From Opisthocomus hoazin (Eukaryota > Chordata > Aves > Opisthocomiformes > Opisthocomidae), in assembly GCF_030867145.1 (NCBI RefSeq), contig NC_134434.1, positions 8,680,001 through 8,744,000 of the forward strand: DNA of 64,000 nucleotides, written 5' to 3'. The first letter of the stretch is position 1. Each line of letters opens with the position of its first letter. The position numbers and the translations under genes are program-made. The notes under the pieces are model-generated. The model searched no databases and was not told where the DNA came from. It worked only from the letters and a program-made list of their open reading frames with translations. This document shows positions 1 to 64,000 of this stretch, piece after piece.

Positions 1-450
1 AGGCGGGCGGGGCCGGAGCGGCGGCGCCGGGATGGAGGAGGAGGGCGGCTACGGTCAGCGGGGCCGGGCGGGGCGGGGGGAGCGCCCGGGGGCGGCGGGG
101 TCCGCACCGGGCCGGGGGCGGTGGGGCGGGGCCCGGTGTGCGCAGCCGGCCGGGGCGGGCCGTGATCCGCGGGGGGGAGGGGGGGGTCCCGGTGGGGCGG
201 CCGCGGCTCTCCCGGGGGGGTGGTGGGGGGTGTTCGGGCCGCGCCGCTGCCGGGTTGGTGAGCGGGGTCTCCGGGCCGGGGCGAGGGGCGGCGGGACCCC
301 CGCCCGCGGGTGACAGCGGCTGCTCGCCCACGCGCGGCCTCCGCGGCACCGGCCGGGCGCGGCCCGGGGGCGGGGGAGGAAGCGCCGGGAGGAAACCGGT
401 GCCACGGGCAGCGCGGGAGGGGCCCCCTGCCCCCCACCCCACCCCGAGCC
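1..450 (+). promoter_or_regulatory. CYTH1: CpG-island 5' end of CYTH1
   Basis: Almost uninterrupted G+C with dense CG dinucleotides surrounds the first coding exon and continues into intron 1. Only 31 bases precede the ATG, so the transcription start and most of the promoter probably lie left of the window. No TATA box is visible, as usual for a CpG-island promoter. Confidence 0.6.
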
Positions 451-3400
451 TTCCCGGGGCTCAGCCCCCGCCTGTCCCGGCTCAGGCCATGCCCGCGGTG
501 TTGGTGCTGCCGGGCTCCGGGACCCGCTGCCCTTGGAGCTGGTGCTGCCAGGACCCGCTGCCTGCGGTGCCGGTGCTGCTCGGTTCCAGGACCCGCCGCC
601 CGTGCGCCCTCCCTCTGCCGCTCGCATTTCGTATTCAGCGCTGCCTCTGCGCCCGTCTGCGCTCGGGCGCTGCAGCCCTGATCGGCAGGCTCGCGTCGCT
701 GGTGTGCGTTGGGCGTCTCGCAAACCACCCCAGCCCGGGATCGCGTCTGCTGGGCGCGGGAGCACCCGGGGCCCGCTGCCGGGGGGGCCGAGCAGGGCGA
801 GGTGCCTGGGGGCTGCAGGGCCCCTCTCTCACGCGGGCAGATCGCTGCCCCGCTTGCCATCGTCCGGGTCCGCAGAGCGTTCCCTCCAAGCGCCCAGGAG
901 CAGGACCGGGCCCGGGGATGCTGCCTGTGCCCCAGCCCTCTGGGGCAGGCTCGGCTGGGTCAGGTTTTCTGGGCGAGGACTTTGCTGAGAGGGCGGCTGG
1001 AGCCTGTCTGGGTGAGATCTGAAACCAAGGTCCCAGCTCTGCGAGCCGCACTGGTGACCGCTCTCCCGGGAGCCGAGGTCACCCGGGCGCCACTGCTGCG
1101 GGTGACGGTGCTGCTGGCGGCAGCGCTGGCTCAGGGGCTGGCGTCCTGCCTGCCGCGGTGTTCGGTGCCGCTGGTGAGCGGCTGCTGCTCCACGCCGGGA
1201 GCGACTGCGCTCGGCAGCGGGGTGTTTGCCCTGCGAGGTGAGGCGCAAGTGCCTGGCGCTGCTGCTGCGCGGCCTGGCACGGGCGCTGTTGGATGCGGCC
1301 CATCAGCGGGAGAGCGCTGCAGGGAGCGATTCTGTGGGCAGCCGCTCGCCGCTTCCCAGAATCACCTGGAAGACGTCCCGGGCCGTCTGGCAGCACCACG
1401 AACTGCCCGTCACCACGCCGCGGAGTCACAGGGCCAGCAGCACCGCCGCCTCCAGGTCCTCCCCGCTGTCCATGCTGCGGGGACATCGTGACCTGCAGCC
1501 TTGCCGAAGCCCTGGAGCTCTGCTGGCTGGGCAGAGGCCTTGGCGTGGTGGGAGCCCGGCGGGGAGGCTCGTGCTGGTGGGGTTGTGCTGACGCCACTGT
1601 CTGCCCCGTGCCACACGGCCCCTCTCCAGCCGTCTGCCTCGGCAGAGAGCAAATCCCAGGCGAGCAGCTGGAGGCACAGATGTGGGCTCCCCCCGCTGCC
1701 GCCGGGGCCTGGGGCCGCGCTCCCACCCCTGCCCAGCATCACCCTTGGGGATGGCGGTGAGACCGATGGACCAGAGCTGACTGAGCGCGGCAGTGCGAGG
1801 GCCCACGGCTCTGGACAACGAGGCGGCCATGTCCTGGTGGGGAACTGGCCCAGCTGCTCCTGCCATGCCGAGCTGCAGCACCAGTGAGCAGCCTGCCGCG
1901 GGGAGCCCCGGCCCGTCCCGGCACCGTGTCCCGAGCCGGGCCCAGCCCCAGGGCAAGGGATTGGGCAGCACCGGTAATCCTGCGGCACCCGAGGGATTAC
2001 CGCTTGCTCTGCCCGGGGGATTAAGGGATTTCTCTAAGCAGGGCTGATGCAGCCTCCCACAAAGCGGCTTGTGCCTGGAGGTCTCGCTGTCTGGGGCGGG
2101 ATGCCCGGTGCCAGGTGGGCTGTGCGAGGTGCGGGAGATCCCCAAAGAGGGGTGGGCTCTCGGGCCCCCCCCCGGCAGGGTGGGGGTCCCCACCTGGGGG
2201 TCCCAGCCCTCTCCCTGCTGCTGGCCCGCACAGCCCGGTTTTGCTGGCGGGCCCCTTGGCGCGGGCTCAGCGGGTTCGGAGGCAGCACCTCTGCTCCGAG
2301 GGGTCTGGGGTAGGGGGCACGCACCAGCCCTATCCCCTGCATGGAGCTGGGGTGAGTTGCTGGGCTGGGGGAGCGGCTCCTCCACGGGGCCCTGGGGCTC
2401 CTGGGGGACAGCGCAGGGATGGCACCAGCTTGGAGAGCGGGGCTGGGGGCTGCGGCCGGCAGGGCTCCGGCAGCGTGTGTTGGGCAGCGGCAGGTAGCTG
2501 GTTCCTCCCAAGATGTTTGGGAGCAGAGCACGGTCAGCCACGCTGCTGCCACTCAGCAGTTACTCGGCGGGGACACAGCGGGGCCCGCGTCTCCCTCAGC
2601 AGTTGTTTCAGCCCGTCTGAGCACCGGGCTGTCGCGGCTGGGCGGGGGTCCAGAGTTTCTGCTCTGGGCCCGAGGGCGGGGGGAGGCTGCTCTCCGGGGC
2701 CCTGCTTTCCGGCGCGCAGAGGATCAGGCCCAGAGCTGCGGTTAACCTGATGCCGGGGTGTTTGTAAACACCCTGCTGCACCCAGGCAGGGTGTGAGGAT
2801 CGAGGCGGCGGCCGGGTTGCGCAGCGTGGGAGATACCGCCTGGCCCTGCCTCAAGCCAGCTGGAGCACCCACGGGTGCCCTGGCCGCGCGGGGGTTTCTC
2901 CAAATGCCGGTCCAGGCTCCGGGCAGGCGCTTGCCACACCACGTCCTGGCTCAGCCCCACCATCCCCCAGCTCCTCTCGCCAGCCGTTTCGCACCCTGGC
3001 GATGTGGCAACCACCGCTTCGGCCCTGGGGAAAGGGGAAGTGGTGCCGAAACCAGCAGGTCGGTCACGTCAGCAGCGAGCGCCCGGCTGCCCTCGCAGCC
3101 CCGCGAGCTGCCCTTCTCCTCCGCCTTTCCTCCCGTCTGCAGCCATGCTGCTCCGGCACACCAGGGTCCCCCCTGCCCCGCACCCTCCAGCCAGCGAGGG
3201 CAAGGGCGGCTTCCTCCCGGCGTGCCCTTCCCCGCTGCCGCCCCGTCAGGGCTCCAGCCTGCCCGGCTCCCGTTTCTCCTGGCTCAGCGCGTCCCAGCGC
3301 TTGCTGGCGCAGGCGAGCGGAGCTTGCTGGCTCCTGGCAGCCGGGCTGGCCGCAGGACGTGGCCTCGTGCCCCGACAGGCTCTGGGGTTTGTTACTCACA

Positions 3401-6400
3401 GCTGAGCCCTGTGCTCAGGGATCGCTCCTGTGTTGAGGGAAGGAGCTGTCGGTCTGGTTTGGGTTAGGTCAGCGCCTGGGGGGCTGGGGGGACGCAAGGG
3501 CTGGGCCTTTCCCCAGCTCTGCAGCTGCCTCTGAGGTGGAGATCTGGGGCAGGACCCCCCCAGTTCCTGCTGCAGAAGCCCCCCGTGCCCCAGGCCTGCG
3601 GCAGAGCGGGCGGCGCAGCCGTTGCTGCCAGGGCATGCCCGGAGCTCAGCCGTCTGGCCGGCGTCGCCGGGGGCTGGCAGCGGGCCTGCCCATGCGCGGC
3701 ACGTGGGGCACGCTGAGCCTGCCGGCGCTGTGCTGGGACCTGGGCGCTGTGCCCCACGAGCGGGGGCCGCGGCGGCACCCCCCGCTCCCCGCGCCTCGCC
3801 GGAGCCGCCTTGTCTCTTGGTGCACCTTCCCGTATGCAGCGCTGGTTGCTACGCGACCGCCGGCTCCTGATGCTTAATGCTCTAATACGGAGGGATAAAG
3901 CCACTCTAAAAATACCCCGCTGCTGGCCCCCCGCGGGGGAAAGGGGGCTGGGGGGGTCAGGCGGCCCGGGACGGGGGGGCTGCCAGGGACTTCCCAAACT
4001 CCCCGTCCTCCAAGTGGCTTTGAGCCGCCGGCCGGAGCACCGGGAGCGGAGCTGGTGTGCAGGCACGGAGCGGCGGGGATTGGCTGGGGCTGGCGCGTGG
4101 GCTCCTGCGGCTGGAGCTCCCCTGCCAGAGCCGCCTTCCCCGGCTCCAGCCGAGCGGGGAGTCCTCCAGCTCCCCTGCCTGCACCCTGCACGCGGGCCCT
4201 GGCACCCGGCCTCCTGCCGCCGAGCCACCCAGCGCCTGCCCGGCCTCGCCTGCCCCGTCGGACCCGGCAGCGTCCTGCACCGGCCTCTGCAGCATGGGGA
4301 CGGTCAGCGAGCTCTGTGCCTCCAGCTTCCAGGCCTTCCTCTGCCCCTCGGTGGCTGCCAAGCCAGGTAGGCGCTTCGTGCCCTCCCCTCTGCTCGCCTG
4401 GGTTCCCCGTCCCCGTGGCAGACGTGGCAGTGCCCGCAGCTCCGGCTCCATATGGCTCCTGCCGCCGGCGGCACAGACCGTCCTCGCCGCCTCGCCGCCT
4501 CCGTCCCCCGCGCACAGCCGGCCTCCGCAGGCTCGGGCCGCTGCAAGCGCTGAGCCCCGGCAGGATGGTCAGGCGCTGGGCTGCCTCGCGCGGCTTTGCC
4601 CCGTGCCAGGGCGAGCACGGCGTCGGGACCGGGGTGCTCGGGAGCCGCTGGCAGCGGCCGTGGGGAGGAAGCCCCCAGCCCGGTGCGGCTGCGACAGGTC
4701 CTGCCCCAGCCCCTCGAGCCCTGCGGTGGGCGATGCGCAGCCAGCGTGTGTGTGGCTGCGAGCACAGCTCGGGGCGTTTCTCTGCAAACCCCGATCTGCG
4801 CAGGGCAGCCCAGCGCCTGCTGCACTGGGGCTGCTGGTGGGGACTGGCCGCCCGCGCAGACTGCCGCTGTCTGGGGGTGGCTGTGCCTGGGGGTGGCTGT
4901 GCCTGGGGGTGGCTGGTGGTGCGAGGCCTCCGGCCGGCCCTGCGCCCTGCTGAGGCCGAGCAGCAGCCGGCTCGGCTCTGCCTGAGGCCCAGCGCAGTGA
5001 ACGGTGCGGAGAGCAAGCACGGTGCCAGCCGGGCTGCGCTCCCGCTCGGTGTGTAGGGGCATGGCCAAGCTGGCGCTCGCCTGGCCACGCCGCGTGCGGG
5101 GGCTCCGTGCGTGGGGATGTGGGAGCCTGGAGCTGCCGGGGAGCGAGGCAGCGGCCGTGGACGTGGGTTCCCTGCCAGGCTCTGGGCACGGGGGTGACGG
5201 GCAGGGCAATGCCGAAGCGGCACGAGGGCCCTGGCTGGCTGCGGGCGCAGGGCCCGGCCGCCTGGGAGGGTCTTTCCTGCAGCCGCCCGTCCCCAAACCC
5301 TCCTCCTGACGCGCCTCGGCCGTCGGTGGGGAAGGACAGGGCTGATGCAACCCAGGATGCGCACGCGGCGCGGTGAAAACAGGATGTGGTGTGCTGAGGC
5401 GGGCAGGAAGTTTCTGGGGGCCCCCCGGGCCCCCCAGCCGCGGGCACGGCAGGAGCGGGCAGCACTCTGGGCTCGTCCCCGTCGTCTGCCTGAACCCAGT
5501 GCCTCTGCCCCTCCGGCGCGGTGTGGGCCGGCGGGAGGACCGGCCGGCACTGCAGCGCAGCGGGGGGCTGAAGGGCTGGCGGGAGGCTTCCGAAGCCCCC
5601 ATCCTCCCCTCGCTCTGCAGCCGGCGTGCCGGGGGCCGTTCCTCCATCTCACGCTGTCAAGCAGGATTTAGCTGAGTCAAGGTGGCCGAGGCTCACGCGG
5701 CCTCGCCAGGCAGCTGACGGCAGCATGGGGACTTGCGGGGGGTTTGCTCCCGCTGCAGGCACGGCCCCCCGGCCCCTGCCACGCGGTGGTCCCGCACGGA
5801 GCGGTGGGGTCCATGCAGGCACCCCAGAGCAAGGGGGCAAGGCAGTGGGGAGCAACCTCACACCAGGGCAGCATCGCTCCTGGCCTGGCTCGTGATCCCC
5901 GTGCTGGTCCCGTGAGCTGCCGGGGAGGCTGCGGAGGCGGCCGGCACCAGTGGTCCCCACAGCCCTCCCAGTGCTTCCCGGGCTCGGTCCCTGGGCCGGC
6001 AGTGGGGCGGTGGGGGCAGGGTCAGGGGTCGGCTGGGGTGGGGGCCCCGCTGATGGAGGGGACCCCCGCGATGCTGCAGCGAGCTCGGTGGGCCGGGCCG
6101 AGCGCGGGCGGGCAGCCCCCAGCCCCCGGCGCCGGCCTGCCCGGGACCCCCGGCCCGGGACCCCCCCGGCTCCCGCCCGGCCGGCAGCGGAGGGGTTAAG
6201 GCGGCGGCGGCCCGGGGCTGGCTGCGGCGGGGCCGGGCGGGGCCGGGGCCGCTCCCGGGGCCTCTCCCGGGGCCGCCCCGGCGCTCATTGGCGCGGCGCG
6301 GCCCTGACTCACCGGGAGCGCCGGGAGCCCGGTCCGCCATGGTGCTGCGGGCGGGGGGCGGCGGTGAGCGCGGCGCGGGGGCGGGCGGGGGCGGGGGGCG

Positions 6401-9400
6401 GCTCCGAGGCCGCTGGGGGGGGCGAGCGCGGGGGGCGAGCGCGGCCTCTGCGCATGGCGGGGGCTTCGCGCTGGGCACGGCAGCGCTGGGGGACGTTCTG
6501 CTGTCACTGCTGCTGCCACTGCTCCCGCTGCCCCCACTGCTGCTGCTGCTTCCACTGCTGCTCCCACTGCTCCCGCTGCTGCTCCTACTGCTCCCCTGCT
6601 CCTGCTGCTGCTGCTGCCCCCGCTGCTCCTCCTACTGCTCCCCTGCTCCTCCTACTGCTCCCCTGCTCCTGCTGCTGCTGCTCCTGCTGCCCCCACTGCT
6701 GCTGCTCCCGCTGCTGCTCCCACTGCTGCAGCTGCTCCCAGCTGCCACAGGCCCAACAACCCCGGTCAGACGGATGGACCCTCCCGGTGCCCCTTGCTGC
6801 CCTCCTGCTGACCCTGTGCGGGGTCCCTGGGCCCGGCTGCCGGCAGCAGGAGCTGCGGGAGCCCCTGGGCCCCCTGCGCTGGGCCCTCGTGCTGGCAGGG
6901 AGCCGGGCTGGGGTCCCGCAGTCCCTGTGGGTGGCTGTGGCCCAGCTCCTGTGCCGGGATGAAGCCGGGGCAGCGAGCACCTGCTCCGGCCTCCCTTCCC
7001 CTGCAGCCCGCGGCGAGGCTCGCTGGCCTCGGGAGCCGTTTGGTCTCCGCTCGGCGCTGCGGGCTGGGTGTTAGCGCGCTGGGGAAGGGTTAATGCCCTC
7101 TTCCTTCCCCAGAAAAGCTCTTGCGTCTGGGGTTTCTCTTCCTCCGGCTGTTGCTGACATGGCTGGGCTGGTGTCACGAGTGCTCGCCCTCCACCGCAGC
7201 AGCGCAGGCGGGGAGGGACCTTCCCAGGCTCCGGTACAGACCCGCCGGCCTCTCCGCCCTGCAGCATCTTGTCCTCTGCTGCGCCTGCCCCGGGGCCTGC
7301 CAGCACCCCTGCCCAGGGGGAGCCACGCTGCTGCTGCTGGGGCTCGCTTTGCTGGCTCCAGCCTCCAGCCCTCGGCCGGCTCACCTCGGGGCAGGTGAGC
7401 CAGCCTGGCTCCGAATTTCACCTCCCCTGCGGCCGTGGTGGGGCGGGAGGGTCCTGCAGTGCCCACTGCAGCCCGGGGACTCCGAGGTTTCTGTGTCTGG
7501 CAACGGGCTGCGATGCAGCTCAGCCCTCCGCAGCCGGGCTGGGCGTGCCGGGTGCCCTGGGCGCCGCGCAGGGGGGTGAGCGCCTGCAGGAACGGCTCTG
7601 GGGCACATGAGAGGTGCTTGGACGTAAGGCAAGGCCTCCGATATTTGAAGTTTAAATGACTTTCAGCCTGGTGCTGCGGGCTGGGTTGTCTGGTTCACAC
7701 TGCCCAGCGTCGGAGGCTGGAAGTGCTGGGAAGCGTTGCTGCGGTGCCTGGAGGGACGGTGTCGCAAGCCGAGGCTGCCTCCGGCCTTGGTGCGGGGGGG
7801 GATTTTTGCGAAGGAGGAAGCTTGTCAGAAAGCCCGAGCGCAGCCAGGAAAGTGCTGAGCTCAGAGATTCGGTTTGCGTCGTCGCGATTGCCCCAGGGGC
7901 GCGTGCGGCTCCCACGGGGGAGGCGGCCGTTCGGGGAGAGCCGATGGGCGGCCGAGGACGGCGCCGGTCCGAAGGCCGTGGCGTCCCTGGGTGCTGGTAC
8001 GGGGTGGGCGGCCGTGCTGGGGACGCTCCGGGTGGGTCGGGGCTGGTGGTAGTGGTGGCCTGGAGACCGCGGCTGCGCGCGGGGCCTCGGCAGAGCGGAG
8101 CGGTGATGTTGGAGGAGCCCCTGCAGGCTCCTGTCCCCGGCACCCCCAGGGCAGAGGCGAGCCAGGGGGACGGGAGGGAGCAGGGATGGGGTGCTGTGTT
8201 GCTGCGGAGCGGGAGGTCACGCGCCGGGGAGCAGCAGGAATGTCCCGGGAGCTGCTGGGCTCCGGAGCGAGGGGGGGTGAGCGGTGGCCTGGGGGTGGTG
8301 TGGGGGTGGGGGTGCCTGGCTGCAGTGGGGTGATGGGGAGCTGACAGGGTGCAGGTGAGTTTGTCCGGAGGGTGCACCCGCTCCGGGCCCTGGCTCGGAA
8401 GGAGGGATCCAGCGCAGAGGGGGCTGCGAGGGCGGCAGGAGCTGGTTTCCACTGGGGCTGGCCCGGTGCGGCAGAGCCACCTGCGGGTCTCCAGGTCCCT
8501 GCAGAACCCGGTGCCATGGGGCACAGCAGGGACCAGGACAGGCACCGGCACTGGCTCGGCTGGGGTAGAGCGGAGTTAAACGGGACTTGCCGGGACCAGG
8601 GGTCAGAGCCCTGGAGCTGGACCAGGGGCCGTGCCAGTCCTCGCTGCCCAGCCGCCGCGGGCTGAATCAGCAAGAGCCGACGGTGCCCGGCTCCCCCGCT
8701 GCAGCCGCTGCCCGGCCGGGCGATGCCCTGGCCTCGCATTCCGCGCGTGCCGGCGGTGGCACTTGGCCGCTGTGTGGGGCCGGGGGGACTGCTCGCCCAC
8801 CCGGCGGCTCCGGGCACCCGGCAGCTCCCCATCCGAGCTCCTGACGGGCCGTGGGCTGCCAGCTGGGAGCAGAGCCTGTGCCTGGAACCTGCCGGGGACG
8901 ATTGCCATGGCCACGCGCGCTGACCTGTCCATGTCTCTGCTCAGTGCCCAGTGACCTGACCCCGGAGGAGTGCCAGGAGCTGGAGAACATCCGCCGCCGC
9001 AAGCAGGAGCTGCTGGCTGACATACAGGTGTGACGCTGAGGGCCACCGCCTGCCTGCACAACTCCCTTGTCCTGGGCACGGCAGCCTCGTGCCAGGGGCT
9101 GTCCCCTGGGAAGCAGGGGACAATCTCCCTGCCACTGGGCAGGGTCCCTGCAGCCCCATCCAGGGTCCCTCGCCCCGCTGCTGGGACAGGGCAGGGTGGC
9201 CCGGGGGAGGCGGGGAGCACAGGCTGTCCGTAACGGCCGTGGGATTGGGGTGCAGTGCCCCAGACCTGCAGAGCCTGGGCAGGAGCAGCCCAGCCAGGGC
9301 CGTGGGTCGGGTTTGTGCCCCTGTCCCCTTTCCTGGCCAGCTCCTGGCCCCTCGCAGCCCGGGGGGCTCTCGGGAACCTTCAGGCGCAGGAGATGAGAGC

Positions 9401-12400
9401 TGCTGGGACCGCAGGGTGAGCTGGGCAGACGGCAGCGGCCGCTGCAGGGAGCCTGCGATCTGCCGCCCCGCTGCCCAACTGCACCGCCTCTGCGGGGCTG
9501 GGGCTGGGGTCCCGGGGAAACGGGCCCGGGCTGAGGCAGCCGCAGCTTCTCCTTGCGCCCTGCAGAGCTCCGGGCCGTGCGCTCGTGCCATTCCCTGCGG
9601 CCCAGGGCACCGGCGTCGCCGTGCCAGCCCCTTCCTGGCACGGGCAGGGACTGTGTGTCTGGGCCAGGCCACTGCCCTGGCAAGCGACCGCGAGGCCAGT
9701 GCTCATCTGGGACACTCATCAGCCGTGTCCCTGATTAAGGCAGCAGAGGCTAATTACGGCCACATGCTGGGCACGATCTAAAAGGATTAGGGGGTAATTT
9801 TGTTAACCTCTGAATCTCTTCCTTCCTGCAGGCTCGCAGCATGGCGATGCCGCAGGGGGATTAGCAGCGGGGCGCAGCCAACCCCCTCCACGAGTGCCCC
9901 CCCCCCCCCGAGCTGGTTCAGCCCCGGGGCAGCTCTCGGGGTGGGAAGGAGGGGAGGAAGGAGAGGCTGCCAGGGCGTGCTGCGGGAATGGCCCTGGAGC
10001 CTGCTCCTGCCTCCTGGAGCCGCGGGATGCCCTGCCTGCTCTGGGAAGGGGGACGGAGGGGCAGTCCTGGCTGGTGGCCGGGGGGCTGGAGGGTCTGGGA
10101 GGGCGGGAGGCAGCTCCTTTCTCAGCGTGCTCTCTCCCCTCAGCGACTGAAAGATGAGATAGCAGAAGTGACGAATGAGATCGAGAACCTGGGGTCCACG
10201 GAGGAGAGGTGAGTCCTCTGCTGTCGCAGGGTCCCGGCAGAGCCTCTGCTGAGCCCCCTCCCCTGGGTGCTGGCTTTCTCGGCTGCGGAGCGGTGCAGCC
10301 CCATCCCGTGGGTGCTGGTGGCTTTCCCAGGCACTCTGAATTCCGTGGAGCGGTAGCCGGGTCCCAGGCTGACCTGCTGCTCCAAAGGTCTGTTTTTCCA
10401 GGCCTCAGCCCCTCTGTCTGGCCGCAGCGACTTTGTCGGACTTTGTTATTCTGAGCTGGCGCAGGCGGTGCCAGCCTGGGATTAGGGGCTCCCGGCAGCC
10501 GGCGGGAGCTGACTCCCAGCATCGTTTCCAATCACCCGCTGGGGCATGAAGGCTGTCACCCTCACGCTGGCCCCACTGGGACATGAAGGCTGCTCTCCCC
10601 AGAGCCCCGCCGCACCCAGCCTCCCCCTGTGCAGGGGGCCCTGCCGGGACGCTGTGCCCGGCACCCCTTCTGCGCGGGGTGACCCCATGGGGGGCCGAGA
10701 GCAGCCCCGTGCCGCTCTGCCGCGGCGTGGGGCAGAGCCGTGGAGCGGTGTGCCAGCTTCGCCCCGCGCAGGCTTGGCACGGGAGCCCTGGCCGCCTGGA
10801 AGCTGCTCGGCTCCCGTTGGGTCCGGGCTGACCCCCGCCGCGGTGGTCTGCCCGGGGGCGAGGGGCCGGGCAGGGGGCAGCCGCGTCCCTCCTGGGCGCT
10901 CAGAGCTGCTGTGTGCCGCACAGGAAGAACATGCAGAGGAACAAGCAGGTGGCCATGGGCAGGAAGAAGTTCAACATGGATCCCAAGAAGGTACTGCGGG
11001 GTGCGCAGGGTGGGGAGCGGGGCAGTTCACCGGCCCGTCTGGGGCCACGCCGGGCTCGGCCACCTCGCAGCCCAGAGGGCTGGCTGCCCGCCGGGGCCAT
11101 GGCCGGGGCTGGGGGGCAGCGGGCGGGCTGGTGGGGTCAGCAGCACCTCGTACCGCTCCAGGGCATCCAGTTCCTGATCGAGAACGACCTGCTGAAGAAC
11201 ACGTGCGAGGATATCGCGCAGTTCCTGTACAAGGGAGAGGGCCTCAACAAGACGGCCATCGGTGACTACCTGGGCGAGAGGTGCGCTGCCCTGGGGCGGC
11301 TCCCGGGGCGCCTGGGCTCTTGCCGCCGGGGAGACGGGACGCCGCGCGCCTGGAGCTGACGGGGAGCTGGGGGGCACAGGGGGAGCTGGGGGGGCTACAC
11401 GGGGAGCTGGGGGCTACACAGGGAGCTGGGGGGGCTACACAGGGAGCTGGGGGGCACAGGGGGAGCTGGGGGGGCACAGGGGGAGCTGGGGGCTACACGG
11501 GGAGCTGGGGGGGCACAAGGGGAGCTGGGGGGGCTACACGGGTAGCTGGGGGGCACAGGGGGAGCTGGGGGGGCTACACGGGGAGCTGGGGACCCGGAGT
11601 GCCAGGGCCAGCTCTGGGGCTGTTCGATCCATGGCTGGCGCTTGTTTGTGTGCAAACAGCCCGGGACTCGAGCGGGGGCGGCTGCAGGTGTCCCCCCACA
11701 GACGAGCGGAGCCTGGAGGGGGTGGGGGGGCGCGGGGCTGCTCGGCAGTCACAGGACTTGCTGATCAGGCGTCCCTCGTGCTCTGTTCCCGCAGGGACGA
11801 GTTCAACATCCAAGTCCTGCATGCCTTCGTGGAGCTGCACGAGTTCACCGACCTCAACCTCGTGCAGGCGCTGCGGTGAGCGAAGGGGCCGGGAGCCGGG
11901 CTGTGTCCCGGCGGGGGGCTGGAGGGCGCGGGGGTCCTGGAGCCGCGCGACGCCTCGCTCTCCGCAGGCAGTTCCTGTGGAGCTTCCGGCTGCCCGGGGA
12001 GGCGCAGAAGATCGACCGGATGATGGAGGCCTTCGCCCAGCGGTACTGCCAGTGCAACCCCGGCGTCTTCCAGTCCACAGGTGAGCGCGGGCCCCGGCCC
12101 CCCTCCCCGGCCCCCCTGCCTCGCGGCTGACTCCCCTCTGCCCCTGCAGACACCTGCTACGTGCTCTCCTTCGCTATCATCATGCTGAACACCAGCCTGC
12201 ACAACCCCAACGTCAAGGACAAACCCACAGCGGAGCGCTTCATCGCCATGAACCGGGGCATCAACGATGGGGGGGACCTACCTGAGGAGCTGCTCCGGGT
12301 GAGGGCTGGGACGCGGAGGGGCCAGGGCTGGGCTGCGGGGCCGGCGTCCCACAGGGCTCCGGGGCAGAGCGGAGCTGACTCCACGTATTGTTGTACCAGA

Positions 12401-15400
12401 ACCTCTATGAGAGCATCAAGAACGAACCCTTCAAAATCCCCGAGGACGATGGCAATGACCTGACCCACACCTTCTTCAACCCTGACCGGGAGGGCTGGCT
12501 CCTGAAGCTGGGTGAGTGCTGGCAGCCGAGCAGACGTGGCCCAGGGAGGAGCTGGGCTGTGGGTGCGATGCCCCTGGGCTGCGTGCGCCTCGCCTGCTGG
12601 CCTGGCTCCTCGGAGCATGGCCCTGTGGAGGGGCAGGAGGCTGGAGATGGGGGCACAGCCCCCATGGGGAAGGCGTCCGGAGGTCCAGCAGCCCTCTGTC
12701 TTCCCTGGGCTGGTCAGCAGGAGCGGACTCGCAGCTGATGAGGCCCTGCCATGCGGCTGGGTGGGCATCCCGGGGGATTCTGCCTCTACACTGGGCCAGC
12801 CCTGGGGTGCAGAGCTGGTACCGGGGTCCGGTGTTGGAGCATAGAGACCACAAGGCCCTTCTCGTCACCAAGTCACAGCGGGGTCCTGCCGGAGCAGGCC
12901 CCCGGGAGCGAGCGGCGAGCTGCCCCAGGCTGCGTGCGTCCCCCGCTCCATGCCACAGAGCAGCCCCTGCCTCACCTCCCCACAGCATTATCCCCTCCGC
13001 ATCCCGGCTCCCGTGCAGGCAGCGTGCATGGCATCCCCGCTGCACAGCCCGGCTGGCGAGGCCAGCGAGCCCGCCCCACGCCCTGGCTCCTGTGGCTTCT
13101 CCTTCGGCAGCTCTGGGGAACCCTCTGCCCGGGTTAAACGAGGGGGGACGACGGGGTGCTGGCAGGAGCGGGGGCTGCTGGGGGCCTTTCCCTGGGGCTC
13201 TCGCTGGGGTCGGGGCTCTGTCCTCTCACTGGGGGTGTTTTTGCCATATTGCCACCCCCTCGGGACGGGAGAGGGGCCTTAGCCCCGCACCGTGCCCTGA
13301 CCGGCACCGAGCCCGGCCCTGGGGCTGAGCAAGGGCCATCTGCCCCCCGACTCTGGGGTGGGGGGACGTGGGGGAGACCCCAGACCGGCCTCTCCTGTCC
13401 CTGAGCGAGCCCAGCGCCCCGCTGCTGGCCGTGCCGGGCAGGTCGGCATCCCACCGCCGTCGGGGCTGCGAGTGGCTGGGGAGGCTCAGCCCGCTGGTGG
13501 GGCAGGGAGGGACCCCCGGGGAGGCTGTGGGGCGGGGGGAGCCAGGCCCCGTGCCCCAGCCGAGGAGAGCCGTCCCGCAGAGCCACAGCGAGCCAGGGCA
13601 GGTTGGCCCCCGCGGTGGTGCCGCCGGCCCCGTCCCTCACGGCTTCCCCGCTGCAGCCCTGCCCCACTGACCCGCGCGGGCGAGGGGGGTTCTTCGGGGT
13701 TTCCTCTTTTTATTTTTTTTTTTCCTTTTTTTTTAATTTTCTTTTCTCCCTCATTTGTATGTTTCCATGATTTTGGCTCTTCCTTTCCTTGCCCCCAACT
13801 CCAGGAGGTACGTACCCCTCTCCCCGCTCTGCTCACGCCGCTGGGGCTTCGTTTCCTTTTCGTTTTTAATTGCTGGTGATTATTCTCATTGCTGCTGCTG
13901 CTAACCACTCGCACCGCCCCGGGGAGCTCGCCTACGAGGGCACAGCACTGCTCCCGATGCCGTCAGTGCAGGAATGTGGGGTGCCAGCCCCGCCAGTGCC
14001 GAGCGCTCCCCCAGACCTGCTGGTCCCCTCCGCTGCCCTGGGCACCCCGCGGCCCGGGGATGGACGGGGCCATGGCCGCCTCTTGCCCAGCCGCTTTGCC
14101 GTGTTCGCAGGCAGCTCGCCCGGCTGCAGCGGGTCTGCCACGAGGGATGGGGACAGGGCTGGGGTGTTCTTGGGAAGGGTCCTCGCCCGTGTGGGGGGTC
14201 GGGGGTGCCGAGTGCCTGGAGCTGGGTGGGAGCAGGCAGGAGCTGCCTGCGCAGAGCCCTGTGCCGTGCCGGGGGCTCGTGGCAGTCCCCGTGCCAGGTG
14301 CCGGCGCTGCCCCGGCTCCACTGCCTGCAGCCCCCGGTGCCAGGGAGCGTTGGTGCGGTGCCGTGCGGCTCTGCTGGCCCTGTCCAAGCCCACTGAGTCC
14401 TGCACCCTGCGAGCCCCAAACCCGGGGCTCCTCCTGCGCTCCCCTGCGCTGGCGCGTGGCCCACTCCCGCCCACAGCCCCGGGACAGGAGGTGGCCCTGG
14501 GGGGTCCGGGGGCCAGAGAGGGTCAAGCCCCCGGTGTTGGGGTGGGCTTGGCTGGAGGGGGCAGAGGAGGCTTTTGCTCTGGGCAGTGCTGGCCCCAGCA
14601 CGGCTCTGGGGCAGGGACGGGTGGGCGGCTGGCTGGCGGGGGGAGCAGGGGGCATGGGGCCTTGGCAGGGGAGCGGGGAGATGAGCATGGCCCCAGCGCA
14701 CACGGTGCCTCCTCGCATCTGTGCCAGCTCTGGGCAGCACGGCCTGGGTGCTGGTCCCACGGTGGCCGCTGCGATGGCCGGAGCACGCTGGCGCGGTGGA
14801 GGGGGAGCCGGGCCCAGGGGTGTGAGCGGTCGCTGAGCCCGGGGAGCGGCTTCTCCCTCTGCGGTGGCGGCTGTGAAACTCCCTCCGACCAAAACTCCAC
14901 GAGCCGCGACCCTGGGCTCGTGCCTGGCATTGGGCTGCGCTGGCCGGGACGCAGCGGGACCGTGGTCGGGGTGAGCAGAGGGTCCCGCGGCCCCCAAGAG
15001 CTGCCTGGCTGCGGTGTCCGCTGGCCACGCTCAGTGTTTTCGGGGGGGAATGGGCACAGCGGTCCTGGCCCGGCACCCCCGCCACCCTCCACCTCCATCC
15101 TCATCCGTCTGCTTCCCGCTGCTGCTCGTGCCGTGCCCGGCGTGGTGTGTGCTGCCTGCTGCTGCTGCGCCCAGCGCCCGCCGGGCTGCCTGGCTTTGCT
15201 TGCGCCCCGGCGCCCGGTGCTTGCCTGCCTGCGTCTGCGGGGCTCCCGCTCTGCCGTCACCTCCGTGCGCCGCGGCCGTGCTCGCCGGGGCTGCGCCCAA
15301 CCTGCCCCTCTCTGCTCGCAGGAGGCAGGGTGAAGACGTGGAAGCGGCGCTGGTTCATCCTGACCGACAACTGCCTGTACTACTTCGAGTACACCACGGT

Positions 15401-16548
15401 CAGTGGCCTGGGCTGGGGCAGCGAGGGGCGCGGGTCCCACCCAGCGCTCGGCCGCCTGCACGGCACAGACCGGGTGCAGCGTCCCGGCACGGGGCTGGCC
15501 GCTCGCCTCCTGCCACGCCGGGGTGCCGGTGACTGCTGGGGTGCCGGACGCAGCCCCCGGGCCGGGCAGCACGGGGTGCCTGTGCCGAGGGGTGCTGGGA
15601 GAGGGGTGCTGCAGCAGCCAGCCCGGCCCGCGGCGTGCCGGTGGGGTTCGGCGGGTCCGGTCTGCAGCTAACGCCTCTGCTTGGCCCCACCAGGACAAGG
15701 AGCCCCGTGGCATCATCCCCCTGGAGAACCTGAGCATCCGCGAGGTGGAGGACTCGAAGAAGCCGGTGAGCACTGCAGCAGGGTCCCGCGGGTGCTTTGG
15801 GTGGGGAGGCAAAGCCAGGAGGTGCTGCACCCCCTGGGGATGCCCCGGGCGAGGTGAGAGGGCTCTGCAGCGGTCACTGGGTGCAGACCTGGGGCCGTGC
15901 TCACCGCGGTGTCCATGGCAGGGCATGCCGGCGCACTGGAGGGTGACAGGCTGTGCCAGGGGAGCTCTTGGTGCTCTGCCTCATCCCCCCAGCCTGGGGT
16001 CCCCTTCGGAAGCGGGGGGCTGCCTCTGAACGCTCTCCTCCCTCCCAGAACTGCTTTGAGCTCTACATCCCCGACAACAAGGACCAGGTGATCAAGGCCT
16101 GCAAGACGGAGGCGGACGGGCGCGTGGTGGAGGGGAACCACACCGTGTACCGCATCTCTGCCCCGACGCCCGAGGAGAAGGAGGAGTGGATCAAGTGCAT
16201 CAAGTGAGTGCTCGGAGGAGCCGGGGGCAGGGTGCAGGGCAGGAGCGGGGTGCGGGGCAGGAGTGGGGTGCGGGGCAGGGGCAGGGACCTGTCAGCTGCA
16301 CTGGAGGGGGGCAGTGCTTCCTGGGCACCCTCTAAAGATGGGGGGCGCATGGGCTTTCCCGGGTGCACAGAGGGACCTGCCCAAGGCCCTGCTGAGCCGG
16401 TCAGACCCAAGCCGCCAGCAGCTTTTGCCAGGCTGTGTGGGTAACCAGAGCCCTCGTTCCCCCTGCCAGGGCAGCCATCAGCCGGGACCCTTTCTACGAG
16501 ATGCTGGCCGCCAGGAAGAAGAAGGTCTCCTCCACCAAGAGACACTAG
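32..16548 (+). CDS. CYTH1: Cytohesin-1, ARF guanine-nucleotide exchange factor
   Basis: Intact spliced gene: join(32..53, 8945..9027, 10144..10208, 10924..10990, 11162..11280, 11795..11875, 11968..12080, 12150..12298, 12400..12511, optional 13805..13807, 15322..15398, 15694..15765, 16049..16203, 16470..16548). All introns are GT-AG. The product is 397 aa, or 398 with the microexon, the same lengths as the human isoforms. Order: coiled coil about 10-60, Sec7 domain about 73-202 with the catalytic glutamate at E157 in the FRLPGEAQ motif, PH domain about 260-377, then a basic tail ending KKVSSTKRH. Family knowledge: cytohesins load GTP on ARF1/ARF6 at PIP3-rich plasma membrane and link to integrin LFA-1. 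CYTH1 rather than CYTH2/3 is chosen from [32 protein letters not shown] and the C-terminal tail. The start is the first ATG in a GC-rich leader; exon 1 codes only MEEEGGY plus one base. Confidence 0.96.
6190..6338 (+). promoter_or_regulatory. CYTH1: Candidate internal CYTH1 promoter
   Basis: A dense CG block in intron 1 carries an inverted CCAAT box (ATTGG, 6287-6291) and an AP-1-type TGACTCA (6305-6311), directly upstream of a start codon in good context and a splice donor. No TATA box. Promoter function is inferred. Confidence 0.5.
6339..6363 (+). other. CYTH1: Candidate alternative first coding exon of CYTH1
   Basis: A start codon in the strong context CCGCCATGG opens MVLRAGGG plus one base and is followed at once by the donor gtgagc. 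The exon ends in phase 1 with a single G, exactly like the main first exon, so splicing to the exon at 8945 gives [17 protein letters not shown] in frame. A short N-terminal variant upstream of the coiled coil fits what cytohesin genes commonly do. Transcript evidence would be needed to prove use. Confidence 0.5.
6486..6740 (+). repeat. CTG/CTC-rich imperfect trinucleotide tract
   Basis: About 250 bp of interrupted ctg, ctc, ccc and cac triplets such as ctgctgctcccactgctg, with frequent changes of phase. It gives leucine/proline-rich, cysteine-rich and, on the minus strand, glutamine/serine-rich open frames that are only repeat artefacts. It lies just 3' of the candidate alternative first exon. 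Confidence 0.85.
8945..10208 (+). other. CYTH1: CYTH1 coiled-coil exons 2 and 3
   Basis: Two coding exons (83 and 65 nt) encode residues from VPSDLTPEE through LGSTEER. Heptad-like leucines and isoleucines in [15 protein letters not shown] and [16 protein letters not shown] form the N-terminal coiled coil through which cytohesins dimerise and bind scaffold proteins such as CASP/GRASP (family knowledge). Residue 17 is Cys where the human protein has Arg; this is probably neutral. Confidence 0.93.
10924..12511 (+). other. CYTH1: CYTH1 Sec7-domain exons 4-9
   Basis: Six exons encode the basic linker [16 protein letters not shown], the whole Sec7 domain and the linker up to the PH domain. The catalytic glutamic finger is E157, preceded by [10 protein letters not shown]. 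The hydrophobic ARF-binding groove region [19 protein letters not shown] is complete. Every exon junction keeps frame and all splice sites are GT-AG. The last exon ends after the first base of a glycine codon, which is what makes the downstream 3-nt microexon possible. Confidence 0.93.
11361..11591 (+). repeat. Minisatellite in CYTH1 intron 5
   Basis: About ten degenerate copies of a G-rich unit of roughly 18-24 bp, of the form ggggagctggggggcacagg alternating with a variant containing ggctacac. It is open in two + frames ([18 protein letters not shown] and similar), which is an artefact. The G runs could form quadruplexes. Confidence 0.85.
13705..13804 (+). promoter_or_regulatory. CYTH1: Polypyrimidine tract driving the microexon acceptor
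   Basis: A T-rich stretch with runs of up to twelve T, plus ttcttttctccc and tcttcctttcc, stands out in otherwise GC-rich intron. Long pyrimidine tracts of this kind are typical upstream of microexons and are where PTBP1 and SRRM4-type regulators act (general knowledge). The regulatory role here is inferred. Confidence 0.6.
13805..13807 (+). other. CYTH1: CYTH1 3-nt microexon (GAG), diglycine/triglycine switch
   Basis: Three bases, GAG, sit between a perfect acceptor (cccaactccag after about 100 bases of T-rich tract) and a strong donor (gtacgt). The preceding exon ends in a lone G and the next begins GA. Skipping gives GGA-GGC (two glycines) and inclusion gives GGA-GGA-GGC (three). Known for this family: cytohesin 2G isoforms prefer PIP3 strongly, while 3G isoforms bind PI(4,5)P2 and PIP3 similarly. 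Confidence 0.82.
15322..16548 (+). other. CYTH1: CYTH1 PH-domain and C-terminal exons 10-13
   Basis: Four exons encode the PH domain from [14 protein letters not shown], containing the phosphoinositide-binding basic residues of the first loop, to [16 protein letters not shown] basic tail ending in KKVSSTKRH and TAG follows. The tail is the polybasic region that supports membrane binding and autoinhibition in cytohesins. Sequence is near identical to mammals, indicating strong constraint. Confidence 0.93.
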
Positions 16549-17755
16549 CAGCCCCGGCTGGCCCCGTGAGGCCGGCGTGCCCCCGGCAGCCCGAGCGTCT
16601 CCCCTCACCGGAGGGCTGCGGGGCTGGGGCTGCGCCACAGCCTGGCCCTTGGGGCCCAGGACCCAGCTTCAGCTTCGCAGTTTCTTTACCGTGAGGAGAG
16701 GGCACGGGCATCTCGGCAGCTCTGGATCCCCCATCACTGCCCCATCTCCAGGACAGCATCTCCACAGGCTGGAGCTGGGGCAGCGATACCCCTGCGTGCA
16801 GGGAGCCCCGTCCTGCGCTGGGCGCGTGTGCCGTCCCCCCTGCTTCGACCAGCCCGGGCACCATGGGCACCCTCCCCGCTCCTGATCCCCCCAGCAAGCG
16901 TGCGGCTGCACACGCTGCTGGGACCCCCAGCACCTGCGTCCTGAAGCACTTGGGGTGTCCTGTCGGGGAGGCAAGCAGCTGGTGGTTAGCCGCTGGCAGT
17001 TTTGGGGTGCTGCAGGTGCCGGGTTGAAGGGCGGCAGCCCAAGGGTGGCTGGTGGGGCCCCGCGGAGGCACGACTTGGCCCTCGTTGTAGCGGGTTTGGG
17101 TCTGTCCTGGGCTTCCCCGTGCTGCCGCCTCGGGCCCTGCCAGCTGTCCCCCGCACCCCGGATGGTCCCCACAGGCACAGGAGGGCTGAGCGGAAGGCAG
17201 TTGTCACCGTCACCGCGTGCTGTGGTGGCACATGGGGTGCAGACGTGTCCTCGCCTGGGTGTTGGAGCGCGGCTGAGAGCTCCAGGGTGGCATTGCCCCG
17301 GCGTGTCCTCGCAGCGTGATCCCTGCAGCGCGGGGCAGGGGAGGCCATGCCAGGGCTGGCCGTTGTCTCCTCGAGCACGAGCTCTGGCTCTGAGCGGGTG
17401 GTGGGACGCGCCAGGGATGGCTGCGGTCGAGGGGGTCCAGCCGGGCTGGGGGCTGCGGACCCCCGCCTCTGCCTTGCAAGCGCCCGTGTCTTGTCCTGTT
17501 CCCCCGGCCACCGCGCATGGTCTGGAGAGAGGCGTCTGGATCAGTATTAAGTCTATTTATCAGAGGTGTAAATACTCCTGTATAGTTTTCTCCTTTTAGA
17601 TTATTTTGTATGTTGGGTCGTTCTGTGCAGAGGTCTCTCCGGAGGGCGGGGGGTGGCAGGATTTTTTATTCTAACTTTTTTTTTTTTTTTGCCACGGCCT
17701 TGTGAAGTAGTGCTGAGGACCCGCAGCCAATAAACACTGAAGCGTGCTCAGCCTC
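16549..17755 (+). other. CYTH1: CYTH1 3' UTR
   Basis: About 1.2 kb from the stop codon to the first good polyadenylation signal, unusually GC-rich for most of its length. It becomes AT-rich only in the last 200 bases, with a T14 run near 17680. No further coding capacity recognised. Confidence 0.75.
17729..17734 (+). terminator. CYTH1: CYTH1 polyadenylation signal AATAAA
   Basis: Canonical hexamer in gcagccAATAAAcactg, followed within about 25 bases by a GT-rich stretch (gctcagcctcctgtgctctgtgtg) that fits a downstream element. It is the first AATAAA after the stop codon. Confidence 0.85.
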
Positions 17756-18708
17756 CTGTGCTCTGTGTGCGGCTCAGGGTGGGCCGGAGCCCCCGGCCCC
17801 CGCCGCCAGCCCCTGCTCTGTGCCCGCCTTTGCGGCCGGGTTCGCACTTCTCCCGCGGTTTCAGTGCCCGGCACCACAGCGATGCCACGTTGGATGACGC
17901 TGTCGGCGCTGCAGCCGGCGCGGTCCTGGTCTGAGCCCCAGCCTGCTCCCAGCCAGAGCCTCTCGTTTCTTGGGGTGTTGGGGGTGTTTGCGTGCCTCGT
18001 GCCCTCGCCAGCTCCGCTCTGCTCCCCCCGGCCGCCGGGAAGGTGTCTCGGGGACCTTGCCGCGGGGTGGCTGTGCCGGGGTGGGATGGCTCCTGGTCCC
18101 GTATCCTGCGTGCTGTGCACGCCTGTGCGGAGAGAGGCCTGGGCCATGGCAGAGCCGGGGCAGCCCCCGCTGCGGCCCCTGCCTGCCTCGTGCCTGGCAT
18201 GGAACAGCCCTGGGCACCGCGTCGAGAGCCCAGCCACGTGGTGGACCTGTGGGCAAACAGCCCTCGCCGAGGGGCAGGGGACACTGGGCATGGGTGGGGG
18301 GTGGTGGGGGGGACAGCCCTGCAGCTCCGAGGCAGTTGGGGCTGCAGCCAGCGTCGGTTGGGCTGGTGCTGGTTGGGGCTGGTGCCGGTGTCGGCTGGGG
18401 CTGGTGCCGGCATCGGCTGGGCTGTGGACAGTGGCCGGAGGTGGTTGGAGAGCCGAGGGGTGCAGCAGGGCAGTGGAGCAGTGGGGCCAGGCTGGGGGGT
18501 GGTGGGGCTGGGGGGCGGTGGGGCCGGGGGGCAATGGGGCCGGCATGGAGCCGGCAGCCCCTGCGAGGCTGCGGTGTGCAGAGGAAGGCTGGGGGCAGGG
18601 GTGGGGACAGCGAGGCAGGTGGAGGGGTTGGGGTGTGGGGTCTGCACAGCCCCCAGCTGAGAGGGGCTTCACCTGCCCCCGCCAGGCGCCGGGGAGCCGA
18701 GCCCGGTG
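17756..18708 (+). other. CYTH1-DNAH17 intergenic gap
   Basis: About 950 bp between two genes in the same orientation. It holds a short degenerate tandem array around 18341-18425 built on ggctggtgccgg/ggctgggg, and otherwise no motif I can support. I looked for an RFX X-box, common at axonemal dynein promoters, and saw no convincing match. Confidence 0.6.
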
Positions 18709-21700
18709 ATGTCGGCTGCGCCAGACGAGCGGCATGGCTTCCTGGAGAGCTTTGCCACGCTGCTGCTGCGGGTCCGGCCGGACGAGTGGAGCAAGTTCGT
18801 GGGCAGCGAGGAGGCCGCGGCCGTGCTGGACGAGTTCTTCAAGCAGCAGGACGTGCTGGAGCTGGGGCTGGGGCTGAGCCCTGCCGGGCAGCTCCTGCCG
18901 ACCGCTGGCTTCCCACCCGCCCTCAGGGGCAAGGACGTCTACTTCGTGAGGAAGAAGAGGGAGAACATCACCTGGAAGAACTGCCGGAGCGGGCTGCTGG
19001 TGGGCGACGTCGGCCCCTCGCCGGTGGAGCAGCTCGGCACCGTGATGGAGGAGGTGGGTCGCCCAGACGGGCGGGCGCTGGGCACAGGCTTGGGACGAGC
19101 CAAGCTCCCTGGGCTCGCCGCTGCTGCCTGGACCCCCGCTGCAGGCTGCTGTAGCCGAAACTGAAGGTGGGCTTGAAAAGAAACTAAATTAATAGAAAAA
19201 AAATTGCCCCAGGCTCTGGCCCTGGCCTGGTGGTGGCTCCTGACCACCCACCCCACTGTGCTGGCCAAGGTCACAAGCCGGGTTTTCTCCTGGGTCCCAG
19301 CTGGATCGCTTGCTCCCGTGGTTTTAAAAACAGCGCAATTCCCCTTTCCCTGTGCCCCACAGCTGGGAAACGTCTGAGTGGATTTCCCTCAAACTTCCCA
19401 TAAATGTCCCTGCTCAGGGGACTGCCAGCCCAGAGCACCCGAAAGCTGCGTCAGGCCCAGGGCCCCTGCGATTCCTCCTCCTCCTCAGTGCCAGGGGGTT
19501 TCAGACGCATGCCAGCCCCTGACCCCACCGGGTGCACTCTGCACCACTCCCAGCCCACGAGAGCTGGGAACCCACCAGAGCATGAGGGGACTCCTGGTCG
19601 TGCTGATGAGAAAAACGTCGTCAACCCGCCAGCGGCTGCCGGAGCTGCGGCTGGGCTGGGGCTGTCCTCGGCCGGGCGGCTGCTCCCTGCCCTTGGCAAT
19701 GGGAGAGCCCGGCCCGACTGAGCCCTCTCCTCCAGGTCGTGGTCCCCCTGCTCCTGAGTGAGGAGAACGTGGCAGGCTGGCCCCGGGGTGGTGGTGGAGG
19801 ACATCGTGCACCAAGCCCACCAGCTGAAGAACGAGCTGTTCGTGATGGGCGGGAAGATCCAAGGGAAGCCCCTGCTCCCGCTGCCGGAGTGCCTGGACAG
19901 CTGGGACGGCTCCAGCACCGTCCTGGACTGGTGGGTGCTGCCGGCACCGCTCGGCGACAGCAAAGCCAGGCAGGGGCCCGGGGCAGCATGGGTCCCTCTG
20001 GGAGGGACGGGAGCTGGGACGACAGCTCTGTCCCTGGGCATCCTGTGCACAGCTGCCCCTCGCAGCAGAGCCCCTTTGGGGGGCTTGTGCCAGGCTGCCA
20101 TGCTGGCAGAGGTGCCCACGAGCAGGCGCGCGGGGCTGCCCAGGGCGGTCCTGGGCCAGCCCCGGTGCTGGAGCGTCACTCGGCTGCCTTTCAGCCTGGC
20201 GGGGCCCGCGGACGCTTCGGTGCTGCACGCTGCCGAGACGGTCGTCATGGAGTGGTCCCAGCAGCTCAGAGACATCCTGAGCAAGGACTCGGTGCAGGCA
20301 CTGCTGGAGGGGCTGCACCCCCTGCCCAGGACCGAGTCCGAGTTCTGGCACACCAGGATGGTCGACCTGCGATGCATCAACGAGCAGGTGCTGCCCGGCC
20401 CGTGGGCGCCCCGCGGCCGTCTGTCCCCAGTGCTGAGCCCCGGCGCTGAGCCCGCCTTTCCCCGCCAGCTGCTCTCACCCCGAGTGACGGCGCTGGCCGA
20501 GATGCTGCAGAAGGCCGGCAGCTGCTTCTGGCTGGCGCTCCAGAGCATAGTCCGGGATGTCGATGCCAGTAAGCCCCGGGCAACGCGGTCAGCAGCTGCC
20601 CCTCGCCCCGCCGGTGAGGCATCCCCGACCCCAACGTGGAGTCTCTGCCCTGGCTCAGGGCTGGAGGAAGCTGAGGATGTCAGCCTCCACCTGCAGCCGC
20701 TCCGCGTCCTGCTGGAAGAGATGCCGCGAGCCGATTACTCCCAGGTAAGCTGCGTGCGGCGAAAGAACCGGGCACCGGCTGGCTTCCTCATCCGCGTAGA
20801 GGCAGCGGTGCTGAGCCCCAGGTGCTGTGTGCGGGGCGGATCTGTCCCGGCTCTCCCGGCCCTCATTAGTGCGGCCACGGCCCTGCACTGACGGGGCTCT
20901 GCTCCCACAGCTGCAGCCCTACGTGGACCAGACGCTGTGCACCATCCTCCTGCTCCGGGCTCGCTGCCAGCACTACGGCTCGCCCGCCCGTGTCACCGTG
21001 GTCCTGCAGGAGATCTGCAACCTCCTCATCGAGAGGGTAGAGCCCCGCGGCCGGCTCCAGTACGGAGCCACCGCCATCCCCTCCAGCCTGCTGTGGGACT
21101 GTGAGCGGGAGGGTGACACGGGGCAGGCGAGGGGTGACGCAGAGACAGCCCAGCCACGGGACCAGCAAAGCCCCCGCGTAGGGCTGGAGGGGGGTTGGGG
21201 CGGCTGTGGGCTGCAGGCGGTCACCGGAGAGCCTGTGGGTCCAGAGGGGGTCTGGAGCCAGAGCATCCCCCGTGTTCCCCTCTGCCAACAGCCCCTGCCT
21301 GTCGCAGACCCGCAGCTTCCTGAGCCCCGAGGATGTGATGAAGGGGCTGCAAGGAGAAACCGAGGAGACCCTAGAGGGAATGAGACTGAGCATTTCCACC
21401 ATAGAGAAGCTCTTCCAGTCCTACAGCACTTACTGCTCCGACCTGATGCCCACATTGTTCCCGGTGGGTGCAGGGGGGTTGCTGGGCTGCCTGGCCCCGT
21501 CCACGGCAGCTCCGCTTGCTGACGGCCCCACTCCACTTCCAGGAGGAGTCGCAGCTCTGGGAGCTCCCCCCCTCTCTCATCTTCAGGAGAACGGACTCCT
21601 TCTTGCACAGGCTCAGGACCATCGAGGTGACAGCACGGCGTTTTGGGGCACGGCACCAGGTGCGAGTGAGCTCCCCTGCACTGGGGATGCTGGGGTGGTC

Positions 21701-22502
21701 CCCTGAGAGTGGCCTGGGGCAAGCTGTGCTCCGTCCTGGGGTGGGCTGGGGCCGTGGGTGCAGCCGAGGGGCAGAGGGGAGGTGGGAGCCCAGCAGCGGT
21801 GCGTTGCTGGGAGCGCAGTGGCATCGTCCCCAGCCGGACACCAGCGGCCCCAGGGCCGGGTGGGCACCCCCAGCCACGCCACGAAGTGTCCCCGGGAAGG
21901 ATGCTCCTCGGGAGCGGGGAGCTCGCAGGACGCAGCACTGCGGCACGGGGAGCTGGGTGCGATGATGGTTTGTGCTCGTCAGGAGCTCTACCGGACAGCC
22001 GACGAGTTTCTGAAGCTGGAGAAGGCAGAGCTGGGAGAAGTGAGAGGAAACGTCCTCGGGAGCCGGGTGTTTCAGATCTACGAGGAGGTCTCTGAACTCG
22101 TTAAGGGCTTTGCTGATTGCAAATACGATCCCTTGGATCCTGCAGAAGAGGTGAGTGAATGCCGGTTTGGCAGCGTAAGCGTTTGCTGAACGAAAAACAT
22201 CGCTTGCCAGCGCGCGCTGGGAGAGCTGCCTGTAGAGCCGTCCTCTGGCAGCACCTGCGCTCGCTCTGGGGCAGGTCGCGGGGCTCCAGGGTCTCTGGAT
22301 TCAGCAAATCCTTCTGGAAGGATTTGGGAAAGAAGTGCAGAGGCTGCGCCAGCTTCAACCATTTTGCTCTGACTGGCAGCAATGGGACAAAGACTGCAAA
22401 TTTGCAGAGTTCCAGAAGAAGCTGCAGGACAAGGACAGGCGGCTGGCCACCGTCTTCTGCCAAGGCTTCGAGGACTGCAACTGCCTGGCATCCGCTGTGA
22501 AG
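18709..22502 (+). pseudogene. DNAH17: DNAH17 N-terminal tail exons 1-10
   Basis: Ten exons with canonical GT-AG borders encode the first part of the dynein heavy-chain tail (DHC_N1), which in the family dimerises heavy chains and binds intermediate chains. Recognisable stretches are LLPLPECLDSWD, FLSPEDVMKGLQGE, DEFLKLEKAELGEVRGN, FADCKYDPLDP and RRLATVFCQGFEDCNCL. The start is the first ATG in the open frame (MSAAPDERHGFLESF); no upstream exon was found. All junction phases agree except exon 2, which has one base too many. The preserved frames suggest recent decay or isolated sequence errors. Confidence 0.75.
19736..19930 (+). pseudogene. DNAH17: DNAH17 exon 2 with +1 frameshift
   Basis: The exon opens in frame with VVVPLLLSEENVAGWPR. 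It then needs a shift by one base to continue as VVVEDIVHQAHQLKNELF, the conserved continuation in DNAH9/11/17 proteins. Exon length 195 is one more than the 194 required by the phases of exons 1 and 3. The extra base lies in the ccccgggg run at 19781-19788. A homopolymer sequencing error is a real alternative. Confidence 0.8.
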
Positions 22503-22667
22503 GTACGCGTGCCCCAGCTCAGCACATCCTTGCCCGAGCGCCGGAGGCTGGCGGCCAGCACGGTGCCCGCAGCCGCACCCGTGCGCGCGGGGGTGACCGC
22601 GGGGCCGTCACCGCGCCGTTGCGGTGACGCTCTGGAGCGCGGCAGCCGGCGCGTCTTTCCCCCGCAG

Positions 22668-22955
22668 CTGGTGCAGATGTTCTCCTCCCGGCTGGAGCGA
22701 CCCTGGATACAGGCTGAGGTTTCCCCCTGCTACTTGGCCCTGCTGGGAATGTTCATGGCCGAGCTGGAGATGGTGAAGGCACTGTATGACGCGCAGACCG
22801 CCCCGCCGCAGCCAGGCCCGGGGAGCGCGGCCGTCAGCAGGAACATGCCGCCGGTGGCCGGGCAGCTGGAGTGGGTTCTGGAGCTGCAGCGGCGGCCGAA
22901 GGATGCGCTCGTCTCCGTCAGCAGCAGGTTCCTGGAGGAAACGGGGGGCATCGAG
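22668..22955 (+). pseudogene. DNAH17: DNAH17 chimeric exon 11 (tail fused to D4)
   Basis: A 96-codon exon with good splice sites and an open frame. Its first three quarters read SRNMPPVAGQLEWVLELQ, the DHC_N1 signature near residue 600. Without a break it continues KDALVSVSSRFLEETGGIE, which in this family directly precedes the stalk near residue 2,880. The switch falls at about 22885-22903. No intron separates the parts and frame is kept. About 2,200 residues are therefore missing inside one exon. Confidence 0.8.
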
Positions 22956-23547
22956 GTGAGCGGGATCCTGGGTCGGTGCACGCCGTGGCTGTGCCCAGCC
23001 CTCTGTCCCGGGGGGGCTGGGGACACCGGGCTGCTTTGGGGAGCGACCCACCCCTCCGCTGCTCTCCTTGGTGCAGCGTGCCTGGGGATGGGGGTCTGGC
23101 GTGACCTGGGGGCAGCGAGCTGGGGATGGGGTCTGGGGTGAGCCGACAGTCAGCCCCAGAGTCAGAGCCTGCCGACCCTCACTGTGCAGGCGGGGATGAA
23201 CCTTTCCTCAGCTCCTGTTTGTCCTTAAAAGTCCACCACAAATAACAGCCTGGAAACAGCAGCTTTTCCCCAGCGCAGCCCAGGTTGACCTGGGGAATTA
23301 GAGCCAGGAAAACCAGAGCTGGGCTTAAAACCAGCATCATCAGTGCTGTGGTCACCGACGTTTCTCAGCCACGCACTGAGCTGTTTAACGAAAAGCAGCA
23401 CTTTGCCTCCTGACCTCGTGGCTGGATGCAGAACCAAGGCTGAGGAAAGCTTGGTTCTACCCCGGCATTTCACCACCTCCACGCGGCGCAGCAGGTCCCT
23501 GTCTGTGCTCCTGGCAGAGCATCTCACTGTCCGTGTTCCTGGCGCAG

Positions 23548-23781
23548 CCCGAGGTCAAGGTCTCCATCAGCCAGTTCATGTCCTACGTCCACAGGAGCGT
23601 TAAGGAGATGTCCGAGACCTACCTGGCCGTGGAGAGATGCTATAATTGCACCACGCCAAAGACCTTCCTGGAGCAGATAAAGCTCTACCAAAACCTGCTG
23701 TCGAACAAACGGAGCGAGCTCACTGCCAAGATCGAGAGGCTGGAGAAGGGGCTGATGAAGTTGCAGAGCACGGTGTCGCAG
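23548..23781 (+). pseudogene. DNAH17: DNAH17 stalk-base exon (coiled-coil helix 1)
   Basis: 78 codons, GT-AG borders, no lesion. PEVKVSISQFMSYVHRSVKE and TTPKTFLEQIKLYQNLLSNK are hallmarks of the MT-domain start in axonemal dyneins, leading into stalk helix 1 (IERLEKGLMKLQSTVSQ). In intact genes the next exon continues with VDDLK and the microtubule-binding tip; here nothing of that follows. Confidence 0.85.
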
Positions 23782-24279
23782 GTGCCTGCCCACAGCATCG
23801 CTCCTGCATCGCGCCCGCTGCAGCTCCGATGGGGGGGCAGCAGGAGGCACATCGCCGCAGGGCGGTGACAGCAGCCACGAGGTCCCCGAGCCGTACCCAT
23901 GGGCTCACTGGGGTGCACAACAGCCCCTTCCCCTTGCTGCACCACCAAGGCAAGGCAGTAGGCGAGGGGACGTCCAGGACAGACAGACCTTGGGCATGCA
24001 CCAAGAGGGGCCACCGAGTAGGGGACCGGGAACAGAATGTGGAGGCCAAAGCATGGGAGGCCGTCTGGAGAGGATGGAGGCCCTGCAATGGGGCGCAGGG
24101 TTCCCGGGTGCACCCCACGGTGCCAGTGACGCTGCGCAGGGTAGCTGGGTGTCCCCAGCCCAAGCAGGGTGGCAGTGCCCTGCTGCAGCCGCTCTCTGCG
24201 GAGCCAGAGCAGGAACGTGGGGGGAAGGAGTGATCCCCGAGCCCGTGCTTCAGCCCAACAGGAGGGGCTGCTGTTGCAG

Positions 24280-24507
24280 AATATCCACCTCGTGGCACGG
24301 TGGCTGGGCACACTGGAGAAGCTGGTGGAGCGGCACAGCCTGGGCAGCCACACCGACTACCGGGTGTTCATGAGCGCCGAGCCAGCCCCCAGCCCCGAGG
24401 CACACATCATCCCGCAGGGACTGCTGGAAAACGCCATCAAAACCACCAGCGAGCCACCGACGGGCATGCACGCCAACCTGCACAAAGCCCTCCACCTCTT
24501 CACGCAG
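24280..24507 (+). pseudogene. DNAH17: DNAH17 AAA6-region exon
   Basis: 76 codons beginning [20 protein letters not shown] and containing the strongly conserved [20 protein letters not shown] and [17 protein letters not shown]. The acceptor is good (ctgttgcag). The donor position reads CAG|GCACCC, not GT, and does not match the GC-donor consensus well. If unspliced, the frame runs on to a TGA at 24853. Confidence 0.85.
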
Positions 24508-24928
24508 GCACCCTCACCCCACCGCGCTCGCGCCCTGCGCAGCCGCTTCCTCTCGACCGCTTCGGGCCAGCACGGCCGGCTGCCCCTGGCCCCGGGGTTT
24601 CGCGGGCTGAGCATCTTCGGGCGCATCACTGCAGACACGCGTTCTGCGCCGGGAGCCAGCCCAGCCCCCGGCCTGTCCTCCTCGGGGTGCCCAGAGCCCC
24701 CGTGTGTCGGGACGCGATGTGGGGGGCAACTGGTGCTGCCCGAGGGTTCCCGAACCACGGAGGGTGCCGGGTTACTGGTGCCTTTCCCAGGGCTGAAGGC
24801 CGGGCTGCTGTGGGTCAGTGCCCCCAGCACGCAGCCTCACGTATCAGCGGTGTGAGCGTGTGTATGTGTGGGGGGATTCTGAATTTTTTTTATAAACAAA
24901 GATACTTCTATGCTTTTTTCTTTCTTTT

Positions 24929-24934
24929 AATAAA
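24929..24934 (+). terminator. DNAH17: Cryptic polyadenylation signal inside the DNAH17 relic
   Basis: AATAAA lies 74 bases after the read-through stop that follows the weak donor of the AAA6 exon, in an AT-rich patch. A shortened transcript could end here. This is inference from spacing only. Confidence 0.35.
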
Positions 24935-25046
24935 CAGCCCTCCGTTCTCCCCTGCCAGCACCCGTTCATTTTCAATGGAGGGATGGCTGATCGCGATATT
25001 CACTCGTTCACTTGCAAACCCACTCTCGCTCTTGTCCCCACTGCAG

Positions 25047-25238
25047 GACACGCTAGGGATGTGCAGCAAAGAAACCCAGGTCAAATGCGTCCTGTTTGCA
25101 CTCTGTTAGTTCCACGCAGTGGTGGCCGAGCGGCGCAAGTTTGGCCCTCAGGGCTGGAACAGATCTTACCCCTTCAACAGCGGTGACCTGGCCACATCCA
25201 TCAACGTCCTGCGCAACTGCCTGGAGGCCAGCCCCAAG
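25047..25238 (+). pseudogene. DNAH17: DNAH17 exon with premature TAG
   Basis: 64 codons with GT-AG borders. The frame reads CSKETQVKCVLFALC, then TAG at 25107-25109, then [20 protein letters not shown]. In related dyneins the residue at the stop is tyrosine (ALCYFHAVV), so a single C or T to G change explains it. The codons after the stop are still perfectly conserved. Confidence 0.88.
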
Positions 25239-25910
25239 GTGAGGGCCGTACGAAGTGACCGTACCTCAGCACAACACACACGACAACAATCAACCTTTTT
25301 TAAAAAAACGCACCCGTTTGCTGCGCACCCGCCTTCTCTCGAGGAAGCGCCGCGCTGCCGGCAGCTCCTCCCCTCCTCCTGCACGCTCGGGCCGGTGAAG
25401 GTGCAGAGCCCTCGGCGCGACTGCGCGGGGTGGAGAGCGGGCGTCCAGCACCAGGCTGGGACGAGCGCCTCGGCGCTCTGTTGGGTTTTTTGTTTAAAGC
25501 ACTTTCCACCTAAAAAGCACGGCCTGCCCCGAGAGTGAAGGTGCAGCGAGCAGGACGGAGTCTCACCCTTCGGAGAGTCCTGCTTTCCCCTGGCCTCACA
25601 GGCACGGTCAGCGCTGACCTGAACGAAGAGCGGACGGCGGGGGTTCAAAGGATGGACGGCTGTGTCCGTACCAGGACAAGGCGAAGTCTGTGGGTGAACA
25701 CAAGAGATGCCTGAGACAAGGTCCCCTGCCTTGCTCCGCCACCAAGCCTCCACAGCTCTGGGGTCTGTCGCTCCCCTGGACACCAGACAGGACAACCCAG
25801 CAGCCATCGCTCCGTGGCCCCGCAGCTCTGCAGTCACGTGCCGCTTCCCCGGGCTGCAGGGGACTTCTGGGGAGCCACGCAGAGAGCCCACGCGGAGCCT
25901 CTCCTCGCAG

Positions 25911-28900
25911 GTACCCTGGGACGACCTCCGGTACCTCTTTGGTGAAATCATGTACGGGGGGCACATCACAGACGACTGGGACCGCCGGCTGTGTCGCACC
26001 TACCTGAGCGAATACGTCCGCGAGGAGATGCTGGCAGGGGAAGCGTGCTTAGCTCCGGGGTTTGTGATCCCTCCCAGCTTGGATTACAAGGTGAGAAAGA
26101 TTAACCTTGCCCTTTGCTGTGGCAAACCACTGCTCTGGATAAATGCGCACGAGTCAGAGTTCCCTCATGCTAACCAAGGGGGAATGCAGGGGAAAAAAAA
26201 GCTTTGGTCCCATGGAAACATGCAGAATCACTGCAAAAACAATTCCAGTGGCCGGGCTGGTAAGGGAAAAACTTAGGTAAGATGTGTGTAAAAATCCATC
26301 CTGAACAAGCAGCGCCAGCTCGCTTTGAAGCAGCAGCACCAAACCAAAGCGCGCTGCCGTATTCTCAAGGCTGAAGTGACACTCGGGCGCCTTTGTGCGT
26401 GCCTGCTAAACCGACGCCCGCGCCTGCCCTGCGCTTAGGGCTACCACGAGTACATCGACGACAACCTGCCCCCCGAGAGCCCCTACCTGTACGGCCTCCA
26501 CCCCAGCGCGGAAATCGGCTTCCTGACGGTCACTTCGGACGGGCTTTTTTGGACAGTTCTGGAAATGCAGCCCAAAGAATCGGACGCTGGAGGAGGCGCG
26601 GGTGTCTCCCAAGAGGAAAAGGCAAGTAAAGTCTCTGCTTCGTTTCAGCAAGCCACGGCAATTCAGAGGCCAGGGGGGGAGGACAGCTGTGGGCCCACAC
26701 ACAACGGACATGAGAACAGGACCCGTAACAATAACCGACTTCTTACCAGCGCAAGAGAGCACAGAGCCGTGGTTCTAGCCCAGTACTAATGCCGCAAGCC
26801 GTCAGCTGGAGAGGGGGAGTTGCTAGCGCAGAGCTCAGGAGCGACACTGCAGTCTGCTCAGCTCCTGTCTAGTGTCTGTTTCAGCGTATTTGCACCCGTT
26901 TCCCTGTGCCCAGGCTCTCCTTTGCATTTCAGTAACTTTGCCGCTCTTTGGCATTGGCAATGTACTTAACACGAGCAAACGCTGCACCGTGCCACAGCTG
27001 CTGAGCAGGCAGCGTGGCTACCGCAGCCCCGGGCAGGCGAAGCCCCGGGCGTGACGCCCGACGGTCCCCGTCCCAGCCTCAGCGCTCCCCGCTCCTCCCT
27101 GCCCTCGCATCGATCCACAGCCCAGGCGGGCAGGCAGCTCCTCACGCAGATCGTAAGACCATTAGCTGCTCTCCTCCAGCACCTCCGAGAAACCCAGAGG
27201 GTAACGGGAAGGGGCTGAAATGCTGCCCCAGCGTATTCCTTCTGCTCATTCCGTCTGAACACGAGGTGTAGTTACAAAAGTCAGCCGTGTTCAGAAAAGT
27301 GACTCTTTGACGGGGTCCAGATGCACCAGCAGCAAAACGCGGCTCATAGGCCACGTCCTCAGCAGCTGGACCAGGCTCCGTAACTTCCATTCATGATGGC
27401 AACTACTGAAAATACAGATTTTTTTTTTTTTTTTTAAAAAAAAAAGGAAGGGGGGAAAAAAAAAGTTTTCCTTCTGACTCCCTGGATTTTACACTTGAGT
27501 TTCACAGCCTCCTCTTACCTTCTTGGCTATTCAAAAAGAGCTGCACCTTTTTAAGATGCACGAGCAGTCAGTAAAAGAATAGACAGAGGAGAAAGCACAG
27601 GAAAACACAAAGGCAGGAAAAAGAAATCTTACTAAGCTAATTAGCTGTTAACCCACAGCACTTTTCCTTAGATCAGAGCAGTTCTGCCGCATATTCTTTG
27701 CAGGTGAAGTCAGTCCTAGACGAGATTATCGCGAGGCTGCTGGAGCCGTTCAATATGGAGGAGATCATGGCGAAAGCGGTGGACAAGACCCCGTACGTTG
27801 TAGTTGCCTTCCAGGAATGTGAGAGAATGAACATCTCGACCCAAGAGATCAGGCGCTCTCTGAAAGAGATAGACTTGGGCCTGCAGGTAGGCGTGAGGCA
27901 GCTCCTGGAAAGCACCTCTCCCCACCAAACGATTCCCCGCGATTCGCCAGCGGCTGTTGCTCGATTCAAGCCTTGTCTTGTTCAAAGTGCTTGGCTCCCC
28001 TCGCTCACACTCTTACAGATCCCGCTGTGCTGGCTCCGGCCAGACGCTGCCAGCCTCCTGCTTCGCGAGGAGTCTGAGGCCAAATGCTTCCACCAGTCTC
28101 GCTTTCTTCAGATAAAACTGCCCAGGCTTTTCTCTTCTTTAAAGGGAGAACTAACGATTACGTCACACATAGAGGAGCTGGAGAACGCGCTCTTCTACGA
28201 CAGCGTTCCTGAATCCTGGACACGTTACACCTATCCCTTTCTCCTTAGCTTAGGAGCCTGGTACGCAGACCTGCTCCTTCGGATTAGGGCGAGCAGATTT
28301 CTTGTGAAAGTTAAAGCTTAGGGAGCAAGCGGATACCACAGAAAACCAGGAGCCACCTCCATCAGTGTACAGTGGTTAACTGGTTTATTTTGTAATATTA
28401 ACTTAAGCAGTTTGAAGTACCTGAAATGGCCTGTTACCCAAGAATGAGAGCAGAAGTCTGAAAAGGGTTCACCACCGGAGTATATCACTGCTTCAAAAGA
28501 ATATTAGCTAACCCCATCATAATGTTATATGTCTCAGAAGAAAAAAATATTTTATAAAACCATCTATTTTAAGTGTGGCTTTGTTAAAAAAAATACCAGC
28601 AGTATTTACTGCCATCCAAATTCGTGGTTTAAGTTTCATTGCTGCAGTGGAATCTGCTATTATTCACCCCAGACCACCTCCACCCTAGTCTGCCCATCTG
28701 GAAGACGACCTGAAGCTTGCGTGTTGGGCACAGTGAGGCACCAGCTCTTTGTCACCTCATACCTCAAAGCAGTACGCTGCTGCTCAAAGGCCACGCTGCA
28801 CTCTGAAGCACTTGGCTGGTTTTATTTTCCAGGAACTGGAAGTCTGGACAACAGACTTTGTACTGCCTGCAACAGTGTGGCTGGCAGGATTCTTCAGCCC

Positions 28901-30037
28901 CCAGTCCTTCCTCACTGCCATCATGCAGTCCACGACCAGGAAAAACAAATGGCCGCTGGACAAGATGTGTCTGTCAGTGGAAGTGACCAAGAAAAACCGT
29001 GAGGATGTAAAAGCTCCACTCAGAGAAGGCTCCTACGTGCATGGATTATTCATGGAAGGTAAAAGATTGTATCTTTTGTGAGATGTTTCAGACATGGAGG
29101 AAGCCCCGTTCAGCCTTAAAAACTCTTGCACGCAGAGCAGGTGTTCGTACTCATGGGCTTATTTGGATTTGTACAGCTTTTGCGAGAGCTCCAAGCAGCA
29201 GAGCCTTTATGCGGCACTGCTGTCAGACACGCCAGCTGAGGGCAGCACCCGCCCAGCTCACACAGTTTCACAAACCAGAAGCTGTTTGTGGAAATTCAGA
29301 CTGCGTATCATGAACCCAAGGACCGAGTTGTCTGAGGCCACACGGCTCTAGGGAATAAATATATCACACTCTTATCTGATGTGCAAGTAAGATGAATCAG
29401 GAAACTCAGAACCTAAAGCTAAAAACGAGGGGGAATGAGATGGGCAGCATCAGCAGAGCACCGAAGGGGTCCACTTAGGACAGCTATCGTAGTTCCCACC
29501 ACGGCCAAGTTCTACCTTCAGCTGTGCAACTTCCATGAAACTCCTGCTGAAGGGATGAGTGGGGACAGGATTTATTTAGACATCCCACACACAGTAAGGC
29601 AAAATGCATTCATGAGTCACAGTGAGATGAAAACACGTTAGTTAGCCCTAACGACTACAAAGCCATGGGTACCCAGCCTTCACACCCCACCCTCGGCTCC
29701 TTCCCACCCGCAGCAGTTAGGAAAACAGCCCCCTCTAAGTGGCGAAGCCACTGGCAAGCTGGCACCCTGACAGTCTCATCATGTTGCAGGCGCTCACTGG
29801 GACATCCCTTCTGGTGCGATCGCAGACGCTCGGCTGAAGGAGTTGACGCCGATGATGCCAGTCATCTTCATCAGAGCCATCCCTGCGGACCGCATGGACA
29901 CCAAGAACGTCTATGAATGTCCTGTCTATAAGACCCGGACGCGAGGTCCCACCTATGTCTGGACCTTTAACCTAAAGACAAAAGAAAATGCTGCGAAGTG
30001 GGTCCTCGCCACTGTGGCTCTGCTCTTACAGATCTAA
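25911..30037 (+). pseudogene. DNAH17: DNAH17 C-terminal domain exons 15-20
   Basis: Six exons, all open and in phase, encode the C-terminal domain that caps the AAA ring in the family. They include [66 protein letters not shown] and the terminus [20 protein letters not shown], ending in TAA. Two donors are GC: AAG|GCAAGT after the second exon of this group (a good GC-AG site) and AGG|GCGAGC after the fourth (weaker). Such preservation without a motor is odd and argues for recent loss or assembly error. Confidence 0.85.
27419..27464 (+). repeat. Back-to-back poly-T / poly-A tract
   Basis: Seventeen T are followed directly by ten A, then ggaagggggg and nine A, within a DNAH17-relic intron. It could fold as a T/A hairpin. 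No retrocopy body could be recognised on either side, so a simple-sequence origin is more likely than a retrotransposon tail. Confidence 0.6.
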
Positions 30038-30144
30038 ACTTCAATGACTGTGGAAAACAGCAAATGCTTTTACTTGCAAAAAACCTCAAAGTTGTGTAAC
30101 TCAGACAAAGTTTGATTGTAACAGAACTATTTTAGCCAAGTATC

Positions 30145-30150
30145 AATAAA
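30145..30150 (+). terminator. DNAH17: DNAH17 polyadenylation signal AATAAA
   Basis: Hexamer in tatcAATAAAaacattg, 108 bases after the stop codon, followed by tgctgtcatgtgg as a possible GT-rich downstream element. Confidence 0.75.
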
Positions 30151-30174
30151 AACATTGCTGGAACTGCTGTCATG

Positions 30175-31542
30175 TGGAGACTGCTCTTAAAATACGTGGA
30201 GTTTCTCACGACGGATACTGGTTTTTAGTTGGTGGTTTCTGATAAAGTGCTGGTTGAGCGCCAGGCCACCGATGGAAGCCAAACGGAACAATTGCGTGCA
30301 GCTATCCGGATTCCTTTCCTTCTCATAGCTCTCTGTCTTTCCACAGCTATTTGTTTGATCGCTTACTGCAAACTGTGAGCAGAAATCATCAAGCCGTGTG
30401 CACGGCAGACTCCTGCATGGCAGCACGCATCTGTTCAGACCAGGTGGACGCAGAAAGGTGCAGATTTGGCCCAGTTCACCAACACACCAACCAGCACATC
30501 CCAGAGAAAGTCCATCTGCCAGCAGATCAGTCTCTGAAGTATGTCCCTTTCTATTTCTAGGCTACAGAAGCTACTCTACCCTTTCTTTCACAACACATAA
30601 TAGGCCTAACTGCTGATACAAATTGGGTGTTGAGATCTGCTCTGGTCACCATACTGGAAGCCAACGCCCGCTGCTTTATCATAAAATAATTTACCAAAAT
30701 TCCACCCCATGAAATATCTGAACAATTAGTTCTAAAATGCAGCTGCACAAAACTGTCCTCACAGCTAGCAGTAAGAAAAGCCACATGGGGAGGCAAGGGG
30801 AGCTGCTTGTTTCTTTATAAAGTAGTAGCACTGAGACTAAATTACCATTAAGCTTTACGCTTATCTTCAGCTTTTTCAGGTGTCAGAAATCCCTTTTGTT
30901 GGCAATACAAGATCAGAACACAGTGCACACGCTCTGCCAGAGAAACTCATGGGCAGCCCAAGCCTGCGCTCTAACACATTTTTGTCTGGCTTCCCAACCA
31001 AGTTCTTTGCAGGGTGTGCATTACGGTTTGAGCTTCCCACTCAGCAAGTGACATCCAAAAATCACACTGGCACCAAAAATCCTCTCATGCCCTCTCCACA
31101 ATTCATGAAGGACACTGATAACACATCTTGACATGAAGGAGCCAGATACACAGCCCCAGAGATGGAGGCCGTATTTATGTAAATAAATAGGATGTGTGAA
31201 CACTCAGCGTCAAGGGCACACGCTCAGGTGCCAACTGCATGGACTATGTGCACAGCACAGAAAAAAAAAAAAAAAATCTAAGAGTGATTCCATGAAGCTC
31301 AGAGGGGCTCCAGTTACTGGGCAGCTGAACAGCCAGGCAAACCCAGCACGCTGTGTGAAACAGAACGGCAAAAACAACTGCCCCTCTTAACAAACATCTA
31401 CAAGGTTAAAGCAAAGCCCTGATCAGATAAAAAGAAGACAAAGTATTTTAAATACTTCAACAACGTTTTCTGTAAGCTGGTCAAGATAAAAACACAATCC
31501 TTCTCCACAAAACTCTGAAAGGGACATTTCAGAAATGGGAGC
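30175..31542. other. Convergent gap between DNAH17 and PGS1
   Basis: About 1.4 kb of AT-richer sequence between the 3' end of the + strand dynein relic and the 3' end of the minus-strand PGS1. It contains an A17 run at 31260-31276 and no open frame that resembles a protein. In human these two genes overlap slightly tail to tail, so some of this may be alternative 3' UTR. Confidence 0.6.
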
Positions 31543-31548
31543 TTTATT
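31543..31548 (-). terminator. PGS1: PGS1 polyadenylation signal (AATAAA on minus strand)
   Basis: TTTATT on the + strand, 276 bases beyond the PGS1 stop codon. It is the first canonical hexamer met on the minus strand. Longer 3' ends cannot be excluded. Confidence 0.65.
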
Positions 31549-31823
31549 TCTGTGCATGAGAAATACCCTCGTATGGGTTCTCTTCCACTGCCCCTTCCAG
31601 AAATTCTAGTAGATGAAACCCAATACAGACCCTGAGCAATGACTGCAGTCAGTGGCAAGAACCCCAGAAGAGAGATGCCTGGTTTTTTCCCCACATCACC
31701 TATGTTTCCATCATCTACTTCTTCCACAAGACAGAGTACTGCACTTCTTCATTGCAGTCAGTGCAATACAAATTCCCCGTAAGAATGGCAGAGAACTCAC
31801 CCAAAGGAGCAGCTTTTCTTCTT

Positions 31824-34800
31824 TCAAAAGAAATTCTTGATCAGAGGTGTTACCAGCTTCACCCACAGTTTCACGTAACGATTTGGCTGCTCAAATGTTG
31901 ATGATGAGACTACACCTGAGCAGAGGTAAAGCTGCTCCTGCTCCTATACAGGAAAAGAAACATCATCCCGGTAAATCCTACGTGTTAAATTACATAATGG
32001 CCTCTAAGAAAAGTGAGTTCTCAGATAAAACTGGCATGGATCCCGCCAAAAGGATGTCTCCTTTCTCCCACAAGCCTGAACATAAGACCCTCACTCCATG
32101 CAGCACAACTCACACGCAACTGAACCATCAAGGAGCGAGCACAGGATCTGTCCCTCACACCTGTCCACCACAGCACTCCACCTTTCGATGACTATCAGTA
32201 CGCTAAGTAACCGAACCTCAAGAATTAGCAATTTAAACTCTACAAAGAGCAAAGGTTTTGCCTTCTTGTGCCCCACAGCTGCAGGAGAGCTAAGCTTCAA
32301 TTTCAGAAAAATCCTAAACCCCTTGCTGTAACTGCCAGAAAAGGAAGCCTTACCATAATCTCAAGAGACTGGCTTACGCAGCTCTTTCTAGGCAGAACTC
32401 AAGCGCTGTGTTTTCAAATGAATATACAGTCATGATTTCAACTAAATTACCAGAAACACTTAGGCTTCTCCAGTGTGTACACAATACCGCTGAAGGAGGA
32501 AATGAACCATCATGATGATAACACACGCTTGCGTTGCACGTGAAAGCAGCTGTTTGATCAAAGGTAGAAGCAGTTTTCTTATCAAAGCCAGTTAGGTTTC
32601 CAGATTTGCAGGCAAACAAGGAGCAGAGCAGCTACTGTAAGTCAGTTCATAACCTTTTTTTCATTAGCTAAGCTGTTACAAACAACATAAAATCCTCCGC
32701 ACTGTTTAAATTCAGGATGGAACAGGGAAGCAGGAACCAAGCATAAGACCAAAAAGATGAAACAACAACAGAAGGAAGACATCTGTGTGCCAAATCAGTC
32801 TAACTTTAGAAACCCAAATGCTCCAAGAGCTACAGTCAGCCCTGCACCATGGTCATCCGATATAGCGAGGTCATCTGCTCACTGGAAGCAAGACCATTTA
32901 TCTGAACTGAAGTTCAGTTCATTCAGTAGAACATCCAAAGATACCCAGACCCCTCAGATCTCTTCCCAAATCTCATCACACGTTTATAAAATGGAACTGA
33001 ATGTTACATAGGCAAAGTGATTTCATGGCAGCGTACCAGTAACGTATTAAGTCTTCTAAACAAAGACCACAGAACAGCAAACAAACAGCCAAAATCAGCT
33101 TCCAGCAAATGGGAATGGCTTCAGGCCCTGTAAATTAGATCACTGCAGCACTATTTCAGAAAATTCCTTTGTCATATTTTCATTGATTCTCCCCTTCCAT
33201 TAGAAACAAGTAGAGGCAAGATATGAATTGAAATATCCAAGCAACTCTTCCAGTAATAGAATTGTTTTTGATTAGATAGACTCTGACTCATCCTGGGGAA
33301 GAGCCCTGATGCAACAGGGCAATTCCCATTGATCTTCAAGACAACCGTGCCTTCTTATGCCAGGACTTGGCTTAACAGAATGCATTTTTGAGATCCCTAA
33401 GTCCCACACAGAGGCACCAAACCAATTTGCTTTGTATCAGAGCACTACAAGAGAAATTACTTGTGACACTGTCAGTTCCAGCAGAAGATTCAGAGTCAAA
33501 ACAGCTGGGGAACCAGGCAGGATTTAGAGAAGCAGCAAAAGTGCTGAGCAGTACAAGCTGCCTAACAATAAAAAAAAAACCAAACAATAAACCAAACCAA
33601 AAACCTGGGATACTGAACATTAAACCACTGAAAAATGTTTGTCTAGATTCCATAATGTCTTATTATTATTCACAATTATATTATGTCATATAACTTCAGA
33701 GACAATCCAGCCAGCCCAGAAATCCTCTTACTGTAGAAACTACACTAAGATCCCCTGCCTCTGTTCACCTCCACAGCCTGTGGGCAGCCACCCAGAAGCT
33801 AACTGACCGGCATTTATACTCCTACAAAGGATTTCCCAAACGCCTGAGAAGCAAAATCCTCCAGAAGTCCCAGATCAGCAATTCAAAGGGCCTGACCTCA
33901 TTATCCTAGAGCACGGTGCAACCCTGGCAATGCACAGACTTGGAGGATAAAGCCCAAGAACGTGCTGCGTGATCAGCGAGCAGAGGAGGGCCAGCAGATC
34001 CTGGCTGAACGCTGTCTCTCGGCATCCAGTGCCTGAGCACTCCCAACACTCGAGTTCACCGGGGACACATGTTCTTTCCCGTTATGGCCCCTGTTTCCCA
34101 GAAACAGGCACTCGCAGCAGGCATCTCATCAATAGTCACTTAACTGACAGCTCCTTGAGACTTCCTATGCTCGAGAAGGTTTTGAATTATTGTAGCTGGA
34201 GGTTTTTATTGCAGCTGCGTCATCAGCATTCCCTGCGTGACCAAGAAGCACAACATCATGTTATCTCCCCGCAATCAGCCACTTACCTGATGGAGTTGCT
34301 GCTGCAAAGCTTTATTTTCTGTCACTATCGCAACCTGAGCTTCCAAGTCGCGATGAACCGATCGATACCCGAAATTCGGCGAGCCAATGAGCGTCAGGCA
34401 GGGAAGGTCGCTTCCCGCCAGGTACAGCCAGAGGCCTGCAAGAAAAAGAGGAGAAGAAAGGAAGCGTGGCAGACAGAGGAAACGACCGGGGCAGCCTCCG
34501 ACAATCGCTTCACTTAGAAGAAATGAATTAAACATGTTAGATTACAGTAACTATAAAAGATCACGACACAAAGCAAGCCTCCTCACAGATGGTCTAGCAT
34601 GTCCTGTACAGCTTCGTACGAACCTTGGGGTGCCCGTGCACAGTGGCATTGTCCAAACTCGTGCTCTTAACACAGGGCTGCAGCACGCTCGGTGCCGCCC
34701 TAGGGACACATTCCCAGGAATGTAAATACACTGCATGGAGGGGCCCCCAAAATAATCTGGAACAAGTCACTATCATCAGATTAGAGGTCATTTTGCACCA

Positions 34801-37800
34801 CGGCATATCTCAGAAACACCGAAATAAGACAAACAGTTCTTCAGTAAAGAAAAACCTACAGCAAGCAGCAGAGCACCAGGCAGGCCAGGCCTGGGCCAGC
34901 AGTTCCCGAGCTGGAAGCGGTGCAGCTGACAGTGACTAACCCCCTTCCCGAGACGACACAGGACAGGGACATGAAGAGGCATCTCCCTGCTCTGACAGGT
35001 GAATTCACACGAAATTAAGACTAGTAGAGAAGTGCAAGCTATTACACCCACTCGCTTCCCGAGGAGACACCCAAAGATGACATCAAACTCTTGCCAGGGC
35101 ACAAGGCTCCCTCCACTCACCACCACTGCAGTCACACACAGCTCTGTCAGCAACAGCAGTAAGCGTGAGACAGCCTAGGGCTGCTGTTCAAGCACAGGAT
35201 GGAAACACACTACTCGTAAGCACCCCACTGTAGCACGGGAGCAAAGCACAGCTAGGGATGCCACAGGAGAGCCAGGAGCATCGCCAAGCAGAGCCTATGC
35301 AGCCATTCTCTGTGTGTAAGTGGATCCAAGCAGTGTTTGCTCTCCACTTAGCGAGGCACAAGCGCTCAGAACAGCCCTGGGCAGGTCCCTGATAGATGGC
35401 TTATTCCTCCTGCAAGTCACACAAAGACTACAACAAAGAAACCGTCACATAAAAACCACCTAGTCCTTAATATAGAAGCAGGTTTCCTAACTCAACCCCA
35501 GAGCAGTTCCAAGAATGCCTTGAGTAAGAAGCTGCCGATTCACCACTGGTTCCTGTAACCTCCTCCCCGCCCCCACATCGCACAGCTTCGCTGCCACTTG
35601 CAGTTACAGCTCCGGCTCGGGGCTGGCACTGCCCTGACCCGGCGGCGGCACCGGCCCCACCGTGGCTCACCACCCGCTGAAGAAGGGCAGGACCCCCGAC
35701 GCAGGGGGCTCCGGAGCCGCAGAAAGCACCCGAGTGGCGCAGAGACTCGGCAAATTCTGCCACCAGACAGGATGGCTGCTGCGTGGTGCCCGGCCCGGCC
35801 GCAGCACGAGGCTCCCAGCAGCAGGCCAGGGCTCTGCCTGGGGAAGCAGCTACGAGGAACACGCTTCCTCACTATTTCTAAGCAGTCACGCGGAAGCCCT
35901 AAAGCCTTTATGGTGTCTCTGGCTTTACGGCCACCTGGCAGGATCTGCTCAAACAGTGACTCACCTTTCCAGAAAGGGGAAGCGCAGTTTCCCAGCCGCC
36001 ATTCAGTTGCAGTCATGCAGGTTTACCTCGCAGCAAACAGCCACCTGCCCAGCACTCTGCCGCCCAACATTTGCAGGGAAGGGACCCTAATGCTGAAGGA
36101 CGTACCTGTGTCACCCACGGCACCACACCCAGAAATGCAGCAGAAGACAGGCAGACGTGCCCTGCTGCGGGTAGGCTGCACGATGTTACACCCGGCAAAG
36201 CCCCTCTCCTCGCAAAGGTTTGCATTTCCTACTCAACGCTCTGCTGCAGCTGCACTTGCACCAAACCGGCCTAAGGACAGTCGCAGCCCTGGTGGGAATA
36301 CGCACTGCGGGAAGTTGTGCATGAGGATGCAAAAGGTTTTAAGAGGAGCTGGAAGGGTGTACAAACAGCAGCCACAGCGTTTGGTGTAAAGGGTGTCTTT
36401 CATCTTAGTCCAAAAGGGAAGTACTAATGGGCACTACTTGCTGCTAGGGATCTCACGTCCTCTTCCAGGAGCCAGACTCCATGTGCAACTGCCCTTCATC
36501 TGTCTGCAGGGTTTCCTCCTTTTCCCTCTTCTGCCCTGTCCTCTCTTTCACACACACTATGCGACTCCTGCAGAAGGAAACCGGATGAATCAAACATGTG
36601 CCAAAGGGCAGAGCATGCCAGAGAAGGGAGCTACAAGCTGATCCTTCCAGCATCCCAAAGAGGAAACAGAAAGACGGCAGCAAATATCTCCGACTGTCCC
36701 TCCTGCCAAGCATGGGAGCTGCTGAACTCCTCGAGCCTGGTATCCCCCTCTCAAAGAGCAGACCGTACAGCAGATAGAGCCCAAAGCACTTCCACGAGAA
36801 GGCACAGCTGGCCCAAAAAGCGATTGACTGCCACGTGCACTTTGGTAGCTTGGAAAAGCAGCCCATGCGTTCCGAGCTCAATCCATGCCAAACCACAAAA
36901 TCCCACTCGGAGTCAGCAGTGCCCAGCAAGAGGAGGAACCTGTGAACCACAGATCGCCTGAGCACGTGCTTCCTGGAAGACAGACCACACAAGACTTCCC
37001 AGGCAGGCAGGCACCTCCTGAAGCTGCCCTGGGCTCAGATAAGGGTTTTACTGCACGAGAGTTACCGATCTCACCGCCGGAGAGGCACAACACTTGGTAG
37101 AAAGGTTTGTAATTTCAACACAGGGGCAGCCTAGTAACACTCACGTGTTTTCTTTAGTCAAGAGAAGGCCTACTCAGCAGCTTTCTCTCCCTATCACCTC
37201 TGAACCTTCTTCCGAACAGCCCTGCAGGAAGCTGGGCAGATAGAGGCATTCCCACAATCATTAACTGCCAGTCTCCTTAAACAAACAACGGGAGAACAAC
37301 TCCGGAACAGGAACAGGCTGGATCCCGGGGGCCGCATCCTTCCCCCGTTCAGATCAGACACGTGCTGCAAACAATGGAAGTGCCCCCCAGCACGCTGCAA
37401 AGCCAGCTGGGGACGCCTGCACGCTAATTAGTGCCAGAGCGGGTACGCTTACAGTAACAGAGCTGCCCCCGGGGACCCGTGAGCCATCACCGGAAGTGAC
37501 ACAGGGACGCGGCGCAGAGCTCTGCCTGCAGAAGATTCAAGTGACAGAAGATGCTGTGGAACACGGCAAAGATGTCCCAGCCTAGCCGAGGGCCATGCCT
37601 AACCACGAGACCCAGTCATTTTGTGAGGCGTTCCGCTGGCACAGTCACGTGAATCAGACTTCTCAAAAAAACCCCCACCAAATCCTCAATTAAGTAGACT
37701 TCCTAAACTATTTGCATTATTAAAATCTACTACTAAGTAATCAAATACTTACTACTGCGCATAAAGTAGGAGAACAAGAGAGTCAAGGACTGGATTTTCT

Positions 37801-40800
37801 GGAAGGAAAATTTAGAGACACAACCAGCAACAACCACTTAGGGGAAAATATTCATGCTTTGGTCAAGGTGGCATTGGGCTTGTGAAAACTGCACTAAATC
37901 TACCCAGCAAGAAAGAATCTGGGGTCTTCTACAGAAGACCATGATGGCAGCATTAATTATTTTTGTTTATTAACTACAATTGTTAAGCAACATTCATTTC
38001 TCAGCAACTTCCCCTCCAGCTGCCTCCAGCTCCCAGAAGGCACATGGGTGCATTTATTCACCATGCGGCACTTTCCTGTATGCCGTAAACAGAAGCTGGT
38101 ACAAACTCCTCACCACCTGGATCATCCCCACAAAGACCTGCTGCCAAGAGAACACGGCGCCCAGGACCACTGGGGAGTCACCACCAGCAAGCTCTCTGCT
38201 TCTGCTGCAGATCCCACTCTGGGGTCCCTGACACAGTCATGGCTTCTTGTTGCTGGAACTGGCAAGGGGGATACAAGAAACTGAATCACAACTGTTACTG
38301 CGACCACAAACACATCCAGATGCTTCCTTTCCTTTCACATCAAGGTCCATATCAAGACAGTGAGTTGCTGTCACCACAGGGACAATTCTTGTACAATCTC
38401 TGGGGCTCTATTTGAATCAGAAATCCATAGGCAAGACATGACTTTGCATGGTTGTCCCCTGAGTGATTCAAACCATCCAGGTTTATGCAAGCCAGCTGTT
38501 TGAACCTTGGATGAGTATTTGGATGTTAAGTCTAGACTCGGCACACAGCCGTCCCCTCTCTCGTTGCACAATCCAAACACATGCAAGTCTCAAACGCCTT
38601 CTGAACACGTCCTCTTGGGAAATGGACTTCTTACCTTTGGCATGGAAAGTCCACCCGGCCCTAGAGTACTCCTGCAGCTGGACCCTCTCCTGCTGGTGAA
38701 GGTAGCAGACCTCACTGTAAAACTGGCGTTCAATGTAAACATAGGCAGCAGGGATGGCACCCGCCACCCCTTTGGCACCAAAAAACCCATTCACCTCCGG
38801 TGAGGCCAGAAGAATCCGATACTCAGCCCTAGTGCCCAGAATGAGGTCCATGTAAGCTTGTGTCAGGTTGAAGTAGCCAGTGGTAAGGTATATCCTGGCA
38901 TCCCGCTCAGCCTCTGTCAGCAGCGTCTCTGTGACCATCTCATCTATTTGAATCCCAAAAGGTTTCATCTGGATTAAGGGATAGATCCAGGTGTCAGGTT
39001 CTGGTTTCAGACCCCCAGATGCTTGAGAGCCTTTGTGGGACAACAAGGAGGTGCCTTGCTGGCTGCTGTGGAAAGTCTTTGTGTGAAGGAGTTCTTGTCG
39101 TGTCCTGGCAGAGTTGATCACCTCCATGACTCTTCGATTTGCTATCTCACAGTAAGCCATCTTGTCTCCTGCAGGAAAACCACAAGAGATCATGTCTGAG
39201 ACCTGAAGGTGCAGAGCTACGCATCACCTATTATGTAGTGGGAAAAACTACTGACAGGACACCAACATCGGAACAAAAACAAGCTAACACAAAACCTATA
39301 CAACTTTCTTCCCTAAGTCTCAAAAATACATGTTTTAAGGTTAGCAAAGCTACATTACAGAAGAAAAACATTCAACTTGAAGAGGGGTAAGAAACTCAAC
39401 TAGCAGCAGCTAGAAAAATCCACTGAGAAATGAAAAGACCAGGTCAAAGCTAAAATGGTCACCAAGAACTGGAACATACAAAATAACCTACTGCCCGCAG
39501 TCTAAGCTCACATCACACAGCAGTGCACAAGGCCAGGACTAAAACTTCGTATGATGCAATCAGCCTGACAGACATACGCCCTTCTCTGCCCACTTCAACA
39601 CTTGCTCTCAGCCCTCCTAATTCAATATTCTTTTGATTCCCAGAATACACTCAACTACAAAATACTAATTACCAAAAATACATTCATGAAACTTTCAGAA
39701 TATGTACACAAAGAACATGCAGAATTATAAGCATTAATATGAAAAATAGAAGGAACCTTTCAAGCAATGTAAGTTCTAGTTTAAGGTCATAAGCAGCAGA
39801 ATTATGAAGAAGCAGTGAGACAGTGACGGAGGAACTTTTAGCCTTTGCACTCTCTGCCAGATCAGCTGGTGACAGCCACCATGCTAGGAACCCTCTGACC
39901 GATCCAGTCTCAAAACTCTAGTGATTTTTATTTTGATTTTAATAACGGATGGCACAGAAATGGGTCACCCTGCAGTCTGTAAACAATGCCCAGACACTCA
40001 GCAATTCACGGATGGATAGAGTTCAAGTCATCCTTAAGCCCTGGCTGTCCCTCCCCTCCCCTGGGTCACGCCACCCAAGCAAGTAAGACAACTCCCTCCT
40101 ACCTTGGTATGGGTGTACCATCCCCTCCATCATCTGGACTGTATCATCCCGCTGTAACTGCAGAGACACATCCCCAATCGCATCCACTAGCTCTGTGAAG
40201 AAGTCTGCAATCTCAGGAGAGTCCTGCAGGAGAACATAGCGGTCCTGACGGTTGGTGAAGTACAAATCACTCAGGTTTGCGCTAGGAGAGAAAAAGAAGA
40301 GTTCCAGAACAGAGCACAGGCATATGATACTGAACACCCCAGCCCAGGTTACAGATCTCACTCTGCACATAACTGGACTAAAGTACAAATTGGCCATTTC
40401 CTTCTGAATCATGAGAAATCTTTCCTTTTTCCTTTTGAGAAAGACTCTTTCATATAAGAATCTCATGTGGAAGAGCAATGGTTTCTCTCCCATCTCAGAA
40501 GAGCATTGACATAATCACTACGAAAAGACCAGACGACAATAACGAAGTTCAGACAACACCGGTAGCATGCACAACCTTGCCTCAAAACCTCAGCCAAACG
40601 AACCACAGCAGGGCCTGAAGAGGCAGGACTCACCCGCTCAGGATCACATTATCATCAAAGAGGTAGACCTTGATGTGCTGCAGTCCAATGGTCTCATTAA
40701 AACGCTCTGGAATCAGGAGCCTGAGAAGCCCACGCAGGTTTGGGGTGTGGAAGAGGGACACACGGACTTGCTCGGGGAATCGCTGCAGCAATGGAATTAG

Positions 40801-43800
40801 CATTGTTCGAGAATTCTTCCTGCCTGGGAGACAAGGGGAGTTTCACACACAGGACAACACCAGACAGGGGATACAGCACGGCAGCTCCTCAGCTAGAAGC
40901 TGATTACAGAACGAGTGCCCCTCTCATACGCTGGCACTGGACGTATTTTCCTTTTTTCTCTTTTTTTTTCCCCCAATCGCTTTCATTTGCACTATATCAG
41001 TACTGAAACTGACACCCAGAACTGTAAGTTCTTTGACAAATGGACCTTGGAAACGGTCACTGAGCAGGTCCAACACCATTCAAGCTTCTTAATTAAGACA
41101 CACCTAGCACAGTTAACTCATGCTACAAAAAGTCACCACAAAAGTTTCCGGTTAAGCGTACTGCCACTTCCAACAATTCCCACCTTCCTTTAAAAATGGA
41201 AATATGAAAGAGTATGATGAGTAAAGGCAAATGCACTGACAAGTGAACTGAGCCAACAAGAAAGCACAAGTTGCACAGAGCAGAGTTTGGCCTTTCTCGC
41301 TGCTACCACCTATTTTTGGAAGAAAAGCTGCTCAGCTTGGAGATTTTCTGGGAATAAGTAGTTACTGGTATACACAAAGCCAGTTTTTAAAAGGTATGAT
41401 TTCAGCAAGTAGGTCCAATTGGTCAAGACGGCCTCTCTGAAAAAGGGTTTATCCAGCCTAACTGTAAAATAAGCCTTTGAAGAAATCAAATCATCATCAT
41501 ATGTACCCCGAGATCCCCTGGTGTAGTCCAGAAGAATGGAAACTCTGAGGTTAGATGATCCTTTTGCTTGCAGTGATTTCTCCAGTGTTTCTTCTAAGCA
41601 ATCCACCTGCAGAGAGAGATTCCTCTACTCACTACAGAAAGCAAATAAAGCTTCATAAGGAAAGTGTTCAGCAGCCAGGAGGCTGGTGGCCATGAAAGCT
41701 TCCACACCCTCCCACGAGTCTTTCCTAGTCATGCAAAACACTGCTAGTTTAGACTTTGCATCCGCCAGACTGGCAGCCTACTCTGTCAGCCTAAAGCAAT
41801 ACATCAAACACATTCTTCGAGCCTCTGAAGAGCAATTATTATTAGCAGAAAGAGTCCCAACATCATTCCCAAATCACAGATTTGCATTACCAAGGAGAAA
41901 TCTTGGTAGGAGTTCACAAATGATGCAGAGGCAGTTTTGCTCCTTAACTTCAAGGCTGTTTGTCACATGCAAATTCAAACCCTGTGTACAAGCCCAGACA
42001 AAGCCAGGCACAAAACCCTTGCAGGACTCTCTCCACCTTTACCCTGCTGCGGAGTTGCATTGTAACTTAAGAAACTGGCCAAGGTCAGGCTTCTCCCTAA
42101 AGGTCTCGGGTAACGCTTTTATTGCTAGAGGGAAGAACAGGAAACAGAAGAGATAAACAACATGAAGCAAAACTGACCTCTGTCTTTAATGCAGAGAGCT
42201 AACACTGCATCTGCATACTGTACCTGGAGGACAAAACATAGCACTACATACTTACAACTTTAATCGTGTTCAGGAAAAATTCCAGAAAAAAGAAAAATTC
42301 TCCACGATCCCACAGTCCTGCGCAAACCCTTTGAACACTACGCCAGTAACCTCTAACAGCCTGAAGCATCCAGGCTCATCATCCCCTGAAGAAGTTCAGC
42401 AGTTCCACAGCTCTGCACTAGGCCTAAAACAGGAGCGCCATACGCCTCCCTTCCAAATTTCTCCCTCCCCCACCCCACATACAAGTACACAAAGGCAGCC
42501 AGGAACCCTAGAAAACCGCCCAGGAGAGGAGAGAACACATGTAAAGTGAATCCCTACAGGAAAGTTATCAGGACGTTACAAGCTCACACACTGCACCTCC
42601 CACACACCTCCTGTACCTGCAGGAACAGGATGCTTTTTGCAAAGGCAGGCATTTTCTCTCTGCATTCACTTTCTCCCCTTGCCAAACCCTTTCCACACTC
42701 ACCAGCTCCTGTTCAAGGAGCCCCGTTCCCAGGTATAGTGAAGCCATCACCACTCGACGCTTGGCTGTTTTTATCTGCACCTGGAAGTAGCAGAAAATAA
42801 GTTTGGTGTCATCCTCGGTCACCAGGAGCTAATGGCCCAGACCACGGAAGAGCTGTGGTTCCCCCGAGGAGGATCACTTTAGCCTCATCACAGCATGGTC
42901 TCCCTTGCCTTGCAGAAGGAAAGGCAGAAGGATAACACACTGACAGCAAGGACGTGAAACACACCCGTCTTTACTGAGCAACACCAGCACCACTGCTGCA
43001 TCCAAAAACCAAGACAGAAATCAATGCTTTCTGGAAAACTGAGGAACACACTCCGGTAGCTAGAACTATTACAAGAGCAGCTACCAGGCAGTAGCTGCCA
43101 CACTGGGATTGTATCAGTACTGGCAACCCCAGCTTTCATTCTGCAACTGCTTTAACCCTTTGTATCCATTCTGTGAACTAGCTGGAACCTAGAGACCTTC
43201 GTTTACAGAGCTGTCCTCCTTCCCCCTGTCCTCGCCACCAACGGATGTCATGGGGGGGAGCTGCTGTCTCCACGGCCCACCCAAGCCTTGTTCTCCAACA
43301 GCTTACCACGGCGATCGGAGATCACGTTTCAGAAGTACTGGAAATTGCTTTAAATATGCATTGTGAAAAGCCTCAGGCAACTGAGCTAATCCAAGAAATC
43401 CTCACCTCAGCCCTACTCCTTACCTAAGGGACGCAATGTTACAGGACTCGCGCTGTGAGGACCTAAGCGACCTTGGGAGGGACTGAGGGAGCTGTGCTGG
43501 GTTCGTATCGCAGAGGAGGCTGGGGGGCTGACCTAACAGAAGCCTGCAACTACTGGAAGAGTGGCTACAAAGATGGTGGAGCCAAACTCTTCATGGTAAT
43601 TACAGCTGAGCAGCAGCCACAGGCAGCTTTGGAAAGTTCAGCTGTGACATCAGAAAAAAACTGGTAAACTACTAAGATGGCACAGCACTGGAATTGCTTA
43701 CCCCGAGGCAGAACCTCCAACCTCGGCTGTTTTCAAGACTCAGCTGGCCAAAGCCTGCCTGACCTCATCTAGATGACAACAACCCTGTTGCAAGTAGAAG

Positions 43801-46800
43801 GTGGACTGGTAAGCTGCAGGTGCTCCTTCCTAACAACTTGTCTATGATTCTGCATAACCACTGCAGCTTCCAGCCCCCAAAATCCACTCCCGCAACTTGG
43901 AACCTGCAACTCACCTTCAAGAGTTCATAGAACTCAGCTGGGGACGAAAGCACCTTGACATGCGAGCTGGAGATCCCAAACTCCGGCACCAGATTCCTGA
44001 TCCACTGGAACCTGTGTGCTCCTTCTGGACAAAGGGAACACGGCGGGGCCGTGATCACAGGAACCGGAGGGGTAAGCAACGGGGCTAGGAGAAGCCATGA
44101 CGATCTGTGAAAAGAAAGTTGGAGAAGTTCTGTACGATGGAGCCTTCGCTTCCCACAAGCAGCCTCCGGTAGGCAAAGCAAGAGCTGCAACCGGGGCCAA
44201 TACAGTGTAAGGACCCACGATGGTAACAGTGCCTTTCCCTTTCCATAATCCCAGCTGAACCGCCAAATCCATATCTAGAAATAGAAAAACACAAGAAAGC
44301 AGGTGGGAGAACAGATCTTAACATCATCAGCTCCTTCCTCTTATCGGCAGGGGAGACGAGAGGAAACTACTCTTCCATCAGAACAGGAACGCAAGAGAGG
44401 AAACAGGCTGGAAGCTGAGGAACTGAGGATGGGAACTCTCCCAGCCACCCACAAGCCAGACGTCCAGCGGTGCCACCGTGGTACCAGCTACCCCTCTAAT
44501 CAGTCACTTCTAAATTGCCGTTATCACACACGCGTCAGCTTTGCCATGGCGACAGTCACGTCCAGCTCAGCTCTCAGCTGGGCTAAAGATTCGTTGTTTT
44601 AATTTCAGGTAAAGACATCTTAAAAATCACACTACTCTAAAAGTTCCTTAACAAAACAGAAAAATGCCTCAACCCCTCAAACATATCCAAAAAAAGATCT
44701 GCAACACGCAGAGCGGCCAAGGGCAAGTCCTAGCCAAAGCAACGAAGTCCCATCCCCAGAATGGCCTACGAAAGGATCGAGGTGCTTCAACGGGTCAGAG
44801 CCGAGAACCACAACTGAGGAACACCAGGTAGCCCTCCACGACGCCACTTGCATTCTGCACAAGTACTAAAAGAAGGTCAAGACTTCTCTTGCAAGCTTCA
44901 AAGTAACTGTAAGGGAAATGGCAGGAAGCCCATTCTTACAAAAAAATTTCAGAACAAATTTAATTCCTTTGAAGTCACTTCGGGAAGAAACCAACTCACT
45001 GCTAACAGTCATGCTTCAGGGGGTGACAAGAAGCAAATGGCATCCTTCCTCCTCTGGAGGCTTCATGCATGCAAATCCATCAAGTCATACAATAACCCTG
45101 GTAGGAGTCCGTCCACATGACAAAACCACATTTCAGCACAATTAGCAGCAGCTGCTCCCATGAGATCCAGGAATCCACGGGCAAGGGACTGAACTACAGC
45201 CCCAAACCTGACAGAGAACACTCTGGCCCGCAAGTCCTACTCGTGGGAGTCGGGCTTGCTGTCAGGACAGCACCAAGGTGGCTGGTGCCAGCCCCGAGGA
45301 ACGCCAAGGCCCCCGGGCCAGCAGGCAGCCACCACCCTGTGACCCATCCCCACGCATTCTGCCACCACCACGTACCAAGAAGAAACTTGATTATGACTTT
45401 ACCAGAACTTGTTACAAGGAACTTTTAGGTTTTACCACAATCCAAAGCCCAAATTACCACAGATTCCAGGAATATGATTTCACTCCTTTGCTTCATGATA
45501 AAACACTGGATCTTCGCAAGGTTTCCGAACACCCTTACGCAGAAGCCAGGCAGTTTGCAGTTGCGTTTCCTGGAAAATCCACTAGTTTGTCACCGACTAT
45601 TCATCGCATCAGAAATCTGAGTCAACTTGTGCAAGAATTCCTAGGATGGCAGTTTTCAACAGATCATGTGGGCCAGGCTCAAGCTTGACACCCACAAGTT
45701 TTACAGATTACCAACACAGGCTGTTAAACACAATGGAAATAGCCCATCAAAGATGGTTAAAAAACAAAACAAAACAAAAGGCAGAAAATAAATAAAAGAA
45801 ATCCTGTTTTTCAAGCACACTCTAGTCAATCTTTATAGAACCCGAGCAGGACCTCTGCGCGTCTTTGCTCGACTCGCGTCTCGAGGCACAGGCACACGCT
45901 GGGAGCAGAGACCCACTGCTACGCTACTGCCAAGCGAGCACGGCAAACCGAGCACGGAGGACTGAGCTACACAAATTCAGACTAGCATCCAAAAATACTT
46001 TTTTTTAAAAACAACAAAATGCACAGCTTGCAGAGCAATAACAAAGGCAGGGCTACAGCCCAGCCCCGCCAATTACAGATCGCGTTCTCTGGAATTATTC
46101 CCACTGAGGTAACAGTGGCAAATTTTATGCATTTTATGAAAACAGTCGATCAGCAAGAGGAGATAAATGTTTTCCTTATCATTCCATTGGTCAGCCCTGG
46201 CCAGTTATACTTCCAGGAGCCAGCAGAGTGGCCGAGAAGCCACTTCCCAGAAACATGATTCCACGAAGCCATTTTCTGGCAATGAATACGAAAACTGCAA
46301 GTTAAACTGCATCCTCACTCCTACGTGGCCCAACGCTGGGTTTCTGGATCGAGCAGGCGCTCTTCCGGCAGTCCTTCCCGGTGCTGCTGAGGGAGTAAAA
46401 TCGATCTGCGTCACCAGCACTATTTGGTATGAGCCTTCCGATTAACTTCATACAAGTATTGATATCCACTAATTCCATACTCTGGATTTTTTACTGCCTA
46501 CGCAATTCAGAGTGTATCTACACTGCTTGATCTTTTAATCCAATACTGAAATTTTAGAACTTCTTTAGTGTTGAGAGCTGAAGGCTTTTGTGATTATCAA
46601 ATAAAGCAGTATTTTGCTCCAGCCAACAGTAACAATGGCACCGCAGCCGTCTGCCAAAGCGGCAGCTTCTACGCACCGGAGACTGAAAATAGCTCAAGTG
46701 ACTACCCAAGTATGACACCATCCTTTCAGCAATCAGAAACCGTGTAACGTTATGAAGAAATCGTCAAAATTCCATGCTTCAACAAACCAACTTTCAGAGA

Positions 46801-49121
46801 AACAGAAAACGGGGCGGGGGGAGCCCTTCCCATGTACTCCACATCATCAAGTTAACCGGAAAGCGAAAACAGAAGTAAGAGGAACCACCTCAAATCTTTT
46901 CTGCATAAAAAGTTGACCCTAAATATAAATGAGGGGTTTTTTTGTGTGTTCTATTTTTAAAAACTGTGGTTTTGGTACACAAACTCATGATGGAGCCGAA
47001 ACACTTATTCACTGTAAAACCTCATCTGCAGAGCCAGAGGTGAAGTGAAACTGCAGGATGCGGCGCCGTCCTTTCACCCACGCATACGTCACCGCACGGG
47101 GGGATCTACAGACCTCCTGCCTTTGAACTCAGCTGGCTCTTTCCAGGGCTCGGTCTAGTAATTTATCTACGCCAAAAAACACTGATGAAACCAACAGAGA
47201 AGTTGGAAAATAATTTCCTTGGCTTAGCCAGGAACACACAGCAGAACACGGGCTAACGTGGGGCTCTGAGACAGCAGCGAGGGCGACTGCAGCACGTCCG
47301 CTGTCCAGGGGGAAAAGGAGCGTGAAGACATGCTGCGACACCGGAGATGCCGCCCGTACAAAAATACGTTTAACTCATCCAGAAGACTGTATCAGGCAGC
47401 GCACCAACTACAACAAAACACGGCATCCTTCCAACGCTCTCTTACCAAGCACAGTGCAAAGTGATGCCCGAAGACTGGGGGGAAAGGCCTTTTTTTAAAG
47501 ACTCTTTCGAAGCATTTTGTGTGATCACTTCTGAACGCAGGATGTTCTACAGAAAGACAATCATCTCTGATTCATTAATGTTTTGGTTTTAGTATGCATT
47601 GTACTCCTGATTGCACAGCCCCACAAAAGCAGCAGCAGCGCAGTGGCAAAAACAAGGAGAGGAGCAGCTGTTTGGGGGAGCGCAGTGGTGGGAAGACGGA
47701 CAGGAGGAAGCACAGACGGAGGCTGTGGCTGTGCATCCCCTTCAGCACGGCACACAGCCACAGGGCACCGAGCAGGGCAGATCCGACCCCACAGGCCCAG
47801 CTGAGCAGGGCAGATCTGACCCCACAGCCCCCACTGGCCGCCGAGCAGGGCAGATCCGACCCTGCAGCCCTGTCGGGTGCCGAGCAGGGCAGATCCGACC
47901 CCACAGCTCCCGTCGGGCACTGAGCAGGGCAGATCCGACCCCACAGCTCCCGTCGGGCACCGAGCAGGGCAGATCCGATCCCGCAGCCCCCGCTGGGAAC
48001 CAAGCAGGGCAGATCCGACCCCGTAGCCCTGGCCGGGCACCGAGCAGGGCAGATCTGACCCCGTAGCCCTGGTCGGACGCTGAGCAGGGCAGATCCGACC
48101 CCACAGCCCCAGCCAGGCGCCGAGCAGGGCAGATCCGACCCCGCAGCCATGCTTCCCCATCCCTTCTGCTCCCTGGGGAAGGAGAGAGAGGAAAGGGAGA
48201 GTCTGGGCATTTTTCAGAGGTCAGCGCCTGGATCCTGCTCACTGTGCAGCTGCCCAAGGGAGATGTCAGGAAGAGGAGTGAAGGCCCACTCCTCCCCACC
48301 ACGGCCCACTTAGATCCATTTAAAAAGACAGAGAAAAAGCCCTGTGAGCCCAGTCTGACAATCCACCTACTCCAGCGTAACGCTGACAGCCGCTGGAAGC
48401 AGCAGCCCCCGTCCCCACTCACCGCTCCCGTGCCAGGCGCAGCCCCAGCGCAGGCAGCGGCGAGACCTGTCCTCACCCCCCTTCCGCGGGGATCCCACCC
48501 CCCACGGACACCCCCGGCCAGGCACGCTGCACCCAGCGCCCCAATGCCGGCACCGCCGCCCCGCAGGCTGAGCCGCACGGCGACAGCCGGGGCACAGCGA
48601 TGCCTGGCAAAGGGGTAATCATCGCTCCGCTCCGGAGGGACGGCAGCGGTGAGGGGAACGAACCCGAGGGAAGCAAAGCACCGCTGCCGCTGGGGCGGGC
48701 GGGCAGCAGGAGCAGCTGAGGCCGCAAGCAAGGAGCGGGGCCAGGCCCAGGCCCAACGCAGCCAGCCCCTTCGGCAGCCGCAACCGCTCCCGCGGCAGGG
48801 CCCGCGCCCAGGCCCGCACTGGAGGGGCCGGCCCCTCCCGCGCTCCGGCTCTGCCGGGAACGGAGCGGGGGCGGAGCGGCTCCCGCCCGGGCCTCCCCGC
48901 ACCACGCAGGAGCAGCACCTGCCGAGGGCTGCGGGGGGGAGGGGTGCCGGCGGCGGGAGCAGCGCGGCGGGGCCGGGCGCGGGGCCTTACCTGCGGGCGC
49001 GGCGGTCGCGGCCGCGGGACAGGCGGTCGGAGAGGCGGCCGAGCAGCGCGGCCAGGCCCAGGCGGCCCCGGGGCAGCCAGGCCGAGAGCCGCCGCCACAG
49101 CGCCGCACCCCCCGCCGCCAT
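31824..49121 (-). CDS. PGS1: CDP-diacylglycerol-glycerol-3-phosphate 3-phosphatidyltransferase, mitochondrial
   Basis: Intact spliced gene: complement(join(31824..31943, 34287..34435, 38635..39168, 40103..40281, 40634..40823, 41507..41606, 42703..42780, 43915..44104, 48991..49121)). All sites are GT-AG and the product is 556 aa, the human length. It makes phosphatidylglycerophosphate from CDP-diacylglycerol and glycerol-3-phosphate, the committed step to cardiolipin, at the inner mitochondrial membrane. The N terminus is Arg/Leu-rich without acidic residues before residue 30, fitting a mitochondrial presequence. It belongs to the phospholipase D superfamily. First catalytic motif HIKVYLFD: H216, K218, D223. 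Second motif FHAKG: H465, K467, split across an exon junction and lacking the Asp as usual in PGS1. The start could instead be an in-frame ATG twelve codons upstream. Confidence 0.95.
34287..39168 (-). other. PGS1: PGS1 exons 7-8 with second catalytic motif
   Basis: The 534-nt exon and the 149-nt exon after it encode the second PLD half: YLTTGYFNLTQAYMDLILGT, FFGAKGVAGAIPAAYVYIER, then FHAKGLWLYLAGSDLPCLT and LIGSPNFGYRSVHRDLEAQ. The motif H465-A-K467 falls at the last codons of the long exon; G468 is split. The intron between them is 4.2 kb and holds an isolated CpG patch described separately. Confidence 0.9.
35560..35860. other. Isolated CpG-rich patch in PGS1 intron 7
   Basis: About 300 bp with a clear excess of G+C and CG dinucleotides in an otherwise AT-richer intron. 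It is open over long stretches on both strands, but no protein family is recognised and no convincing splice-site pair encloses it. It may be a small promoter or enhancer, or simply a GC-rich insertion. Confidence 0.4.
40634..40823 (-). other. PGS1: PGS1 exon 5 with first HKD motif
   Basis: The exon encodes GRKNSRTMLIPLLQRFPEQV through ERFNETIGLQHIKVYLFDD and ends inside the codon for the glycine of ILSGANLSD. H216, K218 and D223 are the first half of the PLD-type active site. The histidine of one of the two motifs forms the phospho-enzyme intermediate in this superfamily (family knowledge). Confidence 0.9.
43462..43840 (+). mobile_element. Degenerate CR1-type LINE 3' fragment
   Basis: The order of pieces matches the 3' end of avian CR1 elements: actgagggagct, gacctaacagaagcctgcaa, gtggctacaaagatgg, agccaaactcttc, cactggaattgctt, ttcaagactcagctggccaa, gcctgacctcatctagatga and a final ggtgctccttcc. 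It is diverged, with internal loss, so it is an old insertion. It lies antisense to PGS1 in the intron just upstream of exon 3. Confidence 0.7.
44105..48990 (-). other. PGS1: PGS1 intron 1
   Basis: A 4.9-kb intron, AT-rich except near exon 1, where a 40-bp minisatellite sits. On the + strand an open frame of 136 codons (45278-45688) has a protein-like composition in its second half but no family I recognise. No RNA gene or other element was identified. Confidence 0.7.
47768..48147 (+). repeat. 40-bp minisatellite, ten copies
   Basis: Ten tandem units of 38-41 bp share the core gagcagggcagatccgaccc, with variable ends such as cgtagccctggccgggca and acagctcccgtcgggca. The period is not a multiple of three, yet all three minus-strand frames stay open. 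This gives long fake proteins with repeated SDLPC, GSALLG and GRICPA segments. It lies in PGS1 intron 1 within 1 kb of exon 1. It is not a CRISPR array: units are contiguous with no unique spacers. Confidence 0.93.
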
Positions 49122-49200
49122 CGGCCCCGCGCGCCTTCCGCTTCCGCCCGCTGCCATGGCGACGCGCGCGCGCACCGCGTTTCCGCTTCCGGTCCCCGGC
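49122..49200 (-). promoter_or_regulatory. PGS1: PGS1 5' end with ETS sites and upstream in-frame ATG
   Basis: Reading leftwards: CCGGAAGCGGAA (tandem ETS cores), then an ATG at 49157 in the ideal context GCCATGG, another GCGGAAGG, then the ATG at 49121. The palindrome-like gctgccatggcgac around 49150-49163 also resembles an RFX X-box half. Which ATG is used depends on the exact transcription start, not visible here. Confidence 0.5.
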
Positions 49201-50374
49201 CCAGAGCGGCGGAGCGGTGCCTCCGGGGAGGCCTCGGCGCCCGCCGTCAGCCCCCGCCCTTCGGCCCGGCCCGGCCCCGGCCCCGCGGTGTGGCGGGGAG
49301 GGGCGGCCCTGGGAACTCGGTCGCCGCCCCGGCCGCCTCAGCACCCCCCCCCCGGGTGTCCCCGAGCCCTTCGCCTGCCCCCTCCCGCCGCGAACCCGGG
49401 CGAGCGGCGCCCGAGGCCCGGGCACGGTCCCCTCCCGCGGCGGGACCAGCGGACGCGCCTCCGCTGCCCGCCCTGGGCCCCCCGGGGACGGGACGGGTCT
49501 GCGGGGGCCGCGCCCGGGACCCCCGCACCGGGCGGGGCGAGGCGGTGCCCGGGGCCGCGGGAGTCGTGTGGTGTGTCCCCCGCTCCCCCCCCCGCCGCAG
49601 CCGCGCTTCCCAGCAGCGGGGCCCCGCGCTCCGGCACCGGCGGCCGCCACCACCCGCGGGCAGGGTCCGGGCCCAGCCCCGCACTGCCCAGCCCCGGTGG
49701 GGTTCCTCCCGCAGGCCGCCGGACCCGGGGCGGGGCGGAGGGCGAGGAACCCACGGGGGCACCCGGCCAGGGGAAGGAGGGCCCCGGCTCCGGGCCCCGC
49801 CGGCCCCCCCGGCCCCTGCCTCCCGCCCCCCCGCGCTGCCCCGGCCGCCGGCACCGTCCCTCGGGGTCGCGGCCCCCAGGAGCGGGGCTGGGGCAGGGGG
49901 GCCGCGCCGCTGCCGGCTCCTGGGAGCCCCCGGGGGGGGGGGTCGCCCCTTGGTGTCCCCCGCCGAGAGGGTTCTTCCCGGCAGCCCCCCCCCAGCCGGG
50001 CCCAACCCCCGCGCCCCTGCCCCGCCGGGTCCGGGACCCTCCCCCAGCAGAGGCGGGGGGCTGCACAGCGCCCTCCGGGGGTACCGGCATCCCCGCTCGG
50101 CAGCTCCCGCCCCCCCGGGGGCCGCCCGCGGGCAGAGCTCCCACCCCCGGCCCGAGGGGGGAGGGGGGCACGGCGGCCCCGGGGCTGCCCCGCGGCTCTC
50201 GCGGCGCGGGGGGAGGGGCAGCACGGGGGGGCCGCGGCCGGGACTCTGCTCTTCTTAGAAGGAAAGAGCGCGGCGGGGAGCGGGGGGCGGGGGGCGGCGG
50301 CGCTGCCCGGAATGGGCCGGCGGGGGCTGGCGGCGGGCCGGGCCGGGCGGGGCGCGAGAGGCCGCCGGGCAGCC

Positions 50375-50383
50375 TTACAAGAA
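50375..50383 (+). promoter_or_regulatory. SOCS3: Distal STAT element of the SOCS3 promoter
   Basis: TTACAAGAA, about 50 bases upstream of the TATA-like box. The mammalian SOCS3 promoter has the same non-palindromic element next to the proximal one (established knowledge), so the pair is conserved to birds. Confidence 0.75.
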
Positions 50384-50392
50384 GCCGCGCAG

Positions 50393-50401
50393 TTCCAGGA
50401 A
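50393..50401 (+). promoter_or_regulatory. SOCS3: Proximal STAT element of the SOCS3 promoter
   Basis: TTCCAGGAA, a palindromic STAT1/STAT3 consensus (TTCnnnGAA). In mammals this site mediates cytokine induction of SOCS3, closing the negative feedback loop on JAK/STAT. A GC box (gagggcggg) follows immediately. Confidence 0.82.
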
Positions 50402-50424
50402 CCCGAGGGCGGGCTCTGCGCCCG

Positions 50425-50433
50425 CTATAAGAG
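50425..50433 (+). promoter_or_regulatory. SOCS3: SOCS3 TATA-like box
   Basis: CTATAAGAG in a GC-rich context, 24 bases after the proximal STAT element. It predicts transcription start near 50455, which leaves a 5' untranslated first exon of about 75 bases ending at the donor in 50532. Confidence 0.7.
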
Positions 50434-50454
50434 GCCTCCCCGGGCGGCCCCGGC

Positions 50455-50531
50455 AGCTCCGCCGCCGCCCGCCGCCCCGACCGGCCCCGCCGTCGCCGCC
50501 GCAGAGACCGGCCCCGGGCCCCGCGCCCCAG
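50455..50531 (+). other. SOCS3: SOCS3 untranslated exon 1
   Basis: GC-rich leader, made largely of gccgcc-type repeats, ending CCCCAG before the donor gtacag. The start is approximate, placed about 30 bases from the TATA-like box. Two-exon structure with a 5' UTR intron is what mammalian SOCS3 has. Confidence 0.65.
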
Positions 50532-50587
50532 GTACAGGACGGGACCGGGCTCCGGGAGGGGCCGGCGGGCACCGGCGCGGAGGGAGA

Positions 50588-50925
50588 TGGCCGGGCACCG
50601 GGACGGCGGGGCCCCCCCGGGGGGAGATAGCCGGGGGCAGGGGAGCCGGTGCCCCCCGGGGAGGGGGTGGCCGGGGATGCCGGTGCCCCGGGAGGGCGGT
50701 CGTTGGAGCTCAGTGGAGCCAGTGCCCCCCAGGGTGGGATGGCTCGGGAGCGGGGGTGCCGGTGCCCCCCGGGGAGGGGGTGGCCGGGGGTCGGCGGAGC
50801 CGGTGCCCCCCAAGGGGTGGGTTTGTCGGGGGGTCGGCGGAGCCGGTGCCCCCCGGGGAGAGGGTGGCTCAGGAGCGGGGGTGCCGGTGTCCCCCGGGGA
50901 GGGGGTGCCCCGGGAGGGCAGAGCC
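50588..50925 (+). repeat. G-rich minisatellite in the SOCS3 5' UTR intron
   Basis: About six degenerate copies of a roughly 54-bp unit built on gccggtgccccccgggg and agggggtggccgggg or variants with ggctcaggagcgg. It fills most of the intron (50532-50966). The many GGGG runs could form quadruplexes close to the promoter. Confidence 0.8.
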
Positions 50926-50969
50926 GGGGAGCAGGGTGCCGCGGCTGACGGCCGTCTCTGCCGCAGGTG

Positions 50970-50978
50970 ATGGTGTAG
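50970..50978 (+). promoter_or_regulatory. SOCS3: Minimal upstream ORF (Met-Val-stop) in the SOCS3 leader
   Basis: ATG GTG TAG begins three bases into the second exon, 55 bases before the main ATG. It is the only upstream ATG between the acceptor and the coding start. Reinitiation after so short an ORF is normally efficient, so any effect would be modest. Confidence 0.6.
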
Positions 50979-51033
50979 CAGCGGCTGCTCCCGGCAGCAG
51001 CACCCCGAGCGCGCAAAGCTGGCTCCCTGCGCC

Positions 51034-51663
51034 ATGGTCACCCACAGCAAGTTCCCCGCCGCCGGGATGAGCCGCCCCCTCGACACCAGCCTGCGCCTCA
51101 AGACGTTCAGCTCCAAGAGCGAGTACCAGCTGGTGGTGAACACCGTGCGCAAGCTGCAGGAGAGCGGCTTCTACTGGAGCACGGTGACGGGCGGCGAGGC
51201 CAACCTGCTGCTGAGTGCCGAGCCGGCCGGCACCTTCCTCATCAGGGACAGCTCGGACCAGCGGCACTTCTTCACCCTCAGCGTCAAGACGGAGTCGGGC
51301 ACCAAGAACCTGCGGATCCAGTGCGAGGGCGGGAGCTTCTCCCTGCAGAGCGACCCTCGCAGCAGCCAGCCCGTGCCCCGCTTTGACTGCGTGCTCAAGC
51401 TGGTGCATCACTACATGCCGCCTGCACCCTGCGCCGTGCCCGAGCAGCCGGGGGGGGCCCTGCACCCCAAGCGCACCTACTACATCTACTCGGGCGGCGA
51501 GAAGATCCCCCTGGTGCTGAGCCGCCCACTCTCCTCCAGCGTCTCCACCCTGCAGCACCTCTGCCGCAAGACTGTCAATGGGCACCTGGACTCCTACGAG
51601 AAGATGACTCAGCTGCCGGCCCCCATCAAGCAGTTCCTGGACCAGTACGATGCCCCCCTCTAA
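51034..51663 (+). CDS. SOCS3: Suppressor of cytokine signalling 3
   Basis: Uninterrupted 209-aa coding region in one exon that begins at the acceptor before 50967. It inhibits JAK1/JAK2/TYK2 bound to gp130-type receptors and recruits an elongin B/C-CUL5 ubiquitin ligase. Visible parts: kinase inhibitory region about 22-33 (LKTFSSKSEYQL, F25), SH2 domain about 46-142 with the phosphotyrosine arginine R71 in FLIRDSSD, and a SOCS box from about 163 with BC box LQHLCRKTVNG and CUL5-box end LPAPIKQFLDQYDAPL. Human SOCS3 has 225 aa; the missing 16 residues fall in the PEST insert between HHYMPP and YYIYSGGEK. The start is the conserved MVTHSKFPAAGMSRPLDTSL. Likely STAT3-inducible through the promoter sites upstream. 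Confidence 0.98.
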   Translation: MVTHSKFPAAGMSRPLDTSLRLKTFSSKSEYQLVVNTVRKLQESGFYWSTVTGGEANLLLSAEPAGTFLIRDSSDQRHFFTLSVKTESGTKNLRIQCEGGSFSLQSDPRSSQPVPRFDCVLKLVHHYMPPAPCAVPEQPGGALHPKRTYYIYSGGEKIPLVLSRPLSSSVSTLQHLCRKTVNGHLDSYEKMTQLPAPIKQFLDQYDAPL

Positions 51664-52810
51664 GGGGCCGGCGCAGCGAGGCGACACGCTACAAGCACAA
51701 GAGCAGGGGCAGGCGCGATGCCCCGCCGGCGCGGGGACTCACAGGGCACGCCGAGCCTCTCCCTCTGGGAAGGAGAGCAGGGGGACTGGGGCGAGCCGCT
51801 GTGCTGGGGGGACACCCCGAGGAAGCACGACACCCCGTCTCCGCGGGGAAGGGGACCGCTCCGGTCGGACTGTGGATGTTACAGTGCGCCCAGCGCGGGG
51901 GCCTCCCCGTCACGGCTGGGCAGAGCCCGTTGGCAAAGCCCCCGCGGGCTCGGGCAGCCAGGACAGCACGGGGGGATGAGCACCCCGACAGCCGCGTCCC
52001 CGCCGCCGCAGCGGGACCACGCCTGGGGGGCCTGGCGAGAGCCCCCTCTGCCACCAGAGAACGGAGCGCACTGGAGCCCAGCTAGTGCCTGATCGCTCTT
52101 CCTCGGTTTTAAGGGGAAGGTGTTTTTTGCCCGTACTGTATTTACCTCTTGCTGCCTCCCTGTGGGTGGAAGCTCCTTTCACACCAGGCCCCAGACTTGG
52201 AGGTCGCTGCCTTTTTCCCCTCGTTGCCATTTTTGGGGGGACTAAGCCTTAATATTCTCCCTGCACATCGTTTGGTGACGCTGCGTGGTAACGGCCCTGG
52301 TAATGTGCCATGAAGCTGGAGGGGAAGCAGCGTGTCCTGATGCCGCTGAGAGTCCCGTGCAGCCGCGTCTGCGAGGAGCACCCCGGGACCGGGCGCTGCC
52401 GCTGGACCGTTGCTCCCGAGCGTCGCACCCCAGCTCTGCCCAGCTGCTCCCCGCAGACCCCGGCCGCGCTGCTCCGTGGGGCACCGATTCCTGCAGGAAG
52501 GCGACGGGAGGATCCCCGGGAGTGCGCCATCCTGCGAGTGCTCTTCAGCGTCCGCCCGGGGAAGCCGTTGGGTTTTTCTGGTTCTTTTTTTTTTATCTTT
52601 TTTTTTTTTTAACCGAAGGGATGTTTACAGGCCAACGTGAATCACTGTCTTTTATAAAGATTCCATCTTCACCTCCAGCCTCGAGGGCTGAGCAAAACCA
52701 TGCTTGAAAATTCAACCAAAACAAAACTCAGATGAAACTTTGCACATATTTATATTTATATTCAGAAAGGAAGTGTTTCCATAATTTATAATAAATAGCA
52801 CTATTTTTTA
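51664..52810 (+). other. SOCS3: SOCS3 3' UTR with AU-rich element
   Basis: About 1.1 kb after the stop. The last part becomes AT-rich and holds overlapping ATTTATA units at 52748-52760 and a T-rich run near 52590-52610. Rapid mRNA turnover through such elements is typical of SOCS3 and other immediate-early feedback genes. Confidence 0.75.
52790..52795 (+). terminator. SOCS3: SOCS3 polyadenylation signal AATAAA
   Basis: Hexamer in tataAATAAAtag-type sequence (tatAATAAAtagcac), about 30 bases after the AU-rich element, followed by tctggtttgtttcc as a plausible GU/U-rich downstream element. Confidence 0.82.
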
Positions 52811-55313
52811 ATGAAAAACCCCAGATCTGGTTTGTTTCCTCCTGCACCTCCGAGGCTGCTCGGGCCCCCCGGTGTGACGCATGTCCCTCCCTGGACGCCG
52901 CGATGGTGTTTACACCACGTAAGCGCCGGCTTCCTGGAGCCGCTCTCCATGCCGGGGTGATCCCGCCGCGGTGACTCAGAGCCTGGCGTGCGTAAGCGCT
53001 GCCCCAGCGCTCAGGTACGTCTGAGCCCTGCCATGCCGCGCCGCCGGCCAGGCCGAGCTGCGATGTGCTGCGGGGACTGGACCCGTTCCAGGCACGTGGT
53101 GCAGCCGCGAGCTGTCCCCGCACCGTGGGACGTGGCCCATCGCCCTGGCCACGGAGAAGCTGAGTTGGTGGCCGAGGCTGGCCCGCTGCGCAGCCCCATG
53201 CACGTGAGCCCATCCTGCCTCGCAGCCGGCCCCCAGCCCAGCTTCGGGAGGGGATGGTGGAGGCAGTGCGTGATGGGGTGAGGAGCTGCAGGAACGGGGC
53301 ACCGAGGTGCGGGGTCAGGATGGGCTTTGTGGTGCTTCTGCTGCGAGCACAGCAGCGCCAGGGAGGGGGAGTCATGGGGGGAAGCCAAGGTCCAGCTCTT
53401 CCCCACCGCACGGAGTTAACAGCTCCATCGGGGCTGCCCTGCGCAGACCTCTGCCAGCCAGACCCCATCCTGCCCCCAGCCTGGCCCAGAGCAAACGCCC
53501 GAGGAAGGACGTGAGAGGAGCAGGGTCTCCCCAGGGGTGTCCCAGCCCCCAGCAGCGCCTGGCCCCGCTTCTTCTGCCTCCACGCGAGCGGCACCGGCCG
53601 CGGGGGTGTGAACCAGGCGCGGCAATAAACCCACAGCTCCGGCCGGCCGGAGGGGAGCACGATGCCTGGCTGGGGGGCTGTGCCTGGGGGGGCTTGGGGG
53701 AAACTCCTGGGGGGTGCCAGTGCCCTGCAGAGCCCCAGCAGCGAGGAGCAGGCTGTGCCCAGGTGCCCTGTGCTGCCGCACAGCCCCTCCGGCACCCGCG
53801 CAGCCCCCCCAGCCCCGCACCGTGGGCATCGTGCCGGGCATCGTGCACCGTGCTCGCGCCCAGGGAACCCCAGCCGATGGGAAAAGGCTTCCCTTAGGAA
53901 TCGCCCCAGAGCAGAGGGACGGCGAACGTGCCCAGCTCGGGCCGCAGGCACGGCACAGTCCCAGCGACTATTTTGGTGCTGCCAGGAAGCCGCGCGCTGC
54001 CTGCCCGGGCGCCCGCCGGAGCTATGCGAGGAATGCCCACGCGCACGGGTGGCCGCCCGCCAGGCCCTGCCGAGGCACATCCCCACGTCAGGGCTCCCGG
54101 CAGCACCGGGGACTCCCGGCCCCGCGCCAGGGAATGGGGTGGGAGCAGCGCCCACACCACACGCAGCACCTGCGGAGCGACCTGGAGCATCGCAGCACCT
54201 GGGAGTCCCCCACGGGATGGGGAACTGGGGCCCCGGGGGGCCTGAGACCCCCAAGCCTCCCCCGGCAGAGCCGGGGGGTCGCAGCACCCTGCGGCGGGGC
54301 AGAGCGGGGCAGCTGCCCTCGGTGGAGGGCAGCCAGGCTGCCTGCAGCAGCCCTGCCCAGCACCCCCCGCCAGACCCCCGACCCCCATCCCTGCAGGAAC
54401 GGCCCCGGCTTCGCCGCTTTCCAGAAGGGCCCCGGGCGCCTGCGCCGCTGTTCGGGGGCCTCTTCCCTCCCGCTCAGGCTGCCTCGGTGCTGCAACCCGC
54501 TGCCGAGCCGAGAGTCCGGGAAGCTCCGCCAGCCCCGCGGGTTTCTTGGAATAAACCCAACCTCTCGGCAGCAGTGACGTGGCGGCCGGCGGGCAAATCC
54601 CTGCCGAAGGTTTCACAAACCTCTTGCCTTCCCCAGAAAAGCTGAGCGGACTTGGCCCCGCGTTTCGTAAGCAGCCGATCGAGCGTGTCATGGGCAGCCA
54701 GTTCCCCTCTGCCCCGCGGCTGGGGCCGGGGCTGGCTGAGCTCACCCCCGCGGAGGTTTCCTGGACAGGGAAGGCATTCTCGGCGGTGATCAGACCCTGT
54801 CACTGCATGGCAGACGGGAAACAGGGCACGAGCGCAGGGGGCCAGGCACGGGGCTGGGACACCACAGCCCTGCGGCTCCCCCCACCCCGTGCCTCCCGCA
54901 GCCGGGCACCGGGCGGGTGAGCGAGGCTGCCCACCCAGCCGCGGCCGAGCAGGAGCTGCCGCAGCCCCGCTCACCGTGGGGTCCTGGCTCCCGTCGGCCT
55001 GGCCAGGAACACCCGGGCGATCGGCTGGCATCCCCAGAGATGGACTCGGGGCAGCCTGAGAACCAGCCGTCAGCGAGCATGGAGGCGGCCACAGAGAGCC
55101 AAGCCAGGCAACCCAGCAGCCGAGCACGGCGCCCGGTCTCCTCGCTGTGCCACACCAGCCCTGGGATGGACCAGGCACCGGGACAGGCACCGGCACTGGC
55201 ACAGCACCCTGCCAGGCAGCGGCCCCAGGCCCCGTCCTGCCCGCACTGGCCAGGCAGCACACAGCTGGAGGCTGAAGCTGCCCATGGGCTTTCCTCTGTG
55301 CTGGGGCTGGGGT
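52811..55313. other. SOCS3 downstream flank, no gene recognised
   Basis: GC-rich sequence with many overlapping long open frames on both strands. None shows a known domain or an exon-like block bounded by good splice sites. A STAT-type TTCTTGGAA lies at 54543-54551 and a lone AATAAA near 53623. I looked for TMEM235 and BIRC5, which flank SOCS3 in mammals, and did not find them. Confidence 0.6.
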
Positions 55314-55393
55314 GGGACGGGACGGGATGGGACGAGGTGGGATGGGATGGGACGGGGTGGGATGGGGTGGGACGGGACGGGATGGAACAGGAC
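55314..55393 (+). repeat. GGGAC/GGGAT pentanucleotide array
   Basis: Sixteen contiguous 5-bp units, mostly gggac and gggat with a few single-base variants (gaggt, ggggt, ggaac). Regular G3 runs every five bases make it a strong quadruplex candidate. Confidence 0.92.
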
Positions 55394-58300
55394 AAGTCAG
55401 CCAGTGGCTTCGCTCCACCTGCTCTGGGCACAAACAACCCAAACCTGGCACGGCTGAGCTGGGCACACCAGCCCTGCCCTGCCCGGGGCACCGTTAGGCG
55501 GCTGCATGCCCTGCGCTGAGCGGCCGTCCCACCAGGCCAGCCTGCGGCACGGGGCTGCGGGGCCGGCCGGCTCCCGGCTGCCTCCCAGGTCAGGGGACGT
55601 CTGGCCCACGCAGCTCCCGGGCAGTGCGGGATCCACAGGCTGAAAAGCAGCAGAACTCCTGGCAGCTGTGAGCTCAGCCTGTCCCCAGTGCCACCACCTC
55701 CTCCACACCACGACGGCAGCCGTGCAGAGCAGGGCAGGATCGAACAGGGCCACGCGAGAGCCTGCCGAGGGGTCGGGGAGCAGGAGGGCAGTTGGGCAGG
55801 GACAGGCAGCTGCCCCGCTGCCCCGGACGCTTCCCACCGCGCCACCAGCTCGTTAGTGCCACGATAAGAAAGTGTCAGCCAGGATGGTGAGCCCGAACCC
55901 TGCGGGGTCAGGGGGTGCAGGGAACCTGCTCTGGTGCGTACCAGAATCTGCAGACCCCAAAACGGGAACCAACTGCAGGTGCGATGGCCGCAGGCAGACA
56001 GCCCCCGGCTGGGCAGGCAGCGCAGCAGCGGGGGGGCTTGGCCGGGCACCGCAGCTCTGCTGCGGGTACCCCAGCCACGCCGCGAAGCCCGGCCGGGCAC
56101 AGCCAGAGGCCATCCCTGGGGAGCAGCACAGACCCAGCCCGCACCGGGACCACAGCCTGCCCGGGGCCGCGGGTGTGCAGAGAGCACCCCGTCCCCTCGC
56201 GGGAGCAGTGGCCATGCCAGGAGGGGACCTTCCTGCTTGGAGCACCCCTGTCCCACCCGGGCCACGCCGGCTCCCTCCGGGTGGGACACAGGGGAAGGGC
56301 AGGCTGTGGTGCAGGGACACGGAGCCGTGGCACAGGGCAGGCTGCGGCGCAGGGACACGGAGCCGTGGGGCAGGGCAGCCATGGGGCCGGGCACGGCCAC
56401 AGCCCGCAGCAGGAGAGAGGTGGCTTCACATGGGGCCCCCTGGGGGGACCCCCGGTCTGGCCAGGCCGTCGCCCCAGGCGTGGTCACCCCCCAGCCCCTC
56501 CGGTCCTTGTGCCCGGGACTCGGCGGTCGCCCTGAGGAAGGTGGCGGCAAGCGGCAGCACCGGCAGCCGCCGGGTCAGCAGAGCCCGGAGGGGAGCTCAG
56601 CGCGAACACCCCGACCTCGCGGCACACCCCTCGCACACTTCCTCCCGCGCTGGCCCCGCAGCGCCAGGACATTCCCACGTCCACCGCCGCGTTTCCCAGT
56701 AGGATGCAGGAAAGGGCTGTGCAGCAGCTGGGGACTTACTGTAAATGGCACCACCTGCTCCTTACATGGCAATCCCTCTGCGGGCCGGGGCGCGGGGACG
56801 GTCGGGAACAAGGACTGAGACATCTGCTTGCCGGCACGCTGCCGGGAAGCGCGGGCTCCGGCTCTGCGGCACAGCCCGGGGCTGGCGCCGGCTGCCCCGG
56901 CTGCGGGTCAGGACAGGCGACGGCTCCCTGTGCCGCACGGGGAGTGGGGCTGCGTAGCCCGGCAGCTCCACGCTCCTGGGGTCCGCAGGAGCCCCTGGTC
57001 CCTCGGCATTCCCCGCCTCGCCCGTCTGCCCCAGTCAGGCGCCCATGGCACGGCACCGCGACGCTGCGTGAGCCGCTCAGGCTCGGCCGGTGGAAACCCG
57101 TCCCGGTGCTGGCACAGAGCCTCGGTGGCCGCAGGAGCCGCGGGGGCTGCCCGAGCCCCCTCCCGCACACCCGGCTCAGTCCCCGGCTCTTCCCAGCCTG
57201 GGCAGGGCTGCGAGCGGGTGGGGAGCGCGGGCAGCAGCCGGACCCCGTGCCCGGGCCAGGGCGTATTTCGGGATGGAGACGAGCCCCAAGGCCTGTGTAC
57301 GTCCCCATGGAAACTCCTCTCTGTTGCCGCTTCCCCAGCCAGGCCTGCGGTCCGCTCGCTCGCAGGGAGCCAGCAGCTGCGGATTCCTCACTCCTTCCAT
57401 CAGCAGCTCCGTGGGGCCGCGCGCCCCGGCCCCCCGCCCCGGCCCCTCGCCCGCCGGCCGGGCTGGGGTCCCACTGCCCTGCCAGCACCACCCCGAGCTG
57501 GGCGAGATGCAGACCCCCCACCCGCCCCAAGTGCCCTGCATGGAGCAGCGTCTCCCACCGCCCCGCAGCCCCCGCCCGCTCCAGCGCCCTGCGACCACCG
57601 GCCACGGCGCGGGCAGAGCTTGGGCTGCCCATGCGGAGACGGACGTCCAGAGTGGAACCCCCCGGCGCGGTTCCGCAGCCCAGGAGGAAGTTTTCATCCC
57701 AGCAGCTGGAGCCTGCAGAAAGTCCTGACATTTCAGGGGAAGGTTTCAAACAAAGCCGCGTTGCTGTGGCAATGGCAGCCACAGGCCCCCCCGTCCCGGG
57801 GCTGGGGACGCAGCCAAGGCGGAGGGAGCGGTGCCGGGGCTGCCGGGCGGGCGGGCGGGCGGTGGGCTGCGACCTGCGTCCCCAGCCTTGCTCCTGCACC
57901 GTGCCGTGCCCAGGGCAGGCGGAGGGTGCTGGCACGTGGGCAGACCCCATCCCATGCCCTCCCCAGGGTCAGCCTCTCCCCTCCCCGGCCAGCGACCCCG
58001 GCCCACGCTGCTCTCACACCGGCGTTCGCAGGGAGTGCCGAGGCACCAGCCGTGGCCGCAGTCGCGGCTGGGCGCGGGCGCCGATGGCACGTCGCGGGAG
58101 GTCCCCGTGGGTGCTCTGTGCCGCGGGCTGCTGGCTGCCTTGGGTGTGTTTGCCCAGCGCAGCGCTGAGTCCTCGGATGACCCTGGCAGAGCAGCCGCGG
58201 GCAGGTGCCAAACCCCAGCCCCGGAGCATCCCCTGGCCTCGCGTCAGCCCTGGCCTCGGCCCCGGCGCAGGAGCCGGCAGCGGCGACGCCGGCTGCGGAC

Positions 58301-58608
58301 GGGGCTCCCAGACGTGGCACCCTGCGTCCGCGGGGCTGGCGCGGCTGCTCCCAGTCCGGCCCTGCCCGCCTGTCCCCTCCACACCGCTGCGCGATGCCGG
58401 GGGGCACAGAGGTCCCTGCAGACCTGGTGGGCTGTGCCCATCTCACGTCCCAGGCCCGTCACCACGCGAGCAGCTCCATCCCGCGCCGGCTGGGCCGGGG
58501 CGGCGGGCGGAGGTGGCGCAGCGCTGGGCAAGGATGGGGCACGCGGCGGGCAGAGGGCACAGCTGGAGCAGATGTTCTCTAGGAGGACCCGAGGGCCCTG
58601 TCTCAGCG
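55394..58608. other. GC-rich non-genic stretch
   Basis: No coding exon, RNA gene or transposon recognised. Two short islets differ from the background in composition and could be regulatory: around 56690-56770 (cccagtaggatgcaggaaag, ttactgtaaatggcacc) and 57685-57765 (ggaagttttcatccc, gacatttcaggggaagg). These are weak impressions. Confidence 0.5.
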
Positions 58609-58680
58609 TTTAACGAGTGGGAATGGGAGCACTTTACTGTAATTCCAGCAATTACATCGTTCATCCTTGGCAGCTGACGC
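58609..58680 (+). promoter_or_regulatory. Candidate conserved element with homeodomain-type palindrome
   Basis: An AT-rich islet in very GC-rich flank contains the perfect inverted repeat GTAATT-ccagc-AATTAC (58639-58655), that is two TAAT cores facing each other. The sharp composition change and palindrome suggest a selected regulatory element; function and target (perhaps SOCS3) are inference. Confidence 0.4.
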
Positions 58681-59340
58681 CGGTTGGTGTCCAGCGCCAT
58701 GGGATCGCCATCAGCCACCTGGCACAGAGGCTTGGCAGCGCGCCGTGCCGCGGGCAGCCGGCCAAGGCAGGGCAATAAAGAGCTGCGGAGCGAGGTGTGA
58801 GGTACGGTAAGGGCCCGCCCCAGGAGTTCCTGTCACCGGCACGGCCGCGGCGCGCAGGCGCTGGCCCCGCGGTGCCCAGGGGTGCCTGCCAAGCCCGGCA
58901 GGACCGGGCATCCCCAGCCCTGGGGCCCGGCAGCCCCTCCGCACCGCGGCAGTCCCCGTGCCCGCGCAGCCTTGCCAGGGTGCGGAGCTGGAGCTGCCAG
59001 CAGCAGGATGCTCCATCTGCCCATGCGGCACGGAGGGCTCGGCGCAGCGAGGTGCCGGCCGGCTGAGGGGACCCCGCACACGCCAGGCGCTGGAGGGGGC
59101 TCGGGGATGGGGCAGAGGTGGCTCTCAAGGACCCATCGCCTCTGGGGACCCCGGAGACCTGGTGTCCCCCCCAGCCAGCACCCCCCCAGCCCATCAGTGC
59201 TTCCAGGCAGGCGCTGCCCAGGGGCTCTCCTTCCCCGCATCGCCCGCCCCGGCCGCCACACCCTCCGGGTGGTCCCCACCAGCGCCCGGGGGCACGCGGG
59301 AGCAGGGGGCAGCTGGCACCCGAGGGACGGGAGCGCGAGC

Positions 59341-59455
59341 CCTGCTGAGTCATCACTTTGCTGTTCTCGTTTTTCCATGGGGTTGTTGTGCAGCTTGCTG
59401 GAAGCCAGCTAAGAGCCATGACTAATCTGTTCTCAAAACAAGCACAAAGCGAGCG
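59341..59455 (+). promoter_or_regulatory. Candidate element with MARE/AP-1 site
   Basis: TGCTGAGTCATCA (59343-59355) matches an AP-1 site within a near-complete MAF recognition element. It is followed by about 100 bases of balanced composition (tttgctgttctcgtttttcc, ccatgactaatctgttctc) in GC-rich surroundings. Enhancer function is inferred. Confidence 0.35.
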
Positions 59456-60975
59456 GGGAGGTTTGTGCAAACCCGCGGGGAAGGGGGGCTGAATCACGGC
59501 GCGGGGCTGGGGGAGGCGAGCGGCCGGGAGCAGCCAGGAATGCACAGCCACAGAGCAGCCCCGCCGGCAGCACCGCACCGGGTGCGAGGGTGGGCACAGC
59601 CCGGGGTGGCGAGGGGTGGCCAGGACCCCCGAGCTCCGCTCCATCCCCTCCCCGCGCGGTGCAGGGCCGGGGTGACGCAGGCAGGCGTGGGCCGTCGGCG
59701 CTCAGAGACGCACGTGCTGTCGCGGGGTCGGGGCTCCCGTCCCGGCCGTTCCTGCCCTGCGGGGAAGCCACCGGCCGGGGGAGGAAGCGCAGGAGTTTGC
59801 TCTGGCCGGAATCGGGCATCCATTGATTTGCTGTTATTAAAACCAGAGCTGCTGTCGGGAACTCTGCAGCCTGGCTGCCCTCATACACGCTTCCCGGAAA
59901 GGGCCGTCCCGCGTGCCCTCGCCGGCGGGGCTCGCTCGCCCCAAAGCCCCGCGACGAGGCGCTGGCCCGCGCCGGGTCCGGCAGCAGCCGGGGCAGGGGA
60001 GGACCCGTGGGGACGGGAGCTGGGGGGTCAGCTCTGCGCTCGGTGCCCACCGCTCCGCCGCCCGGCAGCTCTCAGCCCCCGCTGCGCCCGCCCTCCCCGG
60101 CTCGCCCAGCAGCGCGGCGCTGCCGGCGGGGCTCGCGGCGGCCCTGTCACCCTCCGCGGTGCGGGCGATGGCGAGGCCGCGGCGGCACTCGCGGCCCCTT
60201 TCGTCTGCCGGGCTGGAGAGGTTTCCTGGCCAGGCAAAGTCATCGCTTCCAGCGGGGGATGAATCACCCCTGTCAGGAATCCTTCCCGGGGGCTTTTCTG
60301 TAAGCGTGTGGAATTTCGACACTGCGGAGGGCCGTGGCGGCCGTGCCCTCCCGGCCGAGCGGGTCCCTCCTTGCACAACCGCCCACCGCGTGCCTGCTCC
60401 CGGCCCCGGCCTCGCAGCCGCTGCCGAGGGGTCCAGGCACTGGCACCCGGCAGGGAGGGTCCGAGCCCACGGCGAGGAGCAGGGCTCTGGGAGCCACCGG
60501 AGCCGGTGAGGGGCCATGGTGAGCCCAGGGTCTCAGCATGCCCACCCGCAGCCCCACGCGCCCGGGTGCCCCGCACGCTGCCCCAGCCACACGCGGGTCC
60601 CCACAGGGCCATGGGCTCGCCGGTGCTGCCTGTGCTCAGCACCGTGTGGCCGCCATCACGCCGTCGCCGCGGCTGTCGGCTGCGGTTCGGAGCCCCCAGC
60701 TGCACTCGCACCCACAAGCAGGTGCCGACAGAGGGGAAGTGGCGGGTCCCAGCCACAGCGAGCAAACCAGCTCAGCAGCAGCAGCATCGTCCCCGCGCCC
60801 CGACCGGGCACGTCCCCCCTGCTCATGCTGGTGGCACCCCACACTGAGGGGAGCGGCGCGGCGGTCGCCGGTGGGGCAGAGGCGTGCAGCCGCGGATGGA
60901 GGGGCAGCTCCTGGCAGGCACCCGCCCGCTGCCCCCGCCACCAGCCTGGTGCCGTCCTGCTGTGGGGTCACCGCA
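59456..60975. other. GC-rich non-genic stretch
   Basis: No gene recognised. Slightly AT-richer segments occur at 59790-59865 (tccattgatttgctgttatt) and 60217-60325 (gaggtttcctggccaggcaa, gtgtggaatttcgacac). Open frames here are composition-driven. Confidence 0.5.
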
Positions 60976-61380
60976 CGGGGACACCGCTGACCCGGGGACA
61001 CACCACAGACCCGGAGACACACTGCTGGCCTCGGGAGACACCGCTGACCCATGGGGACACCGCTGACCCGGGGGGACACTGCTGGCCCTGGGGGCACATC
61101 GCTGGCCCAGAGGGACACTGCTGACCTGGGGGGACATCACTGACTGGGGGGGACACTGCTGACCTTGGGGGACACCACTGACCCGGGGGGACACTGCTGA
61201 CCCAGGGGGACATCGCTGGCCCGGGGGGACACTGCTGACCTCGGGGGACACCGCTAACCCGGGGGGACACCGCTGACCCAGGGGGACATTGCTGACCGCG
61301 GGGGACACCCCTGACTCGGGGGCACATTGCTGGCCCAGGGGGACATCGCCAGCCCGGGGGGACACCACCGACCCGCGGCT
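60976..61380 (+). repeat. 21-bp minisatellite, about 19 copies
   Basis: Tandem units of about 20-22 bp, consensus near gctgacccggggggacac plus a short variable end. The period is close to a multiple of three, so the minus strand shows a heptapeptide-repeat frame (VSGVPQGQ-, SSVPLGQ-like) that should not be called a gene. Confidence 0.92.
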
Positions 61381-62405
61381 GCCCCGGCATGGGCTGATGC
61401 AGCCGGAGGGGAGGCGGGGAAGAGGGCCAGGGCCGGGGCCTTCCCGGCAGCGAGTGGTGACCCTGCGGGAGCCCAGCCGGTCGGTGGGGCCGTGCCAGGG
61501 CTGGGGTTTCTCTCGGTTTCCACACGCTGCAGAAACTCTCTTTCCGAGTGAGAGCAGAGGGGTTTCTTGACAAGGGAGGAAGCGCACTGAGAGCAGGAAC
61601 TGAAACATCACCTTTGAGGCTGGCGGCTCTTCCCCAAGCCGGCCGCCCGGCTCAGCCTCGCCGCTCTCCTGGCAGCTCTGCAGTACAGGGGGCTGCTGGA
61701 GCGGGGGCTGCCCCTGCCCCGCACCCAGCCCAGCCTGCCAGGACCCGGCCGATGCCCTGGCCGGGCACAGATCACGGCTCGCTCTTCAGCACCCTGCTGT
61801 GGCCTCACCTGCGTGACTTGTCCCTGTCCCCCCCATGATGGCATCCCCAGGACCTCAGCCCCACCAGTCCTGGCAGCCGCGGCAGAGCTGAGCCCAGCAA
61901 CGCAGCCGCCTCCTTCGCTCGATGCCTCGGCTGCCCACCCAGCCCGCTCCCCCACGGGCTCTGCCGCCTCGCCGGGGCCGGCCCTGGGGCTGGAGCAGGG
62001 GGACATGGCGGCCGACACGTGGGAGAGGTGCGGGGGCTCAGACACACGCACTGGGCAGACGAAGCGGGAGGATCCCCGGCCCCAGCCCGGGCTGTGGTGA
62101 GCGTGGTGCAGGGCGGACGGGCTGCGCCGTCCCCCAGACGAACCATCCCGTGGGTGAGGAGAGCAAACGGCCCGGCTGCCCACCGCCCCGCAGACCCCGT
62201 GCTGGCGAGGCGAGCGCATCGCTGTGGGAAACCGGAGGTAACAGGTCCCGCTTCCCCATGCCTGCTGTGCTGGACACAGCGCTGCTGTCAGCGGAACGCC
62301 TTCTCGATGCATGCCCCGCTCCAGGCGTCCCAGCAAGGCTCCCGGCTGGGCACGGCCGCGCATGGCCAGTGGCCCCAGTGGGGAAGGGGAGGCTGCACCA
62401 GGCAG
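61381..62405. other. Non-genic stretch
   Basis: No gene recognised. The segment 61520-61635 (gcagaaactctctttccgag, ttcttgacaagggaggaagc, gaactgaaacatcacctttg) is purine-rich and of more balanced composition than its flanks, and may be a regulatory element. The rest is GC-rich without features. Confidence 0.45.
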
Positions 62406-62610
62406 GGGCTCTGGGGAGCTCTGGGGGGCTCCGGGGGGGTCACGGGGCTTTGTGGGGGTCATGGGGCTCTGTGGGGCTCCTGGGGGCTCCGGGGGGCTCT
62501 GGGGGGGTTGCAGGGCTCTGTGGGGGCTCCGGGGCTCTGGGGGGCTCCGGGGGCCTCTGGGGAGCTCCGTGGGGGTCACGGGGCTCCGTGGGGGTCGCAG
62601 GGCTTGCAGC
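62406..62610 (+). repeat. G-rich short-period tandem array
   Basis: Degenerate repeats of about 14-16 and 30 bp built on ggggctctggggggctccg with gtgggggtca variants. Open in several frames on both strands as an artefact of the period and G content. Confidence 0.85.
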
Positions 62611-63344
62611 CTCTGCAGCCTCCCAGTGCCAGCGCAGCCGGGCACATCTGCCGCAGGCAGCTTCGGCGCAGCGGGCCCGCGTGCAGGCCCTGCCGCCGCG
62701 GCGCTGCTTCCCAGCAGCGGCCATCTGCCGTGGGCAGCCGCCAGCCACAGCTGCAGCCATGCTTCCCGGGGGGCTGGGTGATTTGCCTCCCTGCTTTGCA
62801 TGCCTGAGGCTGCCCCGGGGACAGGGGACACAGGGTGTGCGGCGTGCCCGGTGCTGGGGACACGGCCACCGCTCCCACCCCATGGCAGAGCAGGCAGGGG
62901 GGCATAGCCGCCCCCACCCCAGCGCGCCGAGCCGCCGGCAGCCGCTCCAGGTCTGGGGGAAGGGAGGTGGGGGATGCGGGCATGGATCAGGACACGGCAG
63001 GACCTCGACTCTGGGAAGTTGCTTTATTTTGCTTGACACTTTCTGCCCTTCCTGGAAACAAAGAGCTGGAGGGGCCACTCCGACCTGCCTGCTGGGAAGC
63101 AGCCACGGCCCCCTCGGCCCCGCCCCGCTCCACCCTGCCGGAACGCTCCGAGCCCAGAGGGGCTCCCACGGCCCCCACCCAGCCCTCAGCCCCTGCCCCC
63201 AGCCTGCCCCCGAGCCCGGGAGCGGCTCCTCCAACCGCCCCGAGACCGGGGGGACGTCCACGCGTCGGTGTCGCGGAGCAGCCCCAGCCCCACAGGCTGG
63301 GACGGCTGCACTCGGACCCCCTCTGCTGCGCACAGCGCTGGCGA
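62611..63344. other. Non-genic stretch with a STAT-type site
   Basis: No gene recognised. Around 63009-63075 the composition becomes balanced (agttgctttattttgcttga), and a palindromic TTCCTGGAA (63049-63057) matches the STAT consensus. By chance a TTCnnnGAA site is expected about every 4 kb, so this alone is weak. Confidence 0.45.
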
Positions 63345-63507
63345 GCCCACGGGCTGCGGTGCCACGCACCGAGGCTGAGCAGCTCCATCACAGCCCCGAG
63401 CTCCCAAGGGCTGCGGTCCCTGCACCCAGGCTGAGCAGCTCCATCGCAGCCCCGAGCTGCCCACGGGCTGCGGTCCCTGCACCGAGGCTGAGCAGCTCCA
63501 TCGCAGC
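63345..63507 (+). repeat. 56-57-bp tandem repeat, about three copies
   Basis: Units start ggctgagcagctccatcgca at 63373, 63429 and 63486 and contain gggctgcggtccctgcacc. A partial copy precedes them. The copies are nearly identical, so the duplication is recent. Confidence 0.92.
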
Positions 63508-63514
63508 AAGCCCC

Positions 63515-63660
63515 ACGCATTAGCACCGGGTTGATTTATAGAAATCCAATGGCTGGGGCTGCCGGTGCCTCCTGCCAAACCTCATTAACGGCTGGCCTGG
63601 GAGCAAGGCAAACAGCTCGTGCAGCAACAAGGAAATCCTTGTTTAAGCATTTCTGGCCGT
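63515..63660 (+). promoter_or_regulatory. Candidate element with SOX-type palindrome
   Basis: A block of balanced composition (ttgatttatagaaatccaat, cctcattaacggctgg) contains the perfect inverted repeat AACAAGGA-aa-TCCTTGTT (63626-63643), the layout of a head-to-head SOX dimer site. It sits between a tandem repeat and GC-rich sequence. Regulatory role is inferred. Confidence 0.4.
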
Positions 63661-64000
63661 GTGGGGCCCTTCCCCTCACACCCAGGGGAGGAGGAGGAGG
63701 AGGTGCAGGCCACAAGCCCCAAGCTGGCACCACCTTGGCAGCCATGAGGAAGAAGACACAAGAGGATACAGTGGGGTCTGCACAGGGAGGGATCCCCCCA
63801 GGACAGGCTGGGAGCTGGGAGGGAGTGGGAAGCCACAGGGGCACGGTGAGGGGCAGAGGGCTCCCACGCCGCAGCGCTGGGGTCTGCCCTCCTCGCACCA
63901 CCGCAGCAGCACTCGCGACCGACGGGGACACTGGGGTGGTAGCAACGGGTGACCGAGGGCCAGCTCCGCAGGGCAGCCCTGCTCAGCCGACAGCTTCGGG
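63661..64000. other. Window end, nothing recognised
   Basis: GC-rich sequence including a short gga/gag purine repeat near 63686-63703. No supportable gene or site. Confidence 0.5.

Follow-up and report, generated by a model that had tools for sequence, protein, structure and literature searches.

The window analysed here is a 64,000-nt stretch of the forward strand of Opisthocomus hoazin NC_134434.1 (8,680,001-8,744,000), and coordinates given without a contig are positions within it. Between the genes for CYTH1 (8944..16545, + strand) and PGS1 (31827..44106, - strand) lies the remnant of a gene for the dynein heavy chain DNAH17. In an exon model assembled by hand under the guidance of splice sites, this locus comprises 20 exon pieces, all on the + strand, that total 1,226 residues, the count of remaining codons given in a preliminary description of this DNA; they correspond to mammalian DNAH17 residues 1-~600, ~2961-3059 and about 3933/3936-4463. 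Both flanking genes are open where found by tblastn (residues 8-398 of CYTH1 and 48-556 of PGS1, the latter with a 4-residue insertion). The preliminary description had called them complete and exactly of human length; the exact length is unconfirmed, since the first 7 residues of CYTH1 and the first 47 of PGS1 were left unmatched. SOCS3 was found over residues 1-225 and is 16 residues shorter. The stretches found of all three genes lack any in-exon stop or frameshift, and there is no N anywhere in the window.

The DNAH17 tail starts in exon 1 (18709..19053; residues 1-115) and exon 2 (19736..19930), and the model places further DNAH17-matching tail pieces in exons 3 (20195..20387), 4 (20469..20568), 5 (20659..20744), 6 (20911..21036), 7 (21308..21463), 8 (21543..21626), 9 (21983..22150) and 10 (22380..22502). 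Exon 11 (22668..22955) is a hybrid that carries the tail to about residue 600 and then the end of AAA4 from about residue 2961. The start of the stalk follows in exon 12 (23548..23781; residues 2982-3059), and a 498-bp intron (23782..24279) with an acceptor placed by hand separates it from exon 13 (24280..24507), which encodes the second half of AAA6 and whose start was set by hand at a better acceptor. AAA6 continues in exon 14 (25047..25238) and the AAA lid lies in exon 15 (25911..26090). The remaining pieces are exon 16 (26439..26621), exon 17 (27704..27886; C-terminal domain, end placed by hand), exon 18 (28145..28288; start placed by hand), exon 19 (28833..29058; a match to DNAH17 in the model) and exon 20 (29790..30037), which holds the C-terminus and the natural stop codon.

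The top PDB match for these pieces is 9fqr_I4 (DNAH17, 4,463 aa). Specifically, the tail piece scores 708 bits overall against its residues 2-600 and 356 against DNAH9, and the C-terminal piece (3933-4463) together with the stalk piece scores 1,106 bits against 973 for DNAH9; these bit scores favour DNAH17, and DNAH9 remnants misread as DNAH17 were accordingly rejected. Among the C-terminal residues, 422/526 are identical to mammalian DNAH17. Judged on sequence grounds, by its best match and its place between CYTH1 and PGS1, the locus is orthologous to DNAH17. At an E value of 0.001, Pfam recognises DHC_N1 (profile 1-397 of 562), the second half of Dynein_heavy, AAA_lid_11 and Dynein_C, with the end of AAA_8 slightly below its cut-off (24.4 against 25.6 bits), and no further domains in the remnant. 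Within the residues kept, the tail (DHC_N1) and the C-terminal domain are closest to DNAH17. The locus lacks the linker and AAA1-AAA4 with their Walker A motifs; only the final part of AAA4 remains of these modules. Also gone are AAA5, the microtubule-binding tip and, apart from its surviving start (2982-3059), the stalk, and AAA6 has lost its first half. The earlier statement that the P-loop AAA modules and the microtubule-binding tip have gone is therefore borne out, and its inventory of survivors (the tail start, a scrap of D4/stalk and the C-terminal domain) is right in all three items but omits the second half of AAA6.

Two large deletions account for these absences. The first removes about 2,360 codons inside exon 11, leaving a mid-exon, in-frame join at ~22890-22896; the first part of the exon matches 9fqr_I4 up to residue 600 and the second fits residues 2959-2981. 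The second removes about 877 codons (the rest of the stalk, the tip, AAA5 and the first half of AAA6) and is now spanned by the 498-bp intron. The reading frame is kept across both, within the hybrid exon and from exon 12 to exon 13. Small lesions amount to one frameshift and one stop in 1,226 codons, and they deny the gene a single open frame through all exons. The one-base frameshift lies in a C4G4 run of exon 2 (19781-19788), in a region of ~65-70% G+C, and both halves of the exon match DNAH17 in different frames; the stop is an in-frame TAG in exon 14 (25107-25109) at mammalian Tyr4033. Furthermore, 3/19 introns begin with GC donors, after exons 13 (gcaccc), 16 (gcaagt) and 18 (gcgagc, weak). 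The exon 16 donor is acceptable, being of the usual GC-AG type, so the clearly poor donors number only two, those of exons 13 and 18. All the lesion types that the preliminary description had listed together (deletions, frameshift, stop and poor donors) are thus present, although the donor of exon 16 should not be counted among the poor ones. Because of the two deletions, the frameshift, the premature stop and the weakened donors, no dynein motor could be made from the remnant. A shortened DNAH17 product may have been made earlier, since most remaining exons are open, their splice sites are usable and both deletions keep the frame.

We also compared how far these genes retain the residues that mammalian DNAH17 and human DNAH9 share, restricting the three-gene comparison to exons 13-15. 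There the bird's DNAH9 retains 161/167 sites, the window's DNAH17 148/166 and DNAH11 83/117 (Fisher, window versus DNAH9, p 0.011). Retention in the window's DNAH17 is 157/211 for the tail and 351/396 for the C-terminal part, figures for which the DNAH9 control covers exons 13-15 alone. Retention below that of DNAH9 suggests a relaxed history, and part of the gap could come from a faster-evolving sperm protein.

The preliminary description had proposed a search for the AAA1-AAA5 exons of DNAH17 elsewhere in the assembly, and none that is DNAH17-like appeared among the candidates scored. Human sequences served as probes. Near-identical matches to the DNAH17 pieces occur in the window alone (44 matches; 38/91 candidates scored). 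With query residues ~598-1373, all 12 matches fall at C21:4.49M (40-62%) and C4:59.3M (36-48%). For residues ~1374-2962, with 29/204 candidates scored, the 32 matches comprise beta-type ones at C21:4.50-4.55M (61-89%) and C4:59.26-59.29M (55-83%) and others to more distant dyneins; for residues ~3060-3936, with 52/102 scored, the beta-type ones among 53 matches lie at C21:4.56-4.63M (57-77%) and C4:59.18-59.23M (44-64%). Among the candidates scored, no contig holds a second DNAH17 or a DNAH17-like version of a deleted part, and DNAH9, DNAH11 and remoter dyneins are found instead. A duplicated or moved DNAH17 was rejected, there being one locus only and no third beta-type locus among these candidates. 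The gene hence has the marks of a unitary pseudogene: an orthologous place, introns kept and no functional copy elsewhere among the candidates scored.

The other heavy chains of this genome differ in state. DNAH9, on the same chromosome as the window (C21:4.47-4.66M), is likewise a beta-type outer-arm heavy chain, and its exons match those of the remnant's C-terminal part at 63-74% identity; unlike the window's DNAH17, it has an exon series across the deleted parts, four intact Walker A motifs and no in-exon stop across 2,732 aligned residues. The gene identified as DNAH8, the sperm partner chain, lies on another chromosome and has lost AAA1, AAA2 and AAA3 exons. C2:18.57M was initially taken for DNAH5, an assignment abandoned when PDB comparison favoured 9fqr_I3. 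DNAH11 has three clear in-exon stops and a three-codon deletion; a frame change beside that deletion was withdrawn, since reading on into the intron where an exon ends can explain the aberrant residues. Most of the AAA1-AAA3 query is covered by DNAH5 and by a third gamma-type chain (C3:71.2M); several of their matched rows are flagged for internal stops, which may lie in exon or intron, so that both are candidates for intact chains.

With two large deletions, a frameshift, a stop and weak donors in one gene, open neighbours and no second copy among the candidates scored, the diagnosis of gene decay is supported. We consider it very probable that DNAH17 is a unitary pseudogene in this bird, as represented by one assembly; the DNAH8-DNAH17 pair has probably been replaced by DNAH9 with DNAH5 or the extra gamma chain. 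On the best reading, the death of the gene is real and younger than that of DNAH11. In the proposed course of events, DNAH8-DNAH17, the dedicated sperm outer-arm pair, would have become dispensable and then decayed. An artefact, with an intact DNAH17 collapsed or mis-joined during assembly and base errors behind the frameshift and stop, is very unlikely: although the frameshift sits in a short run of a G+C-rich region, the first junction fuses two different exons internally and in frame, with no repeat at the join, near-identical feather-keratin copies are kept apart at separate places in the assembly, no contig has a DNAH17-like copy of the missing parts among the candidates scored, and DNAH8 shows a similar loss on another chromosome. 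An assembly gap was rejected as the cause of the missing exons, the window being free of N, and so was poor base quality, DNAH9 and the neighbouring genes being clean where read.

The sequenced bird might instead carry a null allele of a gene that is still intact in the species, and the scarcity of small lesions does fit a young event; the lowered retention of conserved sites relative to DNAH9 and the loss of DNAH8 exons make this improbable. It is highly improbable that a motorless product, with the tail or a C-terminal fragment still made, is retained as a structural outer-arm part. The in-frame joins and the C-terminal identity to mammalian DNAH17 (422/526) would suit such a product, but the exon 2 frameshift and exon 14 stop break both remaining blocks, and exons 13 and 18 have weak donors. 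As to what drives the flagellum if DNAH17 is a pseudogene, sperm tails probably rely on other dyneins, because DNAH17 is motorless and DNAH8 lacks motor parts; the outer arms probably now contain DNAH9 as their beta chain, paired with DNAH5 or with the additional gamma-type chain on C3. The predicted consequence, that a paralogue has taken over or that the sperm are altered, gains weight from the motor exons lost by DNAH8, the intactness of DNAH9 where read and the AAA1-AAA3 coverage of DNAH5 and the third gamma chain. Passages of PMC7256033 describe Dnah5 and Dnah9 as extremely low in mouse spermatogenesis, which counts against replacement. This scant testis expression of ciliary chains, together with the breakage of both sperm-specific heavy chains, would favour a bird whose sperm outer arms are lost altogether and whose heavy chains, DNAH17 again being dead, were not replaced. 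We regard that as unlikely, given that DNAH9 and, as candidates, DNAH5 and the third gamma chain are still available and that, in sections of PMC7041708, loss of DNAH17 in mice disrupts the whole axoneme. The same sections report DNAH9 along sperm flagella, and those of PMC7256033 report outer arms missing from the sperm of DNAH17 patients and suggest that DNAH8/DNAH17 may substitute for DNAH5/DNAH11 in mammalian sperm. More tentatively, and as a reading we stop short of favouring, DNAH8, DNAH17 and DNAH11 may all be dead, with every motile axoneme including that of sperm on DNAH9 and DNAH5 or the third gamma chain and the vertebrate division of labour between cilia and sperm abandoned.

It is informative to set this locus beside known losses. 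Birds have lost WDR93 and CFAP46, according to parts of PMC10445033; both are components of the C1d projection in the central apparatus, whereas DNAH17 is an outer-arm motor heavy chain needed by mammalian sperm, and the damage here extends to its sperm partner. The string 'DNAH' is absent from that paper's main text, and the titles and abstract openings of open-licence papers yielded no study of birds that have lost DNAH17, DNAH8 or DNAH11. As in the men and mice with DNAH17 loss-of-function described in portions of PMC7041708 and PMC7256033, functional DNAH17 is gone; in those cases, however, the loss appears as a disease or as a knockout and brings sperm defects, whereas here it is seen in the assembled genome of one bird. 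Since sperm flagella are defective in mice and men lacking DNAH17, a bird with no DNAH17 and with damage to DNAH8 resembles a natural knockout of the two sperm-specific outer-arm chains. It thereby becomes testable whether ciliary outer-arm heavy chains can power a sperm tail and whether the swap alters how sperm swim. The mammalian left-right dynein is DNAH11, and its decay in this genome adds a natural loss of that protein. For annotators, a DNAH17 gene model at this locus would describe a truncated remnant. Beyond the named dyneins, the assembly holds a lone weak AAA1-like exon at C8:21.18M, which was set aside, and two weak dynein matches at C9:24.61-24.64M (39% and 57%), which temper the single-locus result.

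Only a remnant of DNAH17 survives in this bird: 20 exon pieces, spread over window positions 18709–30037 of the + strand, that in a hand-built model encode 1,226 residues in total, the figure that the preliminary description had put forward. In this model the start of exon 13 (24280), the end of exon 17 (27886) and the start of exon 18 (28145) were adjusted by hand to better splice sites. The top PDB chain for the window protein is 9fqr_I4, a mammalian DNAH17 of 4,463 aa that serves here as the reference for residue numbers. The tail matches its residues 2–600 at 708 bits, with DNAH9 next at 356 bits, and residues 2982–3059 and 3933–4463 are matched at 1,106 bits (DNAH9, 973); 316 of 593 tail residues and 422 of 526 C-terminal residues are identical to this chain. 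Pfam at E 0.001 finds DHC_N1 (1–397 of 562), the second half of Dynein_heavy, AAA_lid_11 and Dynein_C, with the end of AAA_8 slightly below the cut-off; no AAA_6, AAA_7, AAA_9 or MT model is found in the window protein, which agrees with the earlier claim that the P-loop AAA modules and the microtubule-binding tip are missing.

The lesions responsible can be placed. Exon 11 is a hybrid, its first part derived from a tail exon and its last part from the exon at the end of AAA4 (residues 2959–2981 of 9fqr_I4); the two are fused at about 22890–22896 with the reading frame kept and ~2,360 codons deleted at the junction. A second deletion, of ~877 codons, falls within the intron of 498 bp that now separates exons 12 and 13. 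The frameshift and stop noted previously are both there, the former in exon 2 within a C4G4 run (19781–19788) and the latter an in-frame TAG in exon 14, at Tyr4033 of the mammalian chain. The claim of poor donors holds only in part: three of the 19 donors are GC (exons 13, 16 and 18), but that of exon 16 is of the ordinary GC-AG type, and we therefore count two weak donors of 19, not three.

All of our readings rest on one assembly, of 1.48 Gb in 415 contigs, in which the window occupies C21:8680001–8744000 and holds zero N. It is the genome of a bird: a feather keratin query gave, genome-wide, 150 scored matches among 329 candidates, with up to 92% identity, on C30, C26 and C3 (C-labels are contigs of this assembly); many of these copies are near-identical, yet they are placed separately. 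As far as they were found, the neighbours CYTH1, PGS1 and SOCS3 have open reading frames with no frameshift. That CYTH1 and PGS1 are complete at exactly human length, as first described, is too strong, as tblastn did not find the first 7 residues of CYTH1 or the first 47 of PGS1, and PGS1 carries a 4-residue insertion; SOCS3 is 16 residues shorter.

Looking for the missing exons elsewhere had been proposed as a check, and three whole-genome searches, which score part of their candidates, covered the deleted parts. Residues ~598–1373 gave 12 matches, every one at C21:4.49M (40–62%) or C4:59.3M (36–48%). For residues ~1374–2962 there were 32 matches (29 of 204 candidates scored), the beta-type ones at C21:4.50–4.55M (61–89%) and C4:59.26–59.29M (55–83%) and the remainder more distant dyneins. 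Residues ~3060–3936 gave 53 (52 of 102 scored), with beta-type matches at C21:4.56–4.63M (57–77%, whole query covered) and C4:59.18–59.23M (44–64%), and other dyneins besides, including a 47-residue match at C9:24.64M (57%). Among the scored candidates of these searches, none looks like a second DNAH17. The spliced window protein gave 44 genomic matches: the near-identical ones come from the window itself, and behind them rank DNAH9, DNAH11 and distant dyneins, including one at C9:24.61M (39%). A family search of the genome for AAA1 found 64 matches, all of them outside the window, and among the loci fetched, AAA1 exons more than 80% identical to DNAH17 occur at C21:4.5M only.

The C21 locus is DNAH9 (4.47–4.66M); where read, it aligns with 2,732 residues of the DNAH17 query, has no in-exon stop over them and keeps four Walker A motifs intact. 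The C4 locus (59.16–59.32M) is DNAH11 because CDCA7L adjoins it (59.148–59.160M), as it does in human. This gene, too, has decayed: its 811 aligned residues contain three clear in-exon stops, with a further two close to exon ends, and the parts read also hold a three-codon deletion. At sites in exons 13–15 identical between mammalian DNAH17 and human DNAH9, the conserved residue is kept at 161/167 in DNAH9 (the control for these three exons), 148/166 in the window DNAH17 and 83/117 in DNAH11. Because DNAH17 has kept more such sites than DNAH11, its decay looks the younger, with the proviso that paralogues may differ in basal rate.

Three gamma-type loci are present in the genome. The exon at C3:96.6M best matches DNAH5 (122 vs 110 bits) and that at C2:18.57M best matches 9fqr_I3 (119 vs 97 bits for DNAH5), a chain whose length and occurrence alongside DNAH17 lead us to identify it as DNAH8. 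In the search table this chain is labelled Cilia and flagella associated protein 57 (CFAP57), yet its alignment marks it as a dynein heavy chain of 4,730 aa. The exon at C3:71.2M is about equally distant from both of those reference chains (102 vs 96 bits); this third gamma-type outer-arm heavy chain (C3:71.17–71.26M) has exon matches across most of AAA1–AAA3. Genome-wide, an 882-aa AAA1–AAA3 query gave 52 matches. The exon matches of the two C3 loci cover most of it, and the DNAH8 locus (C2:18.572–18.602M) covers 68–131, 503–680 and 824–882 only; 481–510 is matched by no gamma locus, save C2 from 503 on. The AAA1 P-loop exon of DNAH8 and query 131–505 (end of AAA1, and AAA2) and 680–797 (part of AAA3) are absent from the 30 kb read at C2, which holds zero N, and the missing exons leave no convincing trace there at E 50. 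Surviving exons reach up to 94% identity to human DNAH8, but in AAA3 and AAA4 the Walker A motifs depart from the human sequence. Since the exons read are open, the loss of DNAH8 rests on missing exons, without stops.

It is informative to consider these losses in light of the mammalian sperm axoneme. PMC7256033 proposes that DNAH8 and DNAH17 in sperm may stand in for the DNAH5 and DNAH11 of cilia and reports outer arms missing from the sperm of DNAH17 patients; PMC7041708 describes a disrupted axoneme in Dnah17-null mice. That DNAH8 and DNAH17 are both damaged in one bird argues that its sperm outer arm now does without this dedicated pair. DNAH9, reported along sperm flagella (PMC7041708), might instead build the arm together with DNAH5 or with the third gamma chain. 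Against replacement by DNAH9 and DNAH5, however, Dnah5 and Dnah9 are described in PMC7256033 as extremely low in mouse spermatogenesis. Loss of other ciliary genes by deletion in birds, WDR93 and CFAP46, is described in PMC10445033; we found no paper in the open-licence literature on avian loss of DNAH17, DNAH8 or DNAH11.

Some minor observations are worth recording. Two weak dynein matches at C9:24.61–24.64M (57% over 47 residues at 24.64M, 39% over 84 at 24.61M) adjoin CDCA7-like matches at C9:24.589M and may be what is left of another beta-type dynein, in a paralogous neighbourhood of DNAH11–CDCA7L. A lone degenerate AAA1-like dynein exon lies at about 3545–3658 within C8:21178001–21185000, with no other dynein exon in the 7 kb fetched. 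Finally, G+C drops from ~70% to 42–57% across the end of DNAH17 and PGS1 (27000–47000 of the window) and returns to 70–85% near SOCS3.
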